From Candidatus Thiodiazotropha endoloripes (lineage in GTDB: Bacteria > Pseudomonadota > Gammaproteobacteria > Chromatiales > Chromatiaceae), in contig NZ_LVJW01000003.1 of NCBI RefSeq assembly GCF_001708965.1, positions 496,001 to 560,000 of the forward strand: a stretch of 64,000 bases of DNA. Direction: 5' to 3'. Positions within the stretch are counted from its first letter, which is position 1. Each line of letters begins with the position of its first letter. Shown here one piece after another: positions 1-64,000 of this stretch. The notes beneath the pieces are model-generated. The model was not told where the DNA came from and made no database searches. It was given only the letters and a program-made list of their open reading frames with translations. The position numbers were made by a program, and so were the translations under genes.

Positions 1-357
1 CAGGTGCAGTATACTGATTGTATTGACTCATCTGATTCAAAATAGTGCGCACAACCAACCTATATCAGTCCGGTTGTGCACCAGCTTGCTGCTTTTGACT
101 GCAGTGACCCATTCCGGTTATCTCTAACCATCTGATTTATAATTAACATTTTGTCTGCGCTCGGTTTATCCGATGTCGAAAACACTTGCTTTAGGATCGC
201 GTCAGGGGGGTTCTGATCACTCATCCGGCAGAAAGCCATCACTTTGATTGTCCGGTCGACAAGGTCTTGGGAGCGGATTAGTGGTTTGTATTATAGAGTG
301 GGACTGGTTTTTGCTTTAGTGTTAAACGATAGCGAAAAAACAACACGGAGCGATCTG
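1..357. other. Leading non-coding stretch upstream of glgC
   Basis: I see no convincing gene here. A 60-codon minus-strand frame at 60-242 has no ribosome binding site or recognisable motif. The glgC frame is open back to 244, but the family-like N-terminus starts at 358, so 244-357 is treated as leader. The glgC promoter should lie here; I could not pick out a clear -35/-10 pair. Confidence 0.5.
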
Positions 358-1575
358 ATGCTTGATAAAACATTGACAGTCATTCTTGCGGGAGGCCATG
401 GTTCCCGTCTGAAGCCACTGACCCTGGAGAGAACCAAACCGGCGGTCCCGTTCGGCGGTCAATATCGGATTATCGATTTCACCCTGGTGAACTGTCTCCA
501 TTCAGGCCTCAGGCAGGTACTTGTGTTGACCCAATACAAATCCCACTCACTGCAGAAACATCTCAGAGATGGGTGGTCGCTGTTCAATCCCGAGCTGGGT
601 GAATACATCACAGCGGTTCCGCCGCAGATGAGAACCGGAGGCAGTTGGTATGACGGAACCGCGGATGCGGTCTATCAGAATCTCTATATGCTGAAGCGAA
701 GTGGTGCTGAGCGGGTGCTGATCCTCTCCGGCGACCATATCTACCGCATGGACTACGCGCCGTTGTTGGCGTTTCATGAAGAGCACAGTTCCGGTGTGAC
801 CCTGGCGAGTATGGAAGTGCCCCTCAGTGAAGCGGGCCAGTTCGGTGTGATGGGTGTGGATCAGCAGGGTCGGGTAACCTCTTTTGAAGAGAAACCGAAA
901 AACCCAGAACCCTGTCAGCCGGGAGGCGAGAATGCACTGGTCTCTATGGGCATCTATGTGTTCTCCCTGGATCGACTGATTTCGATCCTTGAGGAGGATC
1001 ATCTGTTGTCGGATTCAGGGCACGATTTTGGCTTTGATATACTGCCGAAACTGTTCGCCGAGAATGAGGTATATGCCTATCGCTTCGGTGGCAAGGCGGG
1101 GCGTGTCAGTCGTGATCGCTATTGGCGCGATGTAGGTAATCTGGACAGTTACTATGAGGCGAATATGCAACTGCTCGATCCTCAGCCTGCGCTGGATCTC
1201 TATCAGCCTGAATGGCCGATTCGAACCCACCATTCTCAATACCCTCCAGCGCGTACAGTACCCGGAATATCCGGCAGTGAAGGGATTTTCATCAATTCAA
1301 TCGTTGCCAACGGGGTATTGATTGTCGGTGGGAGTGTGCAGCACTCGATTCTGTTTCCCAATGTACGCATCGGAGACGAAGCGGTGATTCACAACTCGAT
1401 CCTGTTTGAAGGGGTAGAGGTTGGTGATGGAGCGGAATTGGATAACTGCATTGTCGACAAGGGGGTTGTCATTCCACCGGGTGAGCGCATCGGCTTCGAC
1501 AAGGCTCAGGATGCGGCGCGTTTTTCCATATCCGAGAAAGGTATTGTGGTGGTGCCTAAGGGGTATCAGTTTTAG
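358..1575 (+). CDS. glgC: Glucose-1-phosphate adenylyltransferase (ADP-glucose pyrophosphorylase)
   Basis: Makes ADP-glucose from glucose-1-phosphate and ATP, the committed step of bacterial glycogen synthesis in the cytoplasm. The 405-residue product opens with the nucleotidyltransferase signature GGHGSRLKPLTLERTKPAVP (residues 12-31) and has SGDHIYRMDY near residue 125 and an EEKP motif near 178. The C-terminal third carries the hexapeptide-repeat (left-handed beta helix) pattern of GlgC. The frame is open 114 bases further upstream, but ATG 358 has a GGAG at 346-349 and matches the usual GlgC start; total length is close to the usual ~420. No other glycogen gene is adjacent, so it is probably transcribed alone. 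Confidence 0.95.
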   Translation: MLDKTLTVILAGGHGSRLKPLTLERTKPAVPFGGQYRIIDFTLVNCLHSGLRQVLVLTQYKSHSLQKHLRDGWSLFNPELGEYITAVPPQMRTGGSWYDGTADAVYQNLYMLKRSGAERVLILSGDHIYRMDYAPLLAFHEEHSSGVTLASMEVPLSEAGQFGVMGVDQQGRVTSFEEKPKNPEPCQPGGENALVSMGIYVFSLDRLISILEEDHLLSDSGHDFGFDILPKLFAENEVYAYRFGGKAGRVSRDRYWRDVGNLDSYYEANMQLLDPQPALDLYQPEWPIRTHHSQYPPARTVPGISGSEGIFINSIVANGVLIVGGSVQHSILFPNVRIGDEAVIHNSILFEGVEVGDGAELDNCIVDKGVVIPPGERIGFDKAQDAARFSISEKGIVVVPKGYQF

Positions 1576-1581
1576 ATTTTA

Positions 1582-1729
1582 GTCCGTGAATGAACACGCC
1601 TTGGTTCAGTGCAATCGATCCGGACTATGCATTAAGACCTTGATCGACTCAATCATCGTCAGCCTGGTGGATGCGGGGTAAAAGCGCAATGAACAACAGA
1701 TTACCCGCTTCTTGCATTCATTCACGGAC
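1582..1729. repeat. Short element with 13-bp terminal inverted repeats
   Basis: GTCCGTGAATGAA at 1582-1594 is repeated exactly in inverted orientation at 1717-1729, enclosing about 120 bp with no reading frame. The interior also holds an imperfect inverted pair around GCGGGGTAA and TTACCCGC (about 1674-1708). It fills the space between the convergent glgC and acuI genes. The shape fits a small non-autonomous (MITE-like) element or a large fold-back RNA; no target-site duplication is obvious. Confidence 0.5.
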
Positions 1730-1740
1730 AAAGAAAGCGC

Positions 1741-2727
1741 TTAAACCTCAACCAGTGTGCGCCCGAAAATTTCGCCGGAGAGCATTTGTTCGAAGGTATC
1801 GGGTAACTGCTCCAGGTTGATTTTCTGTTGCACGATATCATCCAGGTGTCTGGGTTTCAGGTCGGTCGCCAGGCGTTGCCATATCTCAGTGCGGAGCGGG
1901 TATGGACAGCCTGCGGAATCGATGCCCAGCAGACTCACACCCCTGAGGATGAAGGGCATCACCGTGGTATTCAGCTGATGGCCGCCGGCCAGGCCGATCG
2001 AGGCGATATTACCCCAGGGTTTGATCTTGCAGGCGATGCTGGAAAGCATAGCGCCACCCACATTGTCCACGGCGCCACCCCAGTGTGCCCGTTCGAGAGC
2101 ATGGTGGGCGGGGGGGATCTTGTCACGACCCAGTACCTCCTGGGCACCCAGGTGCTCGAGATAACTCTGCTGCTCCTGCTTGCCGGTGACTGCGTGAACT
2201 TCAAAGCCCTCACCGTCAAAGATGTTAACCGCGATACAGCCAACCCCGCCGGTTGCGCCGGTCACCAGTATCGGCCCCATATCGGGTTGCTGGCCATTGA
2301 TCTCCATGCGATGTAGCGCCAGTGCGGCGGTAAAACCTGCAGTACCTAGAGCCATCGATTGTTCCAGGGTGAGGCCTTCCGGTAGAGGGATCACCCAATC
2401 TGCCGGTACTCTGAGATACTCGGCATAACCACCATCTGCAGTGGCAGACATTTCGTAACCGGTGACGACAACCTGATCCCCCTCTTTGAATCGCCGGTCA
2501 TTACTCTCTGCCACTTCACCGGCGGCATCGATTCCGCCGGTCAGCGGGAAGTGTCTGAGGATCTTGCCTTTGCCGGTGCCTGCCAGGGCATCCTTATAGT
2601 TGATGCTGGAGTAGCGTACTCTGATCAACACCTCGCCTTTTTCCGGCGAATCCAGTAATAGTTCTTCGATACCGGCAGAGTGCTCTGAGTTTCTAAAATT
2701 TATCCGGAACGCTCGATATGAGTTCAT
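1741..2727 (-). CDS. acuI: Zinc-free MDR-family NADPH reductase, AcuI/YhdH-like (acrylyl-CoA reductase type)
   Basis: A 328-residue medium-chain dehydrogenase/reductase of the YhdH/YhfP group. Characterised relatives such as AcuI reduce acryloyl-CoA to propionyl-CoA with NADPH. The N-terminal GroES-like domain has RYSSINYKDALAGTGKGK and the Rossmann part has VTGATGGVGCIAVNIF followed by AVTGKQEQQSYLEHLGA, both typical of this subfamily. The zinc-binding cysteines of classical alcohol dehydrogenases are absent. It begins 6 bp after the end of the upstream fumarase gene, so the two are probably co-transcribed. The exact substrate (acryloyl-CoA or a quinone-like enone) cannot be read from sequence. 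Confidence 0.85.
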   Translation of the reverse strand: MNSYRAFRINFRNSEHSAGIEELLLDSPEKGEVLIRVRYSSINYKDALAGTGKGKILRHFPLTGGIDAAGEVAESNDRRFKEGDQVVVTGYEMSATADGGYAEYLRVPADWVIPLPEGLTLEQSMALGTAGFTAALALHRMEINGQQPDMGPILVTGATGGVGCIAVNIFDGEGFEVHAVTGKQEQQSYLEHLGAQEVLGRDKIPPAHHALERAHWGGAVDNVGGAMLSSIACKIKPWGNIASIGLAGGHQLNTTVMPFILRGVSLLGIDSAGCPYPLRTEIWQRLATDLKPRHLDDIVQQKINLEQLPDTFEQMLSGEIFGRTLVEV

Positions 2728-2733
2728 GATGGA

Positions 2734-4257
2734 CTACTCCGTAACGACTGGTATTTTCCCGATCTTGCCCCGCCATTCGGCAGGACCTGTCTGGTGAACT
2801 GAGATCCCCTGGCTGTCGACCGCAACGGTTACCGGGAAATCCACCACTTCAAACTCCCGGATCGCCTCCATGCCCAGGTCCTCGAAGGCAAGCACTTTTG
2901 AACTGCGGATTGCTTTGGAGACCAAATAGGCGGCACCGCCGACTGCCATCAAATAGACCGCTTTATGTTTTTTGATCGCTTCCAATGCCGTGGGGCCACG
3001 CTCGGCTTTGCCGACCATGCCAAGCAGTCCCGCCTGGCCAAGCATGGTTTCACTGAATTTGTCCATGCGGGTTGCTGTGGTTGGACCTGCCGGTCCGACC
3101 ACCTCATCGCGCACCGGATCAACCGGCCCTACGTAGTAGATAAAACGATTGGTGAAGTCCACATTGTTCGGCAGCGCCTCGCCCTTTTCAATCAAGTCGG
3201 CAATCCTTTTGTGGGCAGCATCCCGTCCGGTCAGCAGCTTGCCGTTCAACAGGATCAATTCCCCCGGCTTCCAACTGGCGATCTCCTCTCTGGTGACCTG
3301 ATCCAGATTGACCCGTCGTGCTTCGGGTGAGGCCTCCCAGGTAACTGCCGGCCAGTCACTGGCCAGGGGTGGGGTGAGTTGGGCCGGACCGCTGCCGTCG
3401 AGGGTAAACTCCACATGCCGGGTTGCGGCGCAATTGGGAATCATCGCCACCGGCAGCGATGCGGCATGGGTTGGAAAATCACTGATCTTTACATCCAGAA
3501 CGGTTGTCAGTCCGCCAAGTCCCTGAGCCCCGATACCCAGGGCGTTCACTTTCTCGAATAGCTCCAGGCGCAGTTCATCCTTACGGTTCTGTGGCCCTCG
3601 GGCAACCAGTTCATGAATATCGATGGGCTCCATCAAGGCCTCTTTAGCCAGCAGCATGGCCTTTTCGGCACTGCCACCGACGCCGATGCCGAGCATGCCT
3701 GGGGGGCACCATCCAGCACCCATTTTCGGCAGTTCCTCAATTACCCAGTCCACCAGGGAGCCGGAAGGGTTTAACACTTTAAAGCGGGATTTGTTTTCAG
3801 AACCACCCCCTTTGGCGGCGATCTTAATCTCCACTTTGTCGCCCCGCACCAATTCAGTGTGGACAATGGCAGGCGTGTTGTCACCGGTGTTCTTGCGTGC
3901 CCCGAGAGGATCGTTGACCATCGAGAATCTGAGTACATTGTCAGGGTGGGCATAGCCATGGCGTACCCCTTCGTTGACCATCTCATTAACACTCATGCTG
4001 CTGTCCCAGGTGACATCCATGCCGATTTTCAGAAACACCACCACCATACCGGTGTCCTGACAGACCGGACGACGGCCTTCGGCACACATCCGGGAGTTGA
4101 CCAGTATCTGGGCCATGGCGTCTTTGGCCGCCGGGCTCTGCTCCTTTTCCCAGGCCTCACCCAGGGCCTTGAGAAAATCGACAGGGTGGTAGTAAGAGAT
4201 GAACTGAATGGCGTCTGCAACGTTTTGGATGAAATCATCCTGGCGAATTTGTGTCAT
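2734..4257 (-). CDS. fumA: Fumarate hydratase class I (iron-sulfur type)
   Basis: Interconverts fumarate and malate in the TCA cycle with an oxygen-sensitive 4Fe-4S cluster. At 507 residues it is a single-chain class I enzyme (alpha plus beta parts fused), the usual FumA/FumB length. Likely cluster ligands are Cys66 (RRPVCQDTGM), Cys184 (GAGWCPPGM) and Cys276 (MIPNCAATRHVEF), with spacing close to E. coli FumA. The C-terminal beta domain runs from about residue 330 and includes GPAGPTTATRMDKFSETML. It is first of a two-gene unit with the AcuI-like reductase and lies downstream of sucAB on the same strand, but separated by about 350 bp. Confidence 0.95.
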   Translation of the reverse strand: MTQIRQDDFIQNVADAIQFISYYHPVDFLKALGEAWEKEQSPAAKDAMAQILVNSRMCAEGRRPVCQDTGMVVVFLKIGMDVTWDSSMSVNEMVNEGVRHGYAHPDNVLRFSMVNDPLGARKNTGDNTPAIVHTELVRGDKVEIKIAAKGGGSENKSRFKVLNPSGSLVDWVIEELPKMGAGWCPPGMLGIGVGGSAEKAMLLAKEALMEPIDIHELVARGPQNRKDELRLELFEKVNALGIGAQGLGGLTTVLDVKISDFPTHAASLPVAMIPNCAATRHVEFTLDGSGPAQLTPPLASDWPAVTWEASPEARRVNLDQVTREEIASWKPGELILLNGKLLTGRDAAHKRIADLIEKGEALPNNVDFTNRFIYYVGPVDPVRDEVVGPAGPTTATRMDKFSETMLGQAGLLGMVGKAERGPTALEAIKKHKAVYLMAVGGAAYLVSKAIRSSKVLAFEDLGMEAIREFEVVDFPVTVAVDSQGISVHQTGPAEWRGKIGKIPVVTE

Positions 4258-4609
4258 GGTCTATCCTGTCTTACCCGAATATCAGTAAGAAATATTGTAG
4301 TTTTGTTTCTAGGGCAGTGTTGGATGAAATCAGTGGATCAGGGGAAAATCATCAACACTGCGGTAATTCGTGTTAGGGATTCTGTGAGTATTTCATGAAC
4401 CGGCTGTTGTTGTAAGGTGTGTCTGGAATAAATGATCTCTGATATTTGCTCATTTTATCAAACCGGCGAATGCCGGAATCAAGCAGCAGGATGCAAATGA
4501 ATTGCTCGTTTGCTTCACCTTCGGGTCGATTGTAAATCAATGTACCGGGGCCTGATAACAGGCCCTGGTGTCGATTTGTATAACTGTTACGAAAGGGCTT
4601 GCTCTTGGT
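4258..4609. other. Intergenic region between sucB and the fumarase gene
   Basis: No coding region is apparent. It holds two hairpins (CCGGC-GAAT-GCCGG at 4463-4476, and a larger one at 4544-4569) on the downstream side of sucB, and presumably the promoter of the fumarase-reductase unit near 4260-4400, which I could not define. Confidence 0.5.
4544..4569 (-). terminator. Hairpin downstream of sucAB
   Basis: The stem GGGCCTG / CAGGCCC around an ATAA loop, extendable through a G-T pair to about 11 bp, lies 41 bases past the sucB stop codon. There is no clean T-run on the minus strand, so it may act as a weak terminator or as an mRNA 3'-end stabiliser. Confidence 0.45.
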
Positions 4610-5812
4610 TCAAATCTCCAACAACAGGCGGCTCGGATCTTCAAGCAGTTGTTTTATGGTTACCAGAAACTGTACCGCGTCACGCCCATCAATGATTCGA
4701 TGATCATAGGAGAGTGCCAGATACATCATTGGCCGGATGACAATCTCACCTTTCTCAACCATCGGTCTCTGCTGAATCGAATGCATGCCGAGTATGGCGC
4801 TCTGGGGCGGATTGAGAATCGGGGTCGAAAGCATCGATCCGAATACACCGCCATTGGTGATGGAGAAGGTCCCTCCGGTGAGGTCATCGTAGCTCAAGGT
4901 ACCTTGCTTGGCTTTCTCGCCATACTCCCTGATGCGCTGTTCGATGGCGGCAAAGCTGAGTTGGTCTGCATCACGCAGGATCGGTACAACCAGCCCCCGC
5001 GGTGAGGAAACCGCAATGCCGATATCGAAATAGCCATGATAGAGAATGTCATCCCCATCCATGGTGGCATTGATGATGGGAAATTGCTTCAGGGCTTCAA
5101 CCGCAGCCTTGACGAAAAATGACATGAAGCCGAGACGTACATCGTGCTTCTTCTCAAAACTCTCCCGATAGGTAACCCGCAGATTGGAGACCGCCTGCAG
5201 ATTCACTTCGTTGAATGTGGTGAGTATGGCAGCCGTGTGCTGAGCTTCCACCAGGCGTTCAGCCACCCGCTTGCGCAAACGGGTCATCGGCACCCGCTCT
5301 TCGACGCGACCCTCAGGGATTGCCTGCGCGGTGGCAGCCGCAGCAGTGGCTGCAGGCTGGGCGGCGGTTTGTGTCGGTTGGGCAGCAATCGCTGCTTCCA
5401 CATCGGCTTTTACGATTCGGCCGTTTTTACCACTGCCTTTGATGGTCGTGGGGTCGATGCCGCTCTCATTTACCAAACGCCTGACGGCGGGTGACAATAC
5501 CGGCGCCTCATCAGCGGCGGCCGCTTCACTCTCCACGGGTGCGGATGAGGCCGCTGCGGTAGTGGCGGCGGCTTTGCCTGCTTCCATCAAAGCCAATACG
5601 TCCTCAGCCTGGACAGTCTCACCCACTTTGAATCGGATCTCTTTCAATACCCCGTCCTGAGGTGCCGGTACCTCGAGTACCACCTTGTCGGTTTCGAGGT
5701 CTACCAGTGTTTCATCCTGGGTAACCGATTCGCCAGGCTGTTTGTGCCAGCTCAATATGGTGGCGTCGGAGACAGACTCGGGAAGTTGTGGAACACGTAG
5801 TTCAATGCTCAT
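4610..5812 (-). CDS. sucB: Dihydrolipoyl succinyltransferase, E2 of 2-oxoglutarate dehydrogenase
   Basis: Transfers the succinyl group from the E1 active aldehyde to CoA and forms the core of the 2-oxoglutarate dehydrogenase complex. The 400-residue chain shows one lipoyl domain (residues 2-77, lipoylated Lys43 in [11 protein letters not shown]), an Ala/Glu-rich linker, the E3/E1-binding domain (about 105-140, [15 protein letters not shown]), a second linker, and the catalytic domain ending with [10 protein letters not shown] (His371, Asp375). Its ATG overlaps the sucA stop codon by 4 bp, so the two are translationally coupled. No lpd (E3) or sucCD genes follow; E3 must be encoded elsewhere. 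Confidence 0.96.
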
Positions 5813-8670
5813 TGTTGATATGCCTGATTCCTATAGTTCATTCTAGGGTTAATGCGTCCGGTGAGTGCCTCGTCGATCAAGGTCTCTTGCTGGGCAATGT
5901 GAACGGAGCGATAGCCGACTGCTGGTGCTGCAGCTGTGGAGCGCCCCACGTAGTGTAGTTGTCTATTCTTACTGGTTAACGGGTAGAAGCGGTGCTTGAT
6001 CTGATCCCAGGCACCCTGATTTTGCGGCTCTTCCTGACACCAGATAATCATCTTGGAATTTTTATACTGTTTGATGACTTTGTCGAACTCCTTTTGAGGG
6101 AATGGATAGAGCTGTTCGATACGGATAATCGCAACGTCCTCCAAGCCTCTCGAACGCCGGGTCTCGAGCAGTTCGTAATAGACCTTGCCGGTGCAGAGGA
6201 CAACCCGTTTCACTTTCTTCGGGTCGATCTCATCGATCTCGTCGATTACATTCTCGAACTTACCTTCGAGTAGTGACTGTTTGGATGAGGTCGCCAGACG
6301 ATGGCGTAACAGACTCTTGGGTGTCAGTACCACCAGTGGGTGACGATACGGGCGAACAATCTGCCGGCGTAACAGATGAAAGATCTGCGAGGCATTGGTT
6401 GGGCAGCAGACCTGAATGTTATGGTTGGCGCAGAGTCGCAGAAAACGTTCCGGCCTGGCTGAGGAGTGTTCCGCGCCCTGGCCCTCAAAACCATGTGGCA
6501 GCAGCATCACCAGACCGCACAATAGTCCCCATTTTTCAGCGCCTGAAGTGATGAACTGATCGATCACCACCTGAGCTCCGTTGGCAAAGTCTCCGAACTG
6601 AGCTTCCCAGATGGTTAGAGAGTTGGGATCGGCGGTTGCGTAACCATACTCGTAGCCAAGTACCGCCTCTTCCGACAGCAGAGAATCGATGACCAGGAAA
6701 TCCGCTTGATCCTGACTCAGATGCTGCAGTGGTATCAGCGCTTCACCATTGGTTTGGTTGTGCAATACTGCATGACGATGGAAAAAAGTGCCTCGACCTG
6801 AATCCTGACCGGACAGACGTATCGGTACACCTTTCGCCAGTAACGAAGCGTAGGCCATGTTCTCAGCGAAACCCCAATCGATCAGTTGGTCTCCACTGGC
6901 CATCCGGCGTCGCTCGGTCCAGATTTTCTCCACTCTGGGATGGAGTTCGAATCCGCCTGGAACATGCAGTAATGACTCAGCCAACTGGTTGAATTCATCG
7001 ATGGAGATGGCCGTGTCGCAAGGGTGCTCCCACTCGATGCCACGAAAGCTGTTCCAGCGTACCGCGTAGGGGTGGCGCAATGCGCAGGTAACAGGACGGG
7101 CTTCAACGATACCGGCTTCAAGCGATTCACGGTAGTTGTCGACCAGATCACGGGCCTCCTGCGGGGTGATTGCCGACTCTTGCACAAGCTTGTCCGCATA
7201 CAGGGTTCTGATGGTTGGATGGTTACGGATCTTGCTGTACATCTCAGGTTGGGTGACCGAGGGTTCATCCGCCTCATTGTGACCCAGCCGACGGTAGCAA
7301 ATCATATCGATCACCACATCCTTTCGGAAGCGCATGCGAAAATCGAGTGCCAGCCGGGTGACGTAGATGACTGCCTCAGGATCATCCCCGTTGACATGGA
7401 AGATCGGCGCCTGGACCATTTTGGCTACATCTGTGCAGTAGAGGGTCGAACGTGTGTCGAGGGGGTTGCTGGTGGTGAAACCGATCTGGTTGTTGGTGAT
7501 GATATGCACCGTGCCACCCGTTGAATAACCACGGGTCTGGGAGAGATTGAGTGTCTCCATCACCACCCCTTGACCGGCAAAGGCTGAGTCGCCGTGAATC
7601 AGAATCGGCAATACCCTTGATCCATCGTGATCACCCCGACGACGTTGTCGGGCACGCACCGACCCTTCGATAACAGGATTGATGATCTCCAGGTGGGATG
7701 GATTGAATCCCAGTACGGTATGCACAATGCCCCCGGGCGTATCGATGTCGGTGGAGAAGCCCATATGGTATTTCACATCGCCGGACAGACGTTGGGGATC
7801 CACACTGACCCTGCCTTCGAACTCATCAAAGATCTCTTGCGGTGGTTTGCCGAGAATGTTGGTCAGAACATTGATTCTTCCCCGGTGGGCCATACCGATG
7901 ACTGCTTCATTGATGTCATTCTTGCCGGCATGTTGTATCAGATCGTCAAGCAGCGGTATCAGAGTTTCGCCACCTTCCAGTGAGAATCGCTTCTGACCGA
8001 CATAGCGGGTGTGGAGGTACTTTTCGATGCCTTCCGCTGCTGTCAGCAGGGTCAGCAGCCAACGCTTCTCTTTGACACTGAACTGCTGAAACAGATGGCG
8101 CTGTTCGATGCGCTCCTGGATCCAGCGTTTCTGTTTGGTATCGGTGATATGGCCATACTCTGTGCCGATACTGCCGCAGTAGCTTTTCTTCACCAGCTCG
8201 ATGATATCCTTCAGCGCCATACGTTCGGGAGCGAACAGAGAACCGGTATTGTAGATCGTGTTTTGATCGATGTTGTCCAGCTTGTGATAGGCCAGATCAA
8301 GATCGTCGACAGAAACCATATCCCGCAGTTTCAGAGGATCAAGATCTGCATTCTGGTGGCCACGCATACGATAGCCGTTGATGTAACGCAGTACTGAAGC
8401 CTGCTGTTCGGCAGCGGCCGGGGAGAGGTTCTCCTGTGGCGTAGCGGTGGCTGAACGTTTCTCTTTGACCAGATGGAGAAAGCGCTGTCTGATCGGTTCA
8501 TGGGCGGTGTCGAGCTTCTCCTGTTGAGGTAACTCATCGAACTTATGCCGCCAGTCGGGCGGAATGCTCTCCGGGTCTTTCAGGTAGGATTCGTAGAGTT
8601 CTTCGACAAAAGAGGCATTGCCTCCGGAAAAGGCAGAGGTGGATCTAAGGACATCCAGAGTTTTGGTCAT
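5809..8670 (-). CDS. sucA: 2-oxoglutarate dehydrogenase E1 component
   Basis: Thiamine-diphosphate enzyme that decarboxylates 2-oxoglutarate and hands the succinyl unit to SucB. The product is about 953 residues, the normal length. Near residues 30-50 it has the E1-o peptide [16 protein letters not shown], then [18 protein letters not shown], the TPP-region motif [11 protein letters not shown], and C-terminal [20 protein letters not shown]. The frame is open to 8736, but ATG 8670 ([18 protein letters not shown]) matches E1-o N-termini and I choose it; no strong ribosome binding site precedes either start. It is the first gene of sucAB and is preceded by a long AT-rich intergenic region. Confidence 0.95.
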
Positions 8671-9223
8671 TGTGTGATTGAAACCGTTTGGTTGCGGATA
8701 ACTTATTTTTGGGCAGCTATCAGTAAATGTTAGCACAGGCGGGGCGTGTTACCACCTGCCCAAACTGCTCTGAGATGGCTGGATTTAGAATTTTTTGTGA
8801 TTGAGGTAACAGGGGCTTGGCCATTCATATAATAAGATCAGGTATTGAAGAACTGCCTTCAGTGATCTCCATTGGATTCGATTGCCAGCGCTCGATAAAC
8901 CCCATCTATGATTGTCTATATTAACCTCTGTTAACTGAATCTATTTGTTTGATAACAGATTTTGTGAAAAATTCATCAAGCTTGTGTCAAAATTGAGAAC
9001 AACTTTTACAGGCTTTACAGGATAACAAAATGGCTGTGTTAAGCTGGTTCCAATGAAAAGGATTTCGGATTTTACAGGCACTTAATGTTATAAATAAACC
9101 TGATGACAATAGCGTGATCCAATGATCTATATTAATAAAGATAATGGTGTAGGGTGCTCAGATTGCCGAATAACGATGAGAGTATTAGTGCTTCAAGTGG
9201 GTCAATGAGCAGGGACTGAGAGA
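8671..9223. other. Long AT-rich intergenic region between divergent sucA and a small gene
   Basis: About 550 bp with no convincing reading frame. It is richer in A+T than the flanking genes and lies between two divergently oriented genes, so it should hold at least two promoters. TTTACAGGCTTTACAGGATA (9006-9025) contains a short direct repeat of TTTACAGG. I could not assign operators. Confidence 0.5.
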
Positions 9224-9475
9224 TTGCAAGAGCAAGATAGCAACAAACTGAGGGTTAATCTTAATCCGATCTCCCTGGAGGCGGATCTGGCCTATTTTGG
9301 TGCCCGTCTTGAATTGGTCGGAGAGCCGGAAACCCGTTATCAGGCCGCTCAGTTGAAAGTCTACAAAGCGCTGGAGACAGCACTTTGTGAGAATTTGAAA
9401 AGACTACGAAAAAAAGAGTCCAAGTCTTCATCCAAGAAGAAGGGTAAGTCCAAGAAGAACGTTGACAACTCTTAA
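9224..9475 (+). CDS. Small protein with lysine-rich tail, function unknown
   Basis: An 83-residue product I do not recognise. The start is TTG at 9224, chosen because AGGGA at 9211-9215 sits 8 bases upstream and no in-frame ATG fits. Residues 1-60 look like a small amphipathic helical domain (LNPISLEADLAYFGARLELV, then YQAAQLKVYKALETALCEN), and residues 61-80 are almost all Lys, Ser and Gly. Such tails usually contact nucleic acid or the ribosome, which is inference. It converges on the next small gene, which has a lysine-rich N-terminal region. Confidence 0.6.
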   Translation: MQEQDSNKLRVNLNPISLEADLAYFGARLELVGEPETRYQAAQLKVYKALETALCENLKRLRKKESKSSSKKKGKSKKNVDNS

Positions 9476-9488
9476 CCCATCGGCAAAT

Positions 9489-9761
9489 TCAACGATTCTG
9501 TTTCTCTTCATCCAGTCTGGCATCGATCTCCTGTTCTGCCTGAGCCCAGTCCTCAACCGATTTACGCGGATCGAAGCCGTGCTTTTCAGCGATATAGTAG
9601 GCCGCTGTTTCGATCATCTGATATCTTAAGCTTGGATCGATTGGGTTGGGTCTGCTCTCCAGCTGCGGTTCGCTGCGTTTGGCTTTTTTAGTCTTCTTGG
9701 ACTTCTTCTCTTTTACCTTGTCATCAAGACCGTCATTTGCCTTTTTAGATTTTTTCCCCAT
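9489..9761 (-). CDS. DUF2934-like small basic protein
   Basis: A 90-residue product. Residues 2-32 are a lysine-rich stretch (KKSKKTKKAKRSEP) and residues 44-90 hold a helical segment with YQMIETAAYYIAEKHGF followed by AEQEIDARL. This AYYIAEKRGF...DW..AE.EI pattern is that of the DUF2934 family, whose function is unknown. ATG 9761 has GGAGA just upstream and is preferred over the longer frame to 9800. The gene ends 13 bp from the convergent small gene, with no clear terminator between them. Confidence 0.7.
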   Translation of the reverse strand: MGKKSKKANDGLDDKVKEKKSKKTKKAKRSEPQLESRPNPIDPSLRYQMIETAAYYIAEKHGFDPRKSVEDWAQAEQEIDARLDEEKQNR

Positions 9762-9830
9762 GGACAGGTCTCCTCTCTGAAGCTGATTTCCCCTATACAT
9801 ACCGAGTCGCCGGGTTAATGACAGACGGCA

Positions 9831-10289
9831 CTAGTGCCAGAGTCCCATTCCTCTGTTCCTGGCCCGGGCTTCATAGGTCTGGTAAACCCGGAGCGTTTGT
9901 GGGTTGAGTGGGTCTTCAATGGATACACGTGCCAGACCGGCTTTCAGCATCTGCAATGCGACATCCGCACCACCATGCCTTACTAATCCGAGTATAACAC
10001 CCTTTGCTGTAAGCTTTTGGTAATCCACTGTGACGATGCCTCCCGCCAGGCGCATGGCCAAATGCCGTTTGGCATTGGCCGTCCAGATTCTGGAGTGCCT
10101 GGGAATCTGAATACCGGCCAGTTTTACCTGTCGATATCGACCATCTGAAGTTTTAATCTGAATCAGTTCGCCGCTTTCGACGCCAGTGACCTGCCCCTGG
10201 ATGGTGGCGGCATGGCTGGATTGACCGATGACACTGATCATCCAGCAGGCACAGATAAGTAAAATCTGAAATAGCTGGGTATGTCTCAT
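9831..10289 (-). CDS. Secreted staphylococcal-nuclease-fold protein lacking catalytic residues
   Basis: A 152-residue exported protein with a signal peptide (residues 1-28, cut after QSSHA) followed by an SNase/thermonuclease-like OB fold: VTGVESGELIQI, QVKLAGIQIPR, AGLARV and ARARNRGMGLWH match the family pattern. Three hallmark features of active nucleases are changed: the DGDT metal site reads ESGEL, the (R)LAGIDAPE motif reads KLAGIQIPR, and the YGR arginine is not evident in TAKGVILG. It is therefore probably a non-catalytic relative that binds a ligand in the periplasm. ATG 10289 is chosen because it gives a clean signal peptide; the frame is open to 10331. Confidence 0.7.
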   Translation of the reverse strand: MRHTQLFQILLICACWMISVIGQSSHAATIQGQVTGVESGELIQIKTSDGRYRQVKLAGIQIPRHSRIWTANAKRHLAMRLAGGIVTVDYQKLTAKGVILGLVRHGGADVALQMLKAGLARVSIEDPLNPQTLRVYQTYEARARNRGMGLWH

Positions 10290-10341
10290 TCGATTGACTC
10301 GTTGTGATGCCAGTGTGACAGCCGTGTGCACTTTGGTGATA

Positions 10342-10418
10342 TGGCGCCCTCGACAGGAGTCGAACCTGTGACCTATCGCTTAGGAGGCGATTGCTCTATC
10401 CTGCTGAGCTACGAGGGC
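10342..10418 (-). tRNA. tRNA-Arg (anticodon CCT)
   Basis: The minus strand folds into a full cloverleaf: acceptor GCCCTCG/CGAGGGC, D arm GCTC/GAGC, anticodon arm ATCGC-CTCCTAA-GCGAT giving anticodon CCT, T arm ACAGG-TTCGACT-CCTGT, and an encoded CCA tail (10342-10344). It reads AGG codons, a rare-codon tRNA and a frequent integration site. No integrase or duplicated 3' end is visible nearby. Confidence 0.96.
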
Positions 10419-10702
10419 AGACGCTGTTGATATCGGGATGCAAAATGGTACGCTGTTTTGCCAGTTTTTTAAACTGGAAAACCATAGACCGAAATATCCT
10501 TCTGATTGTTGGTGACTGAAATTTTACCAGGTTGATCGTCACCTCTCGTGCAGAGGTTATCCATACCAAGATTGAGGGTGGATTCTGATAAATTTCCGTT
10601 AAAATTGAATCCAAACCGGAAAACAATACGTATAAAACTGATAGCACTGATGGTCGTTCCAGCGGTCTATTGGATAAAGTAATAAGAAAGCGGTGATTTA
10701 AC

Positions 10703-11668
10703 ATGTTAGATACAGTCCATCTACTCAATCCTACGACCTTTCCGAATATTCAGCGGGAGAGGCTGGAGACCCTGCAGGTCAATCTGGGCTTTCTCTGCAA
10801 CCTCTCCTGTTTGCATTGTCATGTCAATGCGGGGCCCAAGCGTACCGAGATGATGAGTCGTGAGACGGTGGATGACGTACTCAGGTTTCTACGCAATCAG
10901 GGACTGAAACATCTCGACCTGACCGGCGGTGCTCCGGAGATGAATCCCCACTTCCGTTATCTGGTAGAGCAGGCGCGGGCAATGGATCTGCATGTAATCG
11001 ACCGGAGTAATCTGGTGATCATGCAGGAGGAGGGGTATTTGGATCTACCCGAATTTCTCGCAGATCACCAGGTTGAAGTGGTAGCCTCTCTGCCCTGTTA
11101 CCTGGAAGAGAATGTGGATCAACAGCGGGGCAAAGGGAGTTATACCCAAAGTATCAAGTCGCTAAAAAAACTCAATAGCCTGGGCTATGGCCTGAGTGAC
11201 AGCAAGCTGACCCTGAACCTGGTCTACAATCCCCAGGGACCTTCTCTGCCTCCCCCGCAAGGACCACTGCAGGCGGATTACCAACGGGAGCTGGAACAAC
11301 GCTTTGGAGTCCATTTCAATCAACTCTTCACCATCACCAATATGCCGATCCAGCGATTCGGCAGCCTGCTGCAATCGAAAGGACAGTTCGGTGAATATAT
11401 GACACTGCTGCGAGGTGCCTACCAGGCCGACAACCTGCAGAGCGTGATGTGCCGAACCCTGTTGAGTGTCGATTGGCAGGGTTATCTCTACGACTGCGAC
11501 TTCAATCAGATGCTGAAGATCCATCTGAAGACTGACACATCGTTCAAACCCCACTTGCGCGATCTGTTTGATTTGGATCTCAATGGCTTTGATATCCAGG
11601 TGGCAGAGCATTGCTATGGTTGTACTGCCGGGCAGGGAAGCAGTTGTGGAGGTGCATTGGAGGATTGA
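10703..11668 (+). CDS. arsS: Radical SAM protein of the arsenosugar type (ArsS-like, C-terminal DUF3641)
   Basis: A 321-residue radical SAM enzyme. The cluster motif is Cys32-x3-Cys36-x2-Cys39 in FLCNLSCLHCHVNAGP, followed by the SAM-contact motif LTGGAPEMNPHF. The C-terminal extension ends with Cys304, Cys307 and Cys315 (CYGCTAGQGSSCGGALED), the pattern of the DUF3641/ArsS family. In cyanobacteria ArsS adds a deoxyadenosyl group to dimethylarsenite on the way to arsenosugars; assigning that substrate here is by family only. Two glycosyltransferases typical of the same gene set follow at 43 and 6 bp, so the three probably form an operon. No arsM methyltransferase is in the window. Confidence 0.88.
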   Translation: MLDTVHLLNPTTFPNIQRERLETLQVNLGFLCNLSCLHCHVNAGPKRTEMMSRETVDDVLRFLRNQGLKHLDLTGGAPEMNPHFRYLVEQARAMDLHVIDRSNLVIMQEEGYLDLPEFLADHQVEVVASLPCYLEENVDQQRGKGSYTQSIKSLKKLNSLGYGLSDSKLTLNLVYNPQGPSLPPPQGPLQADYQRELEQRFGVHFNQLFTITNMPIQRFGSLLQSKGQFGEYMTLLRGAYQADNLQSVMCRTLLSVDWQGYLYDCDFNQMLKIHLKTDTSFKPHLRDLFDLDLNGFDIQVAEHCYGCTAGQGSSCGGALED

Positions 11669-11711
11669 CAGAATCAGGCTGAGTTGAGGATTGAAGGAGA
11701 ATAGAGCAGCC

Positions 11712-12401
11712 GTGTCAGCGCAACTGAGCATAGTGATTCCCTGCCTGAATGAGGGAGAGATGCTGATCGATCTGCTGCAGGCGCTGCAGTATCTGCGTCA
11801 ACAGGGACATGAACTGATTCTGGTCGATGGGGGAAGTGAGCCTGCGCCGGATCAATCCCTGCAAGCCTGGGTCGACCACCTGCTGGTGACAGAACCTGGT
11901 CGCGCACAGCAGATGAATCACGGCGCATCGGTTGCGGCGGGGGAGCTGCTCTGGTTTCTTCATGCCGACACACGGCTCACTCCGGGTTCAGAGCAGCCGA
12001 TGCTCGTACCGCCGGTCGATGAGTCACTGTGGGGACGATTCGATATCCGCCTCAGTGGCAGCCATCTCCTTCTTCGCGTGGTTGAACGGATGATGAACTG
12101 GCGATCGAGGATCACCGGGATCGCAACCGGTGATCAGGGGATCTTTGTCCATCGGGCACTCTTCCAAAAGATTGGTGGATTCCCACAGCAACCGTTGATG
12201 GAGGATGTGGAGATCAGCAAACGCTTGAAACGGCATGCGCCACCCCGCTGTCTGTATCAACAGCTGACAACCTCGAGCCGTCGCTGGGAGTCTGCTGGAA
12301 TCCTACCGACAATCCTCTTGATGTGGGGGTTGCGTCTTGCCTATTGGCTGGGTGTCACGCCACAACGGTTGGCGGATTATTACCGTAATCACAGGCACTG
12401 A
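11712..12401 (+). CDS. Family 2 glycosyltransferase, arsenosugar-set type (TIGR04283-like)
   Basis: A 229-residue GT-A fold glycosyltransferase. It opens with LSIVIPCLNEGEMLIDLLQA and ELILVDGGS, then has the metal-site region LWFLHADTRL and FPQQPLMEDVEISKRLKRH. This short form without membrane segments is the one found beside ArsS-type radical SAM genes. I start it at GTG 11712, which has GGAGA at 11696-11700; the frame also has a TTG at 11691. The next gene starts 6 bp after the stop. Its donor and acceptor sugars are unknown; by context it would help build a glycosylated arsenical or a related metabolite. Confidence 0.85.
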   Translation: MSAQLSIVIPCLNEGEMLIDLLQALQYLRQQGHELILVDGGSEPAPDQSLQAWVDHLLVTEPGRAQQMNHGASVAAGELLWFLHADTRLTPGSEQPMLVPPVDESLWGRFDIRLSGSHLLLRVVERMMNWRSRITGIATGDQGIFVHRALFQKIGGFPQQPLMEDVEISKRLKRHAPPRCLYQQLTTSSRRWESAGILPTILLMWGLRLAYWLGVTPQRLADYYRNHRH

Positions 12402-12407
12402 TCGCCG

Positions 12408-13031
12408 ATGACAAAGCCATCGAGAGCCGTGCTCATCTTCTCCAAGCTTCCTGAAACGGGTAAGGTGAAAACCCGTTTGATACCGGCACTGGGTGCCGAG
12501 CGGGCAGCCAATCTCTATCGTCGACTGCTGGATCGACAACTTGCCTGGTTGACGGCTGAGACGGATTACTCAATCCAGCTATGGCTTACCCCCTCCACCA
12601 ACCATCCTCATATTCAACAGTGGGTCAACACCCCTGGCCTGAGTCTCTTCCTCCAGCAGGGTGAGGATCTGGGTGAACGCATGATGCATGCCGCCCAGAG
12701 CGCTTTGCACAGCTATCAGCAGATCGTCCTGATGGGGGTCGATTGTCCGGCATTGACTCCGGCCCACCTGCAGCAGGCCTTTACCTGGTTGGAGTCACAT
12801 GATGGGGTTTTGGCTCCAGCTCAGGATGGGGGATATGTGCTGTTGGGGTTGAAATCGACACCCCCACCTCTGTTCAAAGGCCATTACTGGGGTGAGTCCG
12901 ACGTGGCTGAAACCACCCGGGATTCGATGCGACAGCTGGGGTGGCGTTGGCGTGAATTGCCATTGCTCTGGGACCTCGATCGAGCTGAAGATCTGTGGCA
13001 ACTCGAAACGCTGGGTATTCCACTGGACTGA
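12408..13031 (+). CDS. DUF2064 glycosyltransferase, arsenosugar-set type (TIGR04282-like)
   Basis: A 207-residue protein of the nucleotidyltransferase-like DUF2064 family, the regular partner of the preceding glycosyltransferase. Visible motifs are VLIFSKLPETGKVKTRLIPA (residues 9-28; the GKVKTRL part resembles nucleotide-binding segments of pyrophosphorylases), VLMGVDCPALTPAHLQQA and LAPAQDGGYVLLGL. Length is normal. It is third of the arsS-GT-GT unit and ends that operon, followed by a convergent gene. Function in the pathway is inferred only from repeated association with arsS. Confidence 0.85.
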   Translation: MTKPSRAVLIFSKLPETGKVKTRLIPALGAERAANLYRRLLDRQLAWLTAETDYSIQLWLTPSTNHPHIQQWVNTPGLSLFLQQGEDLGERMMHAAQSALHSYQQIVLMGVDCPALTPAHLQQAFTWLESHDGVLAPAQDGGYVLLGLKSTPPPLFKGHYWGESDVAETTRDSMRQLGWRWRELPLLWDLDRAEDLWQLETLGIPLD

Positions 13032-13057
13032 AAGGCGAGGAAACCTGCTGAGTCGTA

Positions 13058-13597
13058 TCAGTTTACCGTGCGCGAACGATTGATCTGCCAGAGCCCGGCT
13101 ATGGCGATCACCAGCACAATAAAGATCAGTGTCGGCAGATCCAACAGTGGCACGGCGATCGGGCTGGCCATGATGGTTGTTCCCGGGGTGAAGGTCAGGG
13201 TCGTCGTCCAGGCGCCACCATCGGAGGCCAGTGCGGTGTAGGGGACCAGGGTTGTCAGTGTGGCGACACCGTTGTTGCCGGCAATGTTCAAATCACCGGC
13301 GAAATTGGGTGTGTTGATGAAGATTACATTGGTCCAGTCTGCCAGCAGGAAGGTTTGTGAACCACCTGGGGTGGCGCCGCCGGTGATGGTCACAGAGCCG
13401 GAAACCAGGTTCCCCAGGGGCAGCGGATTACCATCAGCGACTACCGTATCATCCCAGGTGAAATAACCGCTCCCGGTTTCACCACCGGAGCCGGTGAGAG
13501 TGAACCTGTGCCTCAGCTCAATGGCAAAGGCATCGGATATGATCAGCAGAAGGGCGAAAAGAGTGAGCAGGCGGTAGAGATTGTGTTTTGTCATCAT
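13058..13597 (-). CDS. Secreted protein with C-terminal membrane-anchor/sorting-like tail
   Basis: A 179-residue product I cannot name. It has a signal peptide (residues 1-24, ending SDAFA), a beta-rich middle with ELRHRFTLTGSGGETGSGYF and a strongly hydrophobic C-terminal helix preceded by VPLLDLPTL and followed by QINRSRTVN. Signal peptide, beta sandwich, hydrophobic helix and basic tail is the shape of IPTL/PEP-CTERM-type sorting substrates, although the exact tag is non-standard. The first of two adjacent ATGs (13597) is used. It faces the arsS operon tail to tail and is followed upstream by the flgN end of the flagellar block. Confidence 0.7.
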   Translation of the reverse strand: MMTKHNLYRLLTLFALLLIISDAFAIELRHRFTLTGSGGETGSGYFTWDDTVVADGNPLPLGNLVSGSVTITGGATPGGSQTFLLADWTNVIFINTPNFAGDLNIAGNNGVATLTTLVPYTALASDGGAWTTTLTFTPGTTIMASPIAVPLLDLPTLIFIVLVIAIAGLWQINRSRTVN

Positions 13598-13723
13598 CAC
13601 TGTTCAATCACTTGATGTGAAACGGCCACGAGCGGGCAGACCGTCCTATCATTCCCTGGTGACATCCATAAAAACTTACTAATAGAGTGTACTTTATACG
13701 CCGCACCAGGCGAGTGCAATATT

Positions 13724-14206
13724 TTAGGCCTTTCCCAGGGATTTGGAGCTGCTGGTCGGCCTGGATTCTCCTCCTGGGCCATAGGTCTTGTCGCTGTTTG
13801 CAAATCCTCTCAGAACATCCAGGGCGTGGGCAACCTGATGCTGGTTGAGCTGTACGGCTCCGCCGTTGATCTCATTCTGCTTCTGGCACGCCTCAAGCAG
13901 GGATGTGAACTTATTCCACTGCTCCTGCAGCTGCGCATTGTCCGGAGATTGCTGAATGAACGCCTCTGTTCCTTTACGGTCCGGGGTAAAACCCAGGGAA
14001 GCGAGCAGTTGGTTGTGCTGTATGGCGCTCTGTTCAATCTGCTGCAGCTGCTGTTGCTTTTGTGCCAGCAGCTCTTCCAGCTTTTTTGAAGGCGGGGATT
14101 TCAGCAGTTCAAACTCCTGGCGCAGCAGGTTGAGCAGCTGCTGAGTAAGTTCCGTTTCTGTCTGTACGATTCTGACGAAGCTCATCTGCTGTTGTGGATT
14201 GATCAT
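13724..14206 (-). CDS. flgN: Flagellar export chaperone FlgN
   Basis: A 160-residue, almost wholly helical protein with long Gln-rich coiled coil (KKLEELLAQKQQQLQQIEQS, about 41-60), the FlgN family shape. FlgN holds the hook-filament junction proteins FlgK and FlgL in an export-ready state at the flagellar secretion gate. It is the last gene of the flgA-flgM-flgN unit, 18 bp after flgM, which is the standard order. The C-terminal 20 residues (Pro/Ser-rich) look disordered. Confidence 0.9.
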   Translation of the reverse strand: MINPQQQMSFVRIVQTETELTQQLLNLLRQEFELLKSPPSKKLEELLAQKQQQLQQIEQSAIQHNQLLASLGFTPDRKGTEAFIQQSPDNAQLQEQWNKFTSLLEACQKQNEINGGAVQLNQHQVAHALDVLRGFANSDKTYGPGGESRPTSSSKSLGKA

Positions 14207-14224
14207 GATCAGTGTGAGTAGGCC

Positions 14225-14539
14225 TTAGTGCAGTGAAAGTTCCATGGCCAACATTTTGTCGGCACAGGTCTGGGGGTCGATGGTAAAGCTGCCATTGGCC
14301 AGTGCCTGCTGCACGGCTTCAACTTTCTGCGCATCGACAATCGGCATATTGGCAATGCGTCCTTCGAGCTCCTGAAGTTTGCCCGCGTCTCCAGTGATAT
14401 TGAGGCTGTCGCCTCCTCCTGTGGTAGAAGTAGCAGTAGCCCCTTTGCCACCTTGCGCCTTGCCGCTGCCTTTTGCTTTGCCACTTTTTCCCGTACCTTT
14501 CAGACTACGGCTTGAAAGACTGTTGATTTGAATGGGCAT
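14225..14539 (-). CDS. flgM: Anti-sigma-28 factor FlgM
   Basis: A 104-residue protein with a disordered Gly/Lys/Ser-rich N-terminal half (important for export through the hook) and the conserved C-terminal sigma-28-binding helices: VDAQKVEAVQQALANGSF and DKMLAMELSLH. It blocks FliA until the hook is finished, then leaves the cell through the export channel. The start has GAGG 7 bases upstream. Glycine and lysine richness in residues 14-45 is higher than in most FlgM proteins. It would gate the sigma-28 sites found here before cheV and fliC. Confidence 0.92.
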   Translation of the reverse strand: MPIQINSLSSRSLKGTGKSGKAKGSGKAQGGKGATATSTTGGGDSLNITGDAGKLQELEGRIANMPIVDAQKVEAVQQALANGSFTIDPQTCADKMLAMELSLH

Positions 14540-14642
14540 CGCGATACCTCAGTTACCTGGATCTGGACTATTCTGCCATGGGCAGTGATTATTCCAATCA
14601 TGATTTCAGTTTTTTTACATCTTGATATGTGGATTGTATACC

Positions 14643-15356
14643 TCAGTCGACCATCACCAAACCTTTTGATACCACTCTTGCCTCTACCTTTTTTTTCGAT
14701 TTGGTGTTCATGACCGTTATCAGATCCCCCGGGTTACCCTGCTTCATGGCCTTGCCCTGCATCCGTACCTGGATGCCTCCGGCACCGGCCACAATGGTAA
14801 CCGGGTCGCCGCGTTTGACCGTTTTTCTCACCACCAGCATGGATGGTGTGACCACCTGGCCGCGGCGAATGGTGCGCTTCGAAGTCTGACCTGCAACTTC
14901 TTCGGTGGTCTCGAAATAGCCTCTCAGCAGATGACTGGTATCTGAGACTTTGATCTTCAGATCCTCGTTGGTGATCGCCTGTCCCCGGGGCAGGTCGCGA
15001 ACCGCAACCACCACCGGTGCCTCGATCGAGACATTGGCAGAGATGTAGATCGACCAGGGGCTGGGTGTCTGACAGCGTACTCCTACGGTTGTACGGCCGA
15101 GTTTGACCCCGCCCGGTGGACTGTATGCCTCCAGCGGCGCTTCACAACGGGCCAGTTTGAGGCGGTGGTCCAATGGGGTGACTTTCACTGTCGCCCCCGC
15201 CGTATCCTGGACCAGCGTCGTCTCCAGGTAATTTTTAGCAGCCTCGGCAATCGCCTGGTGGGCGTGGTGTTCGCTGTTCAGTGGCTGGCCCGATAAACTG
15301 CCGGATAGCAGCAGTCCCAGTAGCAGCGTACAGCCAAGCGTGAAAGGGTTGATCAT
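14643..15356 (-). CDS. flgA: Flagellar P-ring assembly chaperone FlgA
   Basis: A 237-residue periplasmic chaperone for FlgI, the P-ring protein. It has a signal peptide (LGCTLLLGLLLSGSLSGQPL), a middle domain with LKLARCEAPLEAYSPP, and the C-terminal SAF domain with VRDLPRGQAITNEDLKIK and KRTIRRGQVVTPSML. ATG 15356 has TTGGAGAA just upstream and is preferred over the longer frame to 15392. It heads flgA-flgM-flgN and is divergent from cheV; a near-consensus sigma-54 site sits at 15387-15404. Confidence 0.94.
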   Translation of the reverse strand: MINPFTLGCTLLLGLLLSGSLSGQPLNSEHHAHQAIAEAAKNYLETTLVQDTAGATVKVTPLDHRLKLARCEAPLEAYSPPGGVKLGRTTVGVRCQTPSPWSIYISANVSIEAPVVVAVRDLPRGQAITNEDLKIKVSDTSHLLRGYFETTEEVAGQTSKRTIRRGQVVTPSMLVVRKTVKRGDPVTIVAGAGGIQVRMQGKAMKQGNPGDLITVMNTKSKKKVEARVVSKGLVMVD

Positions 15357-15386
15357 TCGGATTCTCCAAGCTGTTCCATTGTAATA

Positions 15387-15404
15387 ATGCAAACAATGTG
15401 CCGA
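15387..15404 (-). promoter_or_regulatory. Sigma-54 promoter for flgAMN
   Basis: The minus strand reads TCGGCACATTGTTTGCAT: the GG and GC elements are separated by exactly 10 bases and GGCAC and TTGC match the consensus. It lies 31 bases upstream of the flgA start. FlrC/FleQ-type activation would be expected, but no activator gene is in the window. Confidence 0.75.
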
Positions 15405-15428
15405 AAAAGTCGGCTGTTGAAGTGGGCC

Positions 15429-15455
15429 TAAAGGTCAACGCTGACACGCCGCCAT
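15429..15455 (+). promoter_or_regulatory. Sigma-28 promoter for cheV
   Basis: TAAAGGTC, an 11-base spacer, then GCCGCCAT. This matches the sigma-28 consensus TAAAGTTT-N11-GCCGATAA in 7 of 8 bases at -35, with exact spacing and the GCCG core at -10. It sits 49 bases before the cheV start. Confidence 0.7.
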
Positions 15456-15503
15456 ACTTATTACTGTATTTCAGCAAAATCTGCATATTTAAGGTGGCAA
15501 ACC

Positions 15504-16421
15504 ATGGCGTCAATGTTAGACAGTGTTGACCAAAGGACAAAACTGGCCGGACAAAATCGTCTTGAGCTCTTGCTGTTTCGTCTTGCGGGGCGTCAGGTTT
15601 TTGGCATTAATGTGTTCAAAGTGAAGGAGGTTGTGCAGTGTCCTCCTCTGACGGCATTGCCGAGTGCCCATGAGAATATCCGTGGTGTGGCCTCGCTGAG
15701 GGGGAATAACATCCCGGTGATGGACCTGTGTCATGCCATTGGCGGACCCAAAATGGGTAATGCCACCGACTATTTCATCATCATCACGGAATACAATCGT
15801 CGTCTGCTGGCATTTCTGGTGGGCAGTGTGGAGCGTATCGTCAACACCCATTGGGAAGATATACTGCCGCCACCGCAGGGGGTGGGCCGCAACAGCTATA
15901 TGACAGCGGTTACCGAGATTGAGGGGACCCTGGTTGAGATCATCGATGTTGAGAAGGTGCTGAGTGAGGTGCTGGGTATCGATGAAGAGATCACCATACC
16001 GATCGATACCGAAGGGGCTGATCTTGAGGCCTACAAGGTACTGGTGGTGGATGACTCCATGGTGGCCCGCAATCAGATCAAAAAGGTGCTTGAAGAGATC
16101 GGACTTGAAACCATTCTGGCGAAGGATGGCAGAGACGCCCTGACGCACCTTGAGGCCTGGTCGGAAGAGGGTAAGGTGAGTGATTGGCTGGCCATGGTCA
16201 TCTCGGATATCGAAATGCCGAAAATGGATGGGTACTCCCTGGTGAGCGCCATTCGTGATAATCCCAAGCTTTCCGATCTGTATGTAATCCTTCACTCTTC
16301 ACTGAGTGGTGTGTTTAATGAGAGTATGGTGAAGAAGGTAGGAGCGAATCAGTTTCTTGCCAAGTTCATGCCCGATGAGCTGGTTGGTACCGTAACCAAA
16401 CGAATGAAAGAAATTTCTTAA
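15504..16421 (+). CDS. cheV: Chemotaxis coupling/response protein CheV
   Basis: A 305-residue fusion of a CheW-like scaffold domain (about residues 20-160; VFGINVFKVKEVV, GVASLRGNNIPVMDL) and a response-regulator receiver domain (about 175-300; VLVVDDSMVARNQIKKVLEE, phospho-acceptor Asp in MVISDIEMPKMDGYS near residue 235, then HSSLSG and the conserved Lys in LAKF). CheV links receptors to CheA and is tuned by phosphorylation. Its place directly before cheR and opposite flgA is common in gammaproteobacteria. Confidence 0.95.
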   Translation: MASMLDSVDQRTKLAGQNRLELLLFRLAGRQVFGINVFKVKEVVQCPPLTALPSAHENIRGVASLRGNNIPVMDLCHAIGGPKMGNATDYFIIITEYNRRLLAFLVGSVERIVNTHWEDILPPPQGVGRNSYMTAVTEIEGTLVEIIDVEKVLSEVLGIDEEITIPIDTEGADLEAYKVLVVDDSMVARNQIKKVLEEIGLETILAKDGRDALTHLEAWSEEGKVSDWLAMVISDIEMPKMDGYSLVSAIRDNPKLSDLYVILHSSLSGVFNESMVKKVGANQFLAKFMPDELVGTVTKRMKEIS

Positions 16422-16458
16422 AAATTAAATATCTAGGCGTAAAATAAAAATTTCTATC

Positions 16459-17292
16459 ATGTACAATCGAAACGCGGCCATTTCGTCTGCTGACTATGAT
16501 GCATTTAAGGATTTTCTCCAGCAGGCCTGCGGTATTCTGCTGGGAAACGGCAAGGAGTACCTGGTCTCGAGTCGTTTGAGCAGTGTCATGAAAGAGGCTG
16601 GTATTGCCTCCCTTGGTGAACTGCTGAAGCAGATCAAATCCCCCATACACTCACGCCTGAAGGTAAAGGTCATCGATGCCATGACCACCAATGAGACCTT
16701 CTGGTTTCGCGATATCGGACACTATATCCTGCTCAAGGAGACCATCCTGCCGGATCTTAATCAGCAGATGGGCGGCTCCATCCGAATCTGGTCCGCCGCC
16801 TGTTCCAGTGGCCAGGAACCCTACAACATCAGCATGATTGCCGATGAGTACCAGGCTGCAAAGGGGCGGGGCCGACAGGTTCAGATTCAAGCCACCGACA
16901 TCTCCAGCAAGATCCTCGATGAAGCCCGGGCGGGTGTCTATTGCGGTCTTGCGGTTGAACGGGGATTGACCCAGGAACAGCGGCAGCGCTTTTTCAATCC
17001 GAAAGGGGATTGCCTGGAAGTGAAGCCGGAGATCAAGCGGCGGGTCAGTTTCAAGCCGATGAATCTGGCCGACAGCTTCCACACCATGGGTCGCTTTGAT
17101 GTGATCTTCTGCCGTAACGTACTGATCTATTTCTCAAACGATCTGAAAAAAGACATCGTTGAGCGGATGGCGGATATCCTCAATCCCGGTGGTTATCTGT
17201 TTCTCGGTTCCACCGAATCGATCAATCAACTGACCAATCGTTTCGAGATGAAAGTGGGGCATGGGGGCATCTCCTACCGACTGAAAGGGTAG
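16459..17292 (+). CDS. cheR: Chemotaxis protein methyltransferase CheR
   Basis: A 277-residue SAM-dependent enzyme that methylates glutamates of chemoreceptors during adaptation. It has the helical N-terminal domain (FLQQACGILLGNGKEYLVSS), TNETFWFRD, the SAM-binding IRIWSAACSSGQEPYNISM near residues 110-127, QATDISSKILDEARAGVY and FDVIFCRNVLIYF near 213-225. Length and motif order are standard. It lies 37 bp after cheV and is probably co-transcribed from the sigma-28 site before cheV. Confidence 0.95.
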   Translation: MYNRNAAISSADYDAFKDFLQQACGILLGNGKEYLVSSRLSSVMKEAGIASLGELLKQIKSPIHSRLKVKVIDAMTTNETFWFRDIGHYILLKETILPDLNQQMGGSIRIWSAACSSGQEPYNISMIADEYQAAKGRGRQVQIQATDISSKILDEARAGVYCGLAVERGLTQEQRQRFFNPKGDCLEVKPEIKRRVSFKPMNLADSFHTMGRFDVIFCRNVLIYFSNDLKKDIVERMADILNPGGYLFLGSTESINQLTNRFEMKVGHGGISYRLKG

Positions 17293-17384
17293 TCTCAACA
17301 GGCCTAAGGCTATCGTCGTCTTTGGCAGGCCCCTTCCTGTCAATCTCAAGCCAGGCGTTTTCATCCTGTCCGGATCATCAAGCC

Positions 17385-17403
17385 AACGGCAAAGCTTGCC
17401 GTT
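17385..17403. repeat. Hairpin between cheR and flgB
   Basis: AACGGCAA-AGC-TTGCCGTT is a perfect 8-bp stem with a 3-base loop, about 90 bases past the cheR stop; GCTTGCCGTT recurs about 20 bases downstream. No T-run follows, so it may be a weak terminator that separates the cheVR unit from the flgB promoter. Confidence 0.4.
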
Positions 17404-17496
17404 CTGCGGCAGTCGCTTGCCGTTGCACAGGTCGGTAGGCTGCACGCACACTCATTCAATACAGCAATCACCTGCTTTTTCAGCCGTTTAAAGTGA

Positions 17497-17514
17497 TTGG
17501 CATGCTCCCTGCTA
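17497..17514 (+). promoter_or_regulatory. Sigma-54 promoter for flgBCDE
   Basis: TTGGCATGCTCCCTGCTA fits the sigma-54 pattern, with GG and GC exactly 10 bases apart and TTGGCA matching fully. It lies 37 bases upstream of the flgB start and is the natural promoter of the rod and hook genes. Confidence 0.75.
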
Positions 17515-17551
17515 CTTGCTCTGTGAGTAATTTCATCCAGTGGAGCATCTG

Positions 17552-17941
17552 ATGGACTTCGACAACCTCTTCGGCATACATGAGCGGGCCCTGGTTCTGC
17601 GCTCCCAGAGAGCGGAGATTCTTTCCGCCAATCTGGCCAATGCCGACACTCCGAATTACAAGGCGAGGGATATCGATTTCAAAGCGATGTTGCAACAGCA
17701 GATGGGCGATGGCATGCGCATGGCAACCACCAACAGCGGTCATATCCAGGCGGAATCAGGAACCGTGCCACCGGCACAGCTGCTCTATCGGGTGCCCAGT
17801 CAGCCTTCACTGGATGGCAACACGGTGGATAGTGAGCGTGAGCATGCGGCCTTCGGTACCAATGCCATCGAATATCAGACCAGTCTCAATTTCGTCAACA
17901 GCAAGATCAGTGGTCTTCGCAAAGCGCTGAAGGGTGAATAG
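17552..17941 (+). CDS. flgB: Flagellar proximal rod protein FlgB
   Basis: A 129-residue rod subunit exported by the flagellar secretion system; it forms the part of the rod nearest the MS ring. The N-terminal rod motif is ILSANLANADTPNYKARDIDF (here in residues 24-44) and the C-terminal helix has FVNSKISGLRKALKG, both typical. Start ATG 17552 follows GTGGAGCATCTG, which gives a GGAG at -6; a GTG four codons upstream is less likely. The next gene, flgC, starts 2 bp after the stop. Confidence 0.95.
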   Translation: MDFDNLFGIHERALVLRSQRAEILSANLANADTPNYKARDIDFKAMLQQQMGDGMRMATTNSGHIQAESGTVPPAQLLYRVPSQPSLDGNTVDSEREHAAFGTNAIEYQTSLNFVNSKISGLRKALKGE

Positions 17942-17943
17942 TC

Positions 17944-18357
17944 ATGTCCATCTTTAAGATCTTTGATACCGCAGCAACCGGCATGAGCGCTCAGACGCTG
18001 CGTATGAATCTGGTGGCCAGCAACATGGCCAACGCAGATGCGGTCAGCAGCAGCCTCGGTGAGACCTATCGTGCCAGACAGCCGGTGTTTCAAACCATGC
18101 TCGATCAGTTCAATCCGGATGCGGTTGCCCATGGGGTTCGCATGGCCGGTGTGGTGGAGAGCGATGCACCGCTGATTCAGGAGCATGCACCGGATCATCC
18201 GCTGGCCAATGAAGAGGGTTATATCTTCCGTTCCAACGTCAATATGGTTGAAGAGATGGCTAACATGCTCTCAGCCTCCCGTTCCTATCAAAGCAACGTG
18301 GAAGTGGCGAACTCCGCCAAGCAGTTGTTGCTTGCCACCCTACGCATGGGTCAATAA
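17944..18357 (+). CDS. flgC: Flagellar proximal rod protein FlgC
   Basis: A 137-residue rod subunit of normal length. It begins MSIFKIFDTAATGMSAQTLR and has the rod signature NLVASNMANADAVSS. The C-terminal part reads SNVNMVEEMANMLSASRSYQ and NSAKQLLLATLRMGQ, the usual FlgC ending. It lies 2 bp after flgB and 10 bp before flgD, whose ribosome binding site AAGGAG overlaps the flgC stop codon. Confidence 0.95.
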   Translation: MSIFKIFDTAATGMSAQTLRMNLVASNMANADAVSSSLGETYRARQPVFQTMLDQFNPDAVAHGVRMAGVVESDAPLIQEHAPDHPLANEEGYIFRSNVNMVEEMANMLSASRSYQSNVEVANSAKQLLLATLRMGQ

Positions 18358-18367
18358 GGAGACCGTT

Positions 18368-19048
18368 ATGACAACCGGCATCGTTTCCGCATACAACCAA
18401 TATGAAGACATTGGCCTGGTCAGAGAGCCAGAGACCAATCAGTCCGAACAGGGACAGCTCGGTCTGGAGGACTTCATGAATCTATTGGTCACCGAGCTGA
18501 CCCATCAGGACCCTTTCAAGCCGATGGAGAACTCCGAGATGGCCACCCAGGTCTCTCAATTTGCCACCGTATCCGGGATTGGGGATCTGAATGACTCGTT
18601 TAATGATCTACGTGGCGCCTTGACCTCCAACCAGGCTCTGCAGGCGGCCAGTCTGGTGGGTCGGGATGTGCTGGTTGAAAGCAATGTGGGTGTGTTGAAC
18701 GAAGGTGAGACCGTCCAGGGGAGTCTGGTACTGCCGGCCTCGGCCAGCAACATCACCCTTCGGGTTACCAACAGTGCCGGCGAACTGGTGCGTGAGCTGC
18801 CGCTTGGCACCCATGAGGCGGGTAACCTCTCCTTCAGTTGGGACGGCTATGACGATGCCGGCCACTATGCGGGTGACGGTTATTATCAGATCAGTGCTAC
18901 CGCCAGCGTCGATGACGCGGAGATGGCGCCCACGGTGCTGGTATCGGCTCAGGTGGAGAGCGTCAATCTGGGTGGTTCAGGTGGTATCCAGCTCAATCTG
19001 GATGGCCTGGGTCAGGTCTCCATGAATGACGTGGTACAGATTCAATAA
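18368..19048 (+). CDS. flgD: Flagellar hook assembly (capping) protein FlgD
   Basis: A 226-residue cap that guides FlgE polymerisation and leaves when the hook is complete. The N-terminal family motif FMNLLVTELTHQDPFKPMEN lies near residues 36-55, followed by EMATQVSQFATVSGI. The C-terminal half is a Tudor/FnIII-like beta region with LGTHEAGNLSFSWDGYDDAG. The frame is open upstream to 18185 over flgC, but ATG 18368 with AAGGAGACC before it is clearly the start. Confidence 0.94.
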   Translation: MTTGIVSAYNQYEDIGLVREPETNQSEQGQLGLEDFMNLLVTELTHQDPFKPMENSEMATQVSQFATVSGIGDLNDSFNDLRGALTSNQALQAASLVGRDVLVESNVGVLNEGETVQGSLVLPASASNITLRVTNSAGELVRELPLGTHEAGNLSFSWDGYDDAGHYAGDGYYQISATASVDDAEMAPTVLVSAQVESVNLGGSGGIQLNLDGLGQVSMNDVVQIQ

Positions 19049-19107
19049 ATAAAGGTTTTTAGATTGGATGGGCGGTGTCCATTCAGTGAATAGACAGGAG
19101 AAAAAAG

Positions 19108-20382
19108 ATGGCATTTCGTATCGCACTGAGTGGTCTGGATGCAGCTTCCACCGACCTGGAAGTTACCGGACACAATATCGCAAACGCCAGTACCGTTGGT
19201 TTTAAACAGTCCCGCGCCGAGTTTGCGGATATCTATGCCAACTCGATCAGCGATGTGAGCAGTTCGGTGCCAGGTCGTGGTGTAAGGGTGACCCGGGTTG
19301 CCCAGCAGTTCTCTCAGGGCAGTACCGAGTTCACCTCCAACAATCTCGATATGGCAATCAATGGTGAGGGCTTCTTCGTAATGGAAGACTCGGCTGGTGA
19401 TCGCGCCTATACCAGGGCAGGGGCATTCTCCGTGGATCGTGACGGTAACGTGGTTGATCAGACCGGCGCCAGGTTACAGATTTTTCCACGTATCGGCACA
19501 ACTGGCAGTCTGTTCAACACCGGTTCAACCGTCGACCTCAACCTGCCGGTGGTTTCGGGTACACCGCAAACCACATCCAGCATCGAGGCAACCCTGAATC
19601 TGAGTGCTTCCGAGCAACCGCCTGCCGTAACCCTGGATCCAACAGCGCCGACCTTTACCTTTCCACCCGATCCTTTGAGTTACAACCACTCAACTGCAAC
19701 CACCATCTATGACTCACTGGGAACAGCGCATACCGCAACCATGTTCTATGTCAAAGTGGCGGACAATCAGTGGAACGCCTTCACCTTCGTGGATGGTAGC
19801 AATGTCACTGTGGGTGGTAATGCGTTTGCCGATGTCCAGTTCAGCGATACCGGCTCACTGGCCGTCAGTACCGGTGATGTGGATGCTCTGGGTAATGTGT
19901 TGATCGACGATTTCAACCCGGGTGGTGGTGCGGCTGACATCAGCGGTCTGACCTTTAACTACAGCTCCACCTCCCAATTTGGTTCTGGATTTGCCGTAAA
20001 CGAGCTCTCTCAGGATGGATTTACCTCTGGACGATTGAGTGGTGTGGATGTGGACGATTCCGGTGTGGTATTCGCCCGTTTCACCAACGGTCAATCCGAG
20101 CCCTTGGGTAAAATCGCCCTGGCCCGTTTCTCGAATAATCAGGGGCTGCGCCAGATCGGTGATACCAGTTGGGCGGAATCCTTCGCCTCGGGGGATGTAC
20201 AGATCGGTGAGGCCGGAACCAGCAGTTATGGATTGATCCAGTCCGGTGCCTTGGAGAACTCCAATGTGGATCTGGCCAAGCAACTGGTTAATCTGATCAC
20301 GGCACAACGCAACTTCCAGGCGAATGCCCAGGTGATCACCACAGCGGATGCAGTAACACAGACCGTTATCAATATCAGATAG
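19108..20382 (+). CDS. flgE: Flagellar hook protein FlgE
   Basis: A 424-residue hook subunit. It starts MAFRIALSGLDAASTDLEVT and carries the rod/hook motif HNIANASTVGFKQSRAEFAD, then LDMAINGEGFFVM. It ends with the conserved segment SGALENSNVDLAKQLVNLIT, AQRNFQANAQVITTADAVTQ and IRNQ-like tail. AGGAG lies 9 bases before the ATG. This is the last gene of block I: the expected next gene, flgF, is 11 kb away. Confidence 0.96.
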   Translation: MAFRIALSGLDAASTDLEVTGHNIANASTVGFKQSRAEFADIYANSISDVSSSVPGRGVRVTRVAQQFSQGSTEFTSNNLDMAINGEGFFVMEDSAGDRAYTRAGAFSVDRDGNVVDQTGARLQIFPRIGTTGSLFNTGSTVDLNLPVVSGTPQTTSSIEATLNLSASEQPPAVTLDPTAPTFTFPPDPLSYNHSTATTIYDSLGTAHTATMFYVKVADNQWNAFTFVDGSNVTVGGNAFADVQFSDTGSLAVSTGDVDALGNVLIDDFNPGGGAADISGLTFNYSSTSQFGSGFAVNELSQDGFTSGRLSGVDVDDSGVVFARFTNGQSEPLGKIALARFSNNQGLRQIGDTSWAESFASGDVQIGEAGTSSYGLIQSGALENSNVDLAKQLVNLITAQRNFQANAQVITTADAVTQTVINIR

Positions 20383-20410
20383 TGATAACTTCTGATTGAC
20401 TATCAAGGTT

Positions 20411-20438
20411 CGTAGGGTGCGGCATACCGCACCCTACG
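20411..20438. repeat. Perfect REP-like inverted repeat after flgE
   Basis: CGTAGGGTGCGG-CATA-CCGCACCCTACG has 12-bp perfect arms and a 4-base loop, 29 bp past the flgE stop. The GTAGGGTGCG core is of the kind scattered as REP-like elements in many proteobacteria. It may terminate flgBCDE or mark a mobile repeat; no T-run follows. An 11-base C tract lies just downstream (20454-20464). Confidence 0.7.
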
Positions 20439-20492
20439 CCCGATCACCTTTTACCCCCCCCCCCAACACCCTGGCTATCTCCACGCCTTGAT

Positions 20493-21377
20493 TCACTGAC
20501 TGGATTTGGTCAGGAAGCGCTCGATGCAGGTGATAACCTCGGTACTCTGCAGAATGCGCATGTGGCCGAGCCCTCTGGTTATCTGGAGTTCACTGTTCTT
20601 CCAGGCGGTGTGTACCGCTCTGCCGTTGGAGACAGGGATGTATCGATCCCGCGAGTCATGAATGATCAAGCCAGGAATATCGGCAGCACTGACCCACTCC
20701 TGCATGGAAAGCCTGGACCACATCGCTTCACCAAATCGCATCTCAAGTCGGTGTTTCAGCTGATTGACTACGGCACTGTCCATTCTCAGGATTTTGATAA
20801 ACTGCTGCAATAGGGTGGTGACATCCCTAGGTGGTGAAATACAGACTACAGAGTTCGCACGCGCACCATTTGCGATTGCGTGCATGGCGCACATGCCGCC
20901 AAAGGAGTGGGCGACTACGGCCGTATCTTCGCCGGACTCTTGCAGCAGTTGAGTGATTAAGTCGCTGATTTCAAGGATGTCCGTGCTATTACCAGAAGAG
21001 TGACCATGTCCTGGCGCATCAAATGCGGTGACCTGGAAGCCCCGAGCCACCAGCGCCTCCACCAGCAAGGTCATCTGTCCGGCATTGCCGTTCCACCCAT
21101 GCGTAAGCAGCACAGGTGCACCCTTGCCCCATCGATAGATGCAGACTGACTTGTTAGCAAATTTTCTGACTTCAGTAGTAGCCCGTTCCAATACCCGTTG
21201 CTCATCAACTGTTACGGGACGATGCTGGGTGCGATACCAGAAGAAGGTGGCCAATCGTCCGGCCAGATAGGGAGAGACCCCTGTCAGGGCGGAGAACGCG
21301 AACTGAATCGGTGTGTGTTTGGGCCCGTTTTTGCGTTTGTCTGGTGCGGATATGGCTTGTGCGGTCGATAGGGGCAT
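20493..21377 (-). CDS. Alpha/beta hydrolase
   Basis: A 294-residue alpha/beta hydrolase of unknown substrate. Residues 70-100 have VCIYRWGKGAPVLLTHGWNG (oxyanion region HGWNG); the nucleophile elbow is VVAHSFGGMCAMHA (serine near residue 158), the acid is likely the Asp in IHDSRDRYIPVSN, and the His is in RGLGHMR near the C-terminus. No signal peptide. AGGAG precedes ATG 21377. It is divergent from the AraC/GlxA-type regulator at 21483, with a 105-bp shared intergenic region, suggesting that the regulator controls it. Confidence 0.85.
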   Translation of the reverse strand: MPLSTAQAISAPDKRKNGPKHTPIQFAFSALTGVSPYLAGRLATFFWYRTQHRPVTVDEQRVLERATTEVRKFANKSVCIYRWGKGAPVLLTHGWNGNAGQMTLLVEALVARGFQVTAFDAPGHGHSSGNSTDILEISDLITQLLQESGEDTAVVAHSFGGMCAMHAIANGARANSVVCISPPRDVTTLLQQFIKILRMDSAVVNQLKHRLEMRFGEAMWSRLSMQEWVSAADIPGLIIHDSRDRYIPVSNGRAVHTAWKNSELQITRGLGHMRILQSTEVITCIERFLTKSSQ

Positions 21378-21482
21378 CTTCGTTCTCCTCAGGGCAGATT
21401 ACCGGTGTTGAAAAAAATATAGTCTTGGACTAGGTTGTCAGTAAGAGTCATAAATGACATTTTTAATGCCATATTCGCCAAC

Positions 21483-22523
21483 ATGAAAACGACCGTTTCC
21501 GTCGCCATCGTAGTGATAGAAGAGTGCATGGCCTCAGCCATCGCCGGTTCCATCGATATGCTCTACGCGGCCAACAGAATCAGTGAGGCGATGGGCAAAC
21601 AGCAACTGCCCCGTTATGAGTGGAAAGTGGTTTCCGTGTCAGGCCTGCCGGTAAAAACCGGCAATGGCATGCTGCAGGCGGTGGATTGCAGCTTAAAGGG
21701 AATACGCCCTGTGGATGTGGTCTACATACCCGGAATGTCAGTCATCGATGAAACCCGCCTGGTCAGCATCCTTGAAAACAACCGGCCGCTGGTCAACTGG
21801 CTGACCAAGCGCGCTGCCGGGAAGAGCCTGATCACCAGCAGTTGCACCGGCAGTTTTTTCGTTGCTGAAGCCGGTTTACTAAAGGACAAGCAAGCCACCA
21901 CTGGCTGGCCCGTGGAAGGTCTGTTTGCGGCCCGATATCCGGATGTCCGGCTGGAGAGTAGTGAGTTGCTGGTGGCCGCGGATTCCATTCTCAGTGCCGG
22001 TGCTTCCACCTCCTATCAGGACTTGATGCTGGAAGTGATTCGACGTTTCAGCAATCACCGGGTTGCCCATTTGACGGCCCGTTACCTGTTGCTCGACAGC
22101 AGTCGACACTCGCAGGCAGCTTTTCGCGTCAGCAGCGTGCGTAAATATGATGACCCGGTGGTTACCAGGGCTCATGAACTGATGCAGAAGAATCTGAGTG
22201 ATCCGCAACAGGTTCCTGAACTCGCCGCATACTTGAATGTCAGTGATCGGACACTGATCCGGCGATTTAAAAGCGCAACGGGTCAGGGGCCGAATGCCTG
22301 TTTGCAAAGCCTAAGGATCGACCGGGCAAAGTGGCTGCTTGAGAGTACAGGCAAGTCACACGAAAGCGTCGCCAACAGTGTCGGTTACACGGACATCAGC
22401 TCGTTCAGGCGTCTGTTCAAACGTAGTATCGGCATGACCATGGGTGAATATCGAAAACGTTTTAGGAGCAGACGCCAGATTGGAAGAGCGTCCCCGTTGC
22501 ACAGATCCCGAAAGACTGACTGA
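21483..22523 (+). CDS. GlxA-type transcriptional regulator (DJ-1/PfpI domain plus AraC HTH)
   Basis: A 346-residue regulator with an N-terminal class I amidotransferase-like (DJ-1/PfpI) domain (about 1-190; VAIVVIEECMASAIAGSIDM, the would-be nucleophile elbow ITSSCTGSFFVAEAGLL) and a C-terminal AraC/XylS DNA-binding domain (about 240-335; VPELAAYLNVSDRTLIRRFK, VGYTDISSFRRLFKRSIGM). The frame is open upstream to a TTG at 21435; ATG 21483 gives the usual N-terminus. It is divergent from the alpha/beta hydrolase. The ligand is unknown. Confidence 0.88.
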   Translation: MKTTVSVAIVVIEECMASAIAGSIDMLYAANRISEAMGKQQLPRYEWKVVSVSGLPVKTGNGMLQAVDCSLKGIRPVDVVYIPGMSVIDETRLVSILENNRPLVNWLTKRAAGKSLITSSCTGSFFVAEAGLLKDKQATTGWPVEGLFAARYPDVRLESSELLVAADSILSAGASTSYQDLMLEVIRRFSNHRVAHLTARYLLLDSSRHSQAAFRVSSVRKYDDPVVTRAHELMQKNLSDPQQVPELAAYLNVSDRTLIRRFKSATGQGPNACLQSLRIDRAKWLLESTGKSHESVANSVGYTDISSFRRLFKRSIGMTMGEYRKRFRSRRQIGRASPLHRSRKTD

Positions 22524-22824
22524 CTGGATGGTTTCCGGCTCAAGCAATTGGTTAGGAAAGGTGATTCTCTGTTAACACTGATTGACATATCTGAACTCAC
22601 TGGATCTGAGCGCTAAGGTGTTGTGAATAGGGATGATTGATGACATTCGTTAATTGTCGGATTTTTTTACACTAAAATGATGTATCGTCAAAAATTGATC
22701 CAATTTAGTAAATTATTTCCTATTATTATGTGGTGTTGCCTGTAAATACAGTGAGTTATAAATAATGGCAGCATATTTGCGTGTATAACTGGAATTGAGC
22801 AATCGATATTTAGGTAATGTTCGA
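22524..22824. other. AT-rich intergenic region before the PEP-CTERM gene
   Basis: About 300 bp without a credible gene; the last 200 bases are clearly AT-rich, unlike the flanking flagellar DNA. A promoter for the downstream gene is expected here but not assigned. Confidence 0.4.
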
Positions 22825-23439
22825 ATGAATAGATTTCAAATACTTACTGCAGTTTGCCTGCTGACCGTAAGTGGCTTTGCGCACAGTAATTTAATTGTGA
22901 ACGGTGGTTTTGAGTCACCTGGCATTACCAGTGGATGGACCTATGGTTCGGATCCCACAGGGGGTTGGCAGGGCGACAATATCGAAGTCTGGGCCTCGGG
23001 CTTTCTGGGTGTTGATTCTTACGAAGGCAGCCAGCATGGGGAATTGAATGCCCACGCTTACGATGGAACCGCATGGACTATTTATCAGTCATTCGACTCC
23101 GTATTGTCTGAAGTGTATGACATCAGCTTTGCCTATCGTGCAAGACGGAATAGCTCGGAAGCCTTTCGAGTAACTTTGCAAGATAGCGGCGGTACTATTC
23201 TGGATCAGCTCGTGGACGATCATGTTACGGGTCAGTGGAATCATTTTGCCGATAGCTTTTTGGGTACCGGTGACGAAATCACATTGACCTTTACCTCAGT
23301 CACCCCGACGGCAGGCACTGCAGGCAATTTCCTCGATGCGGTTGAAGTGACGAATGTGCCTGAGCCATCGACCCTTGCACTGTTTGGTGTCGGCTTGGCT
23401 GGATTGGGATACAGATCCCGTCGGCGTAAGCAAGCTTAA
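22825..23439 (+). CDS. PEP-CTERM sorting-domain protein
   Basis: A 204-residue exported protein. It has a signal peptide (MNRFQILTAVCLLTVSGFAH), a jelly-roll-like domain that opens with NLIVNGGFESPGITSGWTYG and is followed by aromatic-rich strands, and the classical C-terminal tag VPEPSTLALFGVGLAGLGYR followed by RSRRRKQA. Such tags are recognised by exosortase (EpsH/XrtA systems) and processed during export, often with exopolysaccharide production. No exosortase gene is in the window. ATG 22825 is used rather than TTG 22795. A strong terminator follows 27 bp after the stop. Confidence 0.88.
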   Translation: MNRFQILTAVCLLTVSGFAHSNLIVNGGFESPGITSGWTYGSDPTGGWQGDNIEVWASGFLGVDSYEGSQHGELNAHAYDGTAWTIYQSFDSVLSEVYDISFAYRARRNSSEAFRVTLQDSGGTILDQLVDDHVTGQWNHFADSFLGTGDEITLTFTSVTPTAGTAGNFLDAVEVTNVPEPSTLALFGVGLAGLGYRSRRRKQA

Positions 23440-23465
23440 ACAAAACTCCAGAACCTGGTTTAGGA

Positions 23466-23497
23466 AATCCAGCTTCGTCTGAAGCTGGATTTTTTTT
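23466..23497 (+). terminator. Rho-independent terminator after the PEP-CTERM gene
   Basis: The stem AATCCAGCTTC / GAAGCTGGATT (11 bp) around a GTCT loop is followed by a run of T residues. It is the clearest intrinsic terminator in this accessory region. Confidence 0.9.
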
Positions 23498-23797
23498 GCA
23501 GAGTATGGCTGGGAAGAATAAGCAACCAGACTAAGTTAAACTAGTACCAGAGTTAAGTATCATTTAAGATTATTAAACCACCTATGAGCTACATGGGTTA
23601 AAGCCTATTTCCAGTTATAGGTCACCGATCAAGCCTTGGGAATATGCAGGAGTTAGATGGTAGTCCTGCTGACTCACGAGAGTCAGCTCGTGATGCCTGC
23701 TCTAAGTTAAGATTATCAGAATACGATTAGCTGTCTAACAATCAACTTCGCCCGTTAAATAAAAACCAAGAAGCGATTTCTCAAAATGTGGTGAAAT
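23498..23797. other. Non-coding region with overlapping inverted repeats
   Basis: No gene is visible over 300 bp. At 23668-23692 two mutually exclusive hairpins overlap: GCTGACTC-ACGA-GAGTCAGC (23668-23687) and CACGAG-AGTCAG-CTCGTG (23675-23692). The arrangement could be a small structured RNA or an element end; I cannot name it. Confidence 0.45.
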
Positions 23798-24169
23798 ATG
23801 AGTAAGCCGATCATTATTCTTTGGACTGTATTAAGCTTTGTAGTATCGGGAATATTCGTTTTTTATGGATTAATGTTGTTGCAAGTTGAGCAGTTACCCC
23901 CATTATCATTTATTGCCGCTACAGTGGCGTTGAGTTATGGGTTGGCAACAATCTATTTATTATCACAAGCTTGGACAAAGACTGATACGAACTTAATACA
24001 AATTACCAAGTATATAGTTGTAGCAATGTTCATCGCCCAGGTTGTTCTTAATCTTGATGTTGGGATGATAAGTAGTTTTGAATGGCTCGGTCTTCTGGTT
24101 TTATCGTTAATGATTGGTATCAATTGGTTCTCAATCAAGAGTGTTACTGAATACCATAACCAGGCCTGA
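23798..24169 (+). CDS. Small four-helix membrane protein, function unknown
   Basis: A 123-residue protein made almost entirely of four hydrophobic helices (about residues 5-27, 34-56, 69-89 and 95-113), starting MSKPIIILWTVLSFVVSGIF. I do not recognise a family. AT-rich codon use differs from the flagellar genes and agrees with the surrounding accessory DNA. A GGTG element 8 bases upstream of ATG is the best ribosome binding candidate. It stands alone, convergent with the next gene. Confidence 0.55.
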   Translation: MSKPIIILWTVLSFVVSGIFVFYGLMLLQVEQLPPLSFIAATVALSYGLATIYLLSQAWTKTDTNLIQITKYIVVAMFIAQVVLNLDVGMISSFEWLGLLVLSLMIGINWFSIKSVTEYHNQA

Positions 24170-24269
24170 TAAATATCTCTTACCTGCCGACTGTCTGTGC
24201 CTATATAGAAACCTTGGTTATTGTCCCAATCCATATAACGATGGCTAAGCGGAATAAATATTTTATCAG

Positions 24270-25184
24270 TTAGTCACATTTTTGAGCTTTTCGGCTCTTG
24301 AACTGTTCACATAAAGAGAGGTATTGCTGAGTACTGCTCGGCATTGAGGTTCGCGCACGGGTGATGTCGGCGATCAGTTCAACACCCTGTTCAAGCATGT
24401 AACGGGTATCGAATTCATCCAAGATGCCGTTCTCGGTTTTGGATTCCGCTTGTTCGGCTGTGTAACTGGTTATGGCTTCTCCTGCTACGACGAATTCCAC
24501 CCAGGCATCAAAGATGTCGGGATCGGTTCTGAGAATTTCGCACTTTCGTCGCGCCATACAGGCATAGTGTCTGATCATCGACTCTATCTGCTGGTGTCCC
24601 TGGTTGTTGCGCAGACAGCCGACCATGTGTTCGGCGACCTGATCGATATTCTGCATGGTGAGTGCTATCTTTACATAGCGGGATTGGTAAAAATCCTCGA
24701 TCGACATGACGAAGGCTTTGAAAGGTTCACCCCATAACTCGTCGATCCCGGCATCGCCATTCCGGTGGCGGGCCAGCTTGCCCAGCTCCAGAGCCTCCTG
24801 CAGGCACTCTCCACAGGTACCCATCAACTCATTGTCGGTTTTAATGTGGACACCGCAGGCTTCCAGTTCAACCAGCTCGTTGAAGATATCAGCAGCGCGA
24901 TTGAATAACGCTCCTGCCAACATTGCACCCCTGACCCGTTTTTTACCACTGTCGGTTTCAGCCTCGTAATCGGCTCGAACCTTGTCAAGCAGGCGACCCG
25001 GGATATTGATTCCATGTTCCATATGGTTGAATAAACGGCGGGTGAGGGATTGAATCAGCAGTTTTTTGTCAGACAGGTTATCTACCGGTGCATGGTAGCG
25101 CTTGATCCAATAGCCGTCGTAGAAAATTCGCTCCACCCTGTCTATGACTTTCATGCTGCCATTTTCTGGATTCGTGTCATTCAT
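24270..25184 (-). CDS. Conserved-looking helical cytosolic protein, function unknown
   Basis: A 304-residue protein with no signal peptide or membrane helix and high Glu/Arg/Leu content, mostly helical. I recognise no family. Notable are the aromatic N-terminal stretch RIFYDGYWIKRYHAPVDNL (about 19-37), Cys-containing segments GTCGECLQEALELGK and HYACMARRKCEILRTDPD, and a Lys/Arg tail ending KSRKAQKCD. Neither ATG 25184 nor the internal ATG at 25154 has a clear ribosome binding site; the first is used. It is divergent from the DUF4437 gene (151 bp gap). It could be a regulator or a helical-repeat scaffold; both are guesses. Confidence 0.6.
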   Translation of the reverse strand: MNDTNPENGSMKVIDRVERIFYDGYWIKRYHAPVDNLSDKKLLIQSLTRRLFNHMEHGINIPGRLLDKVRADYEAETDSGKKRVRGAMLAGALFNRAADIFNELVELEACGVHIKTDNELMGTCGECLQEALELGKLARHRNGDAGIDELWGEPFKAFVMSIEDFYQSRYVKIALTMQNIDQVAEHMVGCLRNNQGHQQIESMIRHYACMARRKCEILRTDPDIFDAWVEFVVAGEAITSYTAEQAESKTENGILDEFDTRYMLEQGVELIADITRARTSMPSSTQQYLSLCEQFKSRKAQKCD

Positions 25185-25335
25185 GTTGATCGCAATTTGT
25201 ATTTTTCTATCAGAAGATATCTATCAAGGGAGTGTATAAATAATAGATTATTTCAGGGCCTATTGGATTAGCCTTAGCAGGCCCTAGTAGGATTTGTTGA
25301 TTCAGAGATAAATGACTACTATACAGAGGTAAAGT

Positions 25336-26181
25336 ATGGAGAGATTAAGAAATATGCGGACTTTTCCATTACCTGCAGTTATATGTGCAGTGTCCACAAT
25401 CTGCTTTAACACACAGCTCCTAGCGGAACCTGTCAAACAGGTTGTTTTGGCCTCTGAAATCAACTGGGAACAGTTAAATCCCTTGCGTGGAGACAAAAGT
25501 CCTCAAGCGGGCACCCTGTGGGGGAATCGAAAAGGGAGTGTGCCAACTGGTTTTCTTGCTAAGTTTGTGGATGGCTTCTCATCGCCACCTCATATTCACA
25601 ATGTCACCTACAGAGCTGTGGTCATAAGTGGCAATATCCATAACGATGACCCGGATGCTGCGAATATGTGGATGCCGGCCGGATCCTTCTGGACTCAACC
25701 GAAAGGTGAGGTACACATTACCTCAGCCAAGGGTAGTACCAATATTGCACTGGTTGAAATAGATAAAGGCCTCTATCTTGTCCTGCCGGTTGATAAGGCA
25801 TTTGATAGTGGTGAGAGACCGATTAACATGGATGCGTCGAACATCGTTTGGGTTGATCCCAAAGGGGGTGCGCTCTCCTCTGACGGACCTAAGGTTGCCT
25901 ATCTTTGGGGTAGCCTGAAAGCGGGTCAGGCCAATGGTACTTATGTTAAATTACCAGTTGGATTTGAAGGCAGTATAAAAAGCAGTGGATCACTATTTCG
26001 CGCCGTTGTGATTAAGGGTGTTGCTCAATATCGGGTTAGTGAAACTGAGCTAAAACACCTGCTTCCAGGTAGTTATTTCGGCTCCAAGGGAGCTTCGACA
26101 CATCAAGTCTCAATCATGGCGGGTGAAGAGAGCCTCATTTATATACACACAAACGGTAACTACGAAATTGTTCCGAAGTAG
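25336..26181 (+). CDS. Exported DUF4437 (double cupin-like) protein
   Basis: A 281-residue exported protein with a signal peptide (about residues 1-30, ending TQLLA). Two cupin-like halves follow: the first has [34 protein letters not shown] and [15 protein letters not shown] (metal-binding His candidates in PPHIH), the second [20 protein letters not shown] and [18 protein letters not shown]. This is the DUF4437 pattern, of unknown biochemical function. AGAGG lies before ATG 25336. No partner gene is evident; it is probably a single-gene unit. Confidence 0.8.
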
Positions 26182-26675
26182 TGTCTATCGGGCGACCAGC
26201 TTAGCTTAACTCTTTAATCTGTCATAAGGTAAAGGGCTGTATTGGTATCTATGTCCACACAGCTGTCCCGTTAACTTCGAAGCTTATGTAGTTAACTGAT
26301 GAATTGTCTTTAGCTTCTCTTTCAGATTGGGCGTTGAGTCATAAAAAAACTCGTGCAGCAGGGGATCAAAGCTGCTGTCTTTCACTCACATGAAACGCTT
26401 CGCGTACACCCTCTCCCCAACCCCTCTCCCGTAAAGGGAGAGGGGCTTTAAGATCTGTGTGGGTTAGACTGAAAGTTACTGGCGCCGCAATGAAATGTCC
26501 ACGTTGGTTACCGTTACGAATAAAGGCTACCGGCTGTTTTTTTGTGCATGATGGCTGTGATCGAGTTTTGGATGTTGATTGTCCGCGCACTCTATTACAG
26601 CAGCCACTCCAATCACTTTCAGTAAATGGGCATGTAGACCCAAATTTACATTCATGAAAGGATGCCTAACGAGGT
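26182..26675. other. Intergenic region with a dispersed-type repeat
   Basis: No credible gene over about 490 bp. The only marked structure is the pyrimidine-rich repeat at about 26408-26445. Short frames on both strands translate to the low-complexity peptides typical of this repeat (for example PLPLRERGWGEGVR) and are not genes. Confidence 0.5.
26421..26445. repeat. CCCCTCTCCC inverted repeat
   Basis: CCCCTCTCCC-GTAAA-GGGAGAGGGG, a perfect 10-bp stem, preceded by a partial direct copy (CCCTCTCCCCAA at 26409-26420). This motif is a familiar dispersed intergenic repeat in many bacterial genomes. It may end transcription from the DUF4437 gene or the facing gene. Confidence 0.65.
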
Positions 26676-27224
26676 TTAACGCTGGTAGAGCGCTTCCAAT
26701 TCAGCAACCCCAAGTTTGTGGCTATTGAGCATGTAACCTACCAATGCGGCCGAACTTTCAGGTGAAATTTCCAGTTGTTTCACATCCAAAGCAAATACTC
26801 TGAATTGGTAACGGTGAGCCTTGTCACCCTTTGGTGGGCAGGCGCCGCCAAACCCCGCTGAACCATAATCGGTGCGGTGCTGGACCATGCCGGGCACACC
26901 GTACTCAGATCTGGGATTGCCTGTGCCCGACGGCAGCTCCTTTACTTTTAGTGGTATATTGTAGGCGATCCAGTGCCACCAGCCACTACCGGTAGGGGCG
27001 TCCGGGTCATAGGCCGTAACGGCAAAGCTTTTCGTGCCTTTCGGTGCGTTGTGCCAGGTTAGTTGAGGCGAGGTGTTTCCACCATTACAGCCGAAACCTT
27101 GATATTCCTGAGCTTTGGGCATTGGTTTACCGGCTTCGATGTCGGTGCTGGTGAGCTCAAAACCCTGTGCCAATGGAGATAATGTTAAGGTCATGGCTGC
27201 TATAAGCAGTTTGTATGAAGGCAT
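26676..27224 (-). CDS. Exported YbhB/YbcL (Raf kinase inhibitor-like, PEBP) protein
   Basis: A 182-residue protein with a signal peptide (about 1-20, ending LAQG) and the phosphatidylethanolamine-binding-protein fold of the bacterial YbhB/YbcL group: CNGGNTSPQLTWHNAPKGTK, VTAYDPDAPTGSGWWHWIAY, YGSAGFGGACPPKGDKAHRY and FRVFALDV are its hallmark ligand-pocket segments. The physiological role of these proteins is poorly known. ATG 27224 has GGAGA upstream. It lies 178 bp downstream of the AraC-type regulator on the same strand, which may control it. Confidence 0.9.
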   Translation of the reverse strand: MPSYKLLIAAMTLTLSPLAQGFELTSTDIEAGKPMPKAQEYQGFGCNGGNTSPQLTWHNAPKGTKSFAVTAYDPDAPTGSGWWHWIAYNIPLKVKELPSGTGNPRSEYGVPGMVQHRTDYGSAGFGGACPPKGDKAHRYQFRVFALDVKQLEISPESSAALVGYMLNSHKLGVAELEALYQR

Positions 27225-27402
27225 GGAGGTCTCCTGCAAGCGTAAAATAACAGTTATTATCAGTCAGTCGGACAGCTACTGGATATCGCAGACATTGATA
27301 TCCATTGATGCGTGGGCCTTTTTCCGGCTTACGCGACTGCCAGTAACGTCAAAAAATTAACTGACACTATCAGGATAGGGATCTTGTGCGGGCAGATTCG
27401 CC

Positions 27403-28455
27403 TCAAGCGCTCGATTTCTGCTCTTCATCGCTCACACGGGTCTTTTTCAGCTCTATGGGAGAGAGGCCGAAGCGACGTTTGAATCGTTCACTGAAACGGG
27501 AGTGGGAGCTATAGCCTACAGCTTCGGCAATCTGACCCACTGGCCAGAAGGTCTCCTGGAGGAGGGCGAGGGCGGCCACCATACGGCTCTCTTCCAGCAC
27601 CTCTCGGAAGCCAATCCCTTCTTCGCTGAGACGTCGGCGCAGTGTTGATTCGCCGATGCCAAGCCGGCGACAGACCTCTCCGGCACTCCAATCCCGTGCA
27701 GGATCAAGCGTAATAAGTTGGGCAACCCGTGCGTGCCAACTGGCCTCACGGTCGAGTAGGAGATTGCCGGCAACACCGGTGCGTGCCAGTAGCATCAGGA
27801 TCTCGACCTGACGGTGTCTGGCCAGGGTAGGATCAACCGGGTGGCGGATACACCATTCAACCCATTGGGCCATGGCGGCTACCAGGTCCATGGGTGCTGA
27901 TACATTCCATAATGGTTGGGTATCAGCTGGAATTTCCGAGCCATAACTGCGCCTGAATTGTGCAATGCACTCCTGGGAAAATGCCATGGCAAGGCCGAGA
28001 TAGGGTCTTCCCTGATGATCGGGGTGGTTGCCGACTTCTACGCTAGCGCCACCGGGGAGCAGCAACAGCTCGCCAGGTAGGACCTCAATCCGTCGTTCAC
28101 CCAAGGCAATGATCTTGCGCCCGCTTACCACCAACACGATGAGGGGCTGGTGAATGGGGACATTGCGTAGAGCCTGTGCCTGTCTGCAGTGAAAAACACC
28201 TACACCGCCGAGTGGGGTGTGTTGCGAATCAGTGTCGAGGTGGTTTAAAAGAGTGTCGCGAATACCCCTCAGAAGTCGACGAGCCGGTTGACCGGGCTCT
28301 GTGATACGGGGATCTGCCGTGGATGATGATCCAGCTGAATTCCGGTGATGACTCAAGTAATCTTGAAGCTGATCTTGATTCTGCTTGTGTTCAGGCTGTC
28401 CGGACATCATGTCTCCTATCAAGCTAACCCGGAATGGCTTGTTGATCTGTAGCAA
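27403..28455 (-). CDS. AraC-family transcriptional regulator with cupin-like sensor domain
   Basis: A 350-residue regulator. The first 60 residues look disordered (EHKQNQDQLQDYLSHHRNSA); residues 85-190 form the AraC_N-type sensor (VGVFHCRQAQALRNVPIHQP, VLVVSGRKIIALGERRIEVL, PGELLLLPGGASVEV); residues about 240-335 form two helix-turn-helix motifs (WSAGEVCRRLGIGESTLRRR and VGQIAEAVGYSSHSRFSERF). An alternative start is the ATG at MMSGQPEHK, 14-15 codons in. The ligand is unknown. It lies upstream of the YbhB-like gene on the same strand. Confidence 0.88.
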   Translation of the reverse strand: MLQINKPFRVSLIGDMMSGQPEHKQNQDQLQDYLSHHRNSAGSSSTADPRITEPGQPARRLLRGIRDTLLNHLDTDSQHTPLGGVGVFHCRQAQALRNVPIHQPLIVLVVSGRKIIALGERRIEVLPGELLLLPGGASVEVGNHPDHQGRPYLGLAMAFSQECIAQFRRSYGSEIPADTQPLWNVSAPMDLVAAMAQWVEWCIRHPVDPTLARHRQVEILMLLARTGVAGNLLLDREASWHARVAQLITLDPARDWSAGEVCRRLGIGESTLRRRLSEEGIGFREVLEESRMVAALALLQETFWPVGQIAEAVGYSSHSRFSERFKRRFGLSPIELKKTRVSDEEQKSSA

Positions 28456-29039
28456 AGTATGACAGTAAATCGGCTACAGAATAACTGTTATTAAACATGA
28501 TTTATTCTGCCAGCATGGCGACATAGACAAAATCTCCCAATCAACGTCTCATTACGGCGAACAATCAGGTAGAAGAGCCAAAGTCCGATTGTGGTTTGAT
28601 CGGCATCTGAAGCCGTGCTGAGGTTGTATATTCTGTTTGATCGCCAGGGTGTCAACAATGATAGATTGAGGTGGTTAAAAACTGGCGTCATCAGAGTCTC
28701 CCACTTTGATTGCGTTTCTGTCCACCAGCGCCACTGTGATCTGACAGTCGATATAGCTCAATTTACGATCTGTGTATTTCATTCTCACGATCAAAAATCG
28801 ATCAGTCACACAGAATTGTCGAACTTTGGGTTATTCCATTGCTAACGATACGATTTCCAGATTATGCATATTCAGGTGTGTGGAAGCCGGCATACAGAAA
28901 ATTACATTTAAGTCAGTTATCTTTGTATCGTATTCGATCACTTTTAAAACCAGCCACTACAAGCGTGATGAAACTGGAGCAAACGTAATCCACAGAATGC
29001 GCTAAATTAGGTTTACGTAGAGGTCGAGGATAGTGATCC
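28456..29039. other. 584-bp gap between divergent araC-type and deacetylase genes
   Basis: I see no gene. Short frames of 60-77 codons on both strands lack ribosome binding sites and recognisable motifs. The stretch is AT-rich around 28750-28950. It should hold the promoters of both flanking divergent genes. Confidence 0.45.
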
Positions 29040-29993
29040 ATGAGCAAAAACCCGGTAACCATCTATTATGGCGAGTCACTCGGTCGGTATGGGTTTGGCG
29101 ATGGGCATCCCTTCGGGCCTGACCGGATCGAGGCGTTCTGGCAGGAGACAGTCAAGCGAGGCCTGGATAAGCAGGTAACCATAGCAACGCCGCAACAGTG
29201 TGATGACAAACCACTACTTGCCTTCCATACAGAGAGTTACGTCAGTCTCGTGAAACGACAATCTGCCTCAGGAGGGGGCTATCTCGATCAGGGTGATACC
29301 CCTGCTTTTGAAGGGGTATATGAGGCCGCTACTACGGTGGTCGGATCGGTATTGGCAGGTATGAATCAGATGCTTTCCGGGGATCATCCCAAGGTATTTG
29401 TACCGATCGCCGGGCTGCATCATGCCAAGCGTAATTCCGCTGCCGGCTTCTGTGTCTTCAATGATGCAGGTGTGATGATCGAGAATCTGCGACTGAGCCA
29501 GGGAATCAGTCGTATTGCTTATGTGGATATCGATGCCCACCATGGCGATGGCGTCTTCTACGCATTTGAATCCGATCCGGATCTGATCTTTGCCGATATT
29601 CATGAGGATGGTCGCTATCTCTATCCAGGTACCGGTGCTGTTGAGGAGAGAGGTAAAGGGGCAGGGAAAGGGCGTAAGCTCAACCTGCCACTCCCTCCAT
29701 TGGCGGATGATGAGATGTTCCACAAGGTCTGGCCGATGGTTGAGGAGTTTGTTCGACAGGCCAAACCTGAACTGATCATTCTTCAGGCAGGCGCGGATAG
29801 TGTTGAAGGGGATCCCATCACACACATGGCCTTTACCCCAGCCGCTCACGCCCATGCGGCAGCCAGTTTAAGTCGAATTGCGAATGAGTTTTGTCAGGGG
29901 CGCTTTATCGCCTTGGGTGGGGGAGGCTACAATCGGACCAATCTTGCGCTGGCCTGGAACGATGTGGTCAACGCGATGGTGGAGTCAGGCTAA
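29040..29993 (+). CDS. Histone deacetylase-family (AcuC/amidohydrolase-like) zinc deacetylase
   Basis: A 317-residue protein of the arginase/deacetylase fold. Zinc and catalytic motifs are present: PIAGLHHAKRNSAAGFCVFN (tandem His), VDIDAHHGDGVFY (Asp-x-His), ILQAGADSVEGDP (second Asp) and ALGGGGYNRTNLA. Bacterial relatives include acetoin utilisation protein AcuC, acetylpolyamine amidohydrolase and protein lysine deacetylases; the substrate here cannot be fixed. Followed after 101 bp by the D-cysteine desulfhydrase-like gene on the same strand, perhaps a two-gene unit. A Pat-type acetyltransferase gene sits at the far end of the window. Confidence 0.9.
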   Translation: MSKNPVTIYYGESLGRYGFGDGHPFGPDRIEAFWQETVKRGLDKQVTIATPQQCDDKPLLAFHTESYVSLVKRQSASGGGYLDQGDTPAFEGVYEAATTVVGSVLAGMNQMLSGDHPKVFVPIAGLHHAKRNSAAGFCVFNDAGVMIENLRLSQGISRIAYVDIDAHHGDGVFYAFESDPDLIFADIHEDGRYLYPGTGAVEERGKGAGKGRKLNLPLPPLADDEMFHKVWPMVEEFVRQAKPELIILQAGADSVEGDPITHMAFTPAAHAHAAASLSRIANEFCQGRFIALGGGGYNRTNLALAWNDVVNAMVESG

Positions 29994-30094
29994 TATTAAA
30001 TGATGAACCCTTCGGATTTATTGTAATTTATCTCCCGGGAATTCGGCATCATTGAACAATAATTTTAAACTGTATTGCTGGCAATATTCTCAGT

Positions 30095-31078
30095 ATGAGT
30101 ATTACATCCCCCTCCAAAGTAAACCTTGGGCTTTTTCCCACACCAATCACCAAGCTCAGTCGTCTCAGTTCACTTCTGAATGGCCCGGAAATATTCATGA
30201 AACGGGATGACCTGAGCGGATTGGCGCTCGGTGGCAATAAAACCCGAAAACTTGAGTATCTGTTTTACGATGCGATAACCAAGGATTGCGATACCGTGGT
30301 AACGGCTGGCGCTGCACAGTCAAACCACTGTCGGCAAACGGCTGCCGCAGCCGCTCTACTGCATAAGTCGTGTCATCTGGTACTTGGTGGCGAACCCCCC
30401 GACACGGCAAACGGCAATCTTATGCTGGATAAGCTGTTTGGCTCCCAGGTGCACTGGCGAGGTGTTCATCGCAAAGGCGAGGATATTCCTGAGATTGTAG
30501 AAAATCTGAAGAGAGAGGGCAGCCAACCTTATGTAATTCCCTATGGTGGTTCGAATGAAATTGGCGCCTATGGTTTTGTCCACGCCATGGCGGAGCTGGA
30601 GATGCAGTTGGATACTTCGGCAATCACCCACATCGTTTTTGCCTCCAGTTCCGGTGGCACCCATGCCGGTATGATGCTGGGTAAGGTCCTGCTGCATAAA
30701 GCTTACCGTTTGATTGGCATCAATATCGATAAAGGTGAAAGCAACACGATCCCATTTGGTGATTTCATTGTTGAGCTGGCCAACAGAACCAGCCTGTCGA
30801 TCAACAGTGACCGTCGTTTCACGGCTGAAGAGCTGATCCTCAACGGGGATTACGTCGGTGATGGTTATGGGGTAATCGGTGAACTGGAAAGAGAGGCGAT
30901 TTCACTGACCGCTGAAAACGAAGCCATTCTACTGGATCCTGTCTACACAGGCCGTGCCATGGGTGGCTTGATCGATATGATCCGCGGTGGTGAGTTCAAT
31001 AAAACCGATAAGGTGCTTTTCTGGCATACCGGTGGTGTGCCGGCCCTGTTCGCCTACGCGGATTCTCTTGACGGATGA
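30095..31078 (+). CDS. dcyD: PLP-dependent D-cysteine desulfhydrase / ACC deaminase-family protein
   Basis: A 327-residue fold-type II PLP enzyme of the 1-aminocyclopropane-1-carboxylate deaminase / D-cysteine desulfhydrase family. It shows FPTPITKLSRLSSLL, the PLP-lysine motif LALGGNKTRKLEYL (Lys near residue 50), AGAAQSNHCRQTAAAA and the phosphate-binding FASSSGGTHAGMMLGK near residues 190-205. Known activities of the family are release of H2S, pyruvate and ammonia from D-cysteine, or ring opening of ACC; sequence alone does not decide, but the overall pattern is nearer D-cysteine desulfhydrase. No strong ribosome binding site precedes ATG 30095. Confidence 0.82.
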   Translation: MSITSPSKVNLGLFPTPITKLSRLSSLLNGPEIFMKRDDLSGLALGGNKTRKLEYLFYDAITKDCDTVVTAGAAQSNHCRQTAAAAALLHKSCHLVLGGEPPDTANGNLMLDKLFGSQVHWRGVHRKGEDIPEIVENLKREGSQPYVIPYGGSNEIGAYGFVHAMAELEMQLDTSAITHIVFASSSGGTHAGMMLGKVLLHKAYRLIGINIDKGESNTIPFGDFIVELANRTSLSINSDRRFTAEELILNGDYVGDGYGVIGELEREAISLTAENEAILLDPVYTGRAMGGLIDMIRGGEFNKTDKVLFWHTGGVPALFAYADSLDG

Positions 31079-31097
31079 TGGCGCTGATCCATCCGGT

Positions 31098-31454
31098 TCA
31101 AGCTGTGTAGAACTGGGAAATCACCAGGTAGGCGGCAAACAGCAGCCAGGAGAGCGTCAGCAATACCCATGGCAGTCTATTGGGCGCTTGTTGCAGAGTG
31201 TCGCTATCGTTGGTTTGCTGGGATGTTTCAAGATCGTCCTGTTTACTGCGCTGCTCCTTCTTTTTGCGTTTGTCCATCTCCCTGATTTTGGCTTTGTGCT
31301 GCTTCTTATATTGATCTATGCCTTTCTGGATACCCATGGCAATCAGTTTGGTCTGCTCCTTGGTCTGACCTGGACGCTGATTGGCGCGGGCGATCTGCAT
31401 GGCTTCGGTTACCGTCTCTTGGGAGGGGGTCTGTTTTTTTGTGTTTTTGGCCAT
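31098..31454 (-). CDS. DUF2956 family protein with C-terminal membrane helix
   Basis: A 118-residue protein. The charged N-terminal two thirds have the DUF2956 pattern TPSQETVTEAMQIARANQRP then GQTKEQTKLIAMGIQKGI and a Lys-rich coiled segment (residues 50-72). One hydrophobic helix (about 94-115, LPWVLLTLSWLLFAAYLVI) anchors the C-terminus. Function is unknown. It ends 19 bp from the convergent desulfhydrase-like gene and is divergent from the flgF promoter region. It is the last accessory gene before flagellar block II. Confidence 0.8.
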   Translation of the reverse strand: MAKNTKKQTPSQETVTEAMQIARANQRPGQTKEQTKLIAMGIQKGIDQYKKQHKAKIREMDKRKKKEQRSKQDDLETSQQTNDSDTLQQAPNRLPWVLLTLSWLLFAAYLVISQFYTA

Positions 31455-31623
31455 CTGCTTTTTTTCGATTATTTAAGTTGCCTACATTATCGCTAATTCG
31501 CAGCTCCTTTAGAATCTCACCTGACGTCGGTTCCAGGTTTACTTGTCACTGACTTGAGTCGAATGCTTGCCTGGCTTGTTTTAAACCGCTTTAGATACCT
31601 CATATGTCTCTGTTTCCTCAGGC

Positions 31624-31640
31624 TGGTCCGTAAATTGCAG
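31624..31640 (+). promoter_or_regulatory. Sigma-54 promoter for flgF
   Basis: TGGTCCGTAAATTGCAG has GG and GC 10 bases apart and a TTGCA -12 element; only the CAC after GG is not matched. It lies about 50 bases upstream of flgF, which needs its own promoter because 11 kb separate it from flgE. Confidence 0.6.
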
Positions 31641-31690
31641 AGTTCTTGTCAAAGATGATCGAGTGAAGATTTCTAGACAGGAGCCAACCC

Positions 31691-32431
31691 ATGGATCGTA
31701 TGCTTTATGTCGCTATGAGCGGTGCCAAAGAGACGCTGATGGCCCAGGCGAGCAACTCCAATAATCTGGCCAATGTGAACACCCCGGGATTCATGGAGGA
31801 TCTCAACCAGTTCCGCAGTATGCCTGTGTTTGGGCCAGGTTATCCAACCCGGGTCTACGCCCTGGACGAGCGCCCGGATATCAATTTCGACAAGGGCAGC
31901 CTGCAATCCACCGGCAATCCCCTGGATGTGGCGATCAACGGTGAGGGCTATTTTGCTGTACAGGCCCCGGATGGCTCGGAGGCCTATACTCGGCGTGGTG
32001 ATCTCAAAGTGGATGCCAACGGCCTGGTGACGAACGGCGAAGGTTTGCCGGTGATCGGCAATGGTGGACCGCTTGCCTTGCCGCCCATGGAGCGTCTCGA
32101 GATCGCACCGGACGGCACCATCACGGTTCTCCCTGAGGGTGCCACCCCGGAAGCGCTGGCCGTCGTTGACCGGATCAAGATGGTCAATCCGCCACGGGAT
32201 GCGCTCAGCAAAGGCGAGGATGGTCTGCTGCGTATGAAAGAGGGGGGTGAAGCGGACGCGGATGCCGCAACCCAGCTGGTTTCAGGCAGCATCGAGAGCA
32301 GCAATGTTAATGTGGCTGACGCCCTGGTGAACATGATTGAGCTTTCGCGCAAATTCGAGCTGCAGGTGAAGATGATGAAAAACGCCGAAGAGATGGACAA
32401 GGCATCGGCCAGCCTGATGAACATGAGCTGA
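31691..32431 (+). CDS. flgF: Flagellar proximal rod protein FlgF
   Basis: A 246-residue rod subunit. It starts MDRMLYVAMSGAKETLMAQA and has NSNNLANVNTPGFMEDLNQF, GNPLDVAINGEGYFAVQAPD and the C-terminal GSIESSNVNVADALVNMIEL followed by SRKFELQVKMMKNAEEMD. Length is standard. AGGAG lies 8-9 bases before the start. It opens flagellar block II and is followed by flgG after 57 bp that contain another sigma-54 site. Confidence 0.96.
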   Translation: MDRMLYVAMSGAKETLMAQASNSNNLANVNTPGFMEDLNQFRSMPVFGPGYPTRVYALDERPDINFDKGSLQSTGNPLDVAINGEGYFAVQAPDGSEAYTRRGDLKVDANGLVTNGEGLPVIGNGGPLALPPMERLEIAPDGTITVLPEGATPEALAVVDRIKMVNPPRDALSKGEDGLLRMKEGGEADADAATQLVSGSIESSNVNVADALVNMIELSRKFELQVKMMKNAEEMDKASASLMNMS

Positions 32432-32433
32432 TG

Positions 32434-32451
32434 TTGGCAGGCAATTTGCAC
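32434..32451 (+). promoter_or_regulatory. Near-consensus sigma-54 promoter before flgG
   Basis: TTGGCAGGCAATTTGCAC: the TTGGCA element, exact 10-base spacing between GG and GC, and TTTGC make this the best sigma-54 match in the window. It lies 37 bases before flgG and directly after the flgF stop codon, so flgG-flgL could be transcribed independently of flgF. Confidence 0.75.
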
Positions 32452-32488
32452 AATATCGATTAAACAGTAACGCAACGAGGAAGAGACT

Positions 32489-33274
32489 ATGTACCCGGCA
32501 CTGTGGATCGCTAAAACCGGATTGGATGCTCAGCAGACCAACATGTCTGTGATCTCCAACAATCTCTCCAATGTGAATACCACCGGCTTCAAGCGTGACC
32601 GGGCCGTGTTCAACGATCTGATCTACCAGAATCTGCGCCAGGTAGGTGCCCAATCCTCGGAGAATACCGAGTTGCCATCGGGTCTGATGGTTGGTACCGG
32701 TGTGCGGGTGGTTGCGACTCAGAAAGAGCACAGCCAGGGTAATATCGTACAGACCGGCAACTCCCTCGATGTGGCGATTCAGGGTAAAGGCTATTTTCAG
32801 GTGCTGCATCCGGACGGCAATATCGTCTATAGCCGTGACGGTACCTTCAGTCTTACCGCCGATGGCAATATCGTCACCCCCAACGGCTATGAGCTGCAGC
32901 CGGCGATGACCGTACCCAGCAACGCCACCAGTCTGACCGTCGGTTCCGACGGTGTGGTCTCCGCCTTGGTATCCGGCACCAGTACGCCGACTCAGATCGG
33001 TCAGGTTGAACTGGCCTACTTCGTCAATCCCCAGGGTCTGGAGCCGATCGGTGACAACCTGTTCCGTGAGACCAATGCCAGTGGTGGGGTGAATACGGCG
33101 ATCCCCGGCAATGACAGTACCGGTACTTTGATTCAGGGGGCGTTGGAGAGCTCGAATGTGAACGTGGTTGAAGAGCTGGTGAATATGATCGAGACACAGC
33201 GCGCCTACGAGATGAACTCGAAAGCAATCTCCACCACTGACGAGATGCTCTCCTACGTCAATCAGCAACTTTAA
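32489..33274 (+). CDS. flgG: Flagellar distal rod protein FlgG
   Basis: A 261-residue distal rod subunit of exactly the usual size. It has [60 protein letters not shown] and ends [20 protein letters not shown] with [20 protein letters not shown]. The rod crosses the periplasm and carries the P and L rings encoded by the next genes. flgH follows after 15 bp. Confidence 0.97.
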
Positions 33275-33289
33275 CGGGATAACGGGCTG

Positions 33290-34000
33290 ATGGGCAGACT
33301 ACACAAAACAACCTGGCTGGCTTTAATGATGTTGGTGATGGTCGGTTGCCAGAACAGTAACCCGGTGCGTGATGCTGCCTATGCGCCGATCCGTCCGGTA
33401 TTGCCGCCACCGGCGCCCACCGGCAACGGATCGATCTATCAGGCGGGTTACGAGAATGCCTGGTTTGAAGATCAACGCGCCCGTCGGGTTGGCGATCTGC
33501 TGACCGTGCGACTGGTTGAAAGTACCCAGGCGAATAAATCCGCCTCTACCTCAACATCCAAAAGTTCAAACAACAGCCTGACCAGTCCGACGCTGTTCGG
33601 TCAGGCGATGGAGTTCAATGTGCCCGGTTTTGTACCCATCGCCAACAACAAAGATGTCAATCTGGGATTCGATCTGGCCTCCGAGAATGATTTCAGTGGT
33701 GACGGCAGTGCCTCCCAAAGCAATGCCCTGAGCGGCAGTATCACTGTCTCGGTAATTGAAGTACTGCCCAACCGTAATCTATACGTGCGTGGTGAAAAGC
33801 GTATCGGCATCAACCAGGGTACCGAGTATGTACGGCTCTCCGGCATCGTCCGACCCAGTGACATCTCGCCTACCAATACCGTTGCCTCGACCCGTATCGC
33901 CGATCCGACCATTACCTATAAAGGTGAAGGTGCGTTAGCGGATGCCAACTCCATGGGTTGGCTCTCCCGGTTCTTCAACAGTGTGCTCTCTCCCTTCTGA
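33290..34000 (+). CDS. flgH: Flagellar L-ring lipoprotein FlgH
   Basis: A 236-residue outer-membrane lipoprotein that forms the L ring around the rod. A lipobox, LVMVGC, ends the signal peptide (Cys near residue 20). The mature part has [60 protein letters not shown] and the tail [14 protein letters not shown], all typical. It lies between flgG (15 bp) and flgI (10 bp). Confidence 0.96.
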
Positions 34001-34010
34001 GGTATCTGAG

Positions 34011-35129
34011 ATGAAAGCTCTTGTGAAACGAATTCTCCTGGTTCTTGCCATTGTGATGATGAGCGCACAACCCTTGTTGGCGGAGCGCATCAAAGATCTG
34101 GCATCGATCCAGGGTGTGCGTAACAACCAGCTGATCGGTTACGGTCTGGTGGTGGGGCTGAACGGCACCGGCGATAAGGATACCGATTCACCCTATACCA
34201 TCAACAGCTTGAAGAACCTGCTCTCCCAGTTGGGGGTGCAGATCCCTGAAGGGGTCAACATCAAACCGAAGAATGTGGCTGCGGTGATCGTGCATGGTGA
34301 TCTGCCCCCATTCAGTAAGGTCGGCCAGAAACTCGATATCACCGTCTCCTCACTGGGGAATGCCAAAAGCCTGCGTGGCGGTACCCTGTTGATGACTCCA
34401 TTGAAAGGTGCCGACGGTAACAACTATGCCCTGGCCCAGGGTAACCTGGTGGTGGGTGGTCTGAGTGCGGAAGGTCAGGACGGCTCCAAGCTGACCGTCA
34501 ATATTCCCAGTGCCGGACGGATTCCGAACGGTGCGACGGTGGAGCGGGAAGTCCCCAACAGTTTCAACAAGGCGCCGATGCTGACCCTGAATCTGAATGA
34601 TGGTGACTTTACCACCGCCATGCGGGTCGCAGAGTCGATCAACCTGACCATTGGTCCGGGTACGGCGAAGGCGGTGGATTCCACCTCCATTCGGGTCAAT
34701 GCGCCGCTCGATCCAGGCCAGAAGGTCACCTTCATCTCCATGCTCGAAGAGCTTGAAGTCAAACCCGGTGTCGCCTCAGCCAAGGTGATCGTCAACTCCA
34801 GAACCGGTACCGTGGTGATCAACAACCAGGTACGGGTCTATCCCGCTGCCGTATCCCACGGCAACCTGGTGGTCAGCATCAGCGAGGATCCGGCGGTTTC
34901 CCAGCCGGCGCCTTTCTCCCGCGGTGGTAACACCGAAGTGGTTCCCCAAAGCCAGATCACTGTGACCGAAGAGGGGCAGAACCATATGTTTCTCTTCAAT
35001 CCCGGTGCTTCACTTGATGAGGTAGTGCGTGCCGTCAATCAGGTAGGTGCCGCTCCCAGTGATCTGGTGGCTATTCTTGAAGCGTTGAAAGAGGCTGGCG
35101 CCCTGCGTGCAGAGTTGCTGGTGATCTGA
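34011..35129 (+). CDS. flgI: Flagellar P-ring protein FlgI
   Basis: A 372-residue periplasmic ring protein. It has a signal peptide (about 1-24, ending QPLLA), then [56 protein letters not shown] and the C-terminal [23 protein letters not shown] 34011 follows GAGGTATCTGAG; the frame is open upstream to 33942 over flgH, but the signal peptide fixes the start. The stop codon overlaps the flgJ start by one base. FlgA, encoded at 14643, is its chaperone. Confidence 0.97.
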
Positions 35130-36058
35130 TGAACAACGTTTCCCCCTCCCTCTATCACGACTTCTCCGGGCTGGCTGAACTGAAACATCAGGCCCGGGCG
35201 GATCAGGGGGCAACCGCAGAAAAGGCGGCTCGGCAGTTCGAGTCCGTCTTTATCCAGATGATGGTCAAGCAGATGCGTCAGGCCAGCTTCGGCGGTGGAG
35301 TCTTCGACAGCAAGCAGAGCCGTTTTGCCCAGGATATGTATGATCAGCAACTGGCTGTCCATTTGGCGGAGAAACAGGGTCTTGGTATGACCCCCATGCT
35401 GCGTCGTCAATTGGGTGGCGAGACCCAGGTTGCGACGCGAGAGCTCTCCGGTCTGGAGAGCTACTGGAACAACCCGGCCACTCTGGCCCGTCGGCATGTG
35501 ACCAATAAGCCACCAGCTGATACGGCGGAACCAACACAACAGGCAGCACCGAATATCGAATCTCCCGAAAGCTTTGTCTCAACCCTCTGGGCCTCGGCTG
35601 AAGCGGCTGCCACAGAGTTGGGGCTGCCCACAGAAGCGCTTTTGGCACAGGCGGCTTTGGAGACAGGCTGGGGCAGCCATATGATCTCCGCTGCCAATGG
35701 CAACAACAGTCATAATCTTTTCGGCATCAAAGCGGACCAACGCTGGGCTGGTGAGCGGATAGGTAACGAGACCCTGGAGTATCAGGATGATGTGGCGGTG
35801 CGCCGCCGCGAATATTTCCGCAGCTATGACTCCTTCGATTCGAGTTTCCAGGACTATGTGGCCTTCCTCAAACAGAATCCAAGATACAGCGAAGCCCTCG
35901 ACAGCACCCAGGATACGGCTGCCTATTTCCAGGCGCTGCAGGATGCGGGCTATGCCACCGATCCCAACTACGCGGAGAAGATACTGCGGGTGATGGAGGG
36001 ACCGGAAATGCAGGCGGCACTGGACCAGGTCAAGAGTTCAGTCAGTCAGCCGATATAG
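35129..36058 (+). CDS. flgJ: Flagellar rod cap and muramidase FlgJ (dual-domain form)
   Basis: A 309-residue two-domain protein. The N-terminal rod-binding domain (about 25-110) has AARQFESVFIQMMVKQMRQA and GGVFDSKQSRFAQDMYDQQL. The C-terminal GH73 glucosaminidase domain (about 155-300) has LLAQAALETGWGSHM with the expected catalytic Glu and SHNLFGIKADQRWAGE then YFRSYDSFDSSFQDYVAFL. It digests peptidoglycan so that the rod can pass. The fused form is typical of gamma- and betaproteobacteria. Start ATG overlaps the flgI stop by one base. Confidence 0.96.
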   Translation: MNNVSPSLYHDFSGLAELKHQARADQGATAEKAARQFESVFIQMMVKQMRQASFGGGVFDSKQSRFAQDMYDQQLAVHLAEKQGLGMTPMLRRQLGGETQVATRELSGLESYWNNPATLARRHVTNKPPADTAEPTQQAAPNIESPESFVSTLWASAEAAATELGLPTEALLAQAALETGWGSHMISAANGNNSHNLFGIKADQRWAGERIGNETLEYQDDVAVRRREYFRSYDSFDSSFQDYVAFLKQNPRYSEALDSTQDTAAYFQALQDAGYATDPNYAEKILRVMEGPEMQAALDQVKSSVSQPI

Positions 36059-36078
36059 CGGAATAGGAGGCTAGTAAC

Positions 36079-38040
36079 GTGAGTTTACAGTCCATAGGTG
36101 TCTCCGGGTTGGTCGCCACTCGGCTGGCTCTGGATACCACCGGCCATAACATTGCCAATGTGAATACCGATGGCTATAGCCGTCAGCGGATCGATTTTGC
36201 CACCCGTTTGCCGAGCCAGAGTGCGGTCGGTTTTATCGGCAGTGGTGTCGATGCTTCCGAAGTTCGTCGTCAATACGACGATTTCATCGCCGGCCAGATG
36301 CGCGCCAGCTCCTCGGTGGCCTCCGAGCTGCAGGCCTATTTCGAAGGAGCCAAGCAGCTGGATGATCTGGTGGCCAATGCCGATGCCGGTTTGCAGCCGG
36401 TGATTCAGAATTTTTTCAATGCACTACAGGGTATGGCGGACGATCCAGCCTCAATTCCGGCGCGTCAGCTGGTGCTCACCGAAGCGGCCTCACTGGCCGA
36501 CCGGTTCCAATATTTCGATCAGCAGTTCGAAAGCATGCGCAACCAGATCAACAACCAGATCGGATACAACATCGGTCAGATCAACCGCATTGCCGAGGGA
36601 ATTGCCGAGATCAACGCCGATATCAAAATCGCCTATGGCAGTACCCCCAACGATCTGCTGGACAAGCGGGACCAGCTGGTCAATGAACTGGCGGAGCTGG
36701 TCGATATTCAGGTCCTGGAACAGACCGACGGCGCCTACAATGTATTCATCGGCAAGGGTCAGCCTCTGGTGATGGACACCGATGCATCGACCCTGGGCAC
36801 CCAGCCCTCGACCATGGACCCCAGTCATCTGGAGATCACTTTTGACTTTGCCTTCGGTACCCAGGTGGTAACCGACCAGATGAGTGGGGGCGAGATCGGC
36901 GGTATGCTCAGATTCCGTGACGAAATACTCGATCCGACCCAGAACCGGGTAGGTTTGGTTGCGCTGGGTATCGCCGAAGAGATCAACAGTCAGAACCAAT
37001 TGGGTCTCGACCTGCAGGGACTGACCGGTACCGCCATGTTCGGTATGGGAACGGTCGAGGTCTTTCCAAGACCGGGTAACGGCAGTTCGATTACCGCCAC
37101 CATCAACGATGTGGGCAGTCTCACCGGTGACGCCTACGAGTTGACCTACGATGGCGCGGACTTCACCCTGCGCAACCTGAACAGCGGGGTGACCCAGGTG
37201 CTTGCTGCCGGACTGAATACCGTGGACGGGGTCGATATCGACATCAATGCGGTCGGTGCGGCGGCAGGTGATACCTTCATCATTCAGCCGACCCGCAATG
37301 CGGCACACAACTTCAGTCTGCTGTTCGATGATGTTGAGCGTCTCGCAGCTGCCTCGCCCCTCAGAGTCGGGCCGGCAGTGGATGCCAACGGCAATCCCCT
37401 GAATACGGGTAATGCAACCATCACCCAACCGGCCAATACCAGTATGACCGGGCTGCCCCTGGCCGGTGGCACCATTCAGCTTGTCTATGATGACCAGGGT
37501 GGTCCGACCAGTGGTTTCGAGGTCTACTATCCCGGTTCAGTACCCGGTGTGGATCCGTTTGACGACTTCATCACCTACGACGATCTGAATACCGCAACGG
37601 TTGCCGGTACCCAGGTACCCGGCACCACCTTTCCTCTCTATGGCGATATCAGCTTCACCATCTCCGGTGTACCGGACGACGGTGATACTTTTATCATCGG
37701 CAACAACACCAGCGGTACCGGTGACAATCGCAATGCCCTGGGACTGGTCAGTGTACAGAGCCAGAGTGTACTGCTGGGTGGCACCTCAACCATCGACGAG
37801 AGCTATGTCTCGATGGTCTCGGATGTGGGTTCCAGAACCCGTCACGCGGAGCTGAACCTCTCTGCCCAGGAGAGTCTGCTGACCCGCACCAAAGAGGCCA
37901 TGGCCGAGGTCTCAGGGGTCAATCTGGATGAAGAGGCCGGTCGGTTGATTCAGTATCAGCAGGCCTATCAGGCATCGGCCCAGGTGATTTCAGTGGCCAG
38001 CACCCTGTTCGACACACTGCTGGGTGCAGTTCGGAGATAA
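36079..38040 (+). CDS. flgK: Hook-filament junction protein FlgK
   Basis: A 653-residue hook-associated protein 1. The N-terminal D0/D1 has SIGVSGLVATRLALDTTGHN then IANVNTDGYSRQRIDFATR, and the C-terminal part ends VNLDEEAGRLIQYQQAYQAS then AQVISVASTLFDTLLGAVRR. The middle (about 330-560) is a long variable beta-rich insert; at 653 residues it is about 100 longer than the enteric form. The start is GTG 36079 with AGGAGG about 10 bases upstream. FlgN (13724) is its chaperone. flgL follows after 3 bp. Confidence 0.96.
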   Translation: MSLQSIGVSGLVATRLALDTTGHNIANVNTDGYSRQRIDFATRLPSQSAVGFIGSGVDASEVRRQYDDFIAGQMRASSSVASELQAYFEGAKQLDDLVANADAGLQPVIQNFFNALQGMADDPASIPARQLVLTEAASLADRFQYFDQQFESMRNQINNQIGYNIGQINRIAEGIAEINADIKIAYGSTPNDLLDKRDQLVNELAELVDIQVLEQTDGAYNVFIGKGQPLVMDTDASTLGTQPSTMDPSHLEITFDFAFGTQVVTDQMSGGEIGGMLRFRDEILDPTQNRVGLVALGIAEEINSQNQLGLDLQGLTGTAMFGMGTVEVFPRPGNGSSITATINDVGSLTGDAYELTYDGADFTLRNLNSGVTQVLAAGLNTVDGVDIDINAVGAAAGDTFIIQPTRNAAHNFSLLFDDVERLAAASPLRVGPAVDANGNPLNTGNATITQPANTSMTGLPLAGGTIQLVYDDQGGPTSGFEVYYPGSVPGVDPFDDFITYDDLNTATVAGTQVPGTTFPLYGDISFTISGVPDDGDTFIIGNNTSGTGDNRNALGLVSVQSQSVLLGGTSTIDESYVSMVSDVGSRTRHAELNLSAQESLLTRTKEAMAEVSGVNLDEEAGRLIQYQQAYQASAQVISVASTLFDTLLGAVRR

Positions 38041-38043
38041 TCT

Positions 38044-38949
38044 ATGGAACGCGTCTCAACTTCCACGCTATTCAGCCGGGGCATCGACAGCATGCTGGAG
38101 CGCCAGTCAGCACTGAGTCGCGCCCAGATGCAGATCTCCACCGGCAAGCGCATATTGACCCCGCGGGATGATCCGCCAGGGGCCGCCCAGGCGCTGAATC
38201 TGAAAACCGCGATCACCCAGGTGGAACAGTATCAGGCCAATGCGGACCGGGCCCGGGCCCGACTGGATCTGCAGGAGGCCACCCTTGCGGCGGTGGACGA
38301 TATCATGCCCAGGGTGCTTGAGTTGACCCTGCAGGGGCAGAGTGACACTTACTCCGCCGAACAGAGAATCGCCATCGCTCAGGAGCTGAGGCAACTCAAC
38401 GACGAACTGATGGGACTGGCGAATACCCAGGACAGTGACGGCGAGTATATCTTTGCCGGTTACAATGCGGACTCGATCCCCTTCAGCAACCCGGCTGACG
38501 GGGTGTTTGCCTATTCCGGGGACATGGGTGTGAGAACCATCCAGGTCTCCGCCACCCGGCAGATTCAGGATCGGGAGAACGGATACGATGTGTTCATGAA
38601 TCTGACTACCAGTACCGGTGCCCAACGCAACCTGTTCGAGACGGTACATGGTGTGATCGCCGGTCTGGAGGCGGATGCGCCAAACGCTGTGTTGATCGAT
38701 GACATCCATGCGGCCCATGAACAGATCGGCGCCGTACGCGCCCGGGGTGGGGCGAGGCTCAACTCCATCGAGGATCAGGGGCGGGTCAATGAGGATTTCA
38801 TCTTCACCATGCAGAGCTCCCTCTCGGAGATCGAGGATATCGATCTGGCCGAAGCGGTGAGTCGCTTCGAGCAGGATATGCTGGCGCTTCAGGCGGCGCA
38901 GCAATCCTTCAACATGGTGCAGAGTCTGTCTCTGTTCAACTATCTGTAA
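38044..38949 (+). CDS. flgL: Hook-filament junction protein FlgL
   Basis: A 301-residue hook-associated protein 3, flagellin-related. N-terminal motifs are VSTSTLFSRGIDSMLERQSA and QMQISTGKRILTPRDDPPGA; the C-terminus has SRFEQDMLALQAAQQSFNMV and QSLSLFNYL. Length is close to the usual 300-320. It closes block II; the fliC filament block lies 1.8 kb downstream after a TetR-SDR pair. Confidence 0.95.
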   Translation: MERVSTSTLFSRGIDSMLERQSALSRAQMQISTGKRILTPRDDPPGAAQALNLKTAITQVEQYQANADRARARLDLQEATLAAVDDIMPRVLELTLQGQSDTYSAEQRIAIAQELRQLNDELMGLANTQDSDGEYIFAGYNADSIPFSNPADGVFAYSGDMGVRTIQVSATRQIQDRENGYDVFMNLTTSTGAQRNLFETVHGVIAGLEADAPNAVLIDDIHAAHEQIGAVRARGGARLNSIEDQGRVNEDFIFTMQSSLSEIEDIDLAEAVSRFEQDMLALQAAQQSFNMVQSLSLFNYL

Positions 38950-38954
38950 ACCAT

Positions 38955-39566
38955 CTACGACTCACCAACCGGCAGAGTCTTCAGGGCCATCTCGACGATT
39001 GCGATGAGATCTTTCCTGGCTCTGCCCTGCCTCGCCATAACCGATATCCCGTAGAGCACTGACATCAGGTAGTCGGCAACTTCATTCGCTTTGACTTCCC
39101 TCGAGAGCCGGCCCTGTTGCTGTTCATCCTCGAACAGTGCTGTCATTTTCTGCCTGGCCTGCAGGCCCTGGTCCTGCAGGGATTCAGTAACACCATCCGG
39201 CATCCAGGAGCTACCCGATTCACAGCTGCTTTTGACAAACAGGCACCCCTTGGGGGAGTGCTGGTCGGACACCAGATCGATGACACCTGTCATATAGGCC
39301 TGGATGCGATCTCTGAGGGGTAGCGATTGGGGATTGTCCAATTTGTCCAGTACCGGTTCGCCATAACTGGATCGGTAGTGTTGCAGGGCGCTGGTGAAGA
39401 GTTGCTCCTTGTTACCGAAGGCGGCATAGAGGCTGGGCTTGTTGATCCCCAACAGCTCGGTCAGGTCGCTGACTGAGGTGCCGGAATAACCGTTCTTCCA
39501 GAACAGACGCATCGCCTTGTCCAGCGCCGCTGACTTATCGAATGATCTTTTCCGGCCAACACTCAT
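38955..39566 (-). CDS. TetR-family transcriptional repressor
   Basis: A 203-residue TetR regulator. The N-terminal DNA-binding domain has [20 protein letters not shown] then [20 protein letters not shown] and AFGNKEQLF (about residues 8-55); the C-terminal ligand domain includes [15 protein letters not shown]. It is divergent from the SDR gene, and two near-identical palindromes in the shared region fit as operators, so it probably represses both itself and the SDR. The inducer is unknown. It ends 5 bp from the convergent flgL stop, without a visible terminator. Confidence 0.92.
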
Positions 39567-39608
39567 CGCATGCTCTTGGATATAAAAAAATGGTTACTTG
39601 ACATTATG

Positions 39609-39649
39609 TACCGAGCGGTATACTTTTTCAATATGTACCGACCGGTACA
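39609..39649. promoter_or_regulatory. Paired TetR-type operators
   Basis: TACCGAGCGGTA (39609-39620) and TACCGACCGGTA (39636-39647, extending to TGTACCGACCGGTACA at 39634-39649) are two copies of a 5-2-5 palindrome TACCG-NN-CGGTA centred 27 bases apart. They lie between the divergent TetR and SDR starts, which is where autoregulating TetR proteins bind. Confidence 0.75.
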
Positions 39650-39680
39650 CAATGACCGTGCAAATTTGAGGTATCTATTC

Positions 39681-40421
39681 ATGAAATCAGTAAACGATCG
39701 TGTGGTGTTGGTCACCGGTGCCAATCGGGGTATCGGCAAGAGTATTGTTGAGGGCTTTTTCAAGGCCGGCGCCAGTAAAATTTACGCAGCAGTGCGCAAA
39801 CCTGAGACTCTGGAATCGATGGTCCGCACTTACGGGGATCGGCTGGTGCCCCTGCGGATCGATCTGCACGATCCGGACAGCATCATCGCGGCTGCGAAAG
39901 TCGCCACGGATGTGGAGATCGTGATCAACAATGCCGGCATGCTGAACATCGCCAATCCCATGGCGAGTAATGCGGTGGTGGCGATGCAGGATGAGATGGA
40001 GGTGAATGTCTACGGGCTGATGCGTATGGCCCAGGCGTTTGCGCCTATCCTCAAAGCAAACGGTGGTGGGGCGCTGGTGCAGCTCAATTCAGTGGCGTCG
40101 ATCAAGAATTTCGCCGATTTCGCCACCTATTCAGCTTCCAAGGCGGCGGCCTACTCCATTACCCAGGGATTGCGGGATATGCTGAAGGATCAGGGTACTC
40201 AGGTGGTCAGTGTCCATCCCGGACCGATTGCCACCGATATGGCGGCCAGCGCCGGATTGGGAGATCTGGCGGAACCAGCAGAGCTGGTACCCCAGTGCAT
40301 TATCGCTGCCATCGAGTCCGGTGAGTTTCATGCCTATCCTGACACCATGGCCAAGCAGGTCGGCAGCGCCTATCAGGATTTTGCCAAAAACATCGTAGAA
40401 GCGGATCTTATGGCCGGTTGA
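39681..40421 (+). CDS. Short-chain dehydrogenase/reductase
   Basis: A 246-residue classical SDR. The cofactor motif is [19 protein letters not shown] (TGxxxGIG, residues 11-18), then [11 protein letters not shown], the catalytic Ser in [11 protein letters not shown] and [15 protein letters not shown] (YxxxK). The start is ATG 39681 with GAGG about 11 bases upstream; the frame is open back to 39570 but that crosses the operators. It is probably controlled by the divergent TetR repressor. The substrate is unknown. Confidence 0.92.
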
Positions 40422-40482
40422 TTGCCATTCAACCCAATGCGACTGATCGATGGTCAGTCGCTAGACGGTGTTTTATTGCCAG

Positions 40483-40507
40483 CAGGCCGGCAGCTTTTGC
40501 CGGCCTG
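40483..40507 (+). terminator. GC-rich hairpin after the SDR gene
   Basis: CAGGCCGGCA-GCTTT-TGCCGGCCTG, a perfect 10-bp stem, 61 bases past the SDR stop codon. A T-run is missing, so it is called a terminator with caution; it would insulate fliC from readthrough. Confidence 0.55.
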
Positions 40508-40643
40508 TCAGGCAGGAAATTAAAGCACAGGATGTTTGTTCCTTGCGCCGAATCACGCTAAGCTGGTTATTAAATCAATAAAAACAGTTAGTTATGCTTC
40601 TATGTTTTTTGTTGTCCACTGTCTCAGTGAAGTCAGGTCGGGT

Positions 40644-40670
40644 TAAAGTTCTCCGCAGCCGGGCCGTTAC
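40644..40670 (+). promoter_or_regulatory. Sigma-28 promoter of fliC
   Basis: TAAAGTTC, an 11-base spacer, then GCCGTTAC: 7 of 8 bases match at -35 and 6 of 8 at -10 of the consensus TAAAGTTT-N11-GCCGATAA. It lies about 117 bases before the flagellin start codon and puts the filament genes under FlgM/FliA control. Confidence 0.85.
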
Positions 40671-40786
40671 AATTAGCGGAGGCGGTAAATACCAACAATT
40701 GAATGGTATATCCGCTAAATGCAAATCGCCGGTGATCGAGCGCTTAACCATAGATGCCATCATCGGTATAGATAGAGGAATTAGTC

Positions 40787-41560
40787 ATGGCAATCACAGT
40801 CAACACTAACGTATTCTCCCTTGCCGCACAGAAAAACCTGAATCGTACACAATCCGATCTTCAGTCTTCAGTTCAACGCCTATCATCCGGTCTTCGCATC
40901 AACATGGCGAAAGACGACGCCGCCGGTCTGGCGATCGCCCAGTTGCAGACTGCACAGGCTCGCGGACTGACCGTAGCCCAGCGTAACATCGCGGACGGCA
41001 CATCCTTCCTGTCGGTTGCCGATGCAACCCTGCAGTCAGTCAGTGACATGATGCAGCGTCAACGTGAGCTCTCCGTACAACACGGCAGTGGCCTCTACAC
41101 CGCAGCACAGCAGGCTCTGATGTCTGTTGAGTTTGATGCGCTTACCGCAGAAATCACCGCATCACTGGGTCGTGCGACCTTTAATGGCACTGCCGTATTC
41201 GGTGGTGGCGGCACCATCGTGGTTGGTGCGAACACATCTGAAACCATCGATATTTCAGTTGCCGCACTGGCAGCCCGTACTGCTGCGATCTCCAATACCG
41301 CAACGGCTGACGCCGACCTCAACGCGGTTTCAACAGCACTTGCCAACGTTGGTGCGCTGCAGAGTCGTCTGGAACAGGCTGGTCGGGTTGCCGCCAGTAT
41401 GGAAGAAGCTCAATACGCCGCCGCCGGTCGGATCATGGATGCTGACTTCGCCCGTGAGACTGCAAAATTCACCAGCGCCCAGGTTATACAGCAGGCCGGT
41501 GTAGCCGCTCTGGCCCAGGCCAACTCGATTCCTCAGTTAGCCTTGAGCTTGCTGCAGTAA
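40787..41560 (+). CDS. fliC: Flagellin (short form)
   Basis: The filament subunit, 257 residues, at the short end of the family. N-terminal D0/D1 helices read MAITVNTNVFSLAAQKNLNR, QRLSSGLRINMAKDDAAGLA and QRNIADGTSFLSVADATLQS; C-terminal helices read QYAAAGRIMDADFARETAKF and ANSIPQLALSLLQ. Between them only about 60 residues (130-190; Gly/Ala/Thr-rich) remain, so D2/D3 are essentially absent. The canonical NSAKDDAAGL reads NMAKDDAAGL. Serines and threonines in the short central part are possible glycosylation sites for the operon at 44326-52553. A strong hairpin follows the stop codon. Confidence 0.94.
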   Translation: MAITVNTNVFSLAAQKNLNRTQSDLQSSVQRLSSGLRINMAKDDAAGLAIAQLQTAQARGLTVAQRNIADGTSFLSVADATLQSVSDMMQRQRELSVQHGSGLYTAAQQALMSVEFDALTAEITASLGRATFNGTAVFGGGGTIVVGANTSETIDISVAALAARTAAISNTATADADLNAVSTALANVGALQSRLEQAGRVAASMEEAQYAAAGRIMDADFARETAKFTSAQVIQQAGVAALAQANSIPQLALSLLQ

Positions 41561-41567
41561 GGTAGTT

Positions 41568-41592
41568 TCCGGGGGCGTTCGCCGCCCCCGGA
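41568..41592 (+). terminator. Hairpin between fliC and flaG
   Basis: TCCGGGGGCG-TTC-related loop-CGCCCCCGGA forms a 10-bp GC-rich stem just after the fliC stop. Without a T-run it probably acts as a partial terminator or mRNA stabiliser, giving more fliC than flaG-fliD transcript, a usual arrangement for flagellin. Confidence 0.65.
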
Positions 41593-41619
41593 TGCTAAAC
41601 TTGGAACATAGATAAGGGT

Positions 41620-42009
41620 ATGACCATGCCAAACGTAATCGCAGATTTGGCCAATCAATACGCCTATAAAAGGGAAGTTCCTAGTGCTGATGGCAAAGCT
41701 AGTGTCGACGTTAAGTCCACCGGTTCCGTTGAGCTGCAAACTATTCAGAGGCAAGCGCAAGGGCAACAGCCCGCGATCGATACCGCTGAGCTGGCGAGCA
41801 AGGTTGAGAGTCTCAATCAACTAGTTAATCGGAATTTGGAATTCAGTGTTGACGATGCCACCGGTCAACAGGTACTGCGAGTCATCGACTCCGATACCGG
41901 AGAGGTGGTTAGGCAAATACCTTCGGACCAGATCTTGCATGTTATTTCTCAGGTTCAGAAGGCCAGCGAAGGGATGCTTCAAGGCGTGTTATTGGATGAC
42001 CAGGTTTAA
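41620..42009 (+). CDS. flaG: Flagellar protein FlaG
   Basis: A 129-residue protein. The first 60 residues are low-complexity; the C-terminal domain has LNQLVNRNLEFSVDDATGQQ, VLRVIDSDTGEVVRQIPSDQ and ILHVISQVQKASEGMLQGV, the FlaG signature. FlaG affects filament length in Pseudomonas, Vibrio and Campylobacter. It sits in the usual place between fliC and fliD. A second possible start is the ATG two codons in (MPNVIADLA). Confidence 0.93.
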   Translation: MTMPNVIADLANQYAYKREVPSADGKASVDVKSTGSVELQTIQRQAQGQQPAIDTAELASKVESLNQLVNRNLEFSVDDATGQQVLRVIDSDTGEVVRQIPSDQILHVISQVQKASEGMLQGVLLDDQV

Positions 42010-42049
42010 TTAGAGAGATTGCTTACCTGTACAAAGGGGCAAGACCGAA

Positions 42050-43408
42050 ATGACTATAGGCTTTTCAGGGATAAGCACAGGGTCTGACTGGAACTCGATC
42101 ATCAACCAGCTGTTGCAGATCGAGAGTCGGCCCCTGTCCACCCTCCAATCTCGGGAACAAGAGATCGATGAGAAGATCAGCGACTTTGGGCTGGTCAAGA
42201 GCGCCATCGATACCTTCAACTCGACTGTAGAAGAGCTGACCAGCTCCAGCGGTTTTGCTGCTTTCACGGCCACCTCAACCGATGAGGCGGTACTCACAGT
42301 CTCCGCAGACTCCTCTGCGGTGGCTTCCAGTTATGATGTCGTGGTTACCCAACTGGCGAACCGCGACAAGATTGCTTCCTCTGCCTATACCGATGCCAAC
42401 ACGGCGGTCGGTACAGGCACCCTGTCGATTACCGTCGACGGCAACACCATGGATCTGGTGCTGGATGGCTCAAACAACACCCTCACGGATATTCGTGACG
42501 CGATCAACAGCGCCACCGACAATCCGGGTGTGACAGCGACCATCCTGAATGAGGCATCCGGCAGCCGATTGATTCTGACCAGTGAAGAGTCAGGGCTGGC
42601 GAATGCCATCACCGTTAATGTGACGGATGGGGATGATGCCAGCAACACCGATGCCAACGGCCTCTCAAGGCTGTTTCATATCGGTGTCGGTGGTGACGGT
42701 CTGGCGGAGCAGGTCGATACTGCTCAGGACGCCATATTGACCATTGACGGTTTCAGCATCACAGGCGCCTCGAATACAGTGACCAGTGCCATATCCGGTG
42801 TGACGCTCAGTCTGAGCGGCGCTGGTTCATCAACCATCAATATCGCCCGGGACAATACCGAGATCGAAGACAGAATCAGCGGTTTTGTGGATGCCTACAA
42901 TACCCTGATCGAGCAGATCGATGACCTGGAGGCGGGATCCCTCTATAACGACAGCAGCCTGCGGCGTATCAAGCAGGGCTTTGTCGATGTCATCAATCAG
43001 ACCGTGGATATCAGTGGTGATACGGCCTATCTCTTTGAAATCGGTATCACACGGGACAGAGACGGTGTTTTATCTGTCGATAGCAGTGAACTTTCCACGG
43101 CTTTGGCCGATGACTTTAACAGAGTGACACAGATACTCTCTGAAGCAACAACAGGCTATGCGACTCGCTTCTTCAACTACACTGAGTCGTTGCTGGAGGT
43201 AGGTGGCCTGCTCGACTCCAAAGATGACACTCTGAACAGTCAGAAAGACTCGGTGCAGACTCAGATAGAGCGTCAGGAGTTGCATTTACAAACTTATGAG
43301 GCCATGCTGATTCGACAGTTTGCCTCACTGGATCAGACCATGGCGCTGTTGACCAGCACCAGTGAATATCTGACCAGTCAACTCGCGTCAATGAACAGTA
43401 ACAACTAA
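42050..43408 (+). CDS. fliD: Filament cap protein FliD
   Basis: A 452-residue hook-associated protein 2 that caps the filament and inserts flagellin. N-terminal motifs are GFSGISTGSDWNSIINQLLQ and LQSREQEIDEKISDFGLVKS; the C-terminal domain has FVDAYNTLIEQIDDLEAGSL, YNDSSLRRIKQGFVDVINQT, FEIGITRDRDGVLSVDSSEL and the coiled end ASLDQTMALLTSTSEYLTSQ. Length is normal. It precedes fliS by 44 bp. Confidence 0.96.
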   Translation: MTIGFSGISTGSDWNSIINQLLQIESRPLSTLQSREQEIDEKISDFGLVKSAIDTFNSTVEELTSSSGFAAFTATSTDEAVLTVSADSSAVASSYDVVVTQLANRDKIASSAYTDANTAVGTGTLSITVDGNTMDLVLDGSNNTLTDIRDAINSATDNPGVTATILNEASGSRLILTSEESGLANAITVNVTDGDDASNTDANGLSRLFHIGVGGDGLAEQVDTAQDAILTIDGFSITGASNTVTSAISGVTLSLSGAGSSTINIARDNTEIEDRISGFVDAYNTLIEQIDDLEAGSLYNDSSLRRIKQGFVDVINQTVDISGDTAYLFEIGITRDRDGVLSVDSSELSTALADDFNRVTQILSEATTGYATRFFNYTESLLEVGGLLDSKDDTLNSQKDSVQTQIERQELHLQTYEAMLIRQFASLDQTMALLTSTSEYLTSQLASMNSNN

Positions 43409-43452
43409 CCTGGTTGTTGGTTTGGACTTGATCAAACAACCCAAAAGGTAAA

Positions 43453-43878
43453 ATGATGGTAAAGAATTCGGCTATCAACAGTTATCGTCAAGCGGCTTCC
43501 TCCGAAGCGATGTATGCTACCCCTTTTAGGTTGGTGCAGATGCTTATGACCGGTGCATTGGATGGTATGGCCAATGCCAGAGGATCGATTATCCGTAAGG
43601 AGCATGAGGCCCGTAACAACGAAATTAAATGGGTGATATCGGTGATCGATGCCCTGCGCGGCGCCCTCGATTTCGAACAGGGTGGAGAGATCGCCAACAA
43701 TCTCGATATGCTCTACGATTACATGATCCGCCGCCTCTTCACTGCCAATGTGGAACAGGATGTTGATGCGCTGGATGAAGTGATCTCGTTGTTGAAAGAG
43801 ATCAAAACCGCTTGGGATGCAATGCCGGAAGCAATCCAGAATTCGCCCAACATCAAAGAGACGGTTAAAAAGTTCTAG
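43453..43878 (+). CDS. fliS: Flagellin export chaperone FliS
   Basis: A 141-residue helical chaperone that binds the C-terminal D0 helix of flagellin and prevents premature polymerisation. Key segments are SYRQAASSEAMYATPFRLVQ, MLMTGALDGMANARGSI, NNLDMLYDYMIRRLFTANVE and DEVISLLKEIKTAWDAMPEA, matching FliS throughout. AAAGG precedes the tandem ATGATG; the first is used. Confidence 0.95.
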   Translation: MMVKNSAINSYRQAASSEAMYATPFRLVQMLMTGALDGMANARGSIIRKEHEARNNEIKWVISVIDALRGALDFEQGGEIANNLDMLYDYMIRRLFTANVEQDVDALDEVISLLKEIKTAWDAMPEAIQNSPNIKETVKKF

Positions 43879-43919
43879 CTTCCTTTTCTTAAAACTGACA
43901 GCAGTGGACTTTATATCCC

Positions 43920-44237
43920 GTGTCGCAGCTCCAGAAAAATCTGACCCAGGCACTCGAATTGAGCCAAAGGATATTTGATTTGGCGCAGGACTCCGCCTGG
44001 AGTGACATGGAGCAGGCGGATCGGCAGCGAAGACCGTTCCTGGAATCGATCTTCAACGACAGGGAGTTCAAACTCAAACCAGGGGATTATGAACCCCAGA
44101 TGCGTCAGATCGTCGCACTCAACGAGCAGGCGCTGGCCCTCTGTGCTGAGGCCAGAGGGGAGCTGAGTAAACAGGGTCGCAATCTTAAACTGGGCAGGCA
44201 AGCCCTCTCAGCCTATAAGAATAACTCCTTTGATTAG
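43920..44237 (+). CDS. fliT: FliT-like flagellar chaperone
   Basis: A 105-residue, all-helical protein starting at GTG 43920. The FliT-type pattern is seen in LTQALELSQRIFDLAQDSAW, MEQADRQRRPFLESIFND and the C-terminal ELSKQGRNLKLGRQALSAYK. FliT proteins are chaperones of the filament cap FliD and, in enterics, regulate FlhDC. Sequence similarity in this family is low; position directly after fliS carries much of the call. The gene ends the filament block. Confidence 0.8.
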   Translation: MSQLQKNLTQALELSQRIFDLAQDSAWSDMEQADRQRRPFLESIFNDREFKLKPGDYEPQMRQIVALNEQALALCAEARGELSKQGRNLKLGRQALSAYKNNSFD

Positions 44238-44325
44238 ATCGGTCGGGGCAAGCCCTTCACCTTGGGCAAAACCAATCCAAGACCGACTCAATTGATCGCT
44301 CCAATACGACCCAGTGGATATCTGC

Positions 44326-45294
44326 TCACTGCACCACCTTTGCAGAGGCGTGAGTGTCAGTCCACATCTCCTTGATCAGTCCAGTCAATCCCAAGGTTGG
44401 TGCCGGTGTATCGTATGCGATGAGTCTGTGCAGCTGTTTGAGATTGTGAAAGGGTACATTGGGATACATATGGTGTTCGATATGGTAGTTCATCTGCCAG
44501 TATAGAAAAGCCAGCAGAGGATTCAGTAGGATAGTACGAGAATTCTTTCGGAAGTCAGTTACATTGGCTTGCATGCCAAAGTGCTGACCCGTCGCCAATA
44601 CCACATTGAACCAGCTCAGTATAAATGGTGCCAGGGTGATGACGAAGACCAGTGGCCAATGCCCGCTGGTAATGAACATCCCAGCCAGCAACAGCTGACC
44701 CGCTAACAGGAAGCGGGCCCAATGAATCACTTTTTTGCGCTGTTTTGACCACTTGTTGGGGAACAGTCTGTCACTCCATGAGCCGCGTAGAATGCCCAGG
44801 CTGTTTTCAGTAGTGATCTTAATCGCCCGATAGCAGAGGGGCAGGTTGAAGGATACTGCCCAGAGCCAGGAACCGATGGAGAGTTTTTGCGGCAGGATCA
44901 CCTCCTGGTCAAGCTCCTTGTGCACTGTGTATTTATGGTGATAGGCGTGGCTGACAGAGAAATAGTAGGGGTTGTTCCAGCTCAAGAATGCAAACAATTT
45001 ATAAAAGAGATCGTTAAGCCCCTTGGATTTGAAAACGGTTCTATGCATCAACTCATGTCCGGCCCCCGACCATCCCAGAAACGCATATACGGCACCGTGA
45101 AGAGCGAGTGTGATCAACCCTATCATCCAGGCTTGTTGTTGCAGAAAGTAGTATGCAGCACTACCGCTGATCAGCAGCAGTGTGAGATGTAAGAAAATAT
45201 AGAGGGCACCCTTGAGATCACTCTTCTTCATCAGTGAGCTGAGTTGCTGCCTGGAGAGAGGGGTTCTGTACCAGGATATCTTCGGCTGGTTCAA
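44326..45294 (-). CDS. Membrane fatty acid desaturase-family protein
   Basis: A 322-residue membrane di-iron enzyme. The three histidine boxes are GAGHELMH (HxxxH, near residue 80), SHAYHHKYT (near 115) and NYHIEHHMYPNVPFHN (near 275), with hydrophobic segments around 30-70, 190-235 and 250-270. The family desaturates or hydroxylates acyl chains, sphingoid bases or carotenoids. It overlaps the upstream methyltransferase gene by 4 bp and is last in the seven-gene operon, so it may act on an acyl or lipid-linked glycan intermediate; that is inference. Confidence 0.85.
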   Translation of the reverse strand: MNQPKISWYRTPLSRQQLSSLMKKSDLKGALYIFLHLTLLLISGSAAYYFLQQQAWMIGLITLALHGAVYAFLGWSGAGHELMHRTVFKSKGLNDLFYKLFAFLSWNNPYYFSVSHAYHHKYTVHKELDQEVILPQKLSIGSWLWAVSFNLPLCYRAIKITTENSLGILRGSWSDRLFPNKWSKQRKKVIHWARFLLAGQLLLAGMFITSGHWPLVFVITLAPFILSWFNVVLATGQHFGMQANVTDFRKNSRTILLNPLLAFLYWQMNYHIEHHMYPNVPFHNLKQLHRLIAYDTPAPTLGLTGLIKEMWTDTHASAKVVQ

Positions 45295-46022
45295 ATGAGG
45301 ATCTCCTTGTACTTGCCTAACAACATGAACGCGAGCATGGTGTTTTGTACATGAATGATCTCATGTTCCGTGGCAAAGCCGTCAAGGAAACGGGTGACAT
45401 CATCATGGATCTGGGAGCGGAAATCGTGCCAGACAATGATCCCGTCATCGGCAGCCATTTTTAAAGCATTTTCAGTGTCGGACTTCACCGTATTGAAGTC
45501 GTGTCCGCCATCGATGAATATCAGTTGAAAGTGCTTCATGAATTTCTGCTGCTGTGGGTCGATGCTGGTGCTGTCCTGATGGATCCGGATGATTTTCTGT
45601 TTCAGTTCCGCTTCCGCCCGATCGATGTAGATGGCGCCATTCGTGGCAAAGATGTCTTTGAGGTGTTCATCATTTGCATCCCCGTCACTCAGATAGTCTG
45701 CTTCACTGATATCATTTTGGGTGACTGTCGTGTCGGGGTCGATATCAATGGTGACAACTGAGGTCGAGGTTGGTGAGTTGCGGGCGAACAGCAGTGTGGT
45801 GGCCCCCATGTAGGTGCCAAACTCAAATATTGCTGTGGGTGTGATGAGTTTGACAAAGGAGGTCAGGATGGCGCTCTCCAACAGTGTCAGTCCGCCGATG
45901 GCACTACTGGGAATGTTGACGGTGAACTCACTGTTCTGATCCTGGAAGCGGTTCTCAACGGCTTGGAAAACCACCTTTGGGCGAATTTCGGTAATCCTTG
46001 AAGGGTTGCTCTGCTGGTTCAT
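45291..46022 (-). CDS. SAM-dependent methyltransferase (class I, Methyltransf_24-like)
   Basis: A 243-residue class I methyltransferase. The SAM-binding glycine-rich motif is AIFEFGTYMGATTLLFARN (about residues 64-82), followed by TIDIDPDTT (acidic loop), HFQLIFIDGGHDFNTVKSDT and DDGIIVWHDF. These match small-molecule O-methyltransferases and cephalosporin-hydroxylase-like proteins often found in glycan clusters. The target is unknown; a sugar or acyl hydroxyl is likely from context. It starts 30 bp after the FkbM gene and overlaps the desaturase by 4 bp. Confidence 0.85.
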   Translation of the reverse strand: MNQQSNPSRITEIRPKVVFQAVENRFQDQNSEFTVNIPSSAIGGLTLLESAILTSFVKLITPTAIFEFGTYMGATTLLFARNSPTSTSVVTIDIDPDTTVTQNDISEADYLSDGDANDEHLKDIFATNGAIYIDRAEAELKQKIIRIHQDSTSIDPQQQKFMKHFQLIFIDGGHDFNTVKSDTENALKMAADDGIIVWHDFRSQIHDDVTRFLDGFATEHEIIHVQNTMLAFMLLGKYKEILI

Positions 46023-46052
46023 GGAAGATCCTTACTGCTTAGGGCCTGTTAT

Positions 46053-47165
46053 TTAATTCTGCTTAATGTTCGCCGGTATGAAATACATGATGGTCTCAGA
46101 CCAACCTTCAGTATAGTGGCGAAGATAGACCTGATAATCTGGGTATAAGCCGGTGACGTAATCAAATATCCTGCGGAAATCCGCTGCCTGATGATAGACG
46201 GCGATGGCCAGGCTGGGCCGGTCATCTTGAATGTGTATTCTGGCCCCTTGCAGCGCCTGCAGTTCCCAGCCCTCCAGGTCCATCTTTATAAAACTGATCG
46301 GCTCGCTCACAGCCTGATCCAGGGTGGTGACTTGAATCTGTTGTGAGCTTTGAGGATCGACGGCACTGGCCGATCCCGCCTCGGTATCAAAGGGTAGACT
46401 TCCCTGCTGATCTGAGAGCCCCTGGGCGATAAACGTGATATTACGTTGATGCTTTAGGCGACGACGAGCATTGGCCAGATTGGTTGGAGTTGGCTCAAAC
46501 AGATAGACCTGTCTGTAACCAGGATATCGATGGCAGAACTGCTCTGTTGTGTCACCATCATAACCACCCCCATCCACAAACACATGGGCTGCTGATGGTT
46601 CGATAAAAGGCTCGAAATACTGCTCTTCCGGTCGAACAGAGTAGCCACTCATGTAGTGATAGTCACCGCTCAGGCGAAAATGAAGCAGGTCATTCAGTGT
46701 CTGTTGTGATTGCTTGTCTACCAATGCCGTTGACAAACTGTTCCAGGCAGAGAGATGGTTACGAATCTCGTCACGGGTTTGACTGACAAACCAGGGTAAC
46801 TTGAAGCGCTGCGGCAGATGGCTGCATAGTTCGGCCAGGGATAGGATTTCAATCGCGCCATGTTTTTGCAGTCGACGGGCAGCAGAAACCGGTGCGATGC
46901 ACATGGCGCAATTGACCACCATGGACTGGTCTGGCAGTTGCTCAGTGGTTAACACCGGCTTGTTGTTCCAGGTGGTTCCGTTGGTTGCGAAGTCATCAAT
47001 GATGCCATCGACCTCTATCATCTGCATGATCTCGGCGGCATGTTCATTTCTGCCCAACAGATAACGACGACCGCTGGCGGTATCAGAGACGTACTGCTCC
47101 ACCAGTAGACTGTTTCCGGCAGGTTTTGAAAGGCAGGATTGCAGTATCACCTCAACGGTTGACAT
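46053..47165 (-). CDS. FkbM-family methyltransferase with N-terminal extension
   Basis: A 370-residue protein. Residues about 1-150 form a separate domain with YLLGRNEHAAEIMQMIEVDG and IDDFATNGTTWNNKPVL, resembling a nucleotide-sugar-type or PglD-like N-terminal fold. Residues about 185-350 are the FkbM methyltransferase (HVFVDGGGYDGDTTEQFCHR, VYLFEPTPTNLANARRRL, the hallmark FIKMDLEGWELQALQGARI). FkbM enzymes methylate sugar or polyketide hydroxyls. ATG 47165 lies 2 bp after the upstream stop codon and is preferred over the longer frame to 47216. Confidence 0.87.
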   Translation of the reverse strand: MSTVEVILQSCLSKPAGNSLLVEQYVSDTASGRRYLLGRNEHAAEIMQMIEVDGIIDDFATNGTTWNNKPVLTTEQLPDQSMVVNCAMCIAPVSAARRLQKHGAIEILSLAELCSHLPQRFKLPWFVSQTRDEIRNHLSAWNSLSTALVDKQSQQTLNDLLHFRLSGDYHYMSGYSVRPEEQYFEPFIEPSAAHVFVDGGGYDGDTTEQFCHRYPGYRQVYLFEPTPTNLANARRRLKHQRNITFIAQGLSDQQGSLPFDTEAGSASAVDPQSSQQIQVTTLDQAVSEPISFIKMDLEGWELQALQGARIHIQDDRPSLAIAVYHQAADFRRIFDYVTGLYPDYQVYLRHYTEGWSETIMYFIPANIKQN

Positions 47166-47167
47166 CG

Positions 47168-48325
47168 CTAATCCTGACTGCTGTCGGTATTCGTTGTGGC
47201 TTGAACATTGACCCACTTCCGTTGTTTGAAGGACCGAATCATGGCGGCGAACATATTGGTCCCTTCCAGTGCAAGTTCTCCGCTGTAGACCTCATCGGAG
47301 TGCCATTGTGATGACGCTTGGTAGGCTATCAGTCCTGCAGCGATATCCTGGTAGAGATTGGCAAAGGCTTCGACAAACCCTGCCGGGTGTCCCGCCTTAA
47401 AGCGGGTATAACGAGACGCGCCGGCAATCTCGGTTGTCTCACCCCGATCCAGGATCTGCCGCCGTCCATCGGCATGTGAGATGTGCAACTCTTCAGGATT
47501 AGCCTGCAGCCACTCTGCTGAGGCGTCACTGCCGTAGATGCGTATTTTCAATCCGTTCCTATGGCCCAGGGCCGATTTGCTGAACCATAACTGTCCCATG
47601 ATCTGCGCAGAATATCGGCACAGGCAGGAGACATTGTCGATGACATCGAACCAGCCGCATTTGGCCTGATCCGCAACCACCTGCAACGGATGCTGCCCTG
47701 TCAGGTAGTGGATCAACTGATGCAGGTGAACCGCCAGATCCAGGTAGATGGTGGGGATCTCTCCATCATGCAGCCGCCAATCCTGAGGCACAGGTTTCTC
47801 ACCCTGGCTGTCTACTCTGCGAAACCCCTCCTGCGGCATCTCGGCCTGAAAGTGGAGGATCCTGCCGAGTTCACCACTGCGGATCAGGGAGCGTAATTCA
47901 CGCAGCATGGGATAGCCGGAGTAGTTGTAAGTGATTGCGAGAAAGCCGTTGTGCTGATTGCGGGTTGTCAGTATCTCCTCTATCTCAGCGCTGCTGGTGG
48001 CGAGGGCCTTTTCGCAGATAACCGCAACACCCTGAGCCAGACATTCCGTGACGATGGGCTGGTGTGAAGGTGTTGGGGTGAGAATTACCACAGCATCCAG
48101 TTGTCCTTTCTCTTTACTGATCATCTCAGACCAGTGGCTGTAGGTACGTTCAGGGGTGACCCCATAGGCTTTGGCTGTCTCCCGGTTGATGGTGTCATCT
48201 GTACTGAAAGCACCAGCCACCAGTTGCCAACGACCGTCCATGCGGCATGCGGCATAGTGGGTATAACCCACTGCAGAGTCCAAAGCGCCACCAATGAATG
48301 CTAAGGCAAGGGGGCTGGCTGTCAT
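47168..48325 (-). CDS. Gfo/Idh/MocA-family oxidoreductase
   Basis: A 385-residue NAD(P)-dependent sugar oxidoreductase. The Rossmann part has LALAFIGGALDSAVGYTHYA, VVILTPTPSHQPIVTECLAQ and the GFO/IDH hallmark CEKALATSSAEIEEIL (EKA instead of the usual EKP). The C-terminal half has EIPTIYLDLAVHLHQLIHYL (catalytic D-x3-H) and ends in a basic tail. Relatives oxidise inositol, UDP-sugars or sugar phosphates. It is translated 21 bp after the ATP-grasp gene and immediately before the FkbM gene, so a role in building an unusual sugar is likely. Confidence 0.88.
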   Translation of the reverse strand: MTASPLALAFIGGALDSAVGYTHYAACRMDGRWQLVAGAFSTDDTINRETAKAYGVTPERTYSHWSEMISKEKGQLDAVVILTPTPSHQPIVTECLAQGVAVICEKALATSSAEIEEILTTRNQHNGFLAITYNYSGYPMLRELRSLIRSGELGRILHFQAEMPQEGFRRVDSQGEKPVPQDWRLHDGEIPTIYLDLAVHLHQLIHYLTGQHPLQVVADQAKCGWFDVIDNVSCLCRYSAQIMGQLWFSKSALGHRNGLKIRIYGSDASAEWLQANPEELHISHADGRRQILDRGETTEIAGASRYTRFKAGHPAGFVEAFANLYQDIAAGLIAYQASSQWHSDEVYSGELALEGTNMFAAMIRSFKQRKWVNVQATTNTDSSQD

Positions 48326-48346
48326 TCACAACTCCTTAATTCCGGC

Positions 48347-49498
48347 TCAGTCAAGTGTATAGAGCTTAGCTTCAAGAATACTCTGATAGAGTCTATGTTG
48401 CTCCTTGCTGGATGATGAACCAAAGAAAAACACACCGGCTCTGCCGTAGGGGCTTGGTTCAATATAGTCCCCTGATGTGGCAAGGGGGACAAACAAACGA
48501 ATATCCACAGGCTCTGTAAATTGGTAGCCCCAGAGGGAACTGCCATGCTTGGAGGTTACGGTATGGCGGGTGATCAGCGACTGTAGTCGGTCTTTATCAT
48601 AGGCTTGGGGGGCTTCACCAAGGAAGCTGGCGGCATAGTTTGCGGCATAGGGATAACCTGTCGCCAGTTCGATCAGCAGAGCATAAATGTCGCCGGGGCA
48701 GCGTCGGGTCGCCTCGATTATCCAATAGTCATCGTTGCGATAGATGAACTGGGTATGGATCAAACCCTCAGTCAGGCTCATGGCGGCGGCGAAGCGGCCA
48801 ATGTCATCCCTGATCGAGGTGAGTGACTGATCTGGGAAGTCATCCGCCACCCGGCTCGTGTCTACGGTGAATGGGTTGATGGTGCAATCCTCTCTAACGA
48901 TAAAGTCCGCCACAATCTTACCTGCATGGAGATAGGCGGAGTGGCTGTAGAGCTGTCCTTCAATAAACTCTTCGATAACTGTCTCGCCGCTGCCGGAGGC
49001 CTTGGCTGCTTCTGTTTGTGCTTCTATAAGCTTGTCAGGTGTTGCATCATATACCACACTGATACCCCGCCCACTGAACGAGTCGACCGGCTTGACGATG
49101 ACCGCCTCAACTTCAGTTATCTGGGCCAATGTCAAACTGCGTGGGATGGGTAGCCCCACATTTCCGGCGAGTTCACGGAAGGCGCTCTTATTGTTGATGG
49201 TCTCGGTGGTGGAGAGGGGATCGATATTGGGATAGCGCCCCCGATTGATCTCAGCGCAGGCCCGGTAGGAGAGGTCGGTGCAGCCGGGTATCAGATAGTC
49301 AAAGCTGTGTTTGTCGACAAACGCGGCTAGTGCTTTGATATCGGAATAATCCAACCTTTTATAGTTTGACGCCAGCTTGGCCAGTGTCTCATCGGGTCTG
49401 TTTCCCACTACCCATACCTCATGGCCCCTCTCCCGCAGCGCACGATAGATCGGCACAGCAGCGCGATTGGTGTCCACCAGTAGGATTCGGCTAGTCAT
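48347..49498 (-). CDS. ATP-grasp ligase (carboxylate-amine type)
   Basis: A 383-residue ATP-grasp protein. It has a PreATP-grasp domain (SRILLVDTNRAAVPIYRAL, VWVVGNRPDETLAKLASNYK), the ATP-binding loop VIVKPVDSFSGRGISVV, ETVIEEFIEGQLYSHSAYLH and the metal site DYWIIEATRRCPGDIYALLI. Such enzymes form amide bonds by way of an acyl phosphate. Beside a sugar aminotransferase it could attach an amino acid or small acid to an amino sugar. ATG 49498 has GGGAG upstream; the frame reaches GTG 49513, which would overlap the previous stop. Confidence 0.85.
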   Translation of the reverse strand: MTSRILLVDTNRAAVPIYRALRERGHEVWVVGNRPDETLAKLASNYKRLDYSDIKALAAFVDKHSFDYLIPGCTDLSYRACAEINRGRYPNIDPLSTTETINNKSAFRELAGNVGLPIPRSLTLAQITEVEAVIVKPVDSFSGRGISVVYDATPDKLIEAQTEAAKASGSGETVIEEFIEGQLYSHSAYLHAGKIVADFIVREDCTINPFTVDTSRVADDFPDQSLTSIRDDIGRFAAAMSLTEGLIHTQFIYRNDDYWIIEATRRCPGDIYALLIELATGYPYAANYAASFLGEAPQAYDKDRLQSLITRHTVTSKHGSSLWGYQFTEPVDIRLFVPLATSGDYIEPSPYGRAGVFFFGSSSSKEQHRLYQSILEAKLYTLD

Positions 49499-49509
49499 GC
49501 TGCTCCCTA

Positions 49510-50628
49510 TCACCCTGGCACGGCATTGTCTCGTACAATCTGGGCGATTCGTTCAACAGTCTCCGCTGTGAGGTCGGCATAGAGGGGCAGGCAGATCACC
49601 TGTTTGGCAGCGGTAACTGCAATTTGTAGACGATCCGGAGCGGCGGAGGGCAGTCCCCGATAGGCTGGCAGCTGACTGATTAACGGATAGAAATATCGGC
49701 GTCCGTAAATCGACTCATGCTGCAGGATCTGATAGAGCTGATCCCGACTTTTACCATAGGATTGCTGCTCGACAAAAATAGGGCAGTAGGCTCCGTTGGG
49801 AGTCAGGTGTTCGATAGGATCGAGCAGTGTTATGCCGGGGATGTTGTTGAGAAGCTGCCTGTAGAGTTCGGCCAGTTGTACCCGTTGTCTGATGCTCTCA
49901 TCAACATGTTTCAACTGCAGTAGACCCAGAGCGGATTGCATCTCATTCATCTTACCGTTACTTCCTGGTGCCACCACGGTGGTTTCGTTGGCAAAACCAA
50001 AATTTTTCAGGTAGTCGACCCGTCGTTTCAGTTTTTCGTCATGGATTACCAGTGCCCCGCCTTCAAAGGTGTTGAACACCTTGGTGGCATGGAAGCTGAG
50101 GATGGATAGATCACCGAAACTACACAGCGAAGTGCCATTAAGTTTGGTGCCGAAGGCATGGGCGGCATCATAGATCACTTTCAAACCATAGGTGTCGGCA
50201 ATATGCTTAATGCTCTCTATGCGGCATGGCATACCGTAGACATGCACTGGCAGGATGCAGGTGGTCTTGGGGGAAATAAGAGATTCTATTTTCTCAGGAT
50301 CTATGTTGCATGTAAGTGGGTCGATATCACAAAAGACCGGGGTACAGTGATTCCAGTAGATGGCATGGGTCGTGGCCGGAAAGGTGTAGGGAGTGGTGAT
50401 CACCTCACCGGTGATTTTTAGTGACTGCAGGCCAACTTGCAGGGCCATCATGCCATTGCAGAAAAGGGAAACAAAAGGGACGTCCAGGTACTCAGCCAGT
50501 GCGTTTTCAAACTGTTCATGAAAGGGGCCATTGTTGGTCAGCCTTTTGCTCGACCAGATCTGTTGCAGCAGTTGAACAAATTCATCGAGTGGTGGTAGAG
50601 AAGGCTGGGTGACGTAGGTGTTACTCAT
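49510..50628 (-). CDS. DegT/DnrJ/EryC1/StrS sugar aminotransferase
   Basis: A 372-residue PLP enzyme that aminates keto-sugars bound to nucleotides. It shows RLTNNGPFHEQFENALAEYL, FCNGMMALQVGLQSL, TTPYTFPATTHAIYW, VIYDAAHAFGT (Asp154) and the PLP-lysine segment SFHATKVFNTFEGGALV (Lys183). The pattern is nearest VioA/FdtB-type transaminases acting on dTDP-4-keto-6-deoxy sugars. It follows the OGT gene by 59 bp and is translated just before the ATP-grasp gene. Product: probably a dTDP-amino-deoxyhexose; the exact position of the amine is not decidable. Confidence 0.9.
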   Translation of the reverse strand: MSNTYVTQPSLPPLDEFVQLLQQIWSSKRLTNNGPFHEQFENALAEYLDVPFVSLFCNGMMALQVGLQSLKITGEVITTPYTFPATTHAIYWNHCTPVFCDIDPLTCNIDPEKIESLISPKTTCILPVHVYGMPCRIESIKHIADTYGLKVIYDAAHAFGTKLNGTSLCSFGDLSILSFHATKVFNTFEGGALVIHDEKLKRRVDYLKNFGFANETTVVAPGSNGKMNEMQSALGLLQLKHVDESIRQRVQLAELYRQLLNNIPGITLLDPIEHLTPNGAYCPIFVEQQSYGKSRDQLYQILQHESIYGRRYFYPLISQLPAYRGLPSAAPDRLQIAVTAAKQVICLPLYADLTAETVERIAQIVRDNAVPG

Positions 50629-50687
50629 GGTCTATGCCCCTGACAGAGGAGTGCAATGGTAGAATAGTACGAAGAAGTTTGTTGTCA

Positions 50688-52553
50688 TCAACTCTCCCGC
50701 TTTCGTTCATCGCATAGTGTCTGCCATCCTCTGAGCAGGGCAGATTCGATGTTTTCGGTGACCAGTTTGAAATTCATCAACGATGAGTTTTCTATATCGG
50801 TTCGCAGGGAATTGCGATTGGCGATGAGTCCATCCACATCCTTGGCGAGTGACAGGGCGATTTCGATATATTCATCAAAATCATTGGCAACCCACTGTTC
50901 TCTGTTGATGGCAGCGAGGATTCTGTTTGAGACATTGGAAGCGCAGGAGTTGCCGGCACGAGTGACCAGCGGCAGACCCATCAGTAGCGAGTAATAGGTG
51001 GTACTCTCCCCATGATAGGGGTAAGGATCCAGTGCAATATCCACTTCGTTATGTGAGGTGAGAAACTCCCCTAATGAGAGCCTGGGTTGTAGTTGTAAGC
51101 GGTTTTGATCAACCTGGAACTGGGAGAAAATCTCATGTAAATAGTCCCGCATGTATTTATTTTCATAGTCATCCGTCATCAATCGTATCCTTGATCCGGG
51201 AACTGCATTTAACAATTTAGCCCAGACTTCCATGACGCTTTTGTCGATCTTGCGCAGACCGTTGAATGAGCCAAAGGTAATGTATCCATTACTGATGCAG
51301 GGGGGCGGAGCGACAGGAGGTAGTTCCATCAACGGATCAAAGAAGGCGCTGTTTTCAACCGGCAGAATCTTCTCGGATGAATATTGATCGAGCTGACATT
51401 TTTCTGCGGTCTGTTTGTCTCTCAAGGCGTAATCCATACAATTCAGACCGGTGGACATTTGCAATCCCATCATGGAAACCTGCATCGGTGCTGGCCTGTT
51501 GAGGAAGGCGGTCAAGCGATTGCCGGCGGTATTGTTGGATAGGTCGATCAGGATGTCCACTTGGTCAGTGCGTATTTTGTCTTGAAAATGTTTGTCATCC
51601 ATCTGACTGCAGTTGACCCAGACATCGCAGAGGTTTTCCAGCGCATTGCTGGTCTGGTCCTGAATGATTTTGTTGGAATAGAGAATGATGGTGAATCTAT
51701 CTTTGTTCAGATGTTTCAACACCGGCAGGAAGTAGTGGACAATGGCATGTTGAATTAAATCGGCTGAGACGAAGCCAAGGGTGAGCTTTCTGTCGAGCTG
51801 ACAGTTCATCTCTCCAGCATATTTTTTCCGTACACGGGCATTTAGCGGCTTGGTTAATTCGGCTATTTCCGGATAGATCTCAGCTTCATTATCCAGGGAG
51901 AACAACAGTTGCGCCAGATAGTTCTGTTGTGCGACCGCATGATCAGGGGCCAGTTCAACAGATTTTTTACAACAGGCCAGGGCCTCTTCCTGGCGTCCCT
52001 GGTGTGATAGGGCATGGCCCAGGTTCACATAGACCTCCACGGTTTCATAACCATGGGTCAGGCAGTAATCCAGTGCTTGCAGCGCATCCTCGTAGCGGCC
52101 CTGATCGTTATAGAGTTTGCTCAGCGCTACATAGGCGACATAGGCATTGGGGTCGTTGGTGATGGTTTTACCAAAATAGACTTCCGCTTTAGCGAAATTT
52201 TGTGTGATGTTGGCATTGAAACTGCCAATCATGTAGTACATCAAATTTTCGCTGCATCCCAGACGCTCTGCAATTTCGTAGGATTTTTCCGCTTCCTGGA
52301 ATTGACCCGATTTCTCTAAGGCCATGCCACACAGATAGTAGAGGCAAGGTTCCGGGTTGCCCATCGATATGGCTTGTTGCAGATGGAGTGCCGCCTCCTG
52401 ATTGCGATTTTGTCGTAACAGACATTGGCCCAGAAGATATTGTGCCTGGCCATTGGTCGGGTCTTTTTTAATCACCCTGGAGAATAGCTTGCCCGCCTCT
52501 GCCAGTTTACCCTGATTGAGTTTTTTTATTGCTGTGGATAGGTTGTTTGGCAT
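50688..52553 (-). CDS. TPR protein with SPINDLY/OGT-type glycosyltransferase domain (GT41)
   Basis: A 621-residue protein: about six tetratricopeptide repeats (residues 1-225; for example AQYLLGQCLLRQNRNQEAAL, VYVNLGHALSHQGRQEEALA) and a GT41 O-linked GlcNAc-transferase-like domain (about 255-610) with LGFVSADLIQHAIVHYFLPV, DILIDLSNNTAGNRLTAFLN, RPAPMQVSMMGLQMSTG, YITFGSFNGLRKIDKSVMEV and DIALDPYPYHGESTTYYSLL. Bacterial relatives glycosylate serine/threonine of flagellin or adhesins. It heads a seven-gene operon that runs toward the filament block, so flagellin is the best acceptor candidate. ATG 52553 is used instead of TTG 52571. Confidence 0.88.
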   Translation of the reverse strand: MPNNLSTAIKKLNQGKLAEAGKLFSRVIKKDPTNGQAQYLLGQCLLRQNRNQEAALHLQQAISMGNPEPCLYYLCGMALEKSGQFQEAEKSYEIAERLGCSENLMYYMIGSFNANITQNFAKAEVYFGKTITNDPNAYVAYVALSKLYNDQGRYEDALQALDYCLTHGYETVEVYVNLGHALSHQGRQEEALACCKKSVELAPDHAVAQQNYLAQLLFSLDNEAEIYPEIAELTKPLNARVRKKYAGEMNCQLDRKLTLGFVSADLIQHAIVHYFLPVLKHLNKDRFTIILYSNKIIQDQTSNALENLCDVWVNCSQMDDKHFQDKIRTDQVDILIDLSNNTAGNRLTAFLNRPAPMQVSMMGLQMSTGLNCMDYALRDKQTAEKCQLDQYSSEKILPVENSAFFDPLMELPPVAPPPCISNGYITFGSFNGLRKIDKSVMEVWAKLLNAVPGSRIRLMTDDYENKYMRDYLHEIFSQFQVDQNRLQLQPRLSLGEFLTSHNEVDIALDPYPYHGESTTYYSLLMGLPLVTRAGNSCASNVSNRILAAINREQWVANDFDEYIEIALSLAKDVDGLIANRNSLRTDIENSSLMNFKLVTENIESALLRGWQTLCDERKRES

Positions 52554-52646
52554 GTTCACCCAATTGTCCAAATTGTCACATCACGGGGCTCAATGCCTGT
52601 CAGCATCTAACCAACTCTAAAGTTAGCAGATTATGGGTTGTAGTGG

Positions 52647-53465
52647 TCAGCCCAGGATCAGCTCCAGTACCACTTTGGTGCCGAAATAGGCCAGCATCAG
52701 TACCACGAAACCACTGAGAGTCCAGATCAGTGCCTTCTGGCCGCGCCAGCCAAACCGGTATCGTCCCCATAACAGGGTTCCGAACACCAGCCAGGCGATA
52801 ATCGACAGGATGGTTTTATGTGCCAATTGTTGCTGGAACATGTTTTCCAGAAATGCGAAACCTGAGAGCAGGGCCAGACTGAGCAACACAAAGCCCACCG
52901 CAATCATTTCGAACAGCAGGCTCTCCATGGTCTGCAGTGGCGGCAGTGCGCGAATGAAACCCCCCGGGTGGCGCTGGCGTAAGTGGTGATCCTGAATCGC
53001 CAACAGCACCGCCTGTACACTCGCCAGGGTAAACAGACTGTAGGCCAGCATCGAGACCAGGATGTGTATGGTCAGTCCGGAAGAGAGCTGACCGCTGAGA
53101 AAATGGACCGTCTGATAGCGGTTCTCCAGAAAGATCGCAATGGCGGCAATCGGCATGATGAAAATACCCAGATTTTCAACCGGCTTGGTCAGACTTGAGA
53201 TCAGCAGCAGGAGGGTGATGGTCCAGGCAATCAACGACATGGCATTGAAAATGCCCATGTTGAATCCCGATGTGGCCATCAGATTCTGGTAGTGGGGGAT
53301 TGCGTGCAGCAGGATGCCGAGAAAGCCCAGACCAAGGGCCAGTGACCTGGGTAAACCTGAACCGATGCGGCCGTTGAACAGGCGCAGTGCAATGACAGTT
53401 CCGGTTGCCAGGTAGGCGATAATGGCGAGTGTCGCGGTCAAAGGTGAAACTTCTCTTGAAATCAA
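52647..53465 (-). CDS. ypjD: YpjD-like inner-membrane protein (cytochrome c assembly / CcsA-HemX family)
   Basis: A 272-residue protein with eight or so hydrophobic helices, ending TLSGFVVLMLAYFGTKVVLE. It matches the CcsA/HemX-like YpjD group (VHFLSGQLSSGLTIHILVSM, LASVQAVLLAIQDHHLRQRH, ALPPLQTMESLLFEMIAVGF), which lies beside ffh in many gammaproteobacteria, as here. The complete WWD haem-handling motif of true CcsA proteins is not seen. Function is not well established. It is divergent from ffh (208-bp gap), and 93 bp separate its stop from the OGT gene. Confidence 0.88.
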   Translation of the reverse strand: MISREVSPLTATLAIIAYLATGTVIALRLFNGRIGSGLPRSLALGLGFLGILLHAIPHYQNLMATSGFNMGIFNAMSLIAWTITLLLLISSLTKPVENLGIFIMPIAAIAIFLENRYQTVHFLSGQLSSGLTIHILVSMLAYSLFTLASVQAVLLAIQDHHLRQRHPGGFIRALPPLQTMESLLFEMIAVGFVLLSLALLSGFAFLENMFQQQLAHKTILSIIAWLVFGTLLWGRYRFGWRGQKALIWTLSGFVVLMLAYFGTKVVLELILG

Positions 53466-53673
53466 TGGACTTAGCGGATATTCGCATATTTGACCGCTGC
53501 TGTGAAAGGGCGATCTTCAACACTTGCCAACTTCTTTGCTGCAAAAGCAGATTTAACGGGAGCAGATGGCCGGAGCTGGTATATAATCACCGGTTCGACT
53601 CACCCGGCGCTGTTGGTAGAGGGCTATACTCTTGCGGCCGAAGTGAAAATTCAAGCGAACGATCGAGACGGAT

Positions 53674-55071
53674 ATGTTTGACAATCTGACACAAAGACTG
53701 GGCAAGGTTCTGACCAATTTACGGGGCCAGGGCCGCCTGACGGAAGAGAATATCAAAGAGACCATGCGTGAGGTGCGCATGGCTCTGCTCGAGGCGGATG
53801 TGGCGCTGCCGGTGGTGCGGGAGTTTGTCGATCGGGTGAAGCAGAAGGCGATGGGCGAAGAGGTGATGAAGAGCCTCACCCCAGGCCAGACCCTGATTAA
53901 AATCGTCAACGATGAACTGGTTCAGGTGATGGGTGAGGCCAACGAGTCTCTCGATCTGACCGCCCAGCCGCCAGCAGTGATCCTGATGGCTGGTCTGCAG
54001 GGTTCCGGTAAGACCACCAGTGTCGCCAAACTCTCACGCTGGTTGCAGCAGCAGGGTAAAAAGAAGGTCAGTGTGGTCAGTTGTGACGTCTATCGTCCCG
54101 CTGCGATCGACCAGTTGCAGACGCTATCCAAAGAGGTGGAAGCCAATTTCATCCCCAGTCAGGGGGATGAGAAGCCGGTTAAAATCGCCAAGCGGGCGAT
54201 GGAGACGGCGAAGCGGGATTTTGCCGAGGTGCTGATCGTCGATACCGCCGGTCGTCTGCATGTGGATGGGGAGATGATGGAGGAGATCAAACAGCTCCAT
54301 CAGGTTCTCGACCCGGTCGAGACCCTGTTCGTGGTCGACAGCATGACCGGTCAGGATGCGGCCAATACCGCCAAGGCATTCAACGATGCACTTCCCCTCA
54401 CTGGTGTGATTCTCACCAAGGCGGACGGTGATGCCCGGGGCGGTGCCGCTCTGTCGATACGTCAAATCACCGGCAAACCGATCAAGTTCATCGGTGTCGG
54501 GGAAAAGACCGATGCTCTGGAGCCCTTCCATCCGGATCGTATCGCCTCGCGGATTCTCGGTATGGGCGATGTGTTGACCCTGGTGGAGGAGGTCAGCCGC
54601 AAGGTCGACCAGGATAAGGCCGCCAAGCTGGCGAAAAAACTGCAGAAAGGCAAAGGTTTCGATCTGGAGGACTTCAAGGAGCAGATGCTGCAGATGTCTA
54701 AAATGGGTGGCATGAGTGGTCTGCTCGATAAGCTGCCCGGAATGGGCGAGCTGCCGGATCATGTGAAAAATCAGGTGGATGACAAGCAGGTGGGACGACT
54801 GATCGCGATCATCAACTCGATGACCCCCCATGAGCGCGCCTTTCCCGCGGTGATCAAGGGTTCAAGAAAACGGCGCATCGCCGCCGGATCCGGTACCCAG
54901 GTGCAGGATGTGAACAAGCTGCTGAAACAGTTCACCCAGATGCAGAAGATGATGAAGAAGATGAAGGGTGGCGGCATGAAGAAGATGATGCGCGGGCTGG
55001 GCGGCCGATTCCCCGGGGGCGGTATGCCTGGCGGCGGCATGCCCGGTGGTGGCGGTGGATTTCCCTTCTGA
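53674..55071 (+). CDS. ffh: Signal recognition particle protein Ffh
   Basis: The 465-residue SRP54 GTPase that, with 4.5S RNA and FtsY, targets nascent inner-membrane proteins. Domains: helical N (1-90), GTPase G (about 95-295; GLQGSGKTTSVAKL, VDTAGRLHVDGEMM, ILTKADGDARGGAALS) and Met-rich M domain (about 325-435; EDFKEQMLQMSKMGGMSGLL). The C-terminus is a Gly/Met/Pro-rich low-complexity tail (GGGMPGGGMPGGGGGFPF). Monocistronic or divergent with ypjD; the rpsP operon follows with its own promoter. Confidence 0.97.
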   Translation: MFDNLTQRLGKVLTNLRGQGRLTEENIKETMREVRMALLEADVALPVVREFVDRVKQKAMGEEVMKSLTPGQTLIKIVNDELVQVMGEANESLDLTAQPPAVILMAGLQGSGKTTSVAKLSRWLQQQGKKKVSVVSCDVYRPAAIDQLQTLSKEVEANFIPSQGDEKPVKIAKRAMETAKRDFAEVLIVDTAGRLHVDGEMMEEIKQLHQVLDPVETLFVVDSMTGQDAANTAKAFNDALPLTGVILTKADGDARGGAALSIRQITGKPIKFIGVGEKTDALEPFHPDRIASRILGMGDVLTLVEEVSRKVDQDKAAKLAKKLQKGKGFDLEDFKEQMLQMSKMGGMSGLLDKLPGMGELPDHVKNQVDDKQVGRLIAIINSMTPHERAFPAVIKGSRKRRIAAGSGTQVQDVNKLLKQFTQMQKMMKKMKGGGMKKMMRGLGGRFPGGGMPGGGMPGGGGGFPF

Positions 55072-55148
55072 GCGCCATAAACAGCCCCAGGGGTCTAATA
55101 TATAGAGTGATTTAGGCTATAAGCCCCTAAAAAATGCAGATTTGGGTC

Positions 55149-55176
55149 TTCACATTGGGGCAATCTTAGCTATAAT
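55149..55176 (+). promoter_or_regulatory. Sigma-70 promoter of the rpsP operon
   Basis: TTCACA (55149-55154), a 16-base spacer and a perfect TATAAT (55171-55176). It is 55 bases before the rpsP start and directs the ribosomal and tRNA/rRNA maturation operon. Confidence 0.75.
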
Positions 55177-55230
55177 ACGCCGTTTCCCGCCGGCCGGTCC
55201 GGTGTGTTAACAAATTTTCAAGGGTACATC

Positions 55231-55485
55231 ATGGTAACCATACGCCTATCTCGAACTGGTGCTAAGAAGCGTCCGTTCTACCACATTGTTGTCACTGACA
55301 GCCGCAATGCCCGCGATGGCCGCTACATCGAGCGCCTGGGCTTCTTCAATCCCGGTGCTGTCGGTGGTGAAGAGGAGCTTCGTGTCGAACAGGATCGTAT
55401 TGATCATTGGGTCTCCAAGGGTGCACAGCCCAGCGAGCGCGTTGCAAGCCTGCTGAAACAGGCTGCCAAGCAGCAGGCTGCCTGA
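55231..55485 (+). CDS. rpsP: 30S ribosomal protein S16
   Basis: An 84-residue S16: [40 protein letters not shown] and the acidic/basic tail [15 protein letters not shown]. The frame is open upstream to 55204, but ATG 55231 is the universal S16 start. First gene of rpsP-rimM-trmD-rplS; rimM starts 46 bp later. Confidence 0.98.
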
Positions 55486-55531
55486 CAGGTATTGTTTCGT
55501 CCAGGCCTGACAGCCGCTAAGGACAGAGACA

Positions 55532-56038
55532 ATGTCAGATAGAGAGATGATCATAATGGGCCGGGTTTCTGGCCTGTTTGGTGTCAGGGGGTGGGTAAAG
55601 ATCTACTCCTACACCGCACCGAAGGAAGGGATCCTAGGTTACAAGCAGTGGTACCTGAAACGCCAGGGTCGCTGGCAGGAGATCAAGGTTATCGCTGGAC
55701 ACCCCCAGGGCAAGGGGATTGTCGCCCAGCTTGCAGGTTACGACGATCGTGACCGGGCTGCGGAGCTTATCGAGAGTGACATTGCCGTCGGCAGGGATCA
55801 ACTGCCGCGATTGCCCGCCGGTGAATACTACTGGACCGATCTGGAAGGATTGCGGGTAGAGACCCTGGAAGGGGTCGACCTGGGGCGGGTCTCCCACCTG
55901 TTCGAGACCGGTGCCAACGATGTGCTGGTGGTGAAAGGTGATCGGGAGCGATTGATTCCTTATACCATGGGAGAAGCGGTGCAACGCATCGACCTGGAGG
56001 ACGGGTTGATGGTGGTTGACTGGGATCCGGAATTCTAA
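55532..56038 (+). CDS. rimM: Ribosome maturation factor RimM
   Basis: A 168-residue 30S assembly factor that binds S19 and the 16S 3' domain. The N-terminal beta barrel has IIMGRVSGLFGVRGWVKIYS; the C-terminal PRC barrel has LPAGEYYWTDLEGLRVETLE, GVDLGRVSHLFETGANDVLV and RERLIPYTMGEAVQRIDLED. Length and operon place are standard. AAGGAC lies upstream of ATG 55532. trmD follows 3 bp after the stop codon. Confidence 0.97.
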   Translation: MSDREMIIMGRVSGLFGVRGWVKIYSYTAPKEGILGYKQWYLKRQGRWQEIKVIAGHPQGKGIVAQLAGYDDRDRAAELIESDIAVGRDQLPRLPAGEYYWTDLEGLRVETLEGVDLGRVSHLFETGANDVLVVKGDRERLIPYTMGEAVQRIDLEDGLMVVDWDPEF

Positions 56039-56041
56039 GCC

Positions 56042-56803
56042 ATGCGCTTTGATGTGGTCACCCTGATACCCGATATGTTTGACGCACTCAAAGGAGAGGG
56101 TGTGGTAGGCAGAGCGATCAACCGGGGAATTGCCCAGGTTGAACTCTGGAATCCCAGGGACTACACCACAGACGTACACCGGACTGTGGATGATCGGCCC
56201 TACGGTGGCGGTCCGGGCATGGTGATGAAGTATCAGCCCATGCAGCAGGCCATCGAGGCGGCGCTGGCAGAGGCCGGGCCGGCCAATGTGGTCTATCTGA
56301 GTCCTCAGGGCAGGCGGTTTGACCAGCAGTGCGCCAAGCGGCTGGCAGAGAGTCGACGACCTCAGCTGCTGCTTGCCGGACGATATGAAGGGATCGATGA
56401 ACGGCTCATCGAGCGTTATGTCGATGAGGAGTGGTCCATCGGGGACTACGTTCTGAGTGGCGGGGAGCTGGCCGCCATGGTGGTGATAGATGCGGTGATC
56501 CGCCTGTTACCCGATGTACTCGGGGATGCGGATTCCGCGATACAGGACTCTTTCATGGATGGGTTGTTGGATTGTCCCCATTACACCCGCCCGGAAGAGA
56601 TTGATTCGATGTCGGTGCCGCCGGTTTTGCAGAGCGGCAACCATGAAGCCATTCGCCGTTGGCGACTACAGCAGGCGCTGAAGCGGACCCTGGCACGACG
56701 CCCGGAGTTGCTGGAAGATCGTCAGCTGACGGCGGAAGAGAAAACATTTTTAGCAGAAATCAGTGCAGCGTCGGGAGACGCGAAGCAAACACAGGAGCAA
56801 TAG
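56042..56803 (+). CDS. trmD: tRNA (guanine-N1)-methyltransferase TrmD
   Basis: A 253-residue SPOUT-fold enzyme that methylates G37 of tRNAs with a G36. It has [60 protein letters not shown] (knot region) and [20 protein letters not shown], then [20 protein letters not shown]. It begins 3 bp after rimM and ends 3 bp before rplS, so translation is tightly coupled. Confidence 0.98.
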
Positions 56804-56806
56804 ACC

Positions 56807-57151
56807 ATGAGCAATATCATCGCAGAACTCGAAGCCGAGCAGATGAGCCGTGAGGTTCCCGATTTTGGCCCAGGTGATACCGTTGTTGTTCAGGTTCGGG
56901 TCAGAGAGGGCGAGCGCGAGCGTCTGCAGGCCTTTGAAGGTATCGTCATCGCCAAGCGCAACCGTGGCCTCAACTCGGCCTTCACCGTCCGCAAGATCTC
57001 TCATGGCGAAGGGGTGGAGCGTGTGTTCCAGACCTACAGCCCGACTGTCGCTTCCGTGAAAGTGACCCGTCGAGGTGATGTGCGTCGCGCCAAGCTCTAC
57101 TACCTGCGTGGTCGTACCGGTAAGGCGGCGCGTATCAAAGAGAAGATCTAA
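56807..57151 (+). CDS. rplS: 50S ribosomal protein L19
   Basis: A 114-residue L19, which sits at the 30S-50S interface. [60 protein letters not shown] and [20 protein letters not shown] are canonical. Last gene of the operon; a strong terminator follows. Confidence 0.98.
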
Positions 57152-57214
57152 CAACGGCTTTTAGGGCCAGTTGAAAATCCACCCTCTGCCCTATGGCAGG
57201 GTGGTAAAGGAAAT

Positions 57215-57247
57215 AAAAAACCCCGGTCTGCTGACCGGGGTTTTTTT
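57215..57247. terminator. Bidirectional terminator between rplS and lhr
   Basis: AAAAAACCCCGGTC-TGCT-GACCGGGGTTTTTTT: an 8-bp GC stem flanked by A and T runs, able to stop transcription from both sides of these convergent genes. A second hairpin (CCACCCT.. / AGGGTGG at 57179-57204) precedes it. Confidence 0.95.
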
Positions 57248-57273
57248 CTGCCCGGGTTTTACTGACAGGCCTT

Positions 57274-60200
57274 TCAGGAGAGTGGACCCGGCTCCGATTT
57301 GAGGTAGTTGGCCGGATGAGGCTGACGGGTCAGCAGATTGCGGATCTGCCAGTGTTCATTCTCCGGAACGCTGTCGTCGATGGTCACCGTCTTCCCCTGC
57401 TTGGTCGCCACTGGTTTGCCGTCCTGATAGAGAATCCGGTGCCCCAGCTGTGCCGGGATGCGCTTGCCGGGGGTGATCAGGCCAGTGAGATTGAGTGGGT
57501 CAGCGCTGCTGATGGTGATCTGCTGCTGCCGGTCATGCTGCCTTGCCAGCTCCCTCAGATGGCCGACTGCTTCGGGCAGAGCGAAATGTTCACCGGCAAA
57601 ACCCTCTACGAAGCGGCCACCCCGAATCTCTCCCCGAGCCTCCATGCGTCGCAGGGCGTAGAGCAGATCCCGCCAGGGGGGTAGGCCCTGTTCCCTATCC
57701 AGCAGTTTGCGGAAGACCACGCCATAGCGCTTCAGCAGGATGCGGGCAAGTTGCTCGCTCCGCTGCAGTCGATCCTGCGTAGGCTGCGGGGGGCGTACCA
57801 GTGACCATCGCCCGCCGGAGGCCAACGGGGCCTGTAGCGGACTGCGGCGCCGACTCGGTCGACGACCCTTCTGGGGGGTAATCATACTGCGCAACCCCTG
57901 AAATTGATCGGAGGTCACCAGACCCAAGGCGACCAGTTCTCCCAGTCCGTTCTCCAGCTGGGTCTTGAGCAGGCCGGTCTGTTGCTTGAGCTCATCGAAG
58001 AAACTGGCACCCCAATGTTTCAATACCTCGAGAATTTTAACGGCGGTGGCACTGAGTCCCTCGCTGGAGAGTTCGTCCTGTTGGCGCCAAAGGGAGAGAT
58101 TGGATCGCTGGATGAATGCCAGGGGGGTGGTTTTGATGGCGGGATTTTTAGGGCCATTGTGTTGACCTGCCGGTGGATGCAGGCGCAGCCAGACCAGCTG
58201 ACCGGAACTGCAGAGCTGGTCCAGCTCCCCTGAGAAATAGGGCTGCAGCCGCGCAGGTAACACCTCCTCTTCCCAGCTTGCCGCCGGCAGGCTGACGCCT
58301 TCCAGCTGCTGTATCACCCGTTGCAGTGCATGGCTCCCCTCGGAAGGCTCATCCAGTCCCTGCCAGCTGAACAGAAAGGACATGAACTCCCCGGGACTCA
58401 CCGGTGAGATCTCATTGCGCAGTTGTTTGAGGGTATAGCGGTGGATGCGGGCCAGAAGACCCCGCTCACACCACTCGATATCGGACTGGGCTGAATCGAA
58501 ATGGCCTCGAATGGCATAACCTTCCTGTTCAAGGCTGGTCAGTGCCTGATCAGCCTTGGCGGAAGTGAGTCCCAGTGGTTCTGCCAGTTGTGCCACCGTG
58601 ACCGGTCCGAGACTCTCCAGGCGACTGCGCAGAATCTCAACCACGGCTTTCTCAAAGCTCTCCGCCTCATCGGCAGGCAGGGGATCAATAACCGGACTCA
58701 AGCTCCCTTCCGGGCAGACAGTGGTTAACGCCAGCAACCGCTCTGCTGCCACCCACAGGACCTGATTGTTGATTATCAGGTGGGTGGCCCGCCGTTGTTG
58801 CTGCAACTCTCCGAGATAGTTCTGCCAGTTGGGCAGGTCGAATGGGGAGATCTCCTGCTCGACTATGAAACCGGTAATCACCAGGGCGTCATGCAGCTCA
58901 TCCGCACTGCGGGGCTGGGGCCAGGCCTCCTGTTTGACCCGCTCGATCGCTTGCAGGTCGAGTTGTCCCATCTCGGTGGCGTTGCCCGCATCCATGCGCC
59001 GTTGCTGTACCGCCAGAGCTCGCCGCTCCTCCGCCGGGGTGTCGTCAAGAAAGGCGTAGGGTCGGGCGTTTAGAATCTCATGGGCCATCGGTGACGGGGT
59101 GGGCAGATCCCTGGCGACCACCTGGATCGCGCCTGATTCGATACCCTGCAGTACCCGTTTCAGGCCATCGATGTCCATCAGTTCACGCAGACAGTCCTGC
59201 AGCACCTGGTTGACCAGTGGGTGGTCCGGTACCTCCCGCTCCCCCTGGATATTCTCGAAGCAGGCGAGCTGGTCCGGAAACACCAGCGCCACCAGATCTT
59301 CCGCGTCGTTACGCTGGAACGGGGCAGGCACCCGTTTGCCGTTGCGCATCCGTGGAACCGCCAACGCGATATTGGTCACCCAGCGCCAGCGGGTGGGAAA
59401 CATCGGGGCTGCCAGCAGAGCCTGGATCAATACCTGTTCGACGCTCTGCGCCTTCAGGTAGCCCGCCGGCTCCTGCAGCGGAAAGCTGTGGGTCGGACCG
59501 AGTGAAAGGATCAGATTGTCCTCATTGGCCGCCGCCTGCAGCTCAAAATTGAATCGGCGACAGAAGCGCTTGCGCAGCGCCAATCCCCAGGCTTTGTTGA
59601 TGCGGGAGCCGAAGGGGGCGTGGATCACGAAGTGCATGTCCCCGGTCTCGTCGAAGAAGCGTTCGAAGACGATCCGTTGCTGGCTTGGCAGCAGACCGAA
59701 CAGGGCCTTGGTCGCCGCCAGGTAGTCCACCAGCTGTTCTGCGGCACCGGCTTGGAGCGCCAACTCAAGCTGCAGGTAATCGAGTGCCGCCGCCTGCCCC
59801 TGATCAAGCAGGGTGTCGAGCTTCTCCCGCAGACGGGAGACCGCCAGGGAGAGTTCGTCACTGCGCCCCGGCGCCTCGCCGAACCAGAATGGGATGCTGG
59901 GGGGGAGGCCATGGGCATCCTCAACAAAAACCCGGCCCTGCTCGATCTTCAGCATCCGATAGGAGAAGTTGCCCAGCTGAAAGATATCCCCTGGCATGCT
60001 CTCGAAAGCGAAATCCTCGTTGAGGCTGCCGACGAAGAGTCCTTCAGGCTGAAGGATCACGTCATAGTCGAACTGATCTGGGATGGCACCACCGTTAGTA
60101 ATGGCGGTCAGACGGGCATTGCGCCGTGGGCGTAGCTTGCCGTTGATCCCGTCCCGATGCAGATAGGCGCCCCGCCTGCCCCGCCGGGTATGGAAACCGT

Positions 60201-61572
60201 CGGCCAGCATCTGTACCACCTCCAGGAATCTCTGCCGGGAGAGCTGCCGATAGGGGTAGGCGGATTTGAAACGCTGGTAGAGCTCCAGTTCCAGCCACTC
60301 CCGGGCGGATACCTCGGCGATGATCTGCTGTGCCAATACATCCAGAGGCTGATCAGGGACCGGAATCCGGTCGAGCTCATCCCGGCGGATCGCATCGAGC
60401 ATCGCCACTGATTCAACCAGATCGTCGCGGCTGAGGGGGAAGAGTCGCGCCTTGGGCGTACCGCTGAGCTGGTGGCCGGAGCGTCCAGCCCGCTGCAGAA
60501 AGGTGGCGATGCGGTGGGGGGAGCCCATTTGACAGACCAGATCCACCTCTCCGATGTCGATGCCGAGTTCCAGGGAAGCGGTGGCCACCAAAGCCCGCAG
60601 GGAACCGGCTTTCAGACGCTGTTCCGCATCGAGCCGGTGCTGCTTGGCCAAACTGCCATGGTGTGAAGTCACGGCTTCTTCACCCAGTCTCTGCGCGAGT
60701 GCCGCCGCTGCCCGTTCAGCCAGTCGGCGGGTGTTGACAAAAATCAGGGTGGTGCGGTGTTGCCGGATCAGCTGTTCCAGGTGGCGGTAGATCTCATCCC
60801 AGGCCTCGTTGGCCATCACCGCCTCCATCGGCGAGCCGGTGATTTCGATCGCCAGATCCCGCTGTCGGACATGGCCGGTATCGATAATCGTGCAGTCACT
60901 CTGGGAGGGCTCCTGCTGCTGGCCAGTCAGAAAGCTGGCCATCACCTCGATGGGTTTCTGGGTGGCGGAGATGCCGATCCGTACCGGTGGTCTGTCACAG
61001 AGTGAACTCAATCGCTCCAGACTCAGGCTCAGATGGGCGCCTCGTTTGTTTCCCGCCAGGGCGTGGATCTCATCGACGATGACACTGTGTACCGACTTCA
61101 GCATCTCACGCCCTGAGTCTGAAGTGAGCAGGATATAGAGCGACTCCGGCGTGGTCACCAGAATATGAGGTGGTGAGCGTTTCATCATTGCCCGCTCGGA
61201 CTGACTGGTATCGCCGGTACGCACCATGGCGCGAATCGGTACATCCGGGTAGCCCATCTCCAGCAGGGCATCGCGGATACCGTTCAACGGCAGCTCCAGA
61301 TTCTTATGGATGTCGTTGGAGAGCGCCTTCAGGGGAGAGACGTAGAGGACTGTGGTCTCGTCTGCCAGTGGCAGACTCAATCCCTGCTGAACCAGATGAT
61401 CGATCGCCGCCAGAAAGGCGGCGAGGGTTTTGCCCGACCCGGTAGGGGCAGAGATCAAGGTGTTCTTTTCAGCTTGTATCGCAGGCCAGGCCAGTTCCTG
61501 AACTTCGGAAGGGGATCCGAAATGCTTTTCAAACCAGCTGTTGACTGCAGGGTGAAAGTGAAAGGATGACAT
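57274..61572 (-). CDS. lhr: Lhr-type ATP-dependent DNA helicase (long form)
   Basis: A 1432-residue superfamily 2 helicase acting in DNA repair. The core (about 1-850) has LISAPTGSGKTLAAFLAAID (Walker A), SVIVDEIHALAGNKRGAHLS (DEIH), GISATQKPIEVMASFL (motif III), TLIFVNTRRLAERAAAALAQ and FLQRAGRSGHQLSGTPKARL (motif VI), followed by winged-helix and beta-sheet parts. The C-terminal region (about 880-1432) is the Lhr-C extension, linked in other bacteria to uracil-DNA glycosylase activity. The AGGAG abuts ATG 61572 with almost no spacing, so the real start could be slightly different. Confidence 0.93.
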   Translation of the reverse strand: MSSFHFHPAVNSWFEKHFGSPSEVQELAWPAIQAEKNTLISAPTGSGKTLAAFLAAIDHLVQQGLSLPLADETTVLYVSPLKALSNDIHKNLELPLNGIRDALLEMGYPDVPIRAMVRTGDTSQSERAMMKRSPPHILVTTPESLYILLTSDSGREMLKSVHSVIVDEIHALAGNKRGAHLSLSLERLSSLCDRPPVRIGISATQKPIEVMASFLTGQQQEPSQSDCTIIDTGHVRQRDLAIEITGSPMEAVMANEAWDEIYRHLEQLIRQHRTTLIFVNTRRLAERAAAALAQRLGEEAVTSHHGSLAKQHRLDAEQRLKAGSLRALVATASLELGIDIGEVDLVCQMGSPHRIATFLQRAGRSGHQLSGTPKARLFPLSRDDLVESVAMLDAIRRDELDRIPVPDQPLDVLAQQIIAEVSAREWLELELYQRFKSAYPYRQLSRQRFLEVVQMLADGFHTRRGRRGAYLHRDGINGKLRPRRNARLTAITNGGAIPDQFDYDVILQPEGLFVGSLNEDFAFESMPGDIFQLGNFSYRMLKIEQGRVFVEDAHGLPPSIPFWFGEAPGRSDELSLAVSRLREKLDTLLDQGQAAALDYLQLELALQAGAAEQLVDYLAATKALFGLLPSQQRIVFERFFDETGDMHFVIHAPFGSRINKAWGLALRKRFCRRFNFELQAAANEDNLILSLGPTHSFPLQEPAGYLKAQSVEQVLIQALLAAPMFPTRWRWVTNIALAVPRMRNGKRVPAPFQRNDAEDLVALVFPDQLACFENIQGEREVPDHPLVNQVLQDCLRELMDIDGLKRVLQGIESGAIQVVARDLPTPSPMAHEILNARPYAFLDDTPAEERRALAVQQRRMDAGNATEMGQLDLQAIERVKQEAWPQPRSADELHDALVITGFIVEQEISPFDLPNWQNYLGELQQQRRATHLIINNQVLWVAAERLLALTTVCPEGSLSPVIDPLPADEAESFEKAVVEILRSRLESLGPVTVAQLAEPLGLTSAKADQALTSLEQEGYAIRGHFDSAQSDIEWCERGLLARIHRYTLKQLRNEISPVSPGEFMSFLFSWQGLDEPSEGSHALQRVIQQLEGVSLPAASWEEEVLPARLQPYFSGELDQLCSSGQLVWLRLHPPAGQHNGPKNPAIKTTPLAFIQRSNLSLWRQQDELSSEGLSATAVKILEVLKHWGASFFDELKQQTGLLKTQLENGLGELVALGLVTSDQFQGLRSMITPQKGRRPSRRRSPLQAPLASGGRWSLVRPPQPTQDRLQRSEQLARILLKRYGVVFRKLLDREQGLPPWRDLLYALRRMEARGEIRGGRFVEGFAGEHFALPEAVGHLRELARQHDRQQQITISSADPLNLTGLITPGKRIPAQLGHRILYQDGKPVATKQGKTVTIDDSVPENEHWQIRNLLTRQPHPANYLKSEPGPLS

Positions 61573-61728
61573 CTCCTAATGATACTCCATAGAAAAAATA
61601 GCTGTTCTGAAATCTAAGTTAATACAGATTTTCAATTGATTATGTTGGCGTTTGGGTTATCCCTAGTAGTCAGATAAGCGTTTACTGAGATAATGCCAAA
61701 ACAACCATAAAATGCAGCGGAGGGACCC

Positions 61729-63036
61729 GTGAGCACGCCGAATCTCTACACAAACAACGCCCCAGCTCAGTCGTACACGGCAGTTAACAGCGGCATGGAA
61801 AGGGCACAGCAGTCAGAGGGAGAGATCCTCTTTCAGCAGGCCAGTCGAAGCCACCAGCCGGATGTTCTGGTCAAGCACCAATTTGAACAGCGCAACCAAA
61901 ATCAGAAGCGTAAAGTTGCTAACGAGTTCATCTCATCAGCCGGTCGTGAGGGTATCAGCCAGCTGGCGGCAACCCCGGATGGCCAGTACGCTTTGGTGGT
62001 GGTTTACGATCATGCTGGAAGTGATGGCAGAGGATTGATGCGTCAGGTGCATGAGGAGCAGGGAAACACGGCAGTCAACTATACCGGCAAGCGGAATGAA
62101 AGCCCAAGTGGAGAATCCGATGATCCCTTGAGTGTGAGTGATGCAGGGGTGGACATCGGGCCGCGTCCAACTCCATTGCAATACGCGGCCATGACTTCCG
62201 GCGTTGGTTATGGATTGGCGGAAAACACGGTGAAAGGTCTTGTGCAGTTAGGTGTTGCGGTTGGAAAGAAGAGCCCAGATTTAAAAAACGTCGATAACCT
62301 GGAATATGCCGGTATCGATGAGTACCATCGGGAAAGCAGAGAGCCAGGATTAACTCTACCGAATTGGGAGGATGTCGGTAATGCGTTTAAAGGAGATGTA
62401 CAAGCAACAAATGAGGCAGTAAAGACCGCTAAGGAACAAGGCGAATATTTCGTAGCTGGCAAAGTGCTGTCAAATAACCCAATGCTGCAGATGACCGGGC
62501 TGGTAGATATGGCCGTGTTTGGTGCCCTGGCAAGCATGGGGAAAGTTGCGAAACTCGATTCTCTGGTTTCTGAAAATGCTAAGATCAATGGGGCTGGAAG
62601 TGCAGGACGGAGTCAGGTAAATGCTCCAAACACAGTTAATCCATCGATGGTGAAGCAAGAGTCTGGTGGCACACTAATTTATCATGAGAATTTTGGTGGT
62701 CATCCAGTCAGCAAGCATGTTGGAAAAACGGATCAAGAATTAATCGATAGAATCGTGGCTGAACCCCACATTCCAAGTTCATCTAGTTTCACCAATCTGG
62801 AAATTGCTGAAAAAGCAGTAGGGGATGTGCTCGCTGGTAATAGGGCAAATATACAGACCTGGTTGGCAGGCAATGATCGTCAATTACCGTTGTCAATGAA
62901 CTTAGGTTACGAGGTGGGTAGAAAGGTACTGAATGGATCGACGACAGTTCAGGCAAGTACTGACATCACTGTTTTACTTAGACGAGATCCATTAATGCCG
63001 AATGGATATCGAATCCATACGGCCTATCCAGAATAG
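61729..63036 (+). CDS. Polymorphic toxin with C-terminal RNase A-like (CdiA-CT type) domain
   Basis: A 435-residue protein. GTG 61729 has GGAGG 9 bases upstream. The C-terminal 117 residues (319-435) match the bacterial CdiA-CT RNase A domain: GGHPVSKHVGKTDQELIDRI with the expected His and Arg, SSSFTNLEIAEKAVGDVLAG, NIQTWLAGNDRQLPLSMNLG and the closing YRIHTAYPE with Thr and Tyr. Residues 1-300 are not Rhs, haemagglutinin or PAAR; I do not recognise them. They include a hydrophilic start, EFISSAGREGISQLAATPDG (about 65-84), a hydrophobic stretch near 150-180 and another near 240-275. No signal peptide. An immunity gene follows after 9 bp. The 3' half is more AT-rich than the flanks, a sign of transfer. 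Confidence 0.8.
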   Translation: MSTPNLYTNNAPAQSYTAVNSGMERAQQSEGEILFQQASRSHQPDVLVKHQFEQRNQNQKRKVANEFISSAGREGISQLAATPDGQYALVVVYDHAGSDGRGLMRQVHEEQGNTAVNYTGKRNESPSGESDDPLSVSDAGVDIGPRPTPLQYAAMTSGVGYGLAENTVKGLVQLGVAVGKKSPDLKNVDNLEYAGIDEYHRESREPGLTLPNWEDVGNAFKGDVQATNEAVKTAKEQGEYFVAGKVLSNNPMLQMTGLVDMAVFGALASMGKVAKLDSLVSENAKINGAGSAGRSQVNAPNTVNPSMVKQESGGTLIYHENFGGHPVSKHVGKTDQELIDRIVAEPHIPSSSSFTNLEIAEKAVGDVLAGNRANIQTWLAGNDRQLPLSMNLGYEVGRKVLNGSTTVQASTDITVLLRRDPLMPNGYRIHTAYPE

Positions 63037-63045
63037 GGAATGCGA

Positions 63046-63321
63046 ATGAACAAAGAAGCTCTGAATTACTTTTTTAAAGGCTACTTTCACCAAGATTGGT
63101 TTGCCGAATACGGAATATTTGAAAATGCAGTTCGAGATTTTTGTGACAATGAAAGTGAATCAAGAGTTACATCAGTTAAGATTGCAATAGATGAATTGAT
63201 TGCGCATGGTGATGTTACAGAGCAGATGATTTATGAGTTTGGAGGTTATGTTAAACCGTCAGCGTTAGATTTCACTCCAGAAGAGTGGTTGACAAAGGTT
63301 GTTGAGATTATGGGTGAGTAA
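63046..63321 (+). CDS. Immunity protein for the RNase A-like toxin (CdiI_2-like)
   Basis: A 91-residue acidic protein starting MNKEALNYFFKGYFHQDWFA, the pattern of CDI immunity proteins of the CdiI_2 group that pair with RNase A-like toxins; then FCDNESESRVTSVKIAIDEL and LDFTPEEWLTKVVEIMGE. It should bind and block the toxin nuclease domain in the cytoplasm. ATG 63046 has AGGGA 6 bases upstream, preferred over the ATG at 63040. AT-rich like the toxin 3' end. Confidence 0.8.
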   Translation: MNKEALNYFFKGYFHQDWFAEYGIFENAVRDFCDNESESRVTSVKIAIDELIAHGDVTEQMIYEFGGYVKPSALDFTPEEWLTKVVEIMGE

Positions 63322-63411
63322 ATAGAGTCAATCATCAGATTAAAGAGAATTACAAGGTGACTCAGGTTTTAGTGAAATCGCTCAAAAGTTTAATAGAAGT
63401 TGGGATAAATT

Positions 63412-63460
63412 GGGGTCAGAGAACATTTTCCAATAGTAACGTGCAATGCTCTCTGACCCA
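63412..63460. repeat. GGGGTCAGAG inverted repeat beyond the immunity gene
   Basis: GGGGTCAGAGAACATT (63412-63427) and its imperfect inverse at 63445-63460 (TGGGTCAGAGAGCATT on the minus strand) match in 14 of 16 positions around a 17-base loop. The GGGTCAGAG core resembles ends of REP-type elements mobilised by Y1 (TnpA-REP) transposases. It lies between the toxin-immunity pair and the chromosomal GNAT gene. Confidence 0.6.
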
Positions 63461-63487
63461 TAAAGAACCACAAACGGTTCAGTAAAA

Positions 63488-64000
63488 CTATAAGTCAATC
63501 ACAACCTGCTTGATGCTGTTGTCTCCCGGATAAGGGGTAACCTGGAAGTAGAGGGACTTCATCAGGTCGAGCATCTTGAAGTTGTTGCTCAACACTTCCC
63601 CCTCCATTCTTTCCAGACCCCGGTCTCTGGCAATTCCCATCAGGTGGTTCATCAGCTTGTGACCGATCCCCTGACGTTGCCACTCATCGGCTACGACCAG
63701 GGCGAATTCACAACTGCGTTTATCGGGGTTGATGACGTAGCGGGCAACCCCCAGTTCCACCTCATGGTGTTCATCCTCAGTTACCGCAATCAGGGCCATT
63801 TCGTTGTGATAGTCGATCTGGGTGAAGCGGGTCAGCATCTCCGGAGTCAGTTCCTGAATGGAACTCATGAAGCGGAAATACTTGGCCTCATTGGAGAGCT
63901 GACGGGTGAAGTTCTGCTCCAGGTCTGCATCTTCGGGTCGGATCGGACGGATCACAATGTTGATACCGTTGGGCAATTGGGTACGGGCAACCAGATTGAC
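63488..64000 (-). CDS. C-terminal GNAT domain of a Pat-like acetyltransferase (partial, runs off the window)
   Basis: The frame stays open to the window edge; the 5' part lies outside. The visible 170 residues form a GNAT domain: INIVIRPIRPEDADLEQNFT, ALIAVTEDEHHEVELGVARY, CEFALVVADEWQRQGIGHKL (acetyl-CoA loop Q/RxxGxG) and MLDLMKSLYFQVTPYPGDNS. The opening IRPIRPEDADLEQ followed by YFRFM is characteristic of the GNAT domain at the end of Pat/YfiQ, a ~900-residue protein lysine acetyltransferase with an ADP-forming acyl-CoA synthetase-like N-terminus. If so it would control Acs and other metabolic enzymes. Confidence 0.85.
   Translation of the reverse strand, partial: VNLVARTQLPNGINIVIRPIRPEDADLEQNFTRQLSNEAKYFRFMSSIQELTPEMLTRFTQIDYHNEMALIAVTEDEHHEVELGVARYVINPDKRSCEFALVVADEWQRQGIGHKLMNHLMGIARDRGLERMEGEVLSNNFKMLDLMKSLYFQVTPYPGDNSIKQVVIDL

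What the first reader, a model, noticed from the sequence alone, without database searches (positions are those of the whole stretch)
44326..52553. Seven-gene operon that may build and attach an unusual flagellin glycan
A TPR-GT41 (SPINDLY/OGT) transferase, DegT aminotransferase, ATP-grasp ligase, Gfo/Idh oxidoreductase, FkbM and class I methyltransferases and a membrane desaturase are spaced by 59, 11, 21, 2, 30 and -4 bp, next to fliC-flaG-fliD-fliS-fliT. Amine formation followed by ATP-grasp amide bond formation and methylation suggests an N-acylated, methylated amino-deoxy sugar, analogous to the modified viosamine on Pseudomonas flagellin but using ATP-grasp instead of an acyltransferase. 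The desaturase is an odd partner.
Basis: partly seen in the sequence, partly recalled or inferred. Interest (0 to 1): 0.65.

Follow-up and report, generated by a model that had tools for sequence, protein, structure and literature searches.

The report
Swappable flagellin sugar-tagging gene cassette
A clam-symbiont bacterium carries, beside its flagellin genes, a seven-gene cassette that very probably builds an unusual amide-bearing, methylated sugar and attaches it to the flagellum protein; close relatives keep the attaching enzyme and the first amino-sugar step but swap the decorating genes, so this is a new variant of a known kind of system.

Summary
In detail: all seven genes, their families, order and gaps are as described, and all are under purifying selection. 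The host is a Candidatus Thiodiazotropha (lucinid-clam symbiont). The cassette lies between fliT and ccsA in 6 of 22 genomes of the genus; in two close relatives that junction is empty (about 17 bp). All 15 GT41-bearing genomes have the short-flagellin type of flagellar genes; the six with the other type have none. Relatives without this cassette carry the GT41 elsewhere with other decoration genes, always beside a DesI/VioA-like aminotransferase. The GT41 tree follows the cassette, not the host. The DegT, ATP-grasp, Gfo/Idh trio recurs in 72-75 of 79 loci; in eight outside the genus it lies within 10 kb of fliC, fliD, flgK or flgL, with different transferases (GT41, HMW1C-like, Maf, GT2), but it also occurs away from flagellar genes. 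Best reading: dTDP-viosamine is amidated by the ATP-grasp ligase, oxidised and methylated, and moved by GT41 onto flagellin. Chemistry and target are inferred. Published gene-content precedents exist (Dickeya; C. difficile type B), so this is a new variant, not a new category. The desaturase is a conserved partner of the adjacent methyltransferase.

The parts
50688..52571 (-). GT41 (SPINDLY/OGT-type) glycosyltransferase with N-terminal TPRs, 621-627 aa; predicted to transfer the finished sugar to flagellin
   Evidence: PF13844 118.8 bits and TPR families; best PDB match SPINDLY, E 3.8e-75; SPY K665, H495, D491, Y744 equivalents K441, H275, D271, Y519 conserved
49510..50628 (-). DegT aminotransferase, 372 aa, DesI/VioA-like (dTDP-4-keto-6-deoxyglucose 4-aminotransferase predicted)
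   Evidence: PF01041 E 2e-100; best NCBIfam hit DesI, below its cut-off; best PDB match 2po3 E 3.3e-68, next 1.8e-43; PLP lysine K183
48347..49513 (-). ATP-grasp carboxylate-amine ligase, 383-388 aa (ATG at 49498)
   Evidence: PF13535; profile hit to L-amino acid ligase BL00235; model pLDDT 95.6, highest TM-scores 0.80-0.81 to L-amino acid ligases 3vot/BacD/YwfE; invariant K109, K141, E181, E267, R270, R271 in 55 homologues
47168..48325 (-). Gfo/Idh/MocA oxidoreductase, 385 aa; catalytic K106 and D196xxxH200 invariant
46053..47216 (-). FkbM-family methyltransferase, 370 aa from ATG 47165
   Evidence: PF05050/TIGR01444
45291..46022 (-). class I methyltransferase (PF13578), 243 aa
   Evidence: recurs with the desaturase in other genera
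44326..45294 (-). membrane FA_desaturase-family enzyme, 322 aa, three intact His boxes (HxxxH 80-84, HxxHH 116-120, HxxHH 271-275)
   Evidence: PF00487 99.1 bits; His boxes invariant in 13 homologues; model pLDDT 85
40787..41560 (+). fliC, short flagellin (257 aa), presumed acceptor; 18 Ser/Thr in residues 96-173
41620..44237 (+). flaG, fliD, fliS, fliT
   Evidence: assigned from ORF sequences and synteny; orthologues in the genomes compared
52647..55071 (.). ccsA-like (-, 52647-53465) and ffh (+, 53674-55071): right flank of the insertion point; fliT and ccsA stops are about 17 bp apart in G006/G136

Best explanation
A flagellin glycosylation cassette. Inferred pathway: RmlA/RmlB encoded elsewhere in the genome make dTDP-4-keto-6-deoxy-D-glucose; the DesI/VioA-like DegT aminates C4 (dTDP-viosamine, Qui4N); the ATP-grasp enzyme uses ATP to join a small carboxylic acid (hydroxy or amino acid, unidentified) to the 4-amino group as an amide; the Gfo/Idh enzyme either makes that acid or oxidises the sugar; the FkbM and PF13578 enzymes O-methylate; the diiron membrane enzyme probably hydroxylates (or desaturates) the acyl part, giving the PF13578 enzyme a new OH; finally the GT41 enzyme, holding flagellin by its TPRs, transfers the residue directly to Ser/Thr of the short flagellin in the cytoplasm before export. 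Shown here: gene content, families, intact catalytic motifs, purifying selection, location, distribution, swapping of cassettes, recurrence beside flagellar genes. Inferred: every reaction and the target.
For: Families and motifs. rmlB and rmlA above curated cut-offs in the same genome, and rmlB-rmlA-like ORFs inside the Neptuniibacter locus fliC-flaG-fliD-fliS-GT41-rmlB-rmlA-DegT-Gfo-ATPgrasp (L100; rml named from sequence). Cassette at the fliT|ccsA junction in 6 of 6 carriers, empty site in G006/G136. GT41 in 15 of 16 genomes with this flagellar type and 0 of 6 with the other (Fisher p 9e-5). The DegT of each GT41 cassette type is DesI-like (2po3 best for A, B and C). GT41 tree rejects the host clade, p-AU 7e-130. 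Outside the genus the trio lies within 10 kb of fliC/fliD/flgK/flgL in 8 of 74 loci versus about 0.5 expected (p 3e-8), with GT41 (L070, L081, L100, L104), HMW1C-like (L132), Maf (L124), GT2-like (L120); Pantoea latae L135 has it beside a FliA-like ORF. ATP-grasp fold nearest L-amino acid ligases by TM-score.
Against: No mass, glycopeptide or mutant data. The trio occurs in loci with no flagellar gene in reach, so it is a general sugar module. GT41 cassettes B and C of the same genus are not next to fliC. The link between GT41 and flagellar type could reflect one clade's history (16 related genomes), so the Fisher p is not free of phylogeny. Nucleotide (dTDP or UDP), 4-amino versus 3-amino position and the acid were not determined; the DegT scores below the DesI curated cut-off (305 vs 650). 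Only one sigma28-like match in the window, inside the ATP-grasp gene and compatible with chance.
Confidence: 0.66

Rival explanations
1. The cassette makes a decorated amino sugar that GT41 attaches to another protein (another flagellar or cytoplasmic protein), flagellin being only a neighbour.
For: GT41/OGT-type enzymes modify many cytosolic proteins (general knowledge); cassettes B and C are not at the fliC locus; no glycosite data.
Against: Repeated adjacency to fliC/fliD in unrelated lineages and with Maf, a known flagellin transferase; GT41 limited to genomes with one flagellar type; insertion exactly after the fliC-fliT block.
Confidence: 0.15
2. The cassette makes a sugar of a surface polysaccharide (O-antigen or capsule) and sits beside the flagellar genes by accident.
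For: Homologous DegT/ATP-grasp/Gfo/FkbM sets occur in loci without flagellar genes, some with GT2-type transferases and rml genes (G037 L048, G032 L053, L066, L067, L071).
Against: The only transferase in the cassette is TPR-GT41, a protein-modifying type; no polymerase or flippase; GT41 is inherited with the cassette.
Confidence: 0.08
3. Same flagellin cassette, different chemistry: the ATP-grasp enzyme does not acylate the 4-amino group but, for example, joins an amino acid to a uronic carboxylate or builds a dipeptide cap, as in C. difficile type B glycans, with the Gfo/Idh enzyme acting at sugar C3.
For: ATP-grasp carboxylate-amine ligases are versatile; C. difficile type B flagellin has a taurine-Ala-Gly cap on Fuc3N and an ATP-grasp plus dehydrogenase plus FdtB set (PMC5207245, PMC5207246).
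Against: No UDP-hexuronate-forming or peptide-forming partner in the cassette; the aminotransferase is closest to DesI rather than to the 3-aminotransferases (QdtB scores 1.2e-39 vs DesI 3.3e-68).
Confidence: 0.2

Closest known systems
Dickeya zeae fliA-fliC cluster fkbM-fkbM-(carbamoyl-phosphate synthase, dehydrogenase)-vioA-rfbC (PMC7575072)
   Same: Flagellin locus; VioA, FkbM, an ATP-grasp-type gene and a dehydrogenase together; other strains keep vioA and rfbC but swap in fatty-acid and acyltransferase genes, the same swapping logic as in Thiodiazotropha.
   Different: Transferase is RfbC, not TPR-GT41; no PF13578 methyltransferase-desaturase pair described; homology of the individual proteins not tested here; function of the ligase and dehydrogenase untested.
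Pseudomonas syringae viosamine island (PMC3927599)
   Same: 372-aa VioA-type aminotransferase, N-acylated and O-methylated viosamine on flagellin.
   Different: Acyl group made and attached by VioS/VioR/ACP/VioB; transferred by VioT (1173 aa) onto rhamnose; island is not beside fliC. No ATP-grasp, Gfo/Idh or desaturase among its seven genes.
Clostridium difficile type B flagellin modification CDR20291_0244-0247 (PMC5207245, PMC5207246)
   Same: DegT aminotransferase (FdtB), NAD-type dehydrogenase-like protein and PF13535 ATP-grasp in one flagellin cluster; the amino sugar carries an amide-linked cap.
   Different: 3-amino sugar, ornithine-cyclodeaminase-like dehydrogenase, FemAB protein, GT2 transferases, tetrasaccharide.
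Shewanella oneidensis sfmABCDE (PMC3765264)
   Same: ATP-grasp_4 protein and methyltransferase needed for full modification of short polar flagellins.
   Different: Nonulosonic-acid glycan, Maf-like proteins nearby, no DegT in the operon.
Enterobacterial flagellin glycosylation islands (PMC4875605) and Caulobacter FlmG (PMC7591256)
   Same: GT41/SPINDLY enzymes, DegT and FkbM genes in fliC-fliA islands; FlmG shows a TPR domain plus GT-B domain protein modifying flagellins.
   Different: No ATP-grasp, Gfo/Idh or desaturase mentioned in the island paper; FlmG works with pseudaminic acid.

Membership tests
Flagellin glycosylation island | Glycosyltransferase plus sugar-biosynthesis genes inserted at the flagellin locus | tested here: met
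Flagellin glycosylation island | Flagellin carries the glycan | not testable with these tools
   needs mass spectrometry
GT41, SPINDLY/OGT type | TPR superhelix plus Glyco_transf_41 domain with catalytic lysine | tested here: met
   K441 aligned to SPY K665, Y519 to Y744
P. syringae-type viosamine island | VioA-type aminotransferase | tested here: inconclusive
   DesI is the best PDB match and the length, 372 aa, equals VioA's (PMC3927599), but no direct alignment to VioA was made
P. syringae-type viosamine island | VioB acyltransferase with ACP, VioS, VioR and VioT | tested here: not met
   none in the seven genes
DesI equivalog (TIGR04427) | score over curated cut-off 650 | tested here: not met
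   305 bits, best of all NCBIfam models; same reaction remains likely, not shown
ATP-grasp_4 carboxylate-amine ligase | ATP-grasp fold with ATP and Mg residues, nearest to amino-acid ligases | tested here: met
   biotin carboxylases also match by fold
Gfo/Idh/MocA oxidoreductase | EK motif and DxxxH motif | tested here: met
   K106, D196, H200 invariant in 19 homologues
FA_desaturase superfamily | three histidine boxes | tested here: met
   substrate unknown
C. difficile type B-like amide-capped glycan | peptide-type cap on the amino sugar | not testable with these tools
   needs glycan structure

The most novel reading that the evidence does not exclude
A new way of building a protein-linked glycan: an ATP-grasp ligase makes the N-acyl bond on dTDP-viosamine, a membrane diiron enzyme plus PF13578 methyltransferase then hydroxylates and O-methylates the acyl arm, and a SPINDLY-type GT41 with a donor range unlike OGT or SPY puts this single residue on flagellin; the bacterium's relatives exchange the decorating module as a unit to change the flagellar surface.
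Probability: 0.35. Interest if true: 0.62.

Novelty: new variant of a known kind. Interest (0 to 1): 0.46.

Why it matters
If right, it gives a testable enzymatic route (ATP-grasp) to N-acylated viosamine, a donor class for GT41 enzymes beyond UDP-GlcNAc and GDP-fucose, and a role for a desaturase-family enzyme in sugar decoration. The genus offers natural cassette swaps, empty sites and a likely broken GT41 against up to 97% identical flagellin, so the effect of the flagellar glycan can be compared between near-identical symbionts.

Tried and rejected
Sigma28 promoter search: one chance-level match inside the ATP-grasp gene. Sigma70 and terminator scans near the shuffled mean. PDB sequence search gave nothing for the PF13578 enzyme or the desaturase profile; the desaturase fold search gave only chloroplast Ycf2/Orf2971-FtsHi complex subunits at E about 1e-4 and SCD1 at E 0.5. 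A paper search for mycobacterial glycopeptidolipid N-acyl sugars found nothing usable in the library, so that analogy (M. bohemicum locus L116) rests on memory and is not used as evidence. Flagellin Ser/Thr sites that track the cassette: none evident in the alignment, FliC 97-98% identical between cassette A and B strains. Rejected: chance neighbours, pseudogenes (dN/dS), pure polysaccharide operon (no polymerase, flippase or polysaccharide transferase).
Full report
Check of the observation. Start codons matter for the gaps: with ATG 49498 (ATP-grasp) and ATG 47165 (FkbM) the gaps are 59, 11, 21, 2, 30 and -4 bp. All seven genes are intact and under purifying selection: dN/dS 0.07-0.19 against the G067 orthologues. 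GC is 0.51 against 0.55-0.58 in the flanks, in keeping with a mobile cassette.

Where it is. Records matching genomes of the same genus are titled Candidatus Thiodiazotropha, sulfur-oxidising symbionts of lucinid clams. In 22 genomes of the genus the cassette (type A) is present in six: G000, G067, G114, G119, G058, G071, between fliT and ccsA; it is contiguous in G000 and G071 and spans a contig break in the others. In G006 and G136, whose FliC is 97% and Ffh 99-100% identical to the window's, fliT and ccsA are separated by about 17 bp and nothing else: a clean presence/absence site.

What the relatives without it do. A Pfam search shows one GT41 in 15 of the 22 genomes. The nine GT41 carriers without cassette A have the gene elsewhere. 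In seven (G003, G006, G008, G009, G019, G043, G136; type B) it is followed by a pentapeptide-repeat protein and an L-lactate/malate-dehydrogenase-like protein, and further by methyltransferases (PF13578 where present, PF13489), a NeuD/PglD-like protein (by sequence look only), an AMP-binding ligase, a sulfotransferase and a DegT; families were scanned in G009. In two (G018, G060; type C) it lies beside a DegT, a sulfotransferase and a WbqC-like protein. The DegT of all three types has DesI (2po3, read here as dTDP-4-keto-6-deoxyglucose 4-aminotransferase from general knowledge) as clearly best PDB match: 3e-68, 2e-105, 3e-98. So the amino sugar and the transferase are constant and the decoration module is exchanged. 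GT41 proteins of type A are 70-88% identical to the window's but 53-55% to types B and C, although G006/G136 are near-identical to the window strain elsewhere; the GT41 tree rejects the host clade (p-AU 7e-130) and the host-gene tree rejects the type A clade (p-AU 4e-48). GT41 is thus inherited with its sugar module.

Link to flagellin. By FliD sequence the genus falls into two flagellar types: 16 genomes at 58% identity or more to the window (FliC 253-274 aa where read) and six at about 34-38% (FliC about 490 aa where read). GT41 is in 15 of the 16 and none of the six (Fisher p 9e-5, not corrected for kinship). The exception, G047, has a TPR protein and a sulfotransferase at the fliT|ccsA junction instead. 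Outside the genus, 74 further loci found with the ATP-grasp alignment were read with profiles for fliC, flaG, fliD, fliS, flgK, flgL: eight lie within 10 kb of such genes against about 0.5 expected (p 3e-8; my estimate of chance is 26 kb in 4 Mb). These use different transferases: GT41 (L070, L081, L100 Neptuniibacter, L104 Salinicola), HMW1C-like (L132), Maf (L124, fliC-Maf-DegT-ATPgrasp-Gfo) and a 1257-aa protein that looks like GT2 (L120, not scanned); L139 follows flgK-flgL-like genes with no transferase assigned. Pantoea latae L135 has the trio with FkbM near a FliA-like ORF and a GT2 protein, the site of enterobacterial islands (PMC4875605); FliA there was recognised from sequence only. 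The trio is near-constant: ATP-grasp in 75, Gfo/Idh in 73 and DegT in 72 of 79 loci. It is also found in loci without flagellar genes in reach, some with rml genes and GT2 proteins, so it is a portable sugar module and not flagellum-specific.

How it probably works. rmlB and rmlA above curated cut-offs lie together elsewhere in this genome. DegT would give dTDP-viosamine. The ATP-grasp model (pLDDT 95.6) has its highest listed TM-scores (0.80-0.81) with L-amino acid ligases (3vot, BacD, YwfE), though 4dim ranks first by E-value and biotin carboxylases also match; together with the swap for an AMP-binding ligase in type B this points to amide formation on the amine. Gfo/Idh has intact K106 and D196xxxH200; a dehydrogenase of another family accompanies the ligase in type B (Ldh_2) and in C. 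difficile (ornithine-cyclodeaminase-like, PMC5207246), so supply of the acid is a fair guess, sugar oxidation the alternative. The desaturase keeps three His boxes in 13 homologues and a homologue is present in 14 of the 15 loci with the PF13578 methyltransferase, in Alpha-, Beta- and Gammaproteobacteria; hydroxylation followed by O-methylation is the simplest joint role (inference). GT41 keeps SPY's K665, H495, D491 and Y744 equivalents; Y744 is critical for SPY's use of GDP-fucose, also a 6-deoxy sugar (PMC9715652); SPY S496 is Ala here. FlmG shows that a TPR-GT of similar build can modify flagellins in the cytoplasm (PMC7591256).

Comparison with the known. The kind is known: flagellin glycosylation islands. 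Close gene-content precedents are Dickeya zeae strains with fkbM-fkbM, a carbamoyl-phosphate synthase gene, a dehydrogenase gene, vioA and rfbC between fliA and fliC, replaced in other strains by fatty-acid and acyltransferase genes (PMC7575072), and the C. difficile type B locus. Shewanella SfmE is a further ATP-grasp protein in flagellin modification. I did not align those proteins with this one. New here: the combination with TPR-GT41, the methyltransferase-desaturase pair, the exchange of whole modules with their GT41 between near-identical genomes, and the breadth of the DegT/ATP-grasp/Gfo trio across transferase types.

Verdict. Observation confirmed; interpretation largely right in outline, with published precedents it did not know and unproven chemistry. 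New variant of a known kind; interest 0.46.

Noticed in passing
L151 (G047) 10486-12943: At the same fliT|ccsA junction the only short-flagellin genome without GT41 carries a TPR protein and a sulfotransferase (overlapping ORFs in two frames, perhaps one broken gene): a possible flagellin-sulfation system at the same hotspot.
   Followed up: partly
L148 (G008) 9574-11050: The GT41 gene in a single-contig genome has a 440-bp internal deletion (frame lost) relative to a 98.5% identical gene in G009, a natural GT41 loss or an assembly error.
   Followed up: partly
genus-wide: Two distinct flagellar types occur in Candidatus Thiodiazotropha (short FliC about 257 aa with GT41; long FliC about 490 aa without).
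   Followed up: partly
L102 (Limnobacter humi) 8761-17059: All seven functions occur in one run in another order with a distant, GT41/HMW1C-like transferase (clusters with L132, which matches HMW1C_N), with no flagellar genes within 10 kb; other Limnobacter loci have DegT-ATPgrasp-Gfo-GT only.
   Followed up: partly
L093, L095, L097, L098, L105, L107, L108, L109, L130, L136, L138: The PF13578 methyltransferase and desaturase recur next to each other in Phenylobacterium, Sphingomonas, Rhizobium, Tateyamaria and Neptuniibacter.
   Followed up: partly
L116 (Mycobacterium bohemicum) 7781-11146: DegT, a 354-aa protein that looks like Gfo/Idh, and ATP-grasp in a row in a mycobacterium, perhaps for a glycolipid N-acyl sugar.
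   Followed up: no
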